In this document: positions 1 to 29,168 of the stretch, in pieces | How positions within the stretch are numbered: position 1 is the stretch's first letter | Layout: each line of letters starts with the position of its first letter | Source: a virus | Length of the DNA stretch: 29,168 bases | Strand: one strand, 5' to 3' | Virus record (IMG/VR): IMGVR_UViG_3300025127_000182 | Span: 1 to 29,168 of that record | Translations under genes and position numbers: made by a program | Notes under the pieces: model-generated | What the model was told of the DNA's origin: nothing | Database searches by the model: none | The model's input: the letters and a program-made list of their open reading frames with translations, nothing else

Positions 1-127
1 CGTGCTGAACATATGACATAAATTTTTCTTGGGCTACGTCACGTAGCTCAAGGCGCTGACGCTGCTCTTCGAGGAGCAGCATCTCTTTCAACACTTCTTC
101 AGGGAGGAGGTCTAAGTTACCCGACAT
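1..127 (-). CDS. terL: Terminase large subunit, N-terminal fragment (runs off the left edge)
   Basis: The complement reads from ATG at 127 as 42 codons that stay open to the window edge. The peptide begins MSGNLDLLPEEVLKEMLLLE and ends in a QEKFMSYVQH-like stretch. A short acidic helix followed by a (D/E)-F-(L/M)-x-(F/Y)-V segment is how many phage large terminases start, just before the ATPase domain. The ATPase and nuclease motifs would lie outside the window, so the call rests on the start and on terS lying upstream on the same strand. In-frame extension is blocked by TAA at 140-142. No clear Shine-Dalgarno sequence precedes the ATG. Alternative: another leftward structural gene. Moderately sure. 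Confidence 0.6.
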   Translation of the reverse strand, partial: MSGNLDLLPEEVLKEMLLLEEQRQRLELRDVAQEKFMSYVQH

Positions 128-167
128 GCCCGAACGATATTACGCCGCATCGAATTTATCAACCCAG

Positions 168-206
168 CACAAATGTGCTCCGCACATTTGTGAGTCGCGC
201 GCAAGC
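168..206 (+). repeat. Hairpin followed by GCGCAAGC, diverged copy of the local repeat
   Basis: Perfect 11-bp arms at 168-178 and 182-192 (CACAAATGTGC and its complement) with a 3-nt loop, followed by GCGCAAGC at 199-206 and AGGTGCAG. The order hairpin, short gap, GCGCAAGC is the same as in the copies at 1006, 1058 and 1563, although the stem sequence differs. No T-run follows on either strand, so it is not an obvious terminator. Confidence 0.6.
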
Positions 207-210
207 AGGT

Positions 211-239
211 GCAGATTTGCAACACTGTTGCAAATCTGC
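211..239. repeat. 12-bp inverted repeat in the terL upstream region
   Basis: GCAGATTTGCAA at 211-222 pairs perfectly with 228-239 around the loop CACTG. It lies in the untranslated region upstream of leftward terL and could form in RNA from either strand. No T-tract follows. It may be a protein-binding palindrome or an RNA-processing hairpin. Confidence 0.6.
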
Positions 240-270
240 CACAAGGCCACAGTAACCCCGATTGTTGCTG

Positions 271-295
271 ATAGGAGAAAAGTCTTTTCTCCTAT
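271..295. repeat. Near-perfect palindrome upstream of the gene at 387
   Basis: Arms ATAGGAGAAAAG (271-282) and its complement (284-295) are separated by a single T. A one-base spacer fits a DNA operator palindrome better than an RNA stem, and there is no T-run after it on either strand. The rest of 128-386 holds no gene I can support. Confidence 0.55.
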
Positions 296-386
296 TGTGT
301 ATTGTGACCATTGCTGATGCGTGGTAACGTCTAGTAATGGGTAATGATGCCCAGAACTCTGACTATCCATAGAAAGGATATTAGTC

Positions 387-761
387 ATGCCTAAGATTAC
401 GATTCCCGCAACCATCACGCTGGACCTGCCAGCAGCCGCCGAATGGGCGGACATCTTCAAGGCCGTGGACGAAGCGAAGCCGCAGCCGAAGGTGACCACC
501 ACGGTCGTGGCTCCCGCAACCGCCAAGAAGCTGACGCCGATGCCGGCAGCAGTGCTTGAGCGTTTGCAGCAGGCAGCAGGTGGTTATCGGTGGGTATCCA
601 TGCGGAACATGAAGAACCACCTTCGCCATCAGTTCCGCAAGCCTATCTCGAGCGGTTCGGTTCACCAGTTGGTTCACCTGCTGCGCTCCGAACACGGCTA
701 CGAGATCGAAACACACCCGAAGATGGGTGGCGGATACCGTCTGATAAAGGAGGCGTCGTGA
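387..761 (+). CDS. Small protein with a winged-helix-like C-terminus
   Basis: 124 aa. Residues 1-50 form a strand-rich, Ala/Pro-rich region. Residues about 54-122 read as helix-helix-wing: VLERLQQAAGG, then a basic helix (MRNMKNHLRHQFRK), then SSGSVHQLVHLLRSEHGYEI and a wing ending GGGYRLI. The G-Y-x-I ... G-x-G-Y-R-L pattern is that of the DNA-binding domain of response-regulator-type proteins, so DNA binding is likely. The start has AAAGGA at 373-378. It is the first gene of the rightward island between terL and the VRR-NUC gene. TGA at 759-761 directly abuts the ATG of the next gene. It could be a regulator of the island. No family name can be given. Confidence 0.6.
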   Translation: MPKITIPATITLDLPAAAEWADIFKAVDEAKPQPKVTTTVVAPATAKKLTPMPAAVLERLQQAAGGYRWVSMRNMKNHLRHQFRKPISSGSVHQLVHLLRSEHGYEIETHPKMGGGYRLIKEAS

Positions 762-956
762 ATGAAGAATCCGTTTCTGACAACCGGAATGCTGGCCGTA
801 CGTCGCGCCGCCGAAGCACTCGCACCCAGCGAATGCCCAGACTGCGATGGAACAGGCACAGTGACCGTCATTCGCACCTTCGCAGATCCCATCTGCGGAG
901 GTTACGAAGAAGAGTTCGAAGAACTCTGTAGTGCCTGTGAGGGCTATGGCGACTAA
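762..956 (+). CDS. Small DnaJ-type zinc-finger-like protein
   Basis: 64 aa. C25-P-D-C28-D-G-T-G-T and C56-S-A-C59-E-G-Y-G are two CxxCxGxG-like knuckles separated by about 27 residues, with an extra C45. This is the pattern of the DnaJ zinc-binding domain, which normally has four such repeats; here there are two, enough for one zinc site. It starts immediately after the stop of the 387 gene, with AAAGGAGG at 746-752 inside the 3' end of that gene, so the two are co-transcribed and probably translationally coupled. A strong terminator follows 4 nt after the stop. It may be a zinc chaperone or adaptor; function unknown. Confidence 0.65.
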   Translation: MKNPFLTTGMLAVRRAAEALAPSECPDCDGTGTVTVIRTFADPICGGYEEEFEELCSACEGYGD

Positions 957-960
957 CAGC

Positions 961-992
961 GAAGGGAGCGGCAGAGCCGCTCCCTTCTTTTT
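961..992 (+). terminator. Strong rho-independent terminator
   Basis: A 12-bp perfect stem (961-972 with 976-987), loop AGA, then a run of T. It ends the 387-956 transcription unit. Confidence 0.92.
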
Positions 993-1005
993 GTATCCCA
1001 GTCTT

Positions 1006-1057
1006 AAAGAAAAAACCTGCGTACGCAGGTTTTTTCTTTCGGGCGCAAGCACGCAGG
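1006..1057 (+). repeat. Palindromic repeat, copy 1
   Basis: A perfect 34-nt palindrome at 1006-1039 centred on GTAC, with core AAACCTGCGTACGCAGGTTT, then CGGGCGCAAGC and ACGCAGG. It is nearly identical to the copy at 1563-1613 and adjoins a third copy starting at 1058. It lies just downstream of a terminator. In RNA it would form a very stable hairpin. Confidence 0.85.
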
Positions 1058-1117
1058 TCAAAATAAAACCTGCATTCGCAGGTTTTATTTTGATACGCAA
1101 GCGCAGATTCCGCTTGC
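1058..1117 (+). repeat. Palindromic repeat, copy 2 (tandem to copy 1), with an extra hairpin
   Basis: Perfect 16-bp arms at 1058-1073 and 1078-1093 around ATTC contain the AAACCTGC/GCAGGTTT core of copies 1 and 3, followed by ACGCAAGC at 1095-1102. GCAAGCG (1097-1103) can also pair with CGCTTGC (1111-1117). It sits immediately before the predicted promoter element of the next unit. Confidence 0.8.
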
Positions 1118-1124
1118 AATGTCC

Positions 1125-1139
1125 GTGATTGTATGCAAC
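1125..1139 (+). promoter_or_regulatory. Shared upstream element GTGATNNTATGCAAC (unit 2)
   Basis: The element GTGAT-TG-TATGCAAC recurs as GTGAT-AT-TATGCAAC at 1678-1692. The two lie 29 and 32 nt before start codons that have the same TAGGAGGTT ribosome-binding site. The spacing fits a -10 promoter region, but no good -35 box is visible. TTAGTGAT follows at 1142-1149, a word also found at 1675 and 3501. Confidence 0.5.
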
Positions 1140-1168
1140 GCTTAGTGATCATGACATAGGAGGTTTTC

Positions 1169-1330
1169 ATGAGCAGAGACGACATCATTCAAAACGTGAA
1201 GGACGCCAAGTTCCAGATCGAATTCATGGCACTCATGCTGCTGTCGAGCAGGCATGACAAGGCAGCGGAAGCGTACGAGTGTGCGGTCACCAAGCTGGCC
1301 GAGATCGTAGGGGAGGACAGTGATGTATGA
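1169..1330 (+). CDS. Small helical protein of unknown function
   Basis: 53 aa, MSRDDIIQNVKDAKFQIEFM at the N-terminus, predicted mostly helical with a hydrophobic middle (FMALMLLSS) and an acidic C-terminus. I do not recognise a family. The start is well supported by AGGAGGTT 5 nt upstream. The next gene begins 8 nt before this stop, so the two should be coupled. It belongs to the second unit of the island, between the repeat arrays at 1006-1117 and 1563-1659. Confidence 0.6.
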   Translation: MSRDDIIQNVKDAKFQIEFMALMLLSSRHDKAAEAYECAVTKLAEIVGEDSDV

Positions 1331-1514
1331 ATCTTTCAACAGCTTCTATCGCGAGTGCAACCGAATCATCGGGAACAAAATCGGTGTGGGTCTTGACGAT
1401 CTGCCCGACGCGCGGTGGCGTGACTATTTCGACGAAGGCATGTCCCCGCATGACGCGATTGAATGCGCGTATGAAGATTACTGGTCCGACCATTTCCCCC
1501 CTGGCATCATCTAA
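1323..1514 (+). CDS. Small acidic phage protein of unknown function
   Basis: 63 aa from ATG at 1323; GTG at 1320 is an alternative start. GGGGAGG at 1309-1315 supports either. The sequence is acidic and aromatic-rich, with LDDLPDARWRDYFDEGMSP followed by AIECAYEDYW, a type of short helical protein common in phages of diverse proteobacteria but without assigned function. It overlaps the preceding gene by 8 nt and ends 6 nt before a strong terminator, so it closes the second unit. Confidence 0.65.
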   Translation: MYESFNSFYRECNRIIGNKIGVGLDDLPDARWRDYFDEGMSPHDAIECAYEDYWSDHFPPGII

Positions 1515-1520
1515 CTCGAG

Positions 1521-1549
1521 CAGCGGGCTGAATCAGCCCGCTGTTTTTT
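1521..1549 (+). terminator. Strong rho-independent terminator
   Basis: CAGCGGGCT (1521-1529) pairs with 1535-1543 around GAATC, followed by six T. It ends the 1169-1514 unit. Confidence 0.92.
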
Positions 1550-1562
1550 CCGTGCTCGATCT

Positions 1563-1613
1563 AAAAGAAAACCTGCGTACGCAGGTTTTCTTTTCCGGGC
1601 GCAAGCCCGCAGG
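1563..1613 (+). repeat. Palindromic repeat, copy 3
   Basis: A perfect 32-nt palindrome at 1563-1594 with the same GCGTACGC centre as copy 1, followed by CCGGGCGCAAGC (GCGCAAGC at 1599-1606) and CCGCAGG. Like copy 1, it sits just after a terminator. Confidence 0.85.
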
Positions 1614-1638
1614 CCCGGCCCGCCGATATATAAAAACG

Positions 1639-1659
1639 CGCAGGGCCGCAGGCCGCAGG
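1639..1659 (+). repeat. Clustered CGCAGG words
   Basis: CGCAGG occurs at 1639, 1647 and 1654, continuing the copy at 1608. It lies between copy 3 of the palindromic repeat and the promoter element of the GP88-like gene. Confidence 0.6.
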
Positions 1660-1677
1660 TCTTCCCTTGATTTATTA

Positions 1678-1692
1678 GTGATATTATGCAAC
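1678..1692 (+). promoter_or_regulatory. Shared upstream element with extended -10 (unit 3)
   Basis: GTGATATTATGCAAC matches the element at 1125 in 13 of 15 positions. It contains TGATATTAT, which reads as an extended -10 (TG-N-TATTAT), so a -35 box may not be needed. The start codon is 32 nt downstream. Confidence 0.55.
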
Positions 1693-1724
1693 AGTTATTG
1701 ACCATCACCGTAGGAGGTTAGACG

Positions 1725-2354
1725 ATGGATTCCCAACAATTGAAACAAGCAAGGCAGGACAAAAAACTTTTGTCCAATGTCTCGAAAATGCCGGGCTATA
1801 GCATCAGCCGCAGCGCGTGGCTGTGCGACGTGGGCAGCAGGCTTGCCGAGATCAAAGGCAGCACATGTGAAAACTGCTACGCCCGGAAGGGCATGTATCA
1901 CATGCCCAACGTCAAGGCAAAAATGATAGAGCGCGAGGCGTTTTTTAACGCACCCGATTTTGTGCCGCGCATGGTTAACGTGCTGAACATTGTTCGCAGC
2001 GAATGGTTCCGCTGGTTCGATTCGGGCGACGTGGGCAGCGTGGGCATGGCGTTGAACATCATCGACGTATGCAGGCAGACACCAAACAAACGCCATTGGA
2101 TACCATCGCGCGAGTTCAAAATCTGGACGCGCGCGCTAGAGATTGACCGCCTGCCCGACAATGCTGTCTTGCGTATGTCCGCCCACATGGTGGACGGACC
2201 ACGGCCCAAGGCATGGCCAACCACATCGACAGTTCATTCAGGCAAAAAAACGCTGGGCCGCACATGCCCGGCACCTGAACAACAAGGCAAATGCGGTGAT
2301 TGCCGCGCCTGCTGGTCTATTGACGTTCCGAATGTTTCCTATCACATCCACTAA
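1725..2354 (+). CDS. GP88-like cysteine-rich phage protein
   Basis: 209 aa. Features visible: C34, C48-x2-C51 (STCENCYA), an aromatic F-R-W-F-D-S-G-D segment near residue 98, HWIPSRE near 124, and a C-terminal cluster C181-x8-C190-x2-C193-x2-C196. The C-x2-C-Y-A, R-W-x-x-S-G-D and W-x-P-(S/T)-R-E motifs in this order recall the mycobacteriophage Gene product 88 family, which is widespread in phages and functionally uncharacterised. The cysteines suggest a metal or iron-sulfur site. AGGAGGTT supports the start. It is the sole gene of its unit, with its own promoter element and terminator. Family assignment is from memory of motifs. Confidence 0.7.
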   Translation: MDSQQLKQARQDKKLLSNVSKMPGYSISRSAWLCDVGSRLAEIKGSTCENCYARKGMYHMPNVKAKMIEREAFFNAPDFVPRMVNVLNIVRSEWFRWFDSGDVGSVGMALNIIDVCRQTPNKRHWIPSREFKIWTRALEIDRLPDNAVLRMSAHMVDGPRPKAWPTTSTVHSGKKTLGRTCPAPEQQGKCGDCRACWSIDVPNVSYHIH

Positions 2355-2361
2355 CCTCCGG

Positions 2362-2392
2362 AACCTGGCCCGCGAATCGCGGGCCAGGTTTT
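2362..2392 (+). terminator. Rho-independent terminator after the GP88-like gene
   Basis: A 14-bp GC-rich inverted repeat (2362-2375 with 2377-2390, effective loop GAATC), then TTTT. It separates the rightward island from the convergent leftward nuclease gene whose stop is at 2394. It may act partly in the other direction, although no T-run is seen there. Confidence 0.85.
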
Positions 2393-2393
2393 C

Positions 2394-2816
2394 CTATGCC
2401 CGCCAGGCTGCTTCCGCCGCAGCCCGCAGGCCCGCAGGCGCAGCCCGCAGGGGGCCTTTCCATACATACGCAGGCGCAGGGTCGCAGGCGCACAGGTCAA
2501 TGATCCGCGATTCATGGATCACGGGTGCTTTTCCACCGTCAAATAAAAATACATCGCCGGTCGAGGGTGCATGGAGCAAGAAAAAACTTGCACCGCCACA
2601 ACGTGTATGCGCCAAATGCCAAGCAATTTGCGAGGTTGATAAGGATACGCGATTATTTTTAATTATTTTCAATTCGCACCAAACAGGCACCCCATCCATG
2701 CACAGATATACGTCTGGCATCCCTTGTCCAGCACGGTTTTCAATCCGCTGGAAGTGGGTCTTTTTCGGTAAATTCTGTTTCAAGGAGTTCCACAGGCTGC
2801 GTTCCGTCGTGGGCAT
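2394..2816 (-). CDS. VRR-NUC/PD-(D/E)XK nuclease next to terS
   Basis: 140 aa. The nuclease core is clear: E26, G-M-P-D35, E48-L-K50 (VPVWCELKI) and the downstream helix Q63 (SLSTSQIAWHL). This G-x-P-D ... E-x-K ... Q layout is that of VRR-NUC and Holliday-junction-resolvase-like phage nucleases. A role in processing branched DNA before packaging is plausible, because the gene follows terS and would precede terL. It overlaps the 3' end of terS by 77 nt. The last 30 residues (Ala-rich, ending EAAWRA) are encoded by DNA with six CGCAGG words and look like a low-complexity extension. The ATG at 2816 has only a weak ribosome-binding site. Confidence 0.8.
   Translation of the reverse strand: MPTTERSLWNSLKQNLPKKTHFQRIENRAGQGMPDVYLCMDGVPVWCELKIIKNNRVSLSTSQIAWHLAHTRCGGASFFLLHAPSTGDVFLFDGGKAPVIHESRIIDLCACDPAPAYVWKGPLRAAPAGLRAAAEAAWRA
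2425..2488 (+). repeat. CGCAGG cluster inside the nuclease 3' end
   Basis: CGCAGG starts at 2425, 2433, 2446, 2469, 2475 and 2483, all on the + strand. It continues the series at 1024, 1052, 1077, 1580, 1608, 1639, 1647 and 1654. It lies in coding DNA for the Ala-rich tail of the nuclease. Confidence 0.75.
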
Positions 2817-3285
2817 CTTCGATCCGTTTCATGTTGTCGAATGCGTGGGGATATTCCTGCCGAATGGCGGCGAGTCGGGCGACGATCTCTTCACGCGACA
2901 GCGAGTCGAGTTGGTGAACGTGCGTCGATTCTCGCCGGTCAATCGTCAAACCGCCAAGGGCAGACCTGATCTTCTCGGCATTGATGGCGGCAGAAAATTG
3001 TCCGGCTTCCTCTGCGGCGATGGACAAGTCTTCGAACCGCTTCAACTGGTTCAGCAGCGTGACACCGTATCGACGTTCCCGCGCCTGTCTCAATTCTTTG
3101 ATCAGTTTTGGCACTTCCGGAAATGTCTTACCGTCAAGCAACTTGGACGCCTGCACGTTGGCACTGCCTTCCGCATAGCCAGCCTTTCTCGCGCACTCGG
3201 TGTTGCTGTATCTGCCCTCGACATAATACTTGGCAAATTCTCGTTGCCGATTCGTCAGCCCAGCGGGCCTACCTACTTTTCCCAT
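2740..3285 (-). CDS. terS: Terminase small subunit
   Basis: 181 aa. The N-terminus is GRPAGLTNRQREFAKYYVEG, then SNTECARKAGYAEGSANVQA and SKLL. This is the helix-turn-helix opening of the Terminase_2-type small terminases that recognise packaging DNA. A central region of charged helices (oligomerisation) and an acidic C-terminal tail (ELLETEFTEKD) follow, typical for contact with the large subunit. Length is usual for the family. No good Shine-Dalgarno sequence lies before the ATG at 3285, but the peptide start is typical. It is the first gene of the leftward side, facing the 3286-3554 control region. Confidence 0.88.
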   Translation of the reverse strand: MGKVGRPAGLTNRQREFAKYYVEGRYSNTECARKAGYAEGSANVQASKLLDGKTFPEVPKLIKELRQARERRYGVTLLNQLKRFEDLSIAAEEAGQFSAAINAEKIRSALGGLTIDRRESTHVHQLDSLSREEIVARLAAIRQEYPHAFDNMKRIEDAHDGTQPVELLETEFTEKDPLPAD

Positions 3286-3310
3286 AGCGATATTTTTTGC
3301 CCTTTACAGT

Positions 3311-3448
3311 TTGAAAAAACAAAAACCAACTGCCTACCCTTCTCATAGCTGTAACAGTGTAACAGAAGTGTAACGGCTGTGATTGTTGCTGGATATGGGT
3401 TTGTTACGCTTGTTACGCTTGTTACGCCATTTTGAAAAAAACAAAAAC
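3311..3448. other. Candidate replication origin or master control region
   Basis: The gap between divergent terS and the early operon is organised symmetrically. TTGAAAAAACAAAAAC (3311-3326) and a near copy (3432-3448) flank three GTAAC words (3351, 3359, 3370) and three facing GTTAC words (3403, 3412, 3421). The last three lie in tandem 9-bp units. A-rich segments plus short repeats are what phage and plasmid origins often contain, but this also fits multiple operator sites. No DnaA box is seen. Confidence 0.45.
3402..3428 (+). repeat. Three tandem 9-bp TGTTACGCT repeats
   Basis: TGTTACGCT at 3402-3410 and 3411-3419, and TGTTACGCC at 3420-3428. The inverse word GTAAC occurs three times at 3351-3374. 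The arrangement is iteron-like. Confidence 0.85.
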
Positions 3449-3493
3449 AAAATTGCAAACCCGGAGAAAATCGTTTTAGTAGCGTGTTTGTTG

Positions 3494-3521
3494 TTGACTA
3501 TTAGTGATAGTTAGTTACTAT
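3494..3521 (+). promoter_or_regulatory. Early promoter with overlapping operator half-sites
   Basis: TTGACT (3494-3499), 16-bp spacer, TACTAT (3516-3521). Three 5-bp half-sites in alternating orientation, ACTAT (3497), ATAGT (3507) and ACTAT (3517), sit 10 bp apart across the spacer and -10 box. That fits a repressor binding successive turns on one DNA face. TGTTGTTGACT at 3489-3499 is identical at 10704-10714 in the other predicted early promoter. Confidence 0.7.
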
Positions 3522-3554
3522 GAATTATCAACCGATGGCACCAAGGAGAAAGAT

Positions 3555-3854
3555 ATGCCGAGATATTACGCAAAGCAAGAGGTGCTTGATGACGGTGGCA
3601 AACACGTCGCTGACCATCTGCTGCCTATCTGTGATTCGATCCGCGTTCTTGAAAAGAAATTGTTTCGGGATCGTGAAGTCTTCCCATTGACAGAAGGTCG
3701 TCGGTACGCCGGTCGGATTCGTGTCTATCGTGTGGTTCGTAATAATCTCGTGCCGCATGGCATTTACATTGTTGACAACGGCAAGCTGAAGAAGATGAAG
3801 CGTATGATGTTCGTCGAGTTCATGGATGGATTTATGGGGGCAGACAATGGGTAA
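3555..3854 (+). CDS. First gene of the early operon, unknown function
   Basis: 99 aa from ATG at 3555, chosen over an in-frame GTG at 3504 because AAGGAG lies 7-12 nt upstream and because the predicted transcription start is near 3528. The sequence is basic in the middle (EGRRYAGRIRVYRVVRNN) with alternating hydrophobic strands, suggesting a small beta-rich fold that may bind nucleic acid, and ends in an aromatic, Met-rich tail. I do not recognise a family. Being first after the promoter, it would be among the earliest proteins made. It overlaps the next gene by 8 nt. Confidence 0.65.
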   Translation: MPRYYAKQEVLDDGGKHVADHLLPICDSIRVLEKKLFRDREVFPLTEGRRYAGRIRVYRVVRNNLVPHGIYIVDNGKLKKMKRMMFVEFMDGFMGADNG

Positions 3855-4056
3855 GGTCAAAAGCTGGCTGATGGGCATGGAAGAAGATGCCATGTGGATG
3901 AGCCGTGATTCGTGGGCCGCCGAGCATGGCGCGATGAATCTGCAAGTTTACGATGATGTTCAGGGCCGGATGGCAGACAGCATCGAGTATCGCAAGATCG
4001 AGGCGGCGGAGCGTGAAGCCGACGCCTACATCGACAGACTGAATGGAGACGTGTGA
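3847..4056 (+). CDS. Small early protein of unknown function
   Basis: 69 aa from ATG at 3847, overlapping the previous stop. Rich in Met and Trp at the N-terminus (SWLMGMEEDAMWMSRDSW), then a predicted helix with many Glu and Ala (EYRKIEAAEREADAYIDRL). Likely a small helical protein. No recognised family. The stop TGA at 4054-4056 overlaps the next ATG in a TGATG junction, indicating translational coupling. Confidence 0.65.
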   Translation: MGKVKSWLMGMEEDAMWMSRDSWAAEHGAMNLQVYDDVQGRMADSIEYRKIEAAEREADAYIDRLNGDV

Positions 4057-4232
4057 TGAAAACCTATGAGGTAACAATCCGCGCAACGGTGACGAAAACC
4101 TACGAGGTTCGGGCCGTGAATGAAGAGTCAGCGGAAGATTTGGCAAACGATATGTTTGTTGTTTCCTACGAGGGCGGCGTCTCTGAAAGATACGCACAAG
4201 ACACACTGGACGTAGAGGAGGTCGTGCAATGA
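4056..4232 (+). CDS. Small DpnD/PcfM-like beta-alpha protein
   Basis: 58 aa. MKTYEVTIRATVTKTYEVRA followed by NEESAEDLA shows two beta strands and then the common v-x-A-x-(N/D)-E-x-x-A-E-x-x-A helix entry. That is seen in short phage and plasmid proteins of the DpnD/PcfM type, whose role is unknown. The start overlaps the upstream stop (TGATG) and the stop overlaps the ATG of the next gene (ATGA), so it is sandwiched in a coupled chain. The gene at 5423 has the same architecture and may be a distant paralogue. Confidence 0.65.
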   Translation: MKTYEVTIRATVTKTYEVRAVNEESAEDLANDMFVVSYEGGVSERYAQDTLDVEEVVQ

Positions 4233-4717
4233 ACAAGGTAGAGTTTTCGGCGGACACTGGTGCGCCAAGGATCATTGTCCAGTCGAACCCGACATGGGAT
4301 CAGTGGGTAGAAATCTGCGAGGCCGTGTGGGTCACGGCCTTGGAGGGTGGGTGCAACTACTGGATGGACGATTTAAAATACGACCATGATCGTCCGTGGG
4401 TTCCGTGGAAGCACAGTCAAATGAAAAGCAACATGGTTCGAGAGTGGCGCAAAGATATTCCCAAGCTGGATATCAAGAACGGTGCCCATTGCATCCGCAA
4501 CTTCCCGATCAAGGTCTACCACAATGCAGATGACTGGGAGTCCGGCGAGTCCGAGATCACCGAGGGCATGTCATTCGAGGTGGTCACGGTTGGCATCAAC
4601 AATCTGCCGCCCGAGGTCAAGCTGTCGATCATGAACCCATACACCTGTGACATCGACGCCGAGATTGCGGACCAGATCGTGCAGACAGGTTTGTTCGGGA
4701 GTGCGGTCTATGGTTAA
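4229..4717 (+). CDS. Conserved-looking phage protein of unknown function
   Basis: 162 aa, coupled to the previous gene by an ATGA overlap, with GAGGAG upstream. Contains WDQWVEICEAVWVTALEGGC followed by NYWMDD near residues 23-48, a Trp/aromatic-rich helix and turn, and a second half of beta strands (FPIKVYHNADD, MSFEVVTVGINNL). Phages often encode proteins with this GG-x-x-YW element, but I know no function for them. It overlaps the next start by 8 nt. Confidence 0.6.
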   Translation: MNKVEFSADTGAPRIIVQSNPTWDQWVEICEAVWVTALEGGCNYWMDDLKYDHDRPWVPWKHSQMKSNMVREWRKDIPKLDIKNGAHCIRNFPIKVYHNADDWESGESEITEGMSFEVVTVGINNLPPEVKLSIMNPYTCDIDAEIADQIVQTGLFGSAVYG

Positions 4718-4955
4718 GCGGAAGAAGAAAATTCACATCAACCAGCATGTCATTCGTGCCAACAAGAAGAATGACGAATCGAACCCGCCCATCACCGTGA
4801 AGTGTGGGCGTGAGAACCACTACACATATGCGGCAGAGATCGAGGGTTTGTCGCGCGTTGTGTACTCGCCAGACAAGCCGCTGTCATGCGGGGCAAAAGT
4901 CTGGATCGAAACCACTGCGCCGGTGTGGATTCATACTGGCGAGATTATCGACTAA
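4710..4955 (+). CDS. Small basic protein of unknown function
   Basis: 81 aa from ATG at 4710 (CGGGAG upstream), overlapping the previous stop by 8 nt. The N-terminus is strongly basic (MVKRKKKIHINQHVIRANKK), the remainder beta-rich with two cysteines (VKCGRENHYTYAAEIEG and LSCGAKVWIE). It could be a small nucleic-acid-binding fold. No family recognised. A short gap with CGGAGG leads to the next gene. Confidence 0.6.
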   Translation: MVKRKKKIHINQHVIRANKKNDESNPPITVKCGRENHYTYAAEIEGLSRVVYSPDKPLSCGAKVWIETTAPVWIHTGEIID

Positions 4956-4968
4956 TCGGAGGATTGAA

Positions 4969-5238
4969 ATGACGAGGATCATCGAGGCCGAGTACCATGT
5001 GCAGGCCACACATTTCTGGGAGGTCAAGCACATCGAGGGCTGGCCCACAGACGAGGAGGGTGCGCCGCGTGATATCAAATCGGCACACAACTTCTGGATT
5101 AAGTGGGGGCTGTTGCATGTGAAGTGGCACAAGGACGGTCATGTGTTCGAGTACGAGCCGACCGCCGAGGAGAACGGTGACGGCATGGACTACAAGTGGC
5201 CGGACGCCGAGTACATCGATGGCGAGAGGATGGACTGA
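4969..5238 (+). CDS. Small acidic aromatic protein of unknown function
   Basis: 89 aa from ATG at 4969, supported by CGGAGG 6 nt upstream. An upstream in-frame extension exists but would run over the preceding gene. Many Trp, His and Asp residues: ATHFWEVKHIEGWPTDEEG, FWIKWGLLHVKWHKDG and a Glu/Asp-rich C-terminus. Predicted beta-sheet. No family recognised. The stop overlaps the next start in TGATG. Confidence 0.6.
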   Translation: MTRIIEAEYHVQATHFWEVKHIEGWPTDEEGAPRDIKSAHNFWIKWGLLHVKWHKDGHVFEYEPTAEENGDGMDYKWPDAEYIDGERMD

Positions 5239-5426
5239 TGGGTTTTGATTTTGAACAGACAGAGTATGTCTGCATAGAGTGCGGTGGCAGTGATTGGCAT
5301 GCCAATCGATTTTACTGCAACAAATCCAAAGCGTGGTTGGATGATGAGATCGCACAATGGTGTTCCGACTGCGAACAAGAGGTCGGTCTGATTGAGGCAG
5401 ACGAATGGGAGGGTGTTCCGGCATGA
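5238..5426 (+). CDS. Small zinc-binding protein
   Basis: 62 aa. C12-x2-C15 (VCIECGG) and C42-x2-C45 (WCSDCEQ), with a further C27, form a likely treble-clef or zinc-ribbon site. The sequence between is aromatic and acidic. It starts in a TGATG overlap with the upstream gene and ends in an ATGA overlap with the next, so it is part of the coupled early chain. Zinc ribbons of this size in early phage operons are often host-takeover or adaptor proteins, but no role can be assigned here. Confidence 0.7.
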   Translation: MGFDFEQTEYVCIECGGSDWHANRFYCNKSKAWLDDEIAQWCSDCEQEVGLIEADEWEGVPA

Positions 5427-5599
5427 GGTATGGAGTGATGATCGTGGCGACCAACACGGTGTTGATCGACGCGGACAACGAGGAAGAGGCAGAGCGCAAG
5501 GCGCTTGAGTTGGGTGTGTGGGAAACACTGGACGGTGCTGATTATGAAGTGACCGATGTGATCCCTGATCCGTTCAACGAGGCGGCGGACAATGGTTGA
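5423..5599 (+). CDS. Small DpnD/PcfM-like protein
   Basis: 58 aa from ATG at 5423 (GGGAGGG upstream). Strand-helix layout MRYGVMIVATNTVLIDADNE then EEAERKALELG, the A-x-N-E-E-E-A-E-x-x-A motif shared with the gene at 4056. Followed by a strand with Asp and Tyr (ADYEVTDVIPDPF). Function unknown. It overlaps the next start by 8 nt. Confidence 0.6.
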   Translation: MRYGVMIVATNTVLIDADNEEEAERKALELGVWETLDGADYEVTDVIPDPFNEAADNG

Positions 5600-5765
5600 C
5601 GAGCGCCTGATGCATGTAGCCGACGAGGTTCGTCGGCTCATGCGAATCTTCGGTGATCTTTGTTTCGACGAGGCACCGCAGGAGGAAATCGATGCGGCTT
5701 GGCGGCGGTACATGTACGTCAAGCGGCTACACAGGAAGGGAGTGGAGTATGTCCCAAGATTCTGA
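5592..5765 (+). CDS. Small basic helical protein of unknown function
   Basis: 57 aa from ATG at 5592. MVDERLMHVADEVRRLMRIF and DEIDAAWRRYMYVKRLHRKG-like stretches predict two amphipathic helices, the second basic. Its last 17 nt overlap the start of the HNH gene, whose ribosome-binding site (AAGGGA) lies inside it, so the two are probably translationally coupled. It might be a partner or regulator of the HNH protein; that is only a positional inference. Confidence 0.55.
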   Translation: MVDERLMHVADEVRRLMRIFGDLCFDEAPQEEIDAAWRRYMYVKRLHRKGVEYVPRF

Positions 5766-7104
5766 AGGGCCAAGACCACCCAAAAAACTTAGTCTGTCTG
5801 GCAGCAGGCTGACACTCGGCGGTATCGAGGCCGACCAACTAAGGGCAACATCCGACGGTGCTGGCAGACGCACTGTGCAGATCGAGGTGCGCCGCAAGCG
5901 CGCCCCTGCTGCGCCGCATCGACCTATCGTCCCGACTCCGCTGGACAGTGAGCAGCCGCCGGTTGGCCTGTCGAATGAAGAGCGTGTGCAGAGGATACGC
6001 GCACTTCAAGAAGGCATGAAGAAACCACTCCAGACTGAACAAGTAGAATGGCCGGTGGATACGCCGCCGAAGAAGAAGAAAGACCCTGTTCCGTGGACCG
6101 TGGACTCTCATCAAAAGCATCCGGACACACGGATGTGGCATGACTGTGTCGGGTGGGACAACCCAAAGTCGGAGAGTCGGTTCCGTATGGGCGAAGACAT
6201 TGGGTACAAGGAGGTCGGAGTTAACCAGCAGATTCCCGCCGAAGATTGCAAGACCGTTGAAGAAGTAATGGACTTGATCCCGAATCTGCGCCGGGTTGGT
6301 CACAGCAGTCGGCTGAAAGCAGACCTAAACAGGTTATACGAACGTGCGCGAGACGACACATGGAGCAAGCATGTGCTCAACTCGAGTTTCGTTTTCACGC
6401 GCCTTGATGGGGGTGAAGGCAAGTGGATAAGGCACATGCGCCCTCTGGGTGCGAAGGTGTTAGTCCGGTTTCTGGTACACGTTGGCCCGGAGTTTTACAT
6501 CGATGGCGACATCGACCTGCGAGAGTTGCGTAAGTATGCATCGAGCGCGGACATCATCGAGGAGCCGCCTGCCCGCAAGGAGCCAGCCGCCAGCAACGAC
6601 AACGACAACGAGTTGACGCCGGTAAAGATTACCGAGAGTCGTCAGCAGGTGGTGACGACTCGGCCCTACCCTATGAGTCAGCTACGCAAACGGATGCTTG
6701 CGAAAAACCCGGTGTGTCCTGTGACCGGCATAGACAGACACCAGTTTTTGCGCGTGTCACACATTAGGGCGGATAGTGCCTGTGAGTTCGACTGGCAAAA
6801 GACAGACGACGCAAACATACTAATGCTGTCGCTGGCAGCGAACGAACTGTTCGATGGCCTGTGTCCACCGGGGTTCAATGGCTGGAAGGGCCGTGCTGGG
6901 TGGATCACGTTTGCCGATGACGGCGAGTTAATGCGGAGCATTTACATGAAAGGTGCCGAGTTAGACCGATTCGGAATCTCGCACCATGTGTCTATTGCCC
7001 ATCTGTTGAAGGGTAATACTGGAGAGCGGCGCCGTGGATACTTGAAGTGGCACCGCGAGAACATGTTCTTGGACAACATCCGAAAGGAGGAGACCGATGG
7101 ATAG
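5749..7104 (+). CDS. HNH nuclease-domain protein with an IF-2-like N-terminus
   Basis: 451 aa from ATG at 5749. C-terminal residues 305-441 fit the HNH_2 family: C323-P-V-T-G-I, S-H338-I, D-A-N356-I-L-M-L, E-L-F-D369, then ITFADDGELMRS and the closing W-H434-R-x-x-x-F. The metal/catalytic layout looks complete. Residues 13-90 (KLSLSGSRLTLGG, RRTVQIEVRRKR at 40-51, GLSNEERVQRIRALQ at 73-87) match in order the conserved elements that open alphaproteobacterial translation initiation factor IF-2. Residues 100-300 are unrecognised, with a basic linker PPKKKK and an acidic DNDNDNE segment. It sits in the early operon. The nuclease assignment is fairly sure; the IF-2 likeness comes from memory of the family. 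Confidence 0.75.
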   Translation: MSQDSEGPRPPKKLSLSGSRLTLGGIEADQLRATSDGAGRRTVQIEVRRKRAPAAPHRPIVPTPLDSEQPPVGLSNEERVQRIRALQEGMKKPLQTEQVEWPVDTPPKKKKDPVPWTVDSHQKHPDTRMWHDCVGWDNPKSESRFRMGEDIGYKEVGVNQQIPAEDCKTVEEVMDLIPNLRRVGHSSRLKADLNRLYERARDDTWSKHVLNSSFVFTRLDGGEGKWIRHMRPLGAKVLVRFLVHVGPEFYIDGDIDLRELRKYASSADIIEEPPARKEPAASNDNDNELTPVKITESRQQVVTTRPYPMSQLRKRMLAKNPVCPVTGIDRHQFLRVSHIRADSACEFDWQKTDDANILMLSLAANELFDGLCPPGFNGWKGRAGWITFADDGELMRSIYMKGAELDRFGISHHVSIAHLLKGNTGERRRGYLKWHRENMFLDNIRKEETDG

Positions 7105-7273
7105 TTACGAAGAGGAGTCCAAGAAGATCGAGGACGACTACCAAGGCGTCGAGTGTGACTGGTGTGGACATATTTGCTGGGAGCACACGTCATTTTTCGG
7201 GGACATTCGTTGCGACGAGTGTGCCTATGAAGACGAAACCTACAGAAGGGAGATTCTAGGTGAGTGTAACTGA
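7097..7273 (+). CDS. Small acidic zinc-binding protein
   Basis: 58 aa. C20-x2-C23-G-H-x-C27 and C39-x2-C42 with nearby His residues predict one zinc site. Strongly acidic overall. The start overlaps the end of the HNH gene, with AAAGGAGG inside that gene. The next gene begins at a GTG 14 nt before its stop. No recognised family; possibly an adaptor or inhibitor. Confidence 0.65.
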   Translation: MDSYEEESKKIEDDYQGVECDWCGHICWEHTSFFGDIRCDECAYEDETYRREILGECN

Positions 7274-7511
7274 CAAACGTGTGACGCGCGATATGCGTCA
7301 AACTCTGCTGAATATGCACAACGATCTGAAGACCATCAAGAACACGGTCGAGGAGTGCAACGACATGTGGCTGTCCGATGTGCGAAAGCTGGAGACGATC
7401 ATCCACTACCTGCATTCCGAGTTCGAGTTCAGACCGAGAGATAAATACGACTCGTACTACACGGACTGGGTGTTCGCCGAGGATGTGAAAGAGGAGGACG
7501 ATGATGACTGA
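7260..7511 (+). CDS. Small helical protein, GTG start
   Basis: 83 aa from GTG at 7260, with AAGGGA 9 nt upstream. Residues 8-55 predict a long amphipathic helix or coiled coil (MRQTLLNMHNDLKTIKNTVE), followed by an aromatic acidic tail ending EEDDDD. No family recognised. The C-terminal Asp run is encoded at the ribosome-binding site and start region of the next gene. Confidence 0.6.
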   Translation: MSVTDKRVTRDMRQTLLNMHNDLKTIKNTVEECNDMWLSDVRKLETIIHYLHSEFEFRPRDKYDSYYTDWVFAEDVKEEDDDD

Positions 7512-7749
7512 TTGGATTTCTGTCGAAGACGCGATGCCGGAAGAGGGCCAGAAGGTCTGGTACTACTTCCAGCCTGTGGGCAGGCATCGTGGGACTTTCG
7601 ATGGGTATTGGGTGGACGAGGACGGTAAGGAGTGGAGGGGGATGCATATGTTCTCCTGCGACTACGGATTCCTGACCGGCGACGTAACCCACTGGATGCC
7701 CGACGAGGGGCAGGATAAACCTGAGAAGCCGAGGGAGACGATGCAGTGA
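7504..7749 (+). CDS. DUF551-family protein
   Basis: 81 aa from the second of two adjacent ATGs; the spacing to AGGAGG at 7492-7497 favours 7504 over 7501. The start W-I-S-V-E-D-A-M-P-E-E-G-Q-x-V-W and the end V-T-H-W-M-P are the hallmarks of DUF551, a short family common in phages and prophages with no known biochemical role. Length is usual. The stop overlaps the next GTG start. Confidence 0.82.
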   Translation: MTDWISVEDAMPEEGQKVWYYFQPVGRHRGTFDGYWVDEDGKEWRGMHMFSCDYGFLTGDVTHWMPDEGQDKPEKPRETMQ

Positions 7750-7946
7750 AGGTCGTCTGGGTTCTGTTGTTAGTCACAGGGTTTGGTGTCGATTCGGATT
7801 CGTTCGACACCAAATCCCTAGGCGGCTACGATACTATTGCTGAGTGTCACTTCGCATCGACAAAAATATTCTGGGAGCGTATGCCTATCAACCAAGAGGC
7901 GGTGTGTATACGAATTGAGTACGAGGAGTATGCCGATGACGATTGA
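7746..7946 (+). CDS. Small probable exported or membrane protein (copy A)
   Basis: 66 aa from GTG at 7746, overlapping the upstream stop. Residues 3-13 (VVWVLLLVTGF) form a hydrophobic segment like a short signal or membrane anchor, followed by an acidic Cys-containing domain: YDTIAEC at 28-34 and a second Cys near residue 53. The gene at 8249 has the same plan (hydrophobic N-terminus, Y-(E/D)-T-x-x-E-C, distal Cys). A disulfide in the periplasm would make sense. No known family. Confidence 0.55.
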   Translation: MKVVWVLLLVTGFGVDSDSFDTKSLGGYDTIAECHFASTKIFWERMPINQEAVCIRIEYEEYADDD

Positions 7947-8247
7947 AAAAGGTGACGGCACGATGCAGCAGCGTCTGGACATGGGCCTGTGCCCGAACTG
8001 CCAGACAGCCTTGAACCCTGGACCGGTGACCCTGTGCCAGTGTTGTGGATTGGAGATGTCAATGAACAAAACACATTTGATGCCGGAGGCATCACCTACT
8101 AGAAGCATGGAGTGGAGTTCGGCAGCAATGGTGATCGAAACGTGTGTCGATGAGATGCTGGACAAGATTGCCAAGAATCCAGATGATTATCTACCCGATG
8201 CCGATATCGAAATCATAGAGGCGTGGCAACGGATTCTGCGAGGGTGA
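7936..8247 (+). CDS. Zinc-ribbon protein with helical C-terminus
   Basis: 103 aa from ATG at 7936, preferred over ATG 7930 because GAGGAG (7923-7928) is then correctly spaced. C19-P-N-C22 and C34-x-C36-C37-G form a zinc ribbon. Residues 60-103 predict helices (MVIETCVDEMLDKIAKNPDD, IIEAWQRILRG). Overlaps the previous gene by 11 nt. Function unknown. Confidence 0.65.
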   Translation: MTIEKGDGTMQQRLDMGLCPNCQTALNPGPVTLCQCCGLEMSMNKTHLMPEASPTRSMEWSSAAMVIETCVDEMLDKIAKNPDDYLPDADIEIIEAWQRILRG

Positions 8248-8248
8248 A

Positions 8249-8464
8249 ATGGTTGAAGCATTTATTGCGTCCGTAAGTTTTTGTGTGATGTTATCGACTC
8301 CGCCGGAGTGCGGCCACATTGAGGACGAGTGGGGGCCGTACGAGACGCAAGTGGAATGCGAAGCAAGAATTCGTCAGATGTTTGGGTTTTTGAGTATGAC
8401 GTTTCCTCCCGGCAGTGTGTACGGTAAGGGAAGTTGTTACAAGGTTGAAGGGGAGAAGCTGTGA
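8249..8464 (+). CDS. Small probable exported or membrane protein (copy B)
   Basis: 71 aa. A hydrophobic N-terminus (VEAFIASVSFCVMLS) is followed by Cys-rich sequence PPECGHIEDEWGPYETQVEC and a distal GSCYKV. It resembles the gene at 7746 in size, N-terminal hydrophobicity and the Y-E-T-x-x-E-C element, so the two are probably paralogues separated by one zinc-ribbon gene. It may be secreted to the periplasm. Its stop overlaps the next GTG start. Confidence 0.55.
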   Translation: MVEAFIASVSFCVMLSTPPECGHIEDEWGPYETQVECEARIRQMFGFLSMTFPPGSVYGKGSCYKVEGEKL

Positions 8465-8685
8465 AACAACGAGACCCGAACTGGCAGGGCATTCGTCGCC
8501 ACCATGTGGTGATGGACAAGCGCAGCAGAATGCTGGAGAGCATCCATCGAAACGAAATGGACGATGCCTGTGTTCGGTGTGGCACACCTCTTGCTTCTAT
8601 TGTAGAAGTTCACGGCCACGGTCAATGTTCTGTCTGTGGTAGCGTGATTGATGATTGCTGCCAAGGAGAGTGCGCCAATGACTAA
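8461..8685 (+). CDS. Small zinc-binding protein, GTG start
   Basis: 74 aa from GTG at 8461 (AAGGGGAG upstream). C37-x2-C40 (CVRCGT) and C56-x2-C59 (CSVCGS) form a zinc ribbon, followed by C66, C67 and C71. The N-terminal half is basic and His/Arg-rich, compatible with nucleic-acid contact. Overlaps the next gene's start by 8 nt. No family recognised. Confidence 0.65.
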   Translation: MKQRDPNWQGIRRHHVVMDKRSRMLESIHRNEMDDACVRCGTPLASIVEVHGHGQCSVCGSVIDDCCQGECAND

Positions 8686-8929
8686 GGACAACATTATATA
8701 TTTTTCGAAAGAACAACCCAAGATCGACAAGATCGACGCCTCTGCGGTCGAGGTCTTGTGCGACATTGCAGGCAGACATCTGGACGACGTTGTCATCCTC
8801 GGGTCTGACAAGGAGACTGGTGCTATCAAGATGATGACGACACAGGAGGATGTTGCCGACATCCTGTTCTATCTGGAGGTTGCCAAGAAGGCGATCCTAG
8901 ATCAGGGCGTCCATGATGGTGAAGTTTAA
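8678..8929 (+). CDS. Small early protein of unknown function
   Basis: 83 aa from ATG at 8678, chosen over the upstream ATG 8648 because AAGGAG (8663-8668) is well placed. Mixed alpha/beta: DNIIYFSKEQPKIDKID, LDDVVILGSDKETGAIKMM, then helix DVADILFYLEVAKKAIL. Its position directly before the helicase gene, overlapping it by 17 nt, suggests a link with replication, but no family is recognised. Confidence 0.6.
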   Translation: MTKDNIIYFSKEQPKIDKIDASAVEVLCDIAGRHLDDVVILGSDKETGAIKMMTTQEDVADILFYLEVAKKAILDQGVHDGEV

Positions 8930-10364
8930 CTACCGTACGGAGCCTTATGCACACCAGCGTAAGGCTCTGGAACGCTCGTACGACAAGCGCAACTACGCTT
9001 ACTTTATGGAGATGGGGTGTGGCAAGTCGAAGGTTCTTATTGACAACATCGTCTGGCTCTACGAGCAGGGCCGCATTGACACGGCGGTTATTGTTGCGCC
9101 GAAAGGTGTTTACCGCAACTGGGAAACGGCGGAGATTCCCACCCACTTCCCGACCGACGTTCCGCACGAGATTTATGTATGGAATCCGAGTCCCAACAAG
9201 TCGCAAGCCGAGCGCCTCAAGTCTGGCATTCAAGAGCGTGGCGTCCTCCGCATCCTTCTGGCAAACGTGGAAGGGTTCGCAACAAAAAAGCTGCCCGCAT
9301 TTGTGGGTGCGTTCACACAGGGCAGCAATTTCCTACTTGCTGTTGATGAGTCCACTACAATCAAGAACCCCAAGGCCAAGCGCACTAAGACGCTGGTCGT
9401 CTTCGGTAAAAAGGCTGCATACAAACGCATCCTCACCGGCTCCCCTGTCACAAAATCCCCGATGGACCTTTACGCCCAGTGTGGATTCATGGACAAGAAA
9501 CTTCTTGGATTCGATTCGTACTACTCGTTCCAAGGACGATACGCCGTCACCAAGACGCAACGCATGGGCGCGCATAGCTTCCTTCAGATCGTGGGCTATC
9601 GGAACCTTGAAGAACTATCGGAGAAACTTGACACGTTTTCCTATCGAGTAACCAAGGAAGAAGCACTAGACCTGCCCGACAAGGTGTATGTCACCCGAGA
9701 GGTGAGCGTCACCGACGAGCAGCGGCAGCACTACCTGACATTGAAGAAGCAAGCCATCGCCATGTTCGACAACGGCGACCTGGTCACGGCGCCGGCTGTG
9801 ATCACACAACTGCTGCGCTTGCAGCAGGTGCTGTGCGGCCACATCAGAACGGACGACGGAGAGTTGATCGAGATTCCATCGAAGCGTGTCGCTGCGTTGA
9901 TGGAAACCATCGACGAGATGACAGGCAAGGTTATCGTCTGGTCACGGTTCCGCTACGACATCAAGAAGATCGAGGCCGAGATCAAGATGGTTCATGGACC
10001 GGGGTCCGTGGTCACATATTTTGGGGACACGACAGATGAACAACGCCAGCAGGCGATCAAGGACTTTCAGTTCGGGGATGCTCGATTCTTCGTGGCGAAC
10101 CCACAGACCGCAGGCTTTGGCCTGACGCTGACGGCTGCAACAAACGTGATCTATTATGCTAACGACTTCGACTTGGCGACTCGGATGCAGTCCGAGGACC
10201 GGTGTCACCGGATCGGGCAGAGCAACCGAGTCACCTATGTTGACCTAATTACTCCGGCTTCGATTGATCAGCGGATTGTTCGTGCTCTTCGGGACAAGAT
10301 TGATCTGTCGGCGAAGGCGTTGGGCGAAGAAGCTCGGAAATGGTTGGAGCTTTCTCCCCGCTGA
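8913..10364 (+). CDS. SNF2-type superfamily 2 helicase/ATPase
   Basis: 483 aa. Motifs in order: Q-type P-Y-A-H-Q (11-15), Walker A MEMGCGKS (32-39), VVAPKG-like Ia (59-64), DESTTIKN (145-152) as the Walker B variant DE-S in place of DEAH, TGSP (175-178), then in lobe 2 KVIVWSRFR, NPQTAGFGLTLTAATNVIYY and DRCHRIGQ. This is the SNF2/Rad54-like core without extra domains, common in podophage replication modules, where it probably remodels DNA or protein-DNA complexes. The C-terminal coding end (10249-10364) is overlapped by an antisense nuclease gene. The start could be 8913 or 8916; the ribosome-binding site is weak. Confidence 0.9.
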   Translation: MMVKFNYRTEPYAHQRKALERSYDKRNYAYFMEMGCGKSKVLIDNIVWLYEQGRIDTAVIVAPKGVYRNWETAEIPTHFPTDVPHEIYVWNPSPNKSQAERLKSGIQERGVLRILLANVEGFATKKLPAFVGAFTQGSNFLLAVDESTTIKNPKAKRTKTLVVFGKKAAYKRILTGSPVTKSPMDLYAQCGFMDKKLLGFDSYYSFQGRYAVTKTQRMGAHSFLQIVGYRNLEELSEKLDTFSYRVTKEEALDLPDKVYVTREVSVTDEQRQHYLTLKKQAIAMFDNGDLVTAPAVITQLLRLQQVLCGHIRTDDGELIEIPSKRVAALMETIDEMTGKVIVWSRFRYDIKKIEAEIKMVHGPGSVVTYFGDTTDEQRQQAIKDFQFGDARFFVANPQTAGFGLTLTAATNVIYYANDFDLATRMQSEDRCHRIGQSNRVTYVDLITPASIDQRIVRALRDKIDLSAKALGEEARKWLELSPR

Positions 10365-10701
10365 AGTGACGGTTCTGTGCATTTGTCTTGGACACTGGAT
10401 CGTTGGAGAGTTGATGTGTGTACAAGCCGACGGCACCAGTTTCGAGGTCAACATACAACAGACGCACACCGAGCTTGCGTTGAATGTCTGTCAGCTTGCG
10501 GGCGATTGATGTGCCGGATTTGCGAAAGGCATGGGTCTTCACATCAAACAGATGTGTCTTGCCGTTTGGCGAGATGGCTACGAGGTCCACTGGCCCTTGT
10601 GCCATCACTGGCTGGTAGACATAGCAGTCTTGAGACAGCAACCACTCCGCTGCAAGCAGTTCTGATCGCTGACCATCTCGATTTTTCTGGTGTGGTCGCA
10701 T
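10249..10701 (-). CDS. Antisense PD-(D/E)XK nuclease, Hjc-like
   Basis: 150 aa on the strand opposite to the replication operon. G10-Q-R-S-E14-L-L-A-A-E, G-P-V-D39-L-V and D53-V-K55-T are the E ... D ... (D/E)-x-K active site of the PD-(D/E)XK superfamily in Holliday-resolvase-like spacing; the usual E-x-K is D-V-K here. The C-terminus is a polar, Pro/Ser/Glu-rich tail. The last 116 nt are antisense to the helicase gene. ATG at 10701 is favoured over more upstream starts because it begins right before the nuclease core and leaves a 54-bp divergent gap to the ribbon-helix-helix gene. It may be independently regulated cargo. Confidence 0.72.
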   Translation of the reverse strand: MRPHQKNRDGQRSELLAAEWLLSQDCYVYQPVMAQGPVDLVAISPNGKTHLFDVKTHAFRKSGTSIARKLTDIQRKLGVRLLYVDLETGAVGLYTHQLSNDPVSKTNAQNRHFSGEKAPTISELLRPTPSPTDQSCPEEHEQSADQSKPE

Positions 10702-10708
10702 AATGTTG

Positions 10709-10736
10709 TTGACTTTCCTGTTGGGTAGATTACAGT
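10709..10736 (+). promoter_or_regulatory. Predicted sigma70 promoter for the RHH gene
   Basis: TTGACT (10709-10714), 16-bp spacer, TACAGT (10731-10736). It shares TGTTGTTGACT and the 16-bp spacer with the 3494 promoter. It could supply the downstream replication genes as well. Confidence 0.65.
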
Positions 10737-10748
10737 GAGTGACTGTAA
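10730..10748. promoter_or_regulatory. Palindromic operator over the -10 box
   Basis: A perfect inverted repeat TTACAGT-GAGTG-ACTGTAA, 7-bp arms and a 5-bp spacer, covers the -10 hexamer and predicted start point. Half-sites are 10 bp apart, as in the 3497-3521 sites. It lies between the divergent nuclease and ribbon-helix-helix genes and is the natural autoregulatory site of the latter. Confidence 0.65.
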
Positions 10749-10755
10749 CAGACAC

Positions 10756-10926
10756 ATGCCAAGGAGTAAACAGGTGGATTTGAATAGGTGGAGAACTGTC
10801 GCTGTCCCGATTGAGTTGTACAAAATTCTCAAGGACACGGCTGAACAAAATGACCGTAGTGTCAGCAAACAGGTGGCCTTCATCTTGAAAAGATTTTTTG
10901 AATCTGAAGGCGTGAAAATTGGTTGA
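10756..10926 (+). CDS. Ribbon-helix-helix (Arc/CopG-like) regulator
   Basis: 56 aa. A beta strand (RWRTVAVPIE), helix (LYKILKDTAEQND), R-S-V-S-K turn and second helix (QVAFILKRFFES) match the Arc/CopG fold, which binds palindromes as a dimer of dimers through the strand. The start is uncertain. ATG at 10756 would have a leader of only about 13 nt. GTG at 10774 is 7 nt after AAGGAG and would still keep the whole fold. It probably represses its own promoter through 10730-10748 and perhaps the divergent nuclease gene and the main early promoter. Confidence 0.75.
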   Translation: MPRSKQVDLNRWRTVAVPIELYKILKDTAEQNDRSVSKQVAFILKRFFESEGVKIG

Positions 10927-10957
10927 TCGTGGACCGTGGTTCATGTATCACCCTCCA

Positions 10958-10991
10958 GCGGCGGCAGGTTAACGGTCAGTCCTGCCGTCGC
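10958..10991 (+). promoter_or_regulatory. Stem-loop in the leader of the gene at 11034
   Basis: GCGGCGGCAGG (10958-10968) pairs with CCTGCCGTCGC (10981-10991), 11 bp with one G-U, loop 12 nt. No T-run follows, so it is not an ordinary terminator. It could be a processing or stability hairpin between the RHH gene and the replication genes. Confidence 0.5.
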
Positions 10992-11033
10992 ACGATAGCC
11001 GAAGGGCTTAAACTTTAACGAAAGGAGAAGACG

Positions 11034-11600
11034 ATGAGCGATGTGTTTTCGCTTTTTGACGAGGCGGTCGATGCCAACAAGTTCGACACCGTGGATGAGG
11101 GTAAAGGTTCCCGCCTTTCGACACTCATCCGCCACTCCCTTGAGATCGACGAGGAGATCTCGCAAGTCGAGAAGTACCTCAAGGATCTGAAATTCAAGAA
11201 ACGCAAAGTGAATGAAGAGGACATCCCCGCTCTGATGACAGAGATGGGTATGGAAAGTGTTACCGTGGACGGTAACAAGATTGCTCTTCGTCAATTCGTC
11301 CATGCCCGCATCCCGGATGACAGGCGTGACGATGCGTATGCGTGGCTCCGTTCCATCGGTGAAGGTGACATCATCAAGAATGATGTGACGTTGTCCTTCA
11401 GTGCAGGTCAAGACAACATGGCCGGTGCTGTCGTGGAGGACTTACGCCAGCAGTATGGACTGGACCCCGCACAGAAAACCCACATCCATCCGCAGACGCT
11501 GAAGGCGTGGGTTCGTAACCGGATTGAGTCGGGCAAGGATATCGACTTCGACCAGTTCGGTGTGTTTGTAGGAACTGAAGCTAAAATTACGAGGACGTAG
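11034..11600 (+). CDS. Conserved phage replication-module protein
   Basis: 188 aa, GAAAGGAG upstream. The N-terminal half is a charged coiled-coil-like helix (SLEIDEEISQVEKYLKDLKF) leading to DIPALMTEMGMESVTVDG, then ARIPDDRRDDAYAWLRSIG, DIIKNDVTLSF and a C-terminus HPQTLKAWVRNRIESGKDI. This series (E-x-x-P-A-L-M-x-E-x-G, A-x-x-W-L, I-K-N, H-P-x-T-L-K-A-x-V) is characteristic of a protein encoded beside SSB and primase in many podophages and myophages, without an established function. It is possibly a replication accessory protein. It is followed 4 nt later by the SSB-like gene. Confidence 0.65.
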   Translation: MSDVFSLFDEAVDANKFDTVDEGKGSRLSTLIRHSLEIDEEISQVEKYLKDLKFKKRKVNEEDIPALMTEMGMESVTVDGNKIALRQFVHARIPDDRRDDAYAWLRSIGEGDIIKNDVTLSFSAGQDNMAGAVVEDLRQQYGLDPAQKTHIHPQTLKAWVRNRIESGKDIDFDQFGVFVGTEAKITRT

Positions 11601-11604
11601 AACG

Positions 11605-12411
11605 ATGGCTGGAAATCAAGCTGTAGCGAAAAAGGCGGAGTCGCTACCCGCCAACCTTATGGACGATCTGTTCGCTGGAGCAGGTCAGGGTATGGAAAAT
11701 ATTACTGCCGAAGATATGCAGATTCCGTTCATGCGGATCCTGCAACCTCTCTCCCCGCAACTGATCAAGACGGACTCGAAGTTTATCAAGGGTGCGTCTG
11801 CTGGTGACATCTTCAACACTGTGACCGGGCAGTATTGGGAAGGCGACGAGGGCGTGACGATTATCCCGTGCGCCTACGAGATGAAGTTTCTGGAGTTCCA
11901 ACTGCGTGAGGCCGGTGGTGGCTTCCTTGGCGAGATCGATCCGAACAGTCCTGACATTCGTCAGGCGAATCGGGTGGGTGCCAATGAAATGCTGCCGTCG
12001 GGTAACGAGTTGGTCCGTGCTGCCCAGTTCTTGGTCGTGGCTATTGGCGAAGACGGTGCAACCCAGCAGATGATTCTCGATATGAAGAAGACCCAGATGA
12101 AGGTTGCCAAGCAGTGGAACACTCGCCGTGCGGGTATGAAGCTGATGCACCCAGAGAAGGGTCTGTTCACTCCGCCCATGTGGGCAACTGTGTGGAAGCT
12201 GAAGACCGTGCAGGAGAGCAACGACAAGGGTTCGTGGTTCAACTACTCGATCTCCCAGCTTGATATCAAGGATGTGCCGTCGGCAGTGGTGCAGGAGTGT
12301 AAGGGTCTGTACGAGCAGTTTCGGAAGGGCGAAATCAAAACGTCCGCTGGCACTGCCGAAGAGATGAACGCTGCTTCGTCGTCCCGGCAGGACGACGAAA
12401 TCCCATTCTAA
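11605..12411 (+). CDS. Single-stranded DNA-binding-like protein
   Basis: 268 aa. The C-terminus ends in D-D-E-I-P-F, almost the E. coli SSB tip D-D-D-I-P-F that recruits replication partners. The body includes QIPFMRILQPLSPQL, ITAEDMQ, a beta-rich core with VTGQYWEGDEGVTIIPC and a helical WNTRRAGMKL segment. It resembles the phage SSB-like proteins encoded between a coiled-coil protein and the primase in marine podophages. It would coat single-stranded DNA at the fork. It is not the classical OB-fold SSB by sequence, so the call rests on the tail, length and context. Confidence 0.7.
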   Translation: MAGNQAVAKKAESLPANLMDDLFAGAGQGMENITAEDMQIPFMRILQPLSPQLIKTDSKFIKGASAGDIFNTVTGQYWEGDEGVTIIPCAYEMKFLEFQLREAGGGFLGEIDPNSPDIRQANRVGANEMLPSGNELVRAAQFLVVAIGEDGATQQMILDMKKTQMKVAKQWNTRRAGMKLMHPEKGLFTPPMWATVWKLKTVQESNDKGSWFNYSISQLDIKDVPSAVVQECKGLYEQFRKGEIKTSAGTAEEMNAASSSRQDDEIPF

Positions 12412-12433
12412 CGGTACGCACAATACGGTGTTT

Positions 12434-12514
12434 CAGGGGAGCATCTGGGAGAGACTGGGCGTATCGCAGGTCGGCATTCTCCTCGGCTTGAGAATCACGT
12501 CTCTTCATCCCCTG
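12434..12514 (+). ncRNA. Structured RNA leader upstream of the primase gene
   Basis: Three nested helices: CAGGGGA (12434-12440) with 12508-12514, GGAGAGAC (12448-12455) with 12499-12506 (one G-U), and ATTCTC (12476-12481) with GAGAAT (12490-12495), loop 8 nt. They fill most of the 133-bp gap between SSB and primase genes, the widest gap in the replication operon. There is no T-run, so this is more likely a regulatory leader or processing element than a terminator. I match it to no known riboswitch. Confidence 0.4.
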
Positions 12515-12544
12515 CCCTACCCTACCCAACCATAGGGGATAGTT

Positions 12545-14080
12545 ATGACCTTGGACGAAAGGTTCATGGCCGTTTTTGAGGGTTTCAAATCGGCACATGG
12601 ACAGACAATTATTTCAGAGGAGCGCCGGGCCGGCAAACAGAAGGCACAATCTCGCACAGTCCGCACTCCAATTACCCTCGAACTTATTCGATCCCACCTG
12701 GACGGTGTCAAGGGTGTCGGATCGATCCCGATTAACGAAGACAACAAATGTAAGTTTGGTGTCCTCGACATTGACGAGTATCCACTGGACCTGCCGGCCA
12801 TTGATCGGCGGCTGCGTGACCTCGAGATCCCAGCCGTGGTCTGTCGCTCGAAGTCTGGTGGGGCACACATCTATTTCTTCTTCACGGAGTTCATGAGCGC
12901 AGGGGAGTTCCGTGACAAGGCTTCGGAGATCGCCGCCTATGTTGGGTATGGCAGGTGTGAAATTTTTCCGAAGCAGGAGCAAGTTCTGCACGAACGTGGT
13001 GACGTTGGTAACTTTATCAACCTGCCGTACTTCGATGCAGAACAAACCCTGCGCCATGCAGTCCTCGAGGATGGATCTGCCGCCACCCTCGAGGAGTTCC
13101 TTGATCTTGCCGACAGCCGTGCCATCACTCCGGAGGGTTTTGTGTCACTTACCTTCGGGGTTGTCGAAGACGAGTTCAAGGAATGGGCGCCCTGCCTGAA
13201 CTGTATGTTCGGGCAGGGCATTCCCGAAGGCACCCGCAACACGGTGATGTTCGCCGCTGCGGTTGGATGCAAGAAGGAACAGCCCGAGACATGGAAGCAA
13301 CGACTCGAAGAGATCAACCAGCGGTTTGCCACCCCACCGCTACCAGCATCCGAGATCGTTACGATCCAAAACCAACACGAGAAAAAAGAATACGGATTCC
13401 CGTGCGATCAGGAGCCACTGAAGAGCTTCTGTAACAAGACGCTGTGCAAGACCAAGAAGTTTGGCATCGGCGTCACAAGCATGTCTCTGGACGTTACAGG
13501 GCTGTGTGTCGTGAAGTCCGAGCCACCGGTCTGGTTCTGCGACGTGGGCGGTCGTCGTGTCGAGTTGACAACCGACGACCTGCAAACACCCCAGCGTTTC
13601 CAGAAAGCCTGCATGGAACAGATTCACGTCATGCCTCCCATGATGAAGATGCAGGACTGGCAGACCATCGTCACCATGTTAATGGAAGACATGAACCACA
13701 TCGATGTGCCGCACGAACTGACATACAAGGGGCAGTTCAACGAGCTTGTCGAAGCGTATTGCGATGGTCGGATCCAAGCACAGTCAGCGGAAGAGATCGC
13801 CCTTGGCAAGCCGTACACCGACGAGGACGAGGGGCTAACGTACTTCAAGCTCGAAGCGTTGATGAAGTTCCTGCGTAACCAGAAGTTCGACAGCTACAGT
13901 CGTGGACAGATTCAGGAGCGCCTGAAGGAACTGAACAACGGTGGACAGGCCAACGGGCACAAGCGGTTCAAGACTACGACAGGGGAACAGAAACAGATTC
14001 GTGTGTGGTGGGTGCCGTCGAAGCATCAAGAGATCGACGTGCCGCCCATTGATGTAGGTGGAGAGGAGATTCCGTTTTGA
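12545..14080 (+). CDS. Archaeo-eukaryotic-type primase (AEP), SSB-like tail
   Basis: 511 aa. Catalytic core: L-D75-I-D77 metal-binding pair in FGVLDIDEYP, S-K-S-G-G-A-H108-I-Y-F, and EIFPKQ (139-144) followed by GNFINLPYF. These are the AEP primase/PrimPol motifs. A helical Cys-bearing region follows: C217-x2-C220, GTRN (229-232) and C287-x8-C296-x4-C301 ending FGIG, suggesting a zinc or Fe-S domain like that of primase large subunits. Residues about 430-495 resemble a winged helix (ALMKFLRNQ, RGQIQERLKEL, VWWVP). The chain ends G-G-E-E-I-P-F, an SSB-tip-like tail. It makes primers for the polymerase at 15865. The start is the ATG at 12545, where no strong Shine-Dalgarno sequence is visible. 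Confidence 0.85.
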   Translation: MTLDERFMAVFEGFKSAHGQTIISEERRAGKQKAQSRTVRTPITLELIRSHLDGVKGVGSIPINEDNKCKFGVLDIDEYPLDLPAIDRRLRDLEIPAVVCRSKSGGAHIYFFFTEFMSAGEFRDKASEIAAYVGYGRCEIFPKQEQVLHERGDVGNFINLPYFDAEQTLRHAVLEDGSAATLEEFLDLADSRAITPEGFVSLTFGVVEDEFKEWAPCLNCMFGQGIPEGTRNTVMFAAAVGCKKEQPETWKQRLEEINQRFATPPLPASEIVTIQNQHEKKEYGFPCDQEPLKSFCNKTLCKTKKFGIGVTSMSLDVTGLCVVKSEPPVWFCDVGGRRVELTTDDLQTPQRFQKACMEQIHVMPPMMKMQDWQTIVTMLMEDMNHIDVPHELTYKGQFNELVEAYCDGRIQAQSAEEIALGKPYTDEDEGLTYFKLEALMKFLRNQKFDSYSRGQIQERLKELNNGGQANGHKRFKTTTGEQKQIRVWWVPSKHQEIDVPPIDVGGEEIPF

Positions 14081-15594
14081 CGGCAACAACGATATTCGGA
14101 CCCCCAGGCACGGGCAAGACCACACGGCTGATCAACATTGTCCAGCAGGAACTGGACCGTGGAACGCCGCCCGACAAGATTGCTTTCATGTCCTTCAGCA
14201 AGAAGGCAGCGCAAGAGGCGCGTGATCGTGCAGCCGAGAAGCTGGGTATCAACGAACAGCAGATGATGTGGTTTCGTACCCTGCACTCCTTCGCCTTCAA
14301 CCAACTTAGTCTTAGCGGACAAAAAGTTTTGAAGGGTGCGGACTACAACAAGATCGGCGAACTCGTGGGACTGCCGATGAAAACATCTGCGTCCACTAGC
14401 ATGGATGACGGCATCTTGTTCCCTGTCGGCACAGCAATCGGAGATAAATACCACACGATGATTCAGCTTGCTCGTGTCACGGGCAGGCACCTTGATGAAG
14501 TCTTCAGTGCCACGGCTGACTGGCGGTTGAATTACACGCAGTTGAAACTCGTGGAGCAGACCATCAATGATTACAAGAAGACGATGGACAAGATCGACTT
14601 CGTGGACATGATTGAACAGTTTGTGTTGCAGGGTGACTGTCCACTATTTGATGTCCTTATTGTGGACGAAGCACAAGACCTGGCTCCGCTACAGTGGCGC
14701 ATGATCCACGAGGTGATGAAGCCGTGCGCCAAGCGGGTGTACTTTGCCGGCGATGACGACCAGTGCATCTTCTCATGGATGGGTGTGGACGTTCGGCAAT
14801 TCCTTAACGCATCTGAAGACAAGATGGTTCTCGGCACATCATACCGTCTCCCGTCGGAGATACACTCCTTGGCTGACGACACCATAAAACAGTTGTCGTT
14901 TCGGCAGGAAAAAACTTGGTTCCCGGCTCGACAAGGTGGCGCCGTGGTGTGGCATCATGATATCCTTGATGTGGACCTGCGATCTGGTGAGTGGTTAATT
15001 CTTGCCCGTACGAACAACATTGCTAACAGAGTTGCAAGCACTCTCAAAGAACATGGATACTTGTTCTGGCGGGACGGTTCGTGGTCCATCTCGCAAAATG
15101 TTCTAAACGGAATTGAGGTGTGGTTGCGGTTATGCAAATTACAGTTTGTGTCACTACAAGATTTGAAGACCTTATCAAAAGTCATCCGGCCATCGGCCAT
15201 CACCAGGTCTGGCAAACGCAAACTTACAAACCTAGACCCCGAAGTCACTTACAGCCTCACCGATTTACAGAACCTGTGCGACCTGAAGGTGACTGCCGAA
15301 ACACCGTGGTACGAAGCGATCCGCGTGTCGGAGCAGGAGCGGATCTACATTACTTCTGTACGGCGGATGGGCGAGTCTATCTTGTCGGGCAAGCCGAGGA
15401 TACGGATCTCGACGATCCACAAGGCGAAAGGTGGAGAGGCAGACAACGTCCTCCTCCTGCTTGAATCCAGTCCTGTAATAACCCGAGACGGAGATTTTGA
15501 AGGCGAGAGACGTGTCTTCTATGTAGGCATGACTCGTGCGCGTAAAGAACTGCACCTTGTGCAGTGTTATGGTAACGATAGGTTTGAGTTATGA
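14077..15594 (+). CDS. UvrD/Rep-like superfamily 1 helicase, TTG start
   Basis: 505 aa starting at TTG 14077 in a TTGA overlap with the primase stop, GAGAGGAG upstream. Motifs: Walker A GPPGTGKTT (8-16), Ia FMSFSKKAAQEA, Ic TLHSFAF, II VDEAQD (196-201), III AGDDDQCIFSW (224-234), IV GTSYRLP (253-259), V ISTIHKAKGGEADNV, VI YVGMTRARKEL. This is a full SF1A DNA helicase core lacking the long 1B/2B insertions of UvrD, likely the replicative or repair unwinding motor that works with the primase. It overlaps the next gene by 4 nt. Confidence 0.93.
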   Translation: MTATTIFGPPGTGKTTRLINIVQQELDRGTPPDKIAFMSFSKKAAQEARDRAAEKLGINEQQMMWFRTLHSFAFNQLSLSGQKVLKGADYNKIGELVGLPMKTSASTSMDDGILFPVGTAIGDKYHTMIQLARVTGRHLDEVFSATADWRLNYTQLKLVEQTINDYKKTMDKIDFVDMIEQFVLQGDCPLFDVLIVDEAQDLAPLQWRMIHEVMKPCAKRVYFAGDDDQCIFSWMGVDVRQFLNASEDKMVLGTSYRLPSEIHSLADDTIKQLSFRQEKTWFPARQGGAVVWHHDILDVDLRSGEWLILARTNNIANRVASTLKEHGYLFWRDGSWSISQNVLNGIEVWLRLCKLQFVSLQDLKTLSKVIRPSAITRSGKRKLTNLDPEVTYSLTDLQNLCDLKVTAETPWYEAIRVSEQERIYITSVRRMGESILSGKPRIRISTIHKAKGGEADNVLLLLESSPVITRDGDFEGERRVFYVGMTRARKELHLVQCYGNDRFEL

Positions 15595-15875
15595 AAAATA
15601 GACAGCACTTTCTTGAAGAAGCGGAAAAGTTAATCAATGGTCCAAGGGCCGAAGACTATGGGCCGGCGTTGATAAACCATGAGCGTATAGCTACCATCTG
15701 GAACGTGCTGCTCCGCACCAAGCTGCTGGACAAGATCACACCGACAGAAGTGGTTGCCATGATGGTTGGATTAAAGTTGGCTCGTCTTGCCGAGGACATG
15801 CACAAGGATGACTCGTGGGTAGACATCATTGGCTACGCTGCGTTGGGTGGTGAAATTTCGAACGATGAAAGCTGA
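15591..15875 (+). CDS. DUF6378-like small helical protein
   Basis: 94 aa. G-P-R-A-E-D-Y-G (17-24), H-E-R-I-A-x-I-W (30-37) and M-M-V-G-L-K-L-A-R-L (57-66) with D-S-W-V-D-I-I-G-Y-A-A-L (73-84) are the hallmarks of DUF6378, common in phage nucleotide and replication modules. The all-helical acidic pattern recalls MazG-like NTP pyrophosphohydrolases, so a nucleotide-pool role is possible but unproven. It starts 4 nt inside the helicase gene and overlaps the polymerase start by 11 nt. Confidence 0.75.
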   Translation: MKNRQHFLEEAEKLINGPRAEDYGPALINHERIATIWNVLLRTKLLDKITPTEVVAMMVGLKLARLAEDMHKDDSWVDIIGYAALGGEISNDES

Positions 15876-17739
15876 TCTGTTTGACATCGAGGAAGAATGG
15901 TATCCGCCGTCATCCCTGCCGGACCTGACGAACTGTGCCCGTATTTCTATTGACCTTGAAACCTGTGACCCAAACCTCCTGACACTGGGTCCAGGTTGGT
16001 GTCGGAATGATGGGTACGTCATCGGTTTCGCAGTGGCTGCTGGTGACTTCGTCGGATACTTTCCGATCCGCCATCAAGGTGGCGGCAACATGCCAGAGAA
16101 AGCCGTAATCAATTGGTTGAAGAAACAGCTTGCCACACCGCACATCGAGAAGATCATGCACAACGCCATGTACGATTTGGGTTGGCTGCGGTGGGCCGGC
16201 ATCGAGGTGCAAGGCAAGATCATCGACACGATGGTAGCGGCACCGCTGCTGAACGAGAACCGTCGTTACTACAACTTGAACAGTCTAGCTGGCGAGTACC
16301 TCGGCGAGTGGAAGAACGAGAAGATGTTGAAGGCTGCGGCATCGATGTACGGTGTCGATCCGAAAGGGGAAATGTGGAAGCTACACGCCTCGTTCGTGGG
16401 CAAGTATGCGGAGCAGGACGCTGCTGTTACACTGCGCCTGTGGGACCGGCTACGGGCTGACATAGACAAGGATGAAGTCACCAGCATCTTCGAGTTGGAG
16501 ACATCACTGATCCCTCTGTTACTCGACATGAAAACGAGAGGTGTGCGTGTCGATGTGGACAAGGCATACGATGTGCAAAAGGAACTGAAGCGCCGCGAGG
16601 ATGTGTTACTTAAAGAAGTAAAGGAAGAGACTGGCGTCGTTGTGGAGCCGTGGGCCGCTGCATCTGTAGCAAAGGCGTTCGACGCCCTTGGGTTGAACTA
16701 CAACAGGACAAAAAAGTCGAATGCGCCAGCCTTTACAAAAGCATTTCTTGCGAACCACACTCACCCGGTGGCGCAGAAGATTGTACGCCTTCGAGAGTTT
16801 AACAAGGCAAACACGACATTTATTGAAACCATTCTTGAACATTCGCATAACGGTCGTATCCATTGTGATTTTCACCCTCTTCGTTCAGATGAAGGGGGCA
16901 CAGTTACCGGACGATTTTCTTCGTCCAACCCGAACCTCCAGCAGATCCCGGCACGTGACCCTGAAATCAAGAAGATGATCCGGGGCCTCTTTATCCCGGA
17001 GGATGGAGAAAAGTGGGGCAGTTTCGACTACGCATCACAGGAGCCACGGTGGCTGGCACACTATTGCGCTACACTGACCGGCGCTCGGCGGGATTCACAG
17101 ATTGATGACGTGGTGAGAATGTACCACGAAGGCAATGCTGACTTCCACCAAATGGTTGCGGACATGGCAGGTGTGTCACGCAAGGAAGCCAAGACTGTGA
17201 ACCTCGGCATTATGTACGGCATGGGCCGGAAGAAGTTGGCCGGCACCCTCGACATCACCGAGGAGGATGCCAAGGGATTGCTGAACAAGTATCACGACAA
17301 GGTGCCGTTCGTGAAAGGCATGGCCGATCTGGCGATGAACCAAGCGATGGACAAGGGTGTGATCCGCACGTGGCTTGGCCGCAAGTGCCGCTTCGATACA
17401 TGGGAGCCGAGGTCTTATGGATACCACCGTGCGCTGCCGCTTGAAGAGGCGGTCAAGGAGTACGGAGGCCGGGGCATGATCCGCCGTGCGTTCACGTACA
17501 AGGCACTGAACCGCCTGATTCAAGGATCAAGCGCGGACCAGACCAAGAAGGCGATGTTGACGTGTTATGAAGAAGGACTGGTGCCAATGCTGACAGTTCA
17601 CGACGAATTGTGTTTTAGCGTGAACTCTCGTGAACAATCCGACAAAATTGTAGATATTATGAAAAATTGTGTACCAGACTTGAATGTGCCGTTCGACGTG
17701 GATGCCGAGCTTGGCGACAACTGGGGAGAAGTTGGATGA
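15865..17739 (+). CDS. polA: Family A DNA polymerase with 3'-5' exonuclease, Leu762-type
   Basis: 624 aa from ATG 15865. Exonuclease: D30-L-E32-T, H-N100-A-M-Y-D104, Y181-A-E-Q-D185, complete. Polymerase: TGRFSSSNPNLQQIP, motif A F-D388-Y-A-S-Q-E393, motif B R439-x3-K443-x3-L447-x3-Y451-G, motif C V-H579-D580-E581. There is no 5'-3' exonuclease domain and no inserted DnaJ domain. The E. coli Phe762 equivalent is Leu447. Leu at this site is frequent in virioplankton polymerases and has been linked with slower or temperate lifestyles, whereas Tyr is typical of T7-like lytic phages. Insertions between motifs B and C make it slightly long. It is the replicative enzyme of the operon. Confidence 0.95.
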   Translation: MKADLFDIEEEWYPPSSLPDLTNCARISIDLETCDPNLLTLGPGWCRNDGYVIGFAVAAGDFVGYFPIRHQGGGNMPEKAVINWLKKQLATPHIEKIMHNAMYDLGWLRWAGIEVQGKIIDTMVAAPLLNENRRYYNLNSLAGEYLGEWKNEKMLKAAASMYGVDPKGEMWKLHASFVGKYAEQDAAVTLRLWDRLRADIDKDEVTSIFELETSLIPLLLDMKTRGVRVDVDKAYDVQKELKRREDVLLKEVKEETGVVVEPWAAASVAKAFDALGLNYNRTKKSNAPAFTKAFLANHTHPVAQKIVRLREFNKANTTFIETILEHSHNGRIHCDFHPLRSDEGGTVTGRFSSSNPNLQQIPARDPEIKKMIRGLFIPEDGEKWGSFDYASQEPRWLAHYCATLTGARRDSQIDDVVRMYHEGNADFHQMVADMAGVSRKEAKTVNLGIMYGMGRKKLAGTLDITEEDAKGLLNKYHDKVPFVKGMADLAMNQAMDKGVIRTWLGRKCRFDTWEPRSYGYHRALPLEEAVKEYGGRGMIRRAFTYKALNRLIQGSSADQTKKAMLTCYEEGLVPMLTVHDELCFSVNSREQSDKIVDIMKNCVPDLNVPFDVDAELGDNWGEVG

Positions 17740-17924
17740 GCCTAGTATGTTTTAATTGCGGCGGCGACGTGATTTGGGGTGGCGACCATGACCTAGAAGG
17801 TTACGAGGAGTATTTCATCGTCTCGAACCTACACTGCAAGGACTGCGATGTGTTCTATCTTATGTATCATCCAACGCCTGAATCCGATGAGCCAGACGCA
17901 TCGCCCGATTCGGAGTCTGTTTAG
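17736..17924 (+). CDS. Small zinc-ribbon protein
   Basis: 62 aa. C5-x2-C8 (VCFNCGG) and C34-x2-C37 (LHCKDCDV) flank a WGGDHDLEGYEEYFIVSN stretch, a zinc-ribbon layout common in phages after the polymerase gene, followed by an acidic tail. It starts in an ATGA overlap with the polymerase. It is the last gene of the rightward programme and its final 65 nt are antisense to the end of the endolysin gene. Function unknown. Confidence 0.75.
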   Translation: MSLVCFNCGGDVIWGGDHDLEGYEEYFIVSNLHCKDCDVFYLMYHPTPESDEPDASPDSESV

Positions 17925-18309
17925 CCCACCTCGAGTGCAACATCTGGCGGCTGGCCTCGGGCCAGTCTCGTTTATCGACCGCTGCTTTCATTTTTCGGAA
18001 CTTCGAGAGCCGTGGACGACCGAGTTGGAAGCACATGTTCGCAATGCATAATTGTGCCTCTTCTGGCAAGTCGTTGAAATCGTTGTACAATAATTCGCAA
18101 TCTCGTACAGTTCGTTGGATGTCCTCGTGGAATAGTTCATCGACGTGCTCCTGAGAGACCGTAGTGCCCACTTCGAACCCGTATAGTTCGTCATCTTCGG
18201 TAATAAGATGCCCGATCCCCACAGTTTTGTAGCCGAGGTGATCTAAATAAATTTCCAGTTTGCATCCTTCGTCGATGGCAAGCTCGTGTTGAAGTTGTTC
18301 TAGGTTCAT
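17860..18309 (-). CDS. Endolysin, T4-type lysozyme (GH24)
   Basis: 149 aa. The catalytic triad aligns with T4 lysozyme E11/D20/T26 as E14 (A-I-D-E-G), D23 (I-Y-L-D) and T29 (Y-K-T-V-G-I-G-H), with exact spacing. The C-terminal signature SRWAKQTPNRAMRL also matches. It cleaves the N-acetylmuramyl-glucosaminyl bond of peptidoglycan at lysis. No signal peptide or anchor is seen, so it needs a holin, which I do not identify in this window. AGGAGG upstream of ATG 18309 is strong. It is the last gene of the leftward late series. Confidence 0.95.
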   Translation of the reverse strand: MNLEQLQHELAIDEGCKLEIYLDHLGYKTVGIGHLITEDDELYGFEVGTTVSQEHVDELFHEDIQRTVRDCELLYNDFNDLPEEAQLCIANMCFQLGRPRLSKFRKMKAAVDKRDWPEASRQMLHSRWAKQTPNRAMRLAHRIQALDDT

Positions 18310-18332
18310 GGTTACCTCCTACATGCAGAGAT

Positions 18333-18354
18333 CTTCATACCGAGTGGTATGAAG
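18333..18354. other. Hairpin upstream of the endolysin gene
   Basis: CTTCATACC (18333-18341) pairs with 18346-18354 around GAGT. It lies in the 107-bp gap between the giant virion gene and the endolysin. Without a T-run it may be an RNase processing site or stability element that lets the endolysin message differ from the structural mRNA. Confidence 0.45.
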
Positions 18355-18416
18355 ACGGTGCCGACTCATGTCGCCCGTGTGTCGTGTGCGTAGCAAGTGT
18401 AGCAGCCAGCGAAACA

Positions 18417-21400
18417 TTATTGTATCCTTCCTAGCCTTTCGAACAACTCCCTGGTCCGTGGATCGAGGATCGTGTCGATGGCTGTTCTTGGTGCAGGTTG
18501 TGATTGTACGGGAGCCGTCGAGGGGAGATTACTGACGGCTCCCGTGCCCGTTGCTGCCGGTGGAGGAGTCGGCGCTACGGGTGGTTGTGGTTGTATATCT
18601 GTGGATGCAGTCGGCGCTGGTAGTTGGACCGGGGTCCGTGGACGGGTGCCCAAGGGCTGTTCACCTTCTTCCAGCACACCACTCAATCGGCGATTACGGT
18701 ACTCCTTGGCAAGCCGATTCAGTTCCGTGACGATAGGTCTACGGTCGAAGAAGCGGCCAGTGGTATCTTGGAATCGTTGAATGTCCAGGAAGATGTCGTT
18801 GTCAATATTCAACGGCTCGAACTTGCCTTGAGCAATCGTATCAAAGTTCGACAGCTTTAGCTCCTTCGCAGCCTTCTTGATCTCTTGCTCTGTCATGCCC
18901 AGCTTCTTCATGTTCTGGATCATGCGATAGGCGCGGTTGTGGACCTTGAACTTGCGCTCATTCTCTTGGATGTAGTTATCGCGGATGATCTGCAACATAT
19001 CTTCCGGAGATCTAATGGTGCCAGTAAACGCGCGTAGCTGCTTGTTAAAGTTCTGCTGCGGCTGACGTGCAGCCTTGTTGTGTTCGAGCACACGATACAG
19101 CATGCTCCGCTTGGCATCGATGCGAACCTCGCCGACGCCGGTGATCAAGCGAAGAATCTCCTCGCCGATTTGTCTGCGGTTGCCGCGAGTGTCCAATCCT
19201 TCTTCTGCAAGGAAGGAAGTAAGAAGACGACTAGGCACGGCGAACTCAACGTCGCCCGTAAGCGGGGACACCTTGGCGGGAGAACCAAGGTACTGTTCAA
19301 TGATGCCGGGGGTGAAAGCCTCCAGCACATGGGTGATCGCCTTGCCTGCCCTTTCGGGGATAGTGTCTTCTGACTTGTAGATTCGTGCTCCGGTTTTCAT
19401 CTCACCACCACGAACTGTCAGGTCAAGAAGACGTTCAGTGATGATGGATTCCTCGGCGAACGGAGACAGCATTTCTCCCAGCACTTGGCCGGCCATGTTG
19501 AAGACGATTGTCGAGGCATCCTGGTCCAGTGCCTTGCCGTCCTGGATAGCATTAAGCAGTCCCTCTACTGGGCGTCTTAGATAGTCGTACGGATTGATGT
19601 AGCTGTAATCGATGTAGCCGGTGATTCGACCCTTATCGTCCACAGATGTCGGAATCAACGTACTGTTCTGACTCCACGGCGGAACGATTTCTCGCAGCGC
19701 CTCGATCATATCTTCAGTAACGCCGGTGATCATCATTGATGTTTCTTGCACGGCCTCGCCAGCCAGCCCTGCGGTGGCGGCAAAACCCATGATCCGGCGA
19801 CCGCCGATGTCACTCATGCGTTGCCCGGCCAACATTTTCTGCTGCGCCTTTTGCACAGCATCTCCGGGGTTTATCATCCCGGCTTCTCTGCGAGAGGTTA
19901 GGGTGCGAAGCTCCGAGGCTGCTTCTTCCTGCATCTGCTTGCCACGCTGGAACTCATCGATGCCGCGTTGGATTGTGTTAAGAGAAGTTCGAATAATCTC
20001 TGCGGGGAAGGCGATGAAGTTACCAACCGGCATTTTACGGAGATCTTGAATGAATTGCGGCACACGTTCGTAGTTGGGGACTGTGTTCTTGACAATGTCT
20101 GCTGAGTATTCGTTCAGACTCTTGAAGCCCAGACTCTTGGCATAATCGTCGGCAGCAACAACATCTCCACTAAACATGTTGATGATCTTGCTGCGCTCGA
20201 AGTCAAAGTTGTAGATCTTCCAGATGTCGTCGCCACCTTGATACAGATCTCGTGCTCGTTTATCGAAACTATCAAACCACTGTCTGCCTAGACTCCGTGC
20301 CCGCTTCTGACCGAGGTTGACACCTAGTTCATCGATGTCGCCGGTGCCACGCTGGATACCCTCTTCAATCAGGCGCTCGAGTTCACGAAGCTGTGACTGG
20401 GTGCCGACTACACCCAGTTCCTGCAACTCACGGAAGAATGCTGCCCGCTCATCGGGTGCCGTCTTCATGATGTTGTCGAGGACGAGGTTCACAGACTCCC
20501 ACACATTTGCACCACGCCCTACGTTGCCTTGCGCCGCAGCAAATAGGGCAGCAGACGTGACGTTTCTGATCTGCGTGATGGGGCTGTATACCGTCTTGAC
20601 CTTCTGCGCGAAACCCTTGCCCAGAAGAAACCCTCTGATGGCGTAGTCGATATAATTGTGTCGTTGCTTGTTCGCACGAGTCAGGTCGTTGAATACAGGG
20701 TTACGAGCAAAAATTCGATCCTTCAGTTGTGCATTAGTATCCTCGGCAGCACGAGACATGAGTGAGCCAAAGCCGGGATCCAGAAGTTCTGTGTAGTTGG
20801 CATTGCGGAATTCTCTAGGCAGAGCCATGTATGCCTCACCGTCGATGATATCTTCGCCACCGACACGAGCCTTACTTCCGTCTTCTAAAGTTTCTATCCT
20901 GCCTCGATTTGCACGAAGAAACTTATTGAATCTGTCTACCGCAAGCGTTTCAGCAAGATCTCCGACAGATCGAACGTAAGCCTCGGCTGGATCTTGAATC
21001 TCGCCGAGCAGCCGGAGCAGTTCCTCATCCTCCTTGCGAGGCTTGAAAATATTACGGTTGAATGTTTGCGCTGCCTTGTCCGCAAGTGCTCTGGGGTCAC
21101 GTCCGCGAGTCCCTCTACCACTCCGGTATTTGTTGACAAAACCGTCGATGATCTCATTCTTAACAATCGTTGTGATAGGCGCGTCGTCTGCTAGTGGATC
21201 CAACCGTTCAGCGCGTTCGGGAAGATCATTGTAGAGACGACGAGCAGCTTCGGGGTTCGCGGTAAGCCACTGGAAAACATCTCGCCTATTACGCCTGTAC
21301 TCCGCAGATTTAAGATACTCTTCGGGGTCGTCAAAAATTCTGTATTTACGACGAAGATACTTGCCCATGTTGCCTTTAATTTCTTCAAGTATCTCTTGAT

Positions 21401-22904
21401 TTACGTTGAGTAGCTCCCCCTCGTTTTTTACTCGTGTCGCAAAGTCTGATGCCAGAATTTGCCCAGACATGTCGTCAATGTGCTTACGCATTTTCAATGC
21501 ACCCGCGCGTGTGAACTCGGGCAGCGCACGAAGCAAATCATCTACATTGTTTGGATCGAAGGCTCGTCCCTCCACAACAGCCAAACGCGCTGCTTGTTCG
21601 AGGAAACTGTTGTCGCGGGTCAAGAAGCCGTAAATGCTGTTGAAGACTTCGATCTTGGTAAGCTCGGTGTCGTCGCCGAGTCGAACTCGCTCAGCGCCGG
21701 CAAAAACTTTGTCAATCTCTTTCTCGAGTTTGCGAATGGTGGACGCTGCTAGGTTGGCATTGCTTTCAATGAAACCCTGGATCTTGGCCCGTTCTTCCGC
21801 AGCCTCCTGCGAAAGATTCCCGCGAAACCGCAGCCGCGCCTTTACACCCTCGTATGCATCAGCAACGGTGGTCTCCGGGTTGGCACGACCGAATGACAGA
21901 AGTCTTACCGGTGCTTGAGCTTCACCCACATACTTCGCGAGTTCCGAGTTGCCGATAGAGTCCGCCAGTTTAACCAGCGTATCTCTGGTGGTTACCGCAG
22001 CAGGCCCAACAACATACCTGTTGGTGGCGTCCATCAGTGGACCACCGACCAGTGCAGTGGTGCTTAACAGATACGGGAAGGCCATCGCCAGCGCACCTGC
22101 CTCGCCTCCTACCATCAACTTGTTATAGGCACGACGCCCCGCTTCCATGCGTCCGCTGAGTCCGATGTCTTCTTGGGTTAGTGTGGGACCGCCACCAACG
22201 AAGTCACCAATCGTGGTCATCCCATCCGTTGCCACAACAGAATCGACCAACAACGCAGCACCTGCCTGCTGTCCACGCAGCTTGGCTTCGTCTGCTCGTG
22301 TCAAGCGAGGACGACCAAGCCTGTCTGTGCGAGATCGTAAAGTGGCGCCACGTCCCTTGCGGACAACCTGGTTCAACCTGCCGAGTTTAGTAGGCTTGGC
22401 AATCACGGCTCCGCCGAAGCCAGGGATCAAGCGTGGTACTTTCAAACCTGTGGATACAGCCTTTGCAGCCAGTCCGCCGGGCAGCACAAACTGACCCACA
22501 ATATCACCGGCAGCACCTGCAAAACCTACGGGATCAAGGCCCATATTCCTGCGGAAATCATCACCAAATTGAGAGATAGCACGTGTTGTGTTGGTGTCGA
22601 ACACGGCATCGACAACGATGCCTCCGACCTCTGCCACACCCTGAATGGCTTTAGTGCCACCGGACAAAAGACCTTCACCAAATTCTTGAAGCGCACCCTC
22701 GGACTCCGTCTCCGGCTCGATCACTCGATCCCGGCTGACGACCTTGGTCTGTGGTTCGTCGTCCGACTCCCGTGCTTCAGGCTCGTCTTTTTGCTGGGCA
22801 AGTTGCTTGCGGACGGCTTCGATCAGATCTTCTTCACTTGCGTCGTCCGGGCCTTGGACTCTGTATACCGTGCCGTCCGGGCCTTGGACTCTATAAACAG
22901 CCAT
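18417..22904 (-). CDS. Giant internal virion / DNA ejection protein
   Basis: 1495 aa. The N-terminus carries a tandem decapeptide (V-Y-R-V-Q-G-P-D-G-T, V-Y-R-V-Q-G-P-D-D-A) then SEEDLIEAVRKQLA, the G-P-D-G ... (D/E)-E-x-(I/L) motif that often opens internal virion proteins. Several Gly/Ala-rich hydrophobic segments (residues about 75-100, 125-165, 275-295 and near 1055) suit membrane insertion during ejection. Long charged helices follow and a Pro-rich C-terminus (PVQLPAPTAST region) ends in a helix. Size and position between the 437-aa protein and lysozyme fit a podovirus ejection protein or tape-measure equivalent. No muramidase or protease motif is recognised. AGGGGG precedes the ATG. Confidence 0.7.
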   Translation of the reverse strand: MAVYRVQGPDGTVYRVQGPDDASEEDLIEAVRKQLAQQKDEPEARESDDEPQTKVVSRDRVIEPETESEGALQEFGEGLLSGGTKAIQGVAEVGGIVVDAVFDTNTTRAISQFGDDFRRNMGLDPVGFAGAAGDIVGQFVLPGGLAAKAVSTGLKVPRLIPGFGGAVIAKPTKLGRLNQVVRKGRGATLRSRTDRLGRPRLTRADEAKLRGQQAGAALLVDSVVATDGMTTIGDFVGGGPTLTQEDIGLSGRMEAGRRAYNKLMVGGEAGALAMAFPYLLSTTALVGGPLMDATNRYVVGPAAVTTRDTLVKLADSIGNSELAKYVGEAQAPVRLLSFGRANPETTVADAYEGVKARLRFRGNLSQEAAEERAKIQGFIESNANLAASTIRKLEKEIDKVFAGAERVRLGDDTELTKIEVFNSIYGFLTRDNSFLEQAARLAVVEGRAFDPNNVDDLLRALPEFTRAGALKMRKHIDDMSGQILASDFATRVKNEGELLNVNQEILEEIKGNMGKYLRRKYRIFDDPEEYLKSAEYRRNRRDVFQWLTANPEAARRLYNDLPERAERLDPLADDAPITTIVKNEIIDGFVNKYRSGRGTRGRDPRALADKAAQTFNRNIFKPRKEDEELLRLLGEIQDPAEAYVRSVGDLAETLAVDRFNKFLRANRGRIETLEDGSKARVGGEDIIDGEAYMALPREFRNANYTELLDPGFGSLMSRAAEDTNAQLKDRIFARNPVFNDLTRANKQRHNYIDYAIRGFLLGKGFAQKVKTVYSPITQIRNVTSAALFAAAQGNVGRGANVWESVNLVLDNIMKTAPDERAAFFRELQELGVVGTQSQLRELERLIEEGIQRGTGDIDELGVNLGQKRARSLGRQWFDSFDKRARDLYQGGDDIWKIYNFDFERSKIINMFSGDVVAADDYAKSLGFKSLNEYSADIVKNTVPNYERVPQFIQDLRKMPVGNFIAFPAEIIRTSLNTIQRGIDEFQRGKQMQEEAASELRTLTSRREAGMINPGDAVQKAQQKMLAGQRMSDIGGRRIMGFAATAGLAGEAVQETSMMITGVTEDMIEALREIVPPWSQNSTLIPTSVDDKGRITGYIDYSYINPYDYLRRPVEGLLNAIQDGKALDQDASTIVFNMAGQVLGEMLSPFAEESIITERLLDLTVRGGEMKTGARIYKSEDTIPERAGKAITHVLEAFTPGIIEQYLGSPAKVSPLTGDVEFAVPSRLLTSFLAEEGLDTRGNRRQIGEEILRLITGVGEVRIDAKRSMLYRVLEHNKAARQPQQNFNKQLRAFTGTIRSPEDMLQIIRDNYIQENERKFKVHNRAYRMIQNMKKLGMTEQEIKKAAKELKLSNFDTIAQGKFEPLNIDNDIFLDIQRFQDTTGRFFDRRPIVTELNRLAKEYRNRRLSGVLEEGEQPLGTRPRTPVQLPAPTASTDIQPQPPVAPTPPPAATGTGAVSNLPSTAPVQSQPAPRTAIDTILDPRTRELFERLGRIQ
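22839..22898 (-). repeat. Tandem 30-bp duplication in the giant virion gene
   Basis: Two consecutive 30-nt units encode the decapeptides V-Y-R-V-Q-G-P-D-G-T and V-Y-R-V-Q-G-P-D-D-A. They share AGAGTCCAAGGCCCGGACG exactly. This is a recent in-frame duplication right after the start codon. Confidence 0.9.
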
Positions 22905-22913
22905 ATTGACCCC

Positions 22914-24227
22914 CTACGGTAATAGTGTATTTGCTTCGTCCTCATAGCCTGCATCTATGATTGCCTGTTTAGCTTGAACCCTGCCTTGTCCAGTTAAAAG
23001 ACCGAGCAGTGCGAGATCGGCATCGCCCGGAGGACCAGACGCTAAAATCCCTTGAAGTGCATTTAAGGCGGCATTCGTGTCCTTGTTAACTTCGGTTAAA
23101 TCTATACTGTTTCCTGCCATCTGTGTCGCCAAGAAGGGAGAAACTTTTCCTGCAAGCAGACCAGCATATTCCAACTCATAGGCTAACTTGCGGTCGTCGC
23201 CCCCGTATACCAAAGCAGTAGCGTCTTTTTGCGTCATGTTGCCAACGCGAACGAGGTAATCGACCTGCTTGGACTTGTCGGCCAAGGACAAGAGTTCCTT
23301 GGTAGCATCACCAACAACCTCGATCTTCTTGAGGTTGATCGCTTGCCGTGTCGCATCTGCCTTGCCCTTTTCGGACAGACCCATCGTGATTCCAGCCAGC
23401 TTGAGTTCCTGATCCCGAGCATTGAGGTCGCGGATATCTTTTGCGTAACCCTTGAAGGTTTCTTTTCCTGCGTCGGCGACGTTCTCTAGGAAGTCCGGTG
23501 ACTTACCAGCGGCCATGTTCAAGAAGAACTCCATAACCCGAAGTCGCTGCATTTCGTCTTTGTCGCCAGCTTCGATGCCATACTTCTTCAAGAGGTCAGT
23601 GGCCTCGTCGATATACGTCTCCGTGCTCTTGCCCTCGGGCATTTGTGCATTGAGCATGTTAAGGAGTTGCTTGTAAGCATCCGACGATTCTTCCTGCTGG
23701 TTACCGCCGAGGTCGTCAAAGTACGAACCATCGTCGCTCTTCGGGGGGCTATCGCCCGTACCGCCTGTGGCAGGCGGAGTGGTGCTACCACCTTGAGTGC
23801 CACCATCTTCTGGGCCAAGAACCTTGAACTCCGACTCTTCATTTGGTTTTGGCTTTGCTTTCGGTGCTCTTCTTGTTCTTCCTTCTGCATCTGTATTGTC
23901 ATCAGACACAGGAGGTAGTTCTGGCACTTCTACAACCGAGTCGTCGGCGTCCCGCCGTCTGGCTCTGTCACCCCTCAAACCTGTTCTTACTAAACTAACA
24001 CCAGGAGCAGGGTTCAAAGCAGCAAAGTTTACGTCCCCCGGCAAAAAGGAAGGTATGTCCTCCGCCCCTGGCATATCCCCAGTCGGAACTACTCCACCAA
24101 GATTCTGCGACATCGCAGCGTTCATGATCCGTGGACCGGAGGCCAAGATCCCTTGTGGCATACGCGCCATGCCGCGACGTTGCTGCGGGTTCATGAACAT
24201 CCGACGTTCTAAAGGATTACGAATCAT
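22914..24227 (-). CDS. Virion-associated protein, probably internal
   Basis: 437 aa. The N-terminus is NPQQRRGMARMPQGILASGP, then a disordered, Lys/Pro/Asp-rich region (residues 85-185). A helical domain (SDAYKQLLNMLNAQM, EATDLLKKYGIEAG, LRVMEFFLNMAAGKSP) and a C-terminal domain follow. The G-I-L-A-S motif appears near the N-terminus and again in the C-terminal part. Marine podophage structural genes often encode this G-I-L-A-S-x-P-x-x-x-x-A-A opening. It lies between the 286-aa and giant proteins and probably belongs to the same ejection assembly. Function unproven. Confidence 0.55.
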   Translation of the reverse strand: MIRNPLERRMFMNPQQRRGMARMPQGILASGPRIMNAAMSQNLGGVVPTGDMPGAEDIPSFLPGDVNFAALNPAPGVSLVRTGLRGDRARRRDADDSVVEVPELPPVSDDNTDAEGRTRRAPKAKPKPNEESEFKVLGPEDGGTQGGSTTPPATGGTGDSPPKSDDGSYFDDLGGNQQEESSDAYKQLLNMLNAQMPEGKSTETYIDEATDLLKKYGIEAGDKDEMQRLRVMEFFLNMAAGKSPDFLENVADAGKETFKGYAKDIRDLNARDQELKLAGITMGLSEKGKADATRQAINLKKIEVVGDATKELLSLADKSKQVDYLVRVGNMTQKDATALVYGGDDRKLAYELEYAGLLAGKVSPFLATQMAGNSIDLTEVNKDTNAALNALQGILASGPPGDADLALLGLLTGQGRVQAKQAIIDAGYEDEANTLLP

Positions 24228-24238
24228 AAGTTAGTGTC

Positions 24239-25099
24239 CTATCCAGGTGAGTTAAACAACCCACCATACAAACCCGCACCAAGCAGGCCGATCCCTTGCG
24301 AGAATATGTTTGGCGGCGGCGTGTAAGTCTGCGTGGTCTGTTGTTGCAACGCTGGGACACCACGGAAGATGTCTCCCAAGAACCCAAGCTGTTGGAACGG
24401 AAGCTGCTGCTGCGCTAATGCATTTGCTTGATCTACGTTTAGCGCCTGCTGCGCTTGACCCTGTTGCAGACCACCAATGCCAAGCAACGTACTGATGTCT
24501 TGACCGGCCATTTGCTGACCAAGCTGACCAAGACCTGCGATACCTTGCGCCTGTGCCATTTTTGCGCCTGCGGCTTGCTGCGCTAAATTTGATGCCTGCG
24601 TGAAACCTGCGCTGCGAAGACGTTCGCCTGTTCTAGCCTGTTGCTCTAACGTGTTTCTTCCAATCTCCCCTTGAAGAACCGCTGACCTAGAACCACCGAA
24701 GGCTCCTTGATTCACAGCAGCAGCATCAGCCCTGCGACCTTGAACCTGCCCCTGACGCCCGATATCATCCTGCGCTCGTTGAACCACATCATCCAGATAT
24801 GGATCCATGAACTGCTTGTACGCATCAGGCGACATAAGCTCGGCAGCTTCTCCAATCGCTCCCTGCGCCTGTTCTAAAAATGGTTGATATGCCCCGACGC
24901 CGGACATGGCTGAAGAAATGGCCTGTTGTTGACCTTCCGAAAGCCCGGCAAGCTGCTGCTCGACGAACGGCAGAGACAAACCCTTGCCGCCTTCTGACAC
25001 CGGCTTGAACAAGTTCTGTGCCGAAGTCAGGAGATTCGCAATAAACTGTTCCTGAAATTCAGGCAGTCGAGTTGTAACTTCTTGGGTTGCTACAGCCAT
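24239..25099 (-). CDS. Gln/Ala-rich virion protein
   Basis: 286 aa, helical and Gln-rich. The segment MDPYLDDVVQRAQDDIGRQG, with NQGAFGGSRSAVLQGE and RNTLEQQARTGERLRSAGF, is a signature I associate with a structural protein found beside internal virion genes in many marine podophages. The C-terminus is Gly-rich and hydrophobic (GIGLLGAGLYGGLF). Start and upstream stop overlap in TAATG; GGAGG lies about 10 nt upstream. It likely forms part of the ejectosome or tail core. Confidence 0.65.
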   Translation of the reverse strand: MAVATQEVTTRLPEFQEQFIANLLTSAQNLFKPVSEGGKGLSLPFVEQQLAGLSEGQQQAISSAMSGVGAYQPFLEQAQGAIGEAAELMSPDAYKQFMDPYLDDVVQRAQDDIGRQGQVQGRRADAAAVNQGAFGGSRSAVLQGEIGRNTLEQQARTGERLRSAGFTQASNLAQQAAGAKMAQAQGIAGLGQLGQQMAGQDISTLLGIGGLQQGQAQQALNVDQANALAQQQLPFQQLGFLGDIFRGVPALQQQTTQTYTPPPNIFSQGIGLLGAGLYGGLFNSPG

Positions 25100-25626
25100 T
25101 ACGCTTGGGCCTCCAGTTCGGACATCATATCATACATTCTGGCAGCGCCGATATCTCTATCTCCGCCACCTGCCCCACGGACAGCCGCCGCTGTCATCAC
25201 AAACTCCCCATCAGATAACCGCGCGGGCACCGAGTCAGATGTGCCGGTCCCTGGTCCGGTGACCTCGCCACCGTGCATCATGGTGGCGATACCGCGCTGA
25301 ATCTCACGGCGGTAGTCCGCGAGATCCTCCGGGTCATTCAACTGTACGATTCTACCATCCCGCATACGTGACGTGATTGCAAAATCTTGACCCACAGGTT
25401 CGGGACGTTTTTCAACACTATACTCTTCTCGTTTGCCTAAAGCCCCTGCCCCTGCCAGCGATAGTGCGCCAACCCCAAGACCCAACTTCTGTGCAGTGGT
25501 CATCTTGCTAAAGAAACCGCCGATACCACCTGCCGAGCCACCAGCAAAACCAAAACCGACCATCGCCGGAATTGCAATCGGTGCAATCTTGCTAATACTT
25601 CTTGTAAGGTTGCTAAACAGTCCCAT
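25099..25626 (-). CDS. Membrane-active structural protein with GPGTGTSDSVPA motif
   Basis: 175 aa. Residues 15-65 contain two hydrophobic Gly/Ala-rich segments (IAIPAMVGFGFAGGSAGGIG, LGLGVGALSLAGAGAL). The C-terminal half has GGEVTGPGTGTSDSVPARL then SDGEFVMTAAAV and GAARMYDMM, a motif recurrent in tail and tape-measure proteins. Together they suggest an ejected or tail-tip protein that enters the membrane. A holin role is less likely because of the C-terminal motif. TAATG junctions link it to both neighbours. Confidence 0.65.
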   Translation of the reverse strand: MGLFSNLTRSISKIAPIAIPAMVGFGFAGGSAGGIGGFFSKMTTAQKLGLGVGALSLAGAGALGKREEYSVEKRPEPVGQDFAITSRMRDGRIVQLNDPEDLADYRREIQRGIATMMHGGEVTGPGTGTSDSVPARLSDGEFVMTAAAVRGAGGGDRDIGAARMYDMMSELEAQA

Positions 25627-25856
25627 TAGGTCACCACTTTTACAGTGCCGCTATCATTATACAGAGCACCAGTTTCTAGTCCAGACGCACTCGTCGGCAG
25701 GTTGGTCAGTGTAATCTTCGTGCCGCGCATTTCACCCGGTGTTCTCTCTTGCGAGATAAATATCTCCAACGCTCGAAGCAAGTCTGCCATGTATTGTGGA
25801 TCATACTGCTCCGGAGCTTCCGGTAATCTGGGCGGTGGATTTTGTACCTGTGCCAC
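25626..25856 (-). CDS. Small structural protein, GTG start
   Basis: 76 aa from GTG at 25856, in a TAGTG overlap with the upstream stop. The C-terminal half ITLTNLPTSASGLETGALYN then DSGTVKVV is a motif common in small marine phage virion proteins near the tail gene. The N-terminal half is Pro-rich then helical (YMADLLRALEIFIS). Probably a tail or joint component; precise role unknown. Confidence 0.6.
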   Translation of the reverse strand: MAQVQNPPPRLPEAPEQYDPQYMADLLRALEIFISQERTPGEMRGTKITLTNLPTSASGLETGALYNDSGTVKVVT

Positions 25857-28021
25857 TACTGTCTCCCGTCAGGTCGTATATCAAAACGGGGACTACCCAA
25901 TTTCCATTTGGTCCCGATAGAGGTGCTCTCTACACGCACAGCAAACGATCTGCCACGAGATCGCACGTGAAGTTGTTCTGTGAATGTTTCAACATCCCCT
26001 GATATGGAACCAGTCGTGGTGCCAGAATCGGTGTTGTCAAACGATGCGCCAGGGAATCGACGGGACTTTACCGTAAACACAGCTTGAGGGCTACTTAGAT
26101 TCGTTGACCCGAAGAACGTAAGATCCGGAACAATGCGCCTGATGAACGTGAACTTGTCACCGTCTCCTATATCGATGGCAGCAGATTCGATGAACGCAGT
26201 CATCGCTGACCCATCATCATCAAATCCAATCTCATGATTGAAAAGGTATTGACTGCCTGCGGCTATGGGGTTGGCCCGTGTTCCGCGATCCAACCATGCC
26301 GTTCTTACCAGATTACCGAAGTACCAAACTTTTTCAGCGTAGTTGTACACAACATACTTATCGTTTTCTGTAGCGGAAGCTGATGGGTAGAACCAGAAAA
26401 CCTCACCGAACTCCGAATTGATGCCCGAAGTTACCTTGTCAGACTGGGAACGGTTAAAGTCACCAAACACTTTTTCTTTCACGGTGCATGGAAGCTGCTG
26501 TGTGCGACCGGCATAGATGTAGAAATTATCTATGCCCATCCAGTACACAACGTCCTCTGTCGAAACCGCTGCATTTGGCCCCATGATCGTAATGCTTGAA
26601 GCGAGTTGTGCTAAACCAAATGTAAACGGAGGACCAATGAACCGCATAGAAAATAGGGCCGTATCGGTCCAAACCAGGATCTCACGTTTTGTTTCAACTG
26701 CCTGTACAAAAGTAGAGCCGGCACCAAGTCGCAAGTCGCCAGCAGTATTGGTGGCTGTCGGGAAGAAATCGATTGGGTTTTCTTGACTAGAAAAACGTAT
26801 TAACAGGGGGTCTTGCACTCCATCACCTTGTGTGGCGCTTGAACTTCCCCCCAATCCGTCTGCCCCAAATACGATAACGTGCCTGTCTTGATCGGACACA
26901 AGAACTTGTTTTGCCTTCTGTGGGACACTTGTCTTCGTACCGGAGCGTCTCGACAACTCAATAGCACGAGAAGATAAATTGTTTGTGCGATCCCAATAGT
27001 AGATGTTGCTATCTCGTGGGTTGAGAAGCAGATCTTCACCAAAGTTATCGTGTGACCATAGACGTATCTGTGTAGTGGTTGTCAGGCCACCCGATGCCGC
27101 ATCACCCCAGCCAAAATAGTCGTTATCTGCACTCGCGTTGCCCTCAATCAAAGTTACGGTGGAGCCATTGTTGTGAGCAGCAGCTTCTGTGCCGGATTGT
27201 GCGCGTGTCACGGTAAGATCGTTAGTGGCGACATTGGTAACTTTCAGTATCTCATTGTCGATCAGTATCAGGTCATTGGTGGCAATGCCTGTGCCACTTG
27301 TCACGGTCAGAGTTGTATCTGAATTAGAAAACGTGCCGCCTTCATTGATTGTTGTTTCTAGTGCGCCTGCCGCCACGCCGCCGTATAGACCTGCACCCCA
27401 ACCTGTACCGCCAACCGTCGAGTCCAAACCAACATTGATTTGGTATGCGCCCACGGTGTTTGATCCGCCGTTGTTTGTATCATTAGAGTCCGCCGCTACA
27501 CTCGCCGTGATCGTATAACTGTTGGCATTGATGATGCTGACGATCTGATGCTCTGCATTCAAGATTGTGTCAGTGATCAAACCACCCAGAGATGCCGCAC
27601 CAGAAAACGTAACAAAGTCTCCCTCAACAGCGCCGTGTGCTGTATCAGTAACAGTGATCGTGGTGCTGCCATTTGTAGCGGCAAAAGTTACATCGCCAGA
27701 TCCTGTTTGCAGAGTATCTGGAGAGCCGGGATCAGGCGGTCTTAGCGGTGTGATATCGTTAAAGCCACCACCCTCTTCGATGTAATATTTGAGGTGCGTA
27801 CCAACGCCAAGGTAATCCGAGCCGTCAAGCGCAATCCAGTTATGCAGCGCCCGTGCAGAGCCAAGATACGTTGATGACGATAACTTTTCCCAACCGCCCA
27901 ACTTTTCTGGATAACCCATCCGAAAACGAATTTTGTCACAGTCACGCCAGCCTCCCTCGTTAGAATACGAAGTGACTTCTTGGTTGATACCGGGGCGAAA
28001 CTGTAGCTTTGTAAGTGGCAT
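25856..28021 (-). CDS. Tail nozzle-like structural protein
   Basis: 721 aa from ATG 28021; an upstream in-frame ATG at 28084 would overlap the preceding gene. The start MPLTKLQFRPGINQEVTSYS and WRDCDKIRFRMGYPEKLGGW is a typical marine podophage tail protein opening. An inserted Thr/Asn-rich beta domain (residues about 105-300) is of the kind found in surface-exposed virion domains. The C-terminal half (VYWMGIDNFYIYAGRTQQLP, WFYPSASATENDKYVVYNYA) resembles the beta-propeller nozzle class of T7 gp12 and P22 gp10. That structural link is inference. TAGTG couples it to the next gene. Confidence 0.7.
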   Translation of the reverse strand: MPLTKLQFRPGINQEVTSYSNEGGWRDCDKIRFRMGYPEKLGGWEKLSSSTYLGSARALHNWIALDGSDYLGVGTHLKYYIEEGGGFNDITPLRPPDPGSPDTLQTGSGDVTFAATNGSTTITVTDTAHGAVEGDFVTFSGAASLGGLITDTILNAEHQIVSIINANSYTITASVAADSNDTNNGGSNTVGAYQINVGLDSTVGGTGWGAGLYGGVAAGALETTINEGGTFSNSDTTLTVTSGTGIATNDLILIDNEILKVTNVATNDLTVTRAQSGTEAAAHNNGSTVTLIEGNASADNDYFGWGDAASGGLTTTTQIRLWSHDNFGEDLLLNPRDSNIYYWDRTNNLSSRAIELSRRSGTKTSVPQKAKQVLVSDQDRHVIVFGADGLGGSSSATQGDGVQDPLLIRFSSQENPIDFFPTATNTAGDLRLGAGSTFVQAVETKREILVWTDTALFSMRFIGPPFTFGLAQLASSITIMGPNAAVSTEDVVYWMGIDNFYIYAGRTQQLPCTVKEKVFGDFNRSQSDKVTSGINSEFGEVFWFYPSASATENDKYVVYNYAEKVWYFGNLVRTAWLDRGTRANPIAAGSQYLFNHEIGFDDDGSAMTAFIESAAIDIGDGDKFTFIRRIVPDLTFFGSTNLSSPQAVFTVKSRRFPGASFDNTDSGTTTGSISGDVETFTEQLHVRSRGRSFAVRVESTSIGTKWKLGSPRFDIRPDGRQ

Positions 28022-28025
28022 TGTC

Positions 28026-29168
28026 TTAACCCACTGGCGTAGTAACTGTGTTGAATAAATCCATATTAACAGGATTGCCCACACCTATAGTGGTGGGTAT
28101 ACCGACGTTGCAGTCACCGCTGCCGGTGTCGAAGAAAATTTGCCAATCTTGATTATTAGTAAACCCACCCGCGCTACCCGCCGACTGTGCCGTTGAACTA
28201 GCACTTGCAGCTATAGTTCTTGCGCCGCCCGGTGTTGTGCTGCCGCCTAACGTAATACTAGAAGACCCGTTGTTTTGGAAGACGATGCTTCTACTGGGAG
28301 TAGTGAAGGTAATTGAAATCGACCTGCCGCTCTGCCCCCCAAGTACTTGAAAAGTGTCGTTCGCACTTGCTGAACCAGTATAGGTAACACTACTTCCACT
28401 TGACTCCGGAAAAGAATCTGATGCCACAGTGGTGCCGTTCAGCTTTAATGTAACACCAGAACTGCCGTCGTTATTCGGTTCTTGCGCGCTGCCGGTAGCA
28501 GAAACAAATGAGAGACCAGAGAGGTTCGGTACGTCCAGGGTACAAATAGTGCTTTGACCGGACACAAATCCCGTTGATGTGGTTCTAGTGTCTGTTTGAT
28601 TGGTAACGGTTACCCCTATGTCTCCAGCGGTGCCGCTGCCACTACCTGACACATTGTCGTAGGCGATTGTCCACTGACCAGAAGTGCTATCGTCTTTAAC
28701 TTGACGAGTTGTTCCCGCAGCGTAGACAAGTTGACTTGCGTCAGTTGAATCTAGCCGAGTGGAGCTAGAAGCTAGAGTGTATGTGTCGCCAGTGCTGTTG
28801 TTGTTTGTGAAGGTGACATCGTGTGTTGTGACAGCATCCCTGCGTCTCGTAGAAACGCTTACACCGCCACCAGCACTGCCAACTGAGCTAGTTATCGTAA
28901 ACGTACCCGCGCTGATGTCGCCCGAAAAAGTCAAATCACTACTGTCACCAGATTGATAAGCCGGCCCTCTGTAAAATTTCGCCTGTCCAGAGGCTACGGG
29001 ACTGATGTTAATTATACCGCTTGTTGACCAAGTGCCAACTGAGTCAGGAGGGTCATCCCCGCCTTGATGCTGAGAGCCACCGCCGCCTAAAATAAGCACA
29101 GAATCAGAGGCTAAAACAGTGTAGGTATCTGATATAGTGTTACCACCTGAATTGTTACTTACGTTGGT
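28026..29168 (-). CDS. Ser/Thr/Gly-rich fibre or adhesin-like protein, 5' end missing
   Basis: 380 codons, open to the right edge; an internal GTG at 29099 is not the start because the frame continues upstream for 23 codons. Composition is Ser, Thr, Gly and Asn-rich with repeated beta-strand motifs (TFTNNNSTGDTYTLA, SITLGGSTTPGGARTIAA) and almost no Lys or Cys. This fits a beta-rich virion surface protein such as a tail fibre or a glycine-rich adhesin. It sits directly upstream of the tail nozzle gene with a 4-nt gap. Host recognition is plausible but not shown. Confidence 0.55.
   Translation of the reverse strand, partial: TNVSNNSGGNTISDTYTVLASDSVLILGGGGSQHQGGDDPPDSVGTWSTSGIINISPVASGQAKFYRGPAYQSGDSSDLTFSGDISAGTFTITSSVGSAGGGVSVSTRRRDAVTTHDVTFTNNNSTGDTYTLASSSTRLDSTDASQLVYAAGTTRQVKDDSTSGQWTIAYDNVSGSGSGTAGDIGVTVTNQTDTRTTSTGFVSGQSTICTLDVPNLSGLSFVSATGSAQEPNNDGSSGVTLKLNGTTVASDSFPESSGSSVTYTGSASANDTFQVLGGQSGRSISITFTTPSRSIVFQNNGSSSITLGGSTTPGGARTIAASASSTAQSAGSAGGFTNNQDWQIFFDTGSGDCNVGIPTTIGVGNPVNMDLFNTVTTPVG

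Follow-up and report, generated by a model that had tools for sequence, protein, structure and literature searches.

A phage nuclease of the HNH type carries at its N terminus a short piece of bacterial IF-2 whose closest counterparts are encoded by the infB genes of SAR116 marine bacteria. The gene resides in a 29,168-nucleotide virus record (IMGVR_UViG_3300025127_000182), the whole of which is called the window below. That phages captured this infB segment, and have since had it replaced, is very nearly certain. The reading that best accommodates the analyses is that the tail acts as a counterfeit NusA-docking tag that would bring the nuclease to transcribing RNA polymerase, to which we assign a probability of about 0.5. 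As the preliminary description of this DNA had supposed, we found no phage protein with this arrangement described in the open-access literature. The parts of the gene are given in Table 1.

Table 1. Features of the window gene and its product (window coordinates)
Feature	Position	Strand	Description
Open reading frame	5749-7104	+	Open, 451 aa; IF-2 tail, middle domain, and HNH domain
Putative ribosome-binding site GGGAG	5738..5742	+	6 nt before ATG; consensus only
Captured infB block, IF2_assoc	5780..5921	+	Codons of residues 12-58, KKLSLSGSRLTLGG...RRTVQIEVRRKRAPAAPHR; PF08364, nucleotide identity, phylogeny
Second IF-2-like segment	5968..6027	+	Residues 74-93, LSNEERVQRIRALQEGMKKP; aligned with host LTAQERAARVRALQEGMKKP
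Middle domain	6091..6558	+	Residues ~115-270; helical in model; present in tail-less relatives
HNH (beta-beta-alpha-Me) nuclease domain	6685..7074	+	Residues ~313-442; predicted motif H338, N356, N365, D369

Judged by DNA polymerase, the closest cultured or deposited relatives of this 29-kb virus record are 023Pt_psg01, DSL-LC04, and the pelagiphages HTVC023P and HTVC027P (46-52% identity to the window). The whole nuclease protein has no match among PHROGs, NCBIfam, or PDB sequences, and neither the protein nor its tail was found among INPHARED phages. A full-length relative from another phage locus (L002) has the same start as the window ORF. Elsewhere in the window, a protein encoded at 12545-14080 (+) matches the AEP-TOTE primase domain (E 2e-17) and adjoins a UvrD-like helicase. 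Near-identical palindromes of the type AAAACCTGCGTACGCAGGTTTT occur three times (1007-1038, 1060-1091, and 1563-1594), each set between A and T runs; they resemble bidirectional terminators, and two of them have an extension in common.

The IF-2-like nature of the N-terminal segment, as first noticed by eye, is confirmed by profile searches and by direct comparison with host proteins. When residues 1-100 are used as the query, PF08364 (IF2_assoc) matches residues 19-51 with 26.6 bits (E 6.9e-6; curated cut-off, 24 bits), whereas the whole protein as query scores 23.5 bits, just under that cut-off. The tail matches SAR116 IF-2 with an E value as low as 4.5e-21, and its local score is 211, whereas none of 5000 shuffles exceeded 56. 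A chance or low-complexity resemblance was rejected on the basis of these three results. The elements K-L-S-L, L-T-L, VQ(I/V)EVRRKR, a Pro-rich linker, and LSNEERVQRIRALQEGMKKP (host LTAQERAARVRALQEGMKKP) appear in the order originally claimed, and the alignment with the host extends over KKLSLSGSRLTLGG, RRTVQ(V)EVRRKRAPAAPHR, and then LTAQERAARVRALQEGMKKP. Thus, residues 12-58 and 74-93 match SAR116 IF-2 in order, but N2, the G domain, and the other IF-2 domains are missing and a nuclease domain is fused in their place. Pfam recovers only IF2_assoc and HNH_2, with neither the G domain nor the C-terminal domains of IF-2. By its sequence, the window protein contains part of IF-2 and is not itself an IF-2.

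The source of the tail can be assigned more narrowly than to the Alphaproteobacteria, the origin suggested initially. Positions 5780-5921 are 86.6% identical over 142 bp to the infB gene of a SAR116 bacterium (L047). Considering the best four candidates per genome from 61 genomes of the family, this block is the sole host-like DNA in positions 1-18400 of the window, with 13 of the genomes matching there; by the same measure, only the infB block is host-like over 4.2 kb of phage contig L118. When 84,980 genomes were searched for the tail by itself, 54 loci came back, mostly from SAR116/Puniceispirillum or marine Alphaproteobacteria, and most of those read out contain full infB frames of ~850-870 aa. 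Nearly all matches of the complete phage protein in 136 genomes of the order are to the 5′ end of infB, the other being one relative of the HNH tail. The family genomes carry an IF2_assoc match in 54 of 61 cases, with one match in each of five SAR116 genomes. These data place the homology specifically with SAR116 IF-2, and we take the window to come from a virus of SAR116 marine bacteria. Viral contigs searched for other alphaproteobacterial IF-2 types (VRQSFSHGR[ST]K) yielded none.

The C terminus is a member of the HNH family that comprises modification-dependent restriction enzymes such as VcaM4I. It had been described as a complete HNH_2 domain, which is generous for this copy. The homologues in L007, L117, and L118 are clear members of PF13391 at 40 bits; the window copy scores only 13.1-15.5 bits against a Pfam cut-off of 21 and has N365 rather than His at the third motif position. 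Even so, the predicted catalytic residues H338, N356, N365, and D369 line up with those of the relatives, giving the catalytic H-N-(H/N/D) pattern together with a second metal ligand. Mapped by eye, they correspond to H224, N241, D250, and D254, the residues used by the HNH domain of VcaM4I (PMC7897488). AlphaFold models of modest confidence were obtained (pLDDT 54, which is poor, for the window and 63 for L117). Their C-terminal part is nonetheless placed by Foldseek on VcaM4I, at E 2.7e-4 with the window model and 1.0e-9 with that of L117, and with a weaker match on TagI (E 4.9e-3). Most of residues 151-270 in the middle domain are modeled at pLDDT ~70-86, and the tail is of low confidence in both models, with no clear hairpin. 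From its motif and fold, the window protein is predicted to be an active DNase, which we consider likely.

The layout of VcaM4I (an EVE-HNH modification-dependent restriction endonuclease; 6yex), in which a modular targeting part is joined to a C-terminal HNH domain with the same fold and motif positions (H, N, D/N, D), is shared by the window protein. In VcaM4I the target is recognized by the N-terminal domain, and the HNH domain becomes a non-specific toxic nuclease when released from that domain and its linker (PMC7897488). In contrast, the window protein is phage-encoded and has the host-derived IF-2 tail and a middle domain where VcaM4I has EVE: Pfam detects no EVE or other modified-base sensor family in it, and Foldseek with the modest models assigns no fold to the middle domain. 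HHPV4I, from an archaeal virus, is likewise a virus-encoded modular modification-dependent nuclease, but the available part of its description gives it SRA and winged-helix domains and reports no host-factor tail (PMC10101028). HNH domains are also exchanged among unrelated fronts. Those of L010-L013 are 80-86% identical to the window HNH domain behind a wholly different N-terminal part, and L007 joins a window-type middle domain to another HNH type. A SAR116-family genome (G041:C11:30437-30772, minus strand) encodes a protein related to the HNH part at 34% identity, in a frame of 261 aa.

A search for related phage proteins, as had been advised, revealed the tail at nine related loci from several samples. 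L002, L003 (with near-identical L004 and L005), L007 (identical to L009), L025, L029, L116, L117, and L118 are the tail-bearing relatives. A chimeric assembly is unlikely given this recurrence and given that the identical L007/L009 protein comes from two samples. At the nine loci, the gene opens with the block, its frame preserved, whereas the linkers and the second IF-2 segment are variable. Other relatives (L006, 1262-2284, and L014-L019) keep the middle and HNH domains and are missing the tail, and no IF-2 tail was found in the available DNA flanking L006.

The phage tail blocks are not a single clade: within the host infB tree they occupy four or five separate places at the least. The window and L002 group with L047/L033, L007 with L037, L025 (and L117) with L038-L042/L046, and L029 (with L116 and L118) closest to L049/L051; the L003 block is a long branch of unsure position. 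A single phage clade is rejected on DNA in one tree (p 5e-7) and in a second, smaller tree (p 3.6e-26), and in the latter also on protein (p 1.9e-7) and on third codon positions (p 5.3e-5). The starred branches of the smaller tree alone force two changes and its best tree five, and the other tree also forces five. Replacement of the tail block by host infB DNA has therefore occurred in separate phage lineages, which suggests that the virus employs the IF-2 piece as a counterfeit docking tag in the cell.

The clearest example is provided by L007, whose block is 98.6% identical over 140 bp to that of host L037, including all 33 of 33 four-fold sites. The middle domains of L003 and L007 are 93% identical in nucleotide sequence (88% at four-fold sites), yet their blocks are only 70% identical (42% at four-fold sites), indicating that the block was overwritten by host DNA. 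The swap was limited to ~140 bp, since the LSNEER segment just behind it in L007 is 97% identical to that of the window. This second segment (residues 74-93) appears to be an old capture that has not been recently replaced, because the L007 copy is 97% identical to the window and only 58-63% identical to hosts. In the pairs compared, identity between host blocks roughly equals that of the rest of infB (e.g., 84% and 84% for L037/L036), which makes host to phage the likelier direction and disfavors transfer from phage to host.

Once acquired, the block has retained its frame in the phage lines and evolves there under purifying selection. The window and L002 blocks differ by 3 nonsynonymous and 9 synonymous changes (pN/pS 0.13, Fisher p 4.5e-4), those of L116 and L118 by 5 and 13 (0.15, p 2.8e-5), and those of L025 and L117 by 5 and 17 (0.11, p 7.4e-8); the L029/L118 pair is too similar to inform on selection. 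We consider it probable that the tail is a docking element operating at the protein level.

A candidate for the docking partner emerges from a 2025 study of E. coli, in which IF2 Domain I suffices for pull-down of NusA, residue 88 cross-links to NusA in vivo, and strands 57-90 together with the N1 subdomain are modeled on NusA KH2/AR1 (PMC12297416). In that study, IF2 binding was lost once the NusA C terminus was cut, and Domain I was seen to sit on the nucleoid, anti-correlated with ribosomes (PMC12297416). PF08364 spans residues 56-94 of E. coli IF2 (the sequence used is identical to the PDB chain), and window residues 20-51 align to the 57-90 segment, which is thus present in the window protein, with K50 opposite K88. 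Both C-terminal repeats are present in SAR116 NusA, and nusA is within the infB operon in SAR116. Among 14 control genomes, TIGR01954 is above its cut-off in two and PF08364 in E. coli and Caulobacter; the agreement between the two profiles is only suggestive of a pairing, being phylogenetically confounded. By this comparison with E. coli, the odds that NusA is the tail's partner appear roughly even.

Several observations call for caution. The IF2 N terminus and NusA C terminus are poorly conserved between species, and the interaction may not be general (PMC12297416). The window protein gives no match to IF2_N, the family of the N1 subdomain (E. coli 1-50), and SAR116 IF-2 itself has no N1 at its N terminus. 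Because N1 takes part in E. coli, the strands alone may not suffice for NusA. In addition, the residue aligned with K50 is Asn in two phage lineages (L025, L117, L116, and L118) and Lys in the aligned host infB genes, a change by which the contact could be altered or lost. The low model confidence of the tail and the existence of tail-less relatives also count against the docking reading.

With these points in mind, we propose the following scheme. A phage HNH-type nuclease has acquired its N-terminal IF-2 piece from infB of SAR116 bacteria, and the captured block would correspond to the strand pair by which IF-2 contacts the C-terminal part of NusA. By copying this strand pair, the tail would attach to NusA on RNA polymerase, and in infected cells the nuclease would thereby be brought to the transcribed nucleoid of the host. 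There the enzyme might help to destroy host DNA or to take over the host, with the exclusion of competing phage DNA as a further possibility. A need for the tail to fit the NusA of the current host would explain why host alleles are picked up again and again.

It was originally suggested that the tail might steer the nuclease to the initiation complex. Steering as such is plausible. NusA is a likelier partner than the 30S complex, however: NusA on RNA polymerase, in E. coli, is the only partner with experimental support that we found for exactly this segment (PMC12297416). Nothing points specifically to a shutdown of translation. A tail directed at the 30S subunit or initiation complex, taking the enzyme to ribosomes or blocking translation, would be natural for a segment derived from a translation factor, and the IF2 N terminus has a role in ribosome binding. 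However, the captured block ends before N2 and the G domain, the nearest characterized HNH enzyme (VcaM4I) cuts DNA, and the location of Domain I is on the nucleoid rather than with ribosomes (PMC12297416). We therefore regard this explanation as unlikely. We are somewhat more doubtful that the tail is a competitor that displaces host IF-2 from NusA and so uncouples transcription from translation, with the HNH domain secondary. It would use the same NusA contact as the docking tag, and the K-to-N change that two phage lineages show at the contact residue could tune binding; yet a free short peptide would suffice for this purpose, and here the tail is fused to a nuclease domain whose motif residues are kept.

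A second, unrelated phage protein also bears an IF2_assoc tail. On a 47-kb phage contig (L087; IMGVR_UViG_3300014489_000002), positions 3450-5252 (-) encode a 600-aa protein with an N-terminal IF2_assoc tail (E 2.2e-10) as in the window protein, but of another alphaproteobacterial IF-2 type, followed by a middle region and then by leucine-rich repeats in place of an HNH domain. The gene stands among head genes but on the opposite strand, with the major head protein nearby, and a Methylobacterium currus plasmid protein without IF2_assoc shares 35% identity with its middle region. This independent case suggests that the IF2_assoc segment is a portable tag and not an accident of one gene. We tentatively entertain the broader possibility, which falls somewhat short of an even chance, that phages fit effectors with a portable IF-2-derived NusA-docking tag and update it by recombination with the infB gene of the host lineage they infect, the same device having evolved on two or more unrelated phage proteins.

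The presence of the tail on this unrelated protein also weighs against a neutral explanation, in which recombination with host infB keeps rewriting the block to no benefit. Recombination is clear and tail-less relatives exist, but phage copies differ under purifying selection, and the block stays in frame at the gene start in nine loci while the linkers and second segment vary. Neutral rewriting is thus improbable, and the idea that the tail is no more than a captured disordered segment is disfavored, given that selection and in-frame replacement by host alleles more than once.

Even less probable is a role in replication, with the tail bringing the nuclease to forks. IF-2 acts with PriA in Mu replication and restart. 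Restart is affected by IF2 isoforms, the full-length form having an N-terminal-specific role, but forms active in Mu replication in vitro are without this segment (PMC3334882). Finally, an attP site within the block, matching attB in infB and restoring IF-2 after insertion, would account for short host-identical DNA from the 5′ part of a host gene, but is very improbable because synonymous differences are many, a search of 17 virus records (contigs of 52-57 kb included) turned up no tyrosine integrase, infB is full-length with no phage inside in nearly all matched genomes (an apparent truncation in L053 being a frameshift in a normal operon), and a DNA-only role does not predict purifying selection.

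The counterfeit NusA-docking tag accordingly remains our preferred reading, and it bears on a part of IF-2 that has almost no assigned function; neither the IF2_assoc region nor PF08364 is named in the open-access literature searched. The window protein adds a host-factor tail to the modular HNH nucleases, and in that literature we found no such tail described, nor one that is renewed from the host and used as a targeting part. The theft, selection, and renewal of the segment by phages constitute strong natural evidence for a specific binding surface outside the parent factor, and the newly reported IF2-NusA contact becomes testable in another bacterial class. These genes also offer a clear case in which a short, sharply bounded stretch of a host gene, ~140 bp long, has repeatedly been written over part of a phage protein. 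Because the tail names the donor SAR116 lineage, it provides a computational host marker for uncultivated phages. If the portable tag proves true, it would be a moving molecular passport matched to the host lineage infected.

Follow-up and report, generated by a model that had tools for sequence, protein, structure and literature searches.

Results

Replication module of the window

The window, i.e. the whole virus record of 29,168 bases that was analysed, carries a replication module with the gene order SNF2 helicase, gp33-like protein, SSB, primase, SF1 helicase, DUF6378 and family A DNA polymerase (PolA). Pfam identified the SNF2-type helicase (positions 8913 to 10364, plus strand), the gp33-like protein (DUF7307; 11034 to 11600, plus strand), which lies just 5' of the SSB gene, and the UvrD-like SF1 helicase (14077 to 15594, plus strand). 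PolA (15829 to 17739, plus strand) matches PF00476 at 1e-60 and is the protein that we favour below as putative receptor. The gp33-like gene was present in 341 of the 414 sequences collected and is directly 5' of the SSB gene in most relatives. Two ORFs on the minus strand had no Pfam match, one of 231 aa (10249 to 10944) opposite to the replication module and overlapping the end of the SNF2 gene, and one of 1495 aa (18417 to 22904).

The SSB-like protein (P0001, 268 aa; 11605 to 12411, plus strand) belongs to the Pam3_Gp34 family PF23977 (4.4e-61, 207 bits, above the gathering cut-off of 27) and to phrog_2402, both of them families of unknown function. The more divergent SSBs that were checked also matched PF23977 (12 of 12). 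The AF2 model of P0001 (pLDDT 84.7) has a confident core, and residues 254 to 268 are disordered with pLDDT below 50. Foldseek of this model against the PDB gave no match with E below 0.001, and PDB sequence searches with the SSB family gave no meaningful match. VIA returned structural matches to phiC31 RDF (Z 7.2), RB69 gp32 (Z 6.4) and T4 gp32 (Z 6.3), the best of them below a Z of 8; the remaining matches were mostly OB-fold ssDNA binders, and the T4 gp32-Dda complex 8gme was among the structural matches. The family having no assigned function, the name SSB was initially a guess, and we tentatively regard P0001 as a probable SSB whose predicted fold may be a gp32-like OB fold. Products annotated as 'primase' (Acinetobacter phage Bhz9, XRX12378.1; L161, 13056-13808) and 'ATP-binding protein' (WJZ48107.1; L157, 7179-7955) belong to the SSB-like family, the former by PF23977, and are likely misannotated.

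The AEP-type primase (P0002, 511 aa; 12545 to 14080, plus strand) matches the AEP-TOTE primase family PF22548 (2.1e-17, 64 bits, above the gathering cut-off of 27) and phrog_21866. The Pfam domains in P0002 were AEP and, weakly, PriCT_1 only. A primase profile matched PDB entries 7nqd and 7nqf (E 1e-12) over profile positions 38-199 only; these structures, which we take to be CRISPR-associated Prim-Pol, are sequence homologues of the AEP domain. In the AF2 model (pLDDT 91.3) the tail at residues 492-511 has no secondary structure, and its last two blocks have pLDDT of 66 and 59.

C-terminal tips of SSB and primase

The initial annotation had claimed that SSB and primase share an E-I-P-F end, and the translations bear this out. 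The SSB ends SSSRQDDEIPF and the primase ends PIDVGGEEIPF, each followed by the stop codon. The SSB tip DDEIPF (GAC GAC GAA ATC CCA TTC) lies at 12391 to 12408 and the primase tip GEEIPF (GGA GAG GAG ATT CCG TTT) at 14060 to 14077, both on the plus strand. Both proteins have a disordered tail ending in acidic residues and I/V-P-F, as in bacterial SSB-Ct (DDEIPF in the SSB, EEIPF in the primase). Four frames of the six-frame translation of the window end in PF before a stop, and the two besides SSB and primase do not look like genes.

The shared residues are written in different codons (GAA ATC CCA TTC in the SSB versus GAG ATT CCG TTT in the primase), and a copied DNA repeat was therefore rejected as the source of the match. 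Across loci, the tips use every one of the four Pro and two Phe codons, and these vary freely, which argues that selection acts on the protein. Constraint by overlap of the primase stop with the helicase start was also rejected, since codon choice differs and varies and no such overlap is possible in 170 of 321 loci.

Sampling of homologues

Scans of viral contigs gave 98 primase and 137 SSB relatives, and 80 of each were kept; a viral-contig scan with the Kokobel2 primase gave no match. The set was widened with annotated phages and four more productive scans to 414 sequences, window included. Loci whose SSB or primase frame ran off the contig, primases shorter than 420 aa and duplicates were dropped before counting. 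This left 324 distinct loci, from which 154 representatives were chosen. Some members of the SSB seed profile (L160-L162) had been picked by position, and Pfam confirmed them afterwards.

Conservation and matched change of the tips

Both genes are complete in 101 distinct window-like loci. There the -PF end is found in 99 SSBs and 100 primases; two SSBs end DVLF instead (L132 and L154) and one primase ends EVPL (L115). Both proteins end in -PF in 198 of the 324 loci, and -PF is the commonest end of each. Counted from the C-terminus over the 154 representatives, the entropy of the SSB was 1.6 bits at -1, 2.2 at -2 and 2.9-3.8 further in; that of the primase was 2.1 bits at -1, 2.7 at -2 and then 3.0-4.0.

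The last two residues of the primase are those of the SSB of the same phage in 273 of 381 loci, versus 86 of 33,720 other ORFs, and chance is therefore excluded. The control proteins gave 0/340 for gp33, 0/263 for SNF2, 0/215 for PolA and 1/349 for SF1 (together 1/1,167). An alignment of homologues, which the initial annotation had proposed as a check, showed that the tips largely co-vary, with some discordant clades. The tips vary by clade and largely match within a phage: SSB/primase ends are xPF/xPF, GNY/DNY, QPY/SPY, GEF/SEF, EVF/AVF, IPFA/PPFV, VPFE/VPFA and WED/WEE. NY/NY occurs in the L351 clade and, separately on the tree, in L406; PY/PY, the E[FYM] clade and VF/VF (L345) are matched changes at other separate places. 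Twice, both proteins carry one extra residue after the Phe (L158, IPFA/PPFV; L326, VPFE/VPFA). In the E[FYM] clade the SSB gene does not adjoin the primase gene, and adjacency therefore does not explain the match. One group has primase tails without acidic character (e.g. QKKRSPF) that still end in -SPF. Two unrelated DNA-copying proteins in a large group of bacterial viruses have the same end, and this end tends to change in both together.

Statistical tests of co-variation

Identical last two residues were found in 75 of the 154 representatives, versus 38.7 expected by shuffling, and in 6 of the 65 distinct tip combinations, versus 1.7 expected (p 0.004). Pagel tests of dependent versus independent change were run on a FastTree tree of both cores. 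They gave LR 22.5 and p 1.6e-4 for P at -2, p 5e-4 for Y at -1, p 3e-5 for F at -1, p 1.8e-4 for a PF end and p 0.017 for a hydrophobic end. Independent pairs, computed with Treekit, were underpowered, both for the PF end (3.5 with, 0.0 against and 11.4 unchanged of 15; median p 0.125) and for a last F (8 with, 4 against; p 0.39).

As a control that keeps relatedness, the tip of the other protein was ranked by mutual information among all variable columns of the replication proteins. With 55 taxa and six proteins (2,031 columns), position -1 with -1 ranked 3 and 1 and position -2 with -2 ranked 2 and 4; position -3 ranked 254-902. With 114 taxa and four proteins (1,234 columns), same-position ranks were 5 and 31 at -1 and 2 and 44 at -2. 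By regression, the primase tip predicted the SSB tip after six core distances (p 0.001).

Discordant clades and possible loss of tips

In Nanhaivirus the SSB ends DEVPF, DEIPF or DDIPF beside a primase ending GEA, GKD or GQD, and in pelagiphages an SSB ending VPF stands beside a primase ending GKFRT; in both, the primase has no tip, and the same holds for part of the DnaE-polymerase clade. Other groups are mismatched, with SSB versus primase ends of APF versus DMM/DML, VPY versus SLI and DVM versus EDF. According to the initial annotation, tip loss at random in primases whose SSB keeps the tip would refute the proposed use of one pocket. Such primases do occur, but by clade and not at random. 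A primase -PF without an SSB -PF was seen in 7 representatives and the reverse in 24, from which we infer that the SSB tip is the more constrained and the primase a second user.

In L353, L362, L366 and L411 (and L386) the SSB is without the C-terminal tail or the tip, and the primase has a degenerate end (SPWL, PAFK, AAFE, APYK, PPFVK). These loci may represent a joint loss of tips.

Small proteins with the same tip

In the DSL-LC04-like group, small ORFs (42-62 aa) with EEAPF or EPAPF at their ends lie downstream of PolA. A microprotein profile built without the tip found 11 members, all of them ending in F (10 in -APF and 1 in -ALF), and 4 of 6 members of a second microprotein family end in -PF. 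Small ORFs with an acidic end matching the SSB of the same phage numbered 16 on the plus strand and 0 on the minus strand. Thirteen of the 16 belong to the two microprotein families; the others are one 72-aa ORF (L212) and one 107-aa ORF in two loci of one contig (L019, L095). Among 84 of the 85 annotated CDS ends of DSL-LC04 (a CDS across the record start was left out), -PF was found only in SSB, primase and WJZ48098.1.

Tip divergence and the replication proteins

Tip divergence was compared with core distances by multiple regression. With 55 taxa and six proteins PolA was significant (b 0.96-1.24, p 0.002), and so it was with 65 taxa and five proteins (p 0.001-0.002); the primase core also contributed. 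As a single predictor PolA was the best on both the plain (r 0.62) and the log scale (r 0.64), and on the rank scale it was about level with the primase core (0.60 vs 0.59). Collinearity of the core distances limits the PolA signal, with VIF of 4-7 for PolA and up to 16 for others, and among close pairs the signal vanishes (r 0.08, n 551; gp33 0.15). SF1 and SNF2 gave no independent signal in the six- and five-protein regressions, and their coefficients were negative once PolA and primase were included; a weak SF1 term (p 0.035) appeared in one four-protein model. In the 114-taxon set, which lacks PolA, gp33 was the best predictor of the SSB tip (p 0.001).

Among the columns in the top 2% of co-variation with 55 taxa, the primase core supplied 12-21 versus about 8 expected, also for the SSB tip. 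It was over-represented more than PolA in three of the four 55-taxon tests; in that of primase tip position -2, PolA led with 17 vs 15. In the 114-taxon set, SF1 columns 332-345 recur among the top co-varying columns.

PolA is present in all 59 primase -PF loci for which 6.5 kb downstream is available. Having PolA does not by itself give a primase tip, and most of the E[FYM] clade also carries PolA. Naming the receptor by gene presence alone was rejected because SF1 is in every tabulated locus. PolA was searched in 24 records and was absent from 12; 10 of these 12, phage LBL3 included, carry a DnaE-type polymerase instead. A search of 12 records for a family B polymerase found none. In L272, L277, L278, L285, L288, L289, L296, L318 and L330 the SSB-primase-SF1 module goes with a DnaE-type polymerase in place of PolA, which is a polymerase swap inside one lineage. 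No polymerase was seen in 25 of the 154 representatives. Primases end PF, PY or NY in 70 of 121 PolA representatives versus 0 of 8 with DnaE (Fisher p 0.0015); this link of primase tip with polymerase type comes mostly from one clade and is only suggestive.

Discussion

A proposed shared docking pocket

The reading that we favour, at somewhat below an even chance, is that SSB and primase tips dock in one shared pocket, probably phage-encoded and preferably on PolA. The tip would be a C-terminal docking peptide on the flexible tail of the SSB and of the AEP primase, and the co-variation suggests that the last two residues and free carboxylate of both tails fit the same pocket. Since one pocket would read both tips, both proteins would follow when it changes, and matched changes across clades may arise in this way. 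The pocket most likely sits on a phage-encoded replisome protein, with the family A polymerase as best candidate. The lagging-strand SSB and the primase may take turns at one polymerase site, and this could couple priming, primer hand-over and coating of ssDNA, much as the acidic tails of T7 gp2.5 and gp4 do on gp5. The microproteins with the same tip in one phage group may be competitors or adaptors.

A wider form of this proposal, which we think rather doubtful, is a clade-specific docking code. One replisome pocket, on PolA or its substitute, would read the two-residue tip of at least three unrelated proteins (SSB, AEP primase and microproteins); the tip would change jointly in its carriers (PF, PY, NY, EF, PFx) whenever the pocket does, and the microproteins would be dedicated competitors tuning priming.

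The initial annotation had suggested that the primase competes for, or is recruited to, the pocket used by the SSB, for example on the SF1 or SNF2 helicase or a host protein. Tip co-variation fits one pocket; the part naming SF1 or SNF2 as its holder was not supported, as divergence tracks PolA and the primase core, though SF1 gave one weak term. A receptor on SF1 (as for T4 Dda with gp32), SNF2 or gp33 is in our judgement unlikely, even with SF1 in all tabulated loci, the gp32-Dda complex among the structural matches, the recurring SF1 columns and the prediction of the SSB tip by gp33; against the two helicases stand their negative coefficients. Equally unlikely to us is host mimicry, whereby both tips would copy bacterial SSB-Ct (DDDIPF) to hold host chi, PriA, ExoI, DnaG and others. 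The tip DDEIPF is one residue off DDDIPF, which the consulted part of PMC5872125 describes as highly conserved in SSB, and -PF is the commonest end of both phage proteins. Host SSB-binding proteins may be the receptors where the tip is xPF, but they are a poor fit for phages in which both tips are NY or EF or in which a residue follows the Phe. Tips of Providencia, Acinetobacter and Klebsiella phages are -SEF, -GEF or -EDM in the SSB and -AEF or -SEF in the primase (ends read on the phage proteins). The two lineages that extend both proteins past the Phe also argue against mimicry: the DnaG pocket is thought, in the portion of the source consulted, to form a salt bridge with the terminal Phe carboxylate, the extra residue would misfit a pocket of this type, and this favours a phage protein as the receptor there.

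The pocket could also lie on the primase core, where the primase's own tip would be seated and displaced by the SSB tip, like the SSB-Ct site of DnaG. The excess of primase core columns, found also for the SSB tip, and the SSB-Ct pocket of DnaG (in the part of PMC5872125 consulted) favour this; the unstructured primase tail of the AF2 model and the SSB tip kept in clades with a tip-less primase, which means that such a pocket can do without an own tip, speak against it. On balance we hold it to be improbable. Coincidence of two generic acidic tails with shared ancestry would agree with the non-significant independent pairs; it is very hard to reconcile with the position-specific match among 2,031 columns, the Pagel tests, the parallel extra-residue and NY changes and the non-acidic tails that still end -SPF, and we regard it as highly improbable.

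Comparison with known systems

The tails of T7 gp2.5 and gp4 both end in Phe. Like gp2.5 and gp4 acting on gp5, the present system has acidic tails on an SSB and a priming protein, and a family A polymerase encoded by the phage. In T7 gp4 a DnaG-type domain is joined to an SF4 helicase, whereas the AEP primase here stands alone and has no helicase domain; also unlike in T7, the tip is a specific motif, mostly xPF and variable by clade, for which docking is proposed. The SSB/primase tips probably work like the T7 tails by analogy, but the system is not a member of that type, its primase being a different, stand-alone enzyme. In the parts of the sources consulted, gp4 acidic tails bind basic patches on gp5 (PMC8472574, PMC12593628), the gp2.5 tail is implicated with polymerase and primase-helicase (PMC5686142), and T4 gp32 acts via an acidic C-terminal domain (PMC5892887). 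T4 gp32/Dda may resemble the present case in having an OB-fold SSB, on a weak structural match, and its SSB-SF1 helicase complex has been solved (8gme); unlike gp32, the SSB family here has no PDB sequence match.

Bacterial SSB-Ct is the same type of tip on an SSB. According to the part of PMC5872125 consulted, it has many partners, primase included, and the E. coli SSB-Ct (DDDIPF) binds a pocket of DnaG in which Arg452 is thought to pair with the terminal Phe carboxylate. The bacterial primase carries the pocket, whereas the primase here carries the tip. Among the titles and abstract openings covered by the literature searches, none described a primase that carries an SSB-like tip.

If the shared pocket is real, the shared-tail logic of T7 would hold as a general plan across a phage group that is abundant, mostly uncultured and equipped with AEP primases, and a short peptide code could co-evolve across unrelated proteins. 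Pam3_Gp34, a Pfam family of unknown function, would likely gain a role. Peptides for a direct experimental search for the receptor are already at hand in the clade-matched tips, and the matched changes, the swaps of polymerase and the losses of tails offer natural mutants for studying how a phage couples priming to synthesis.
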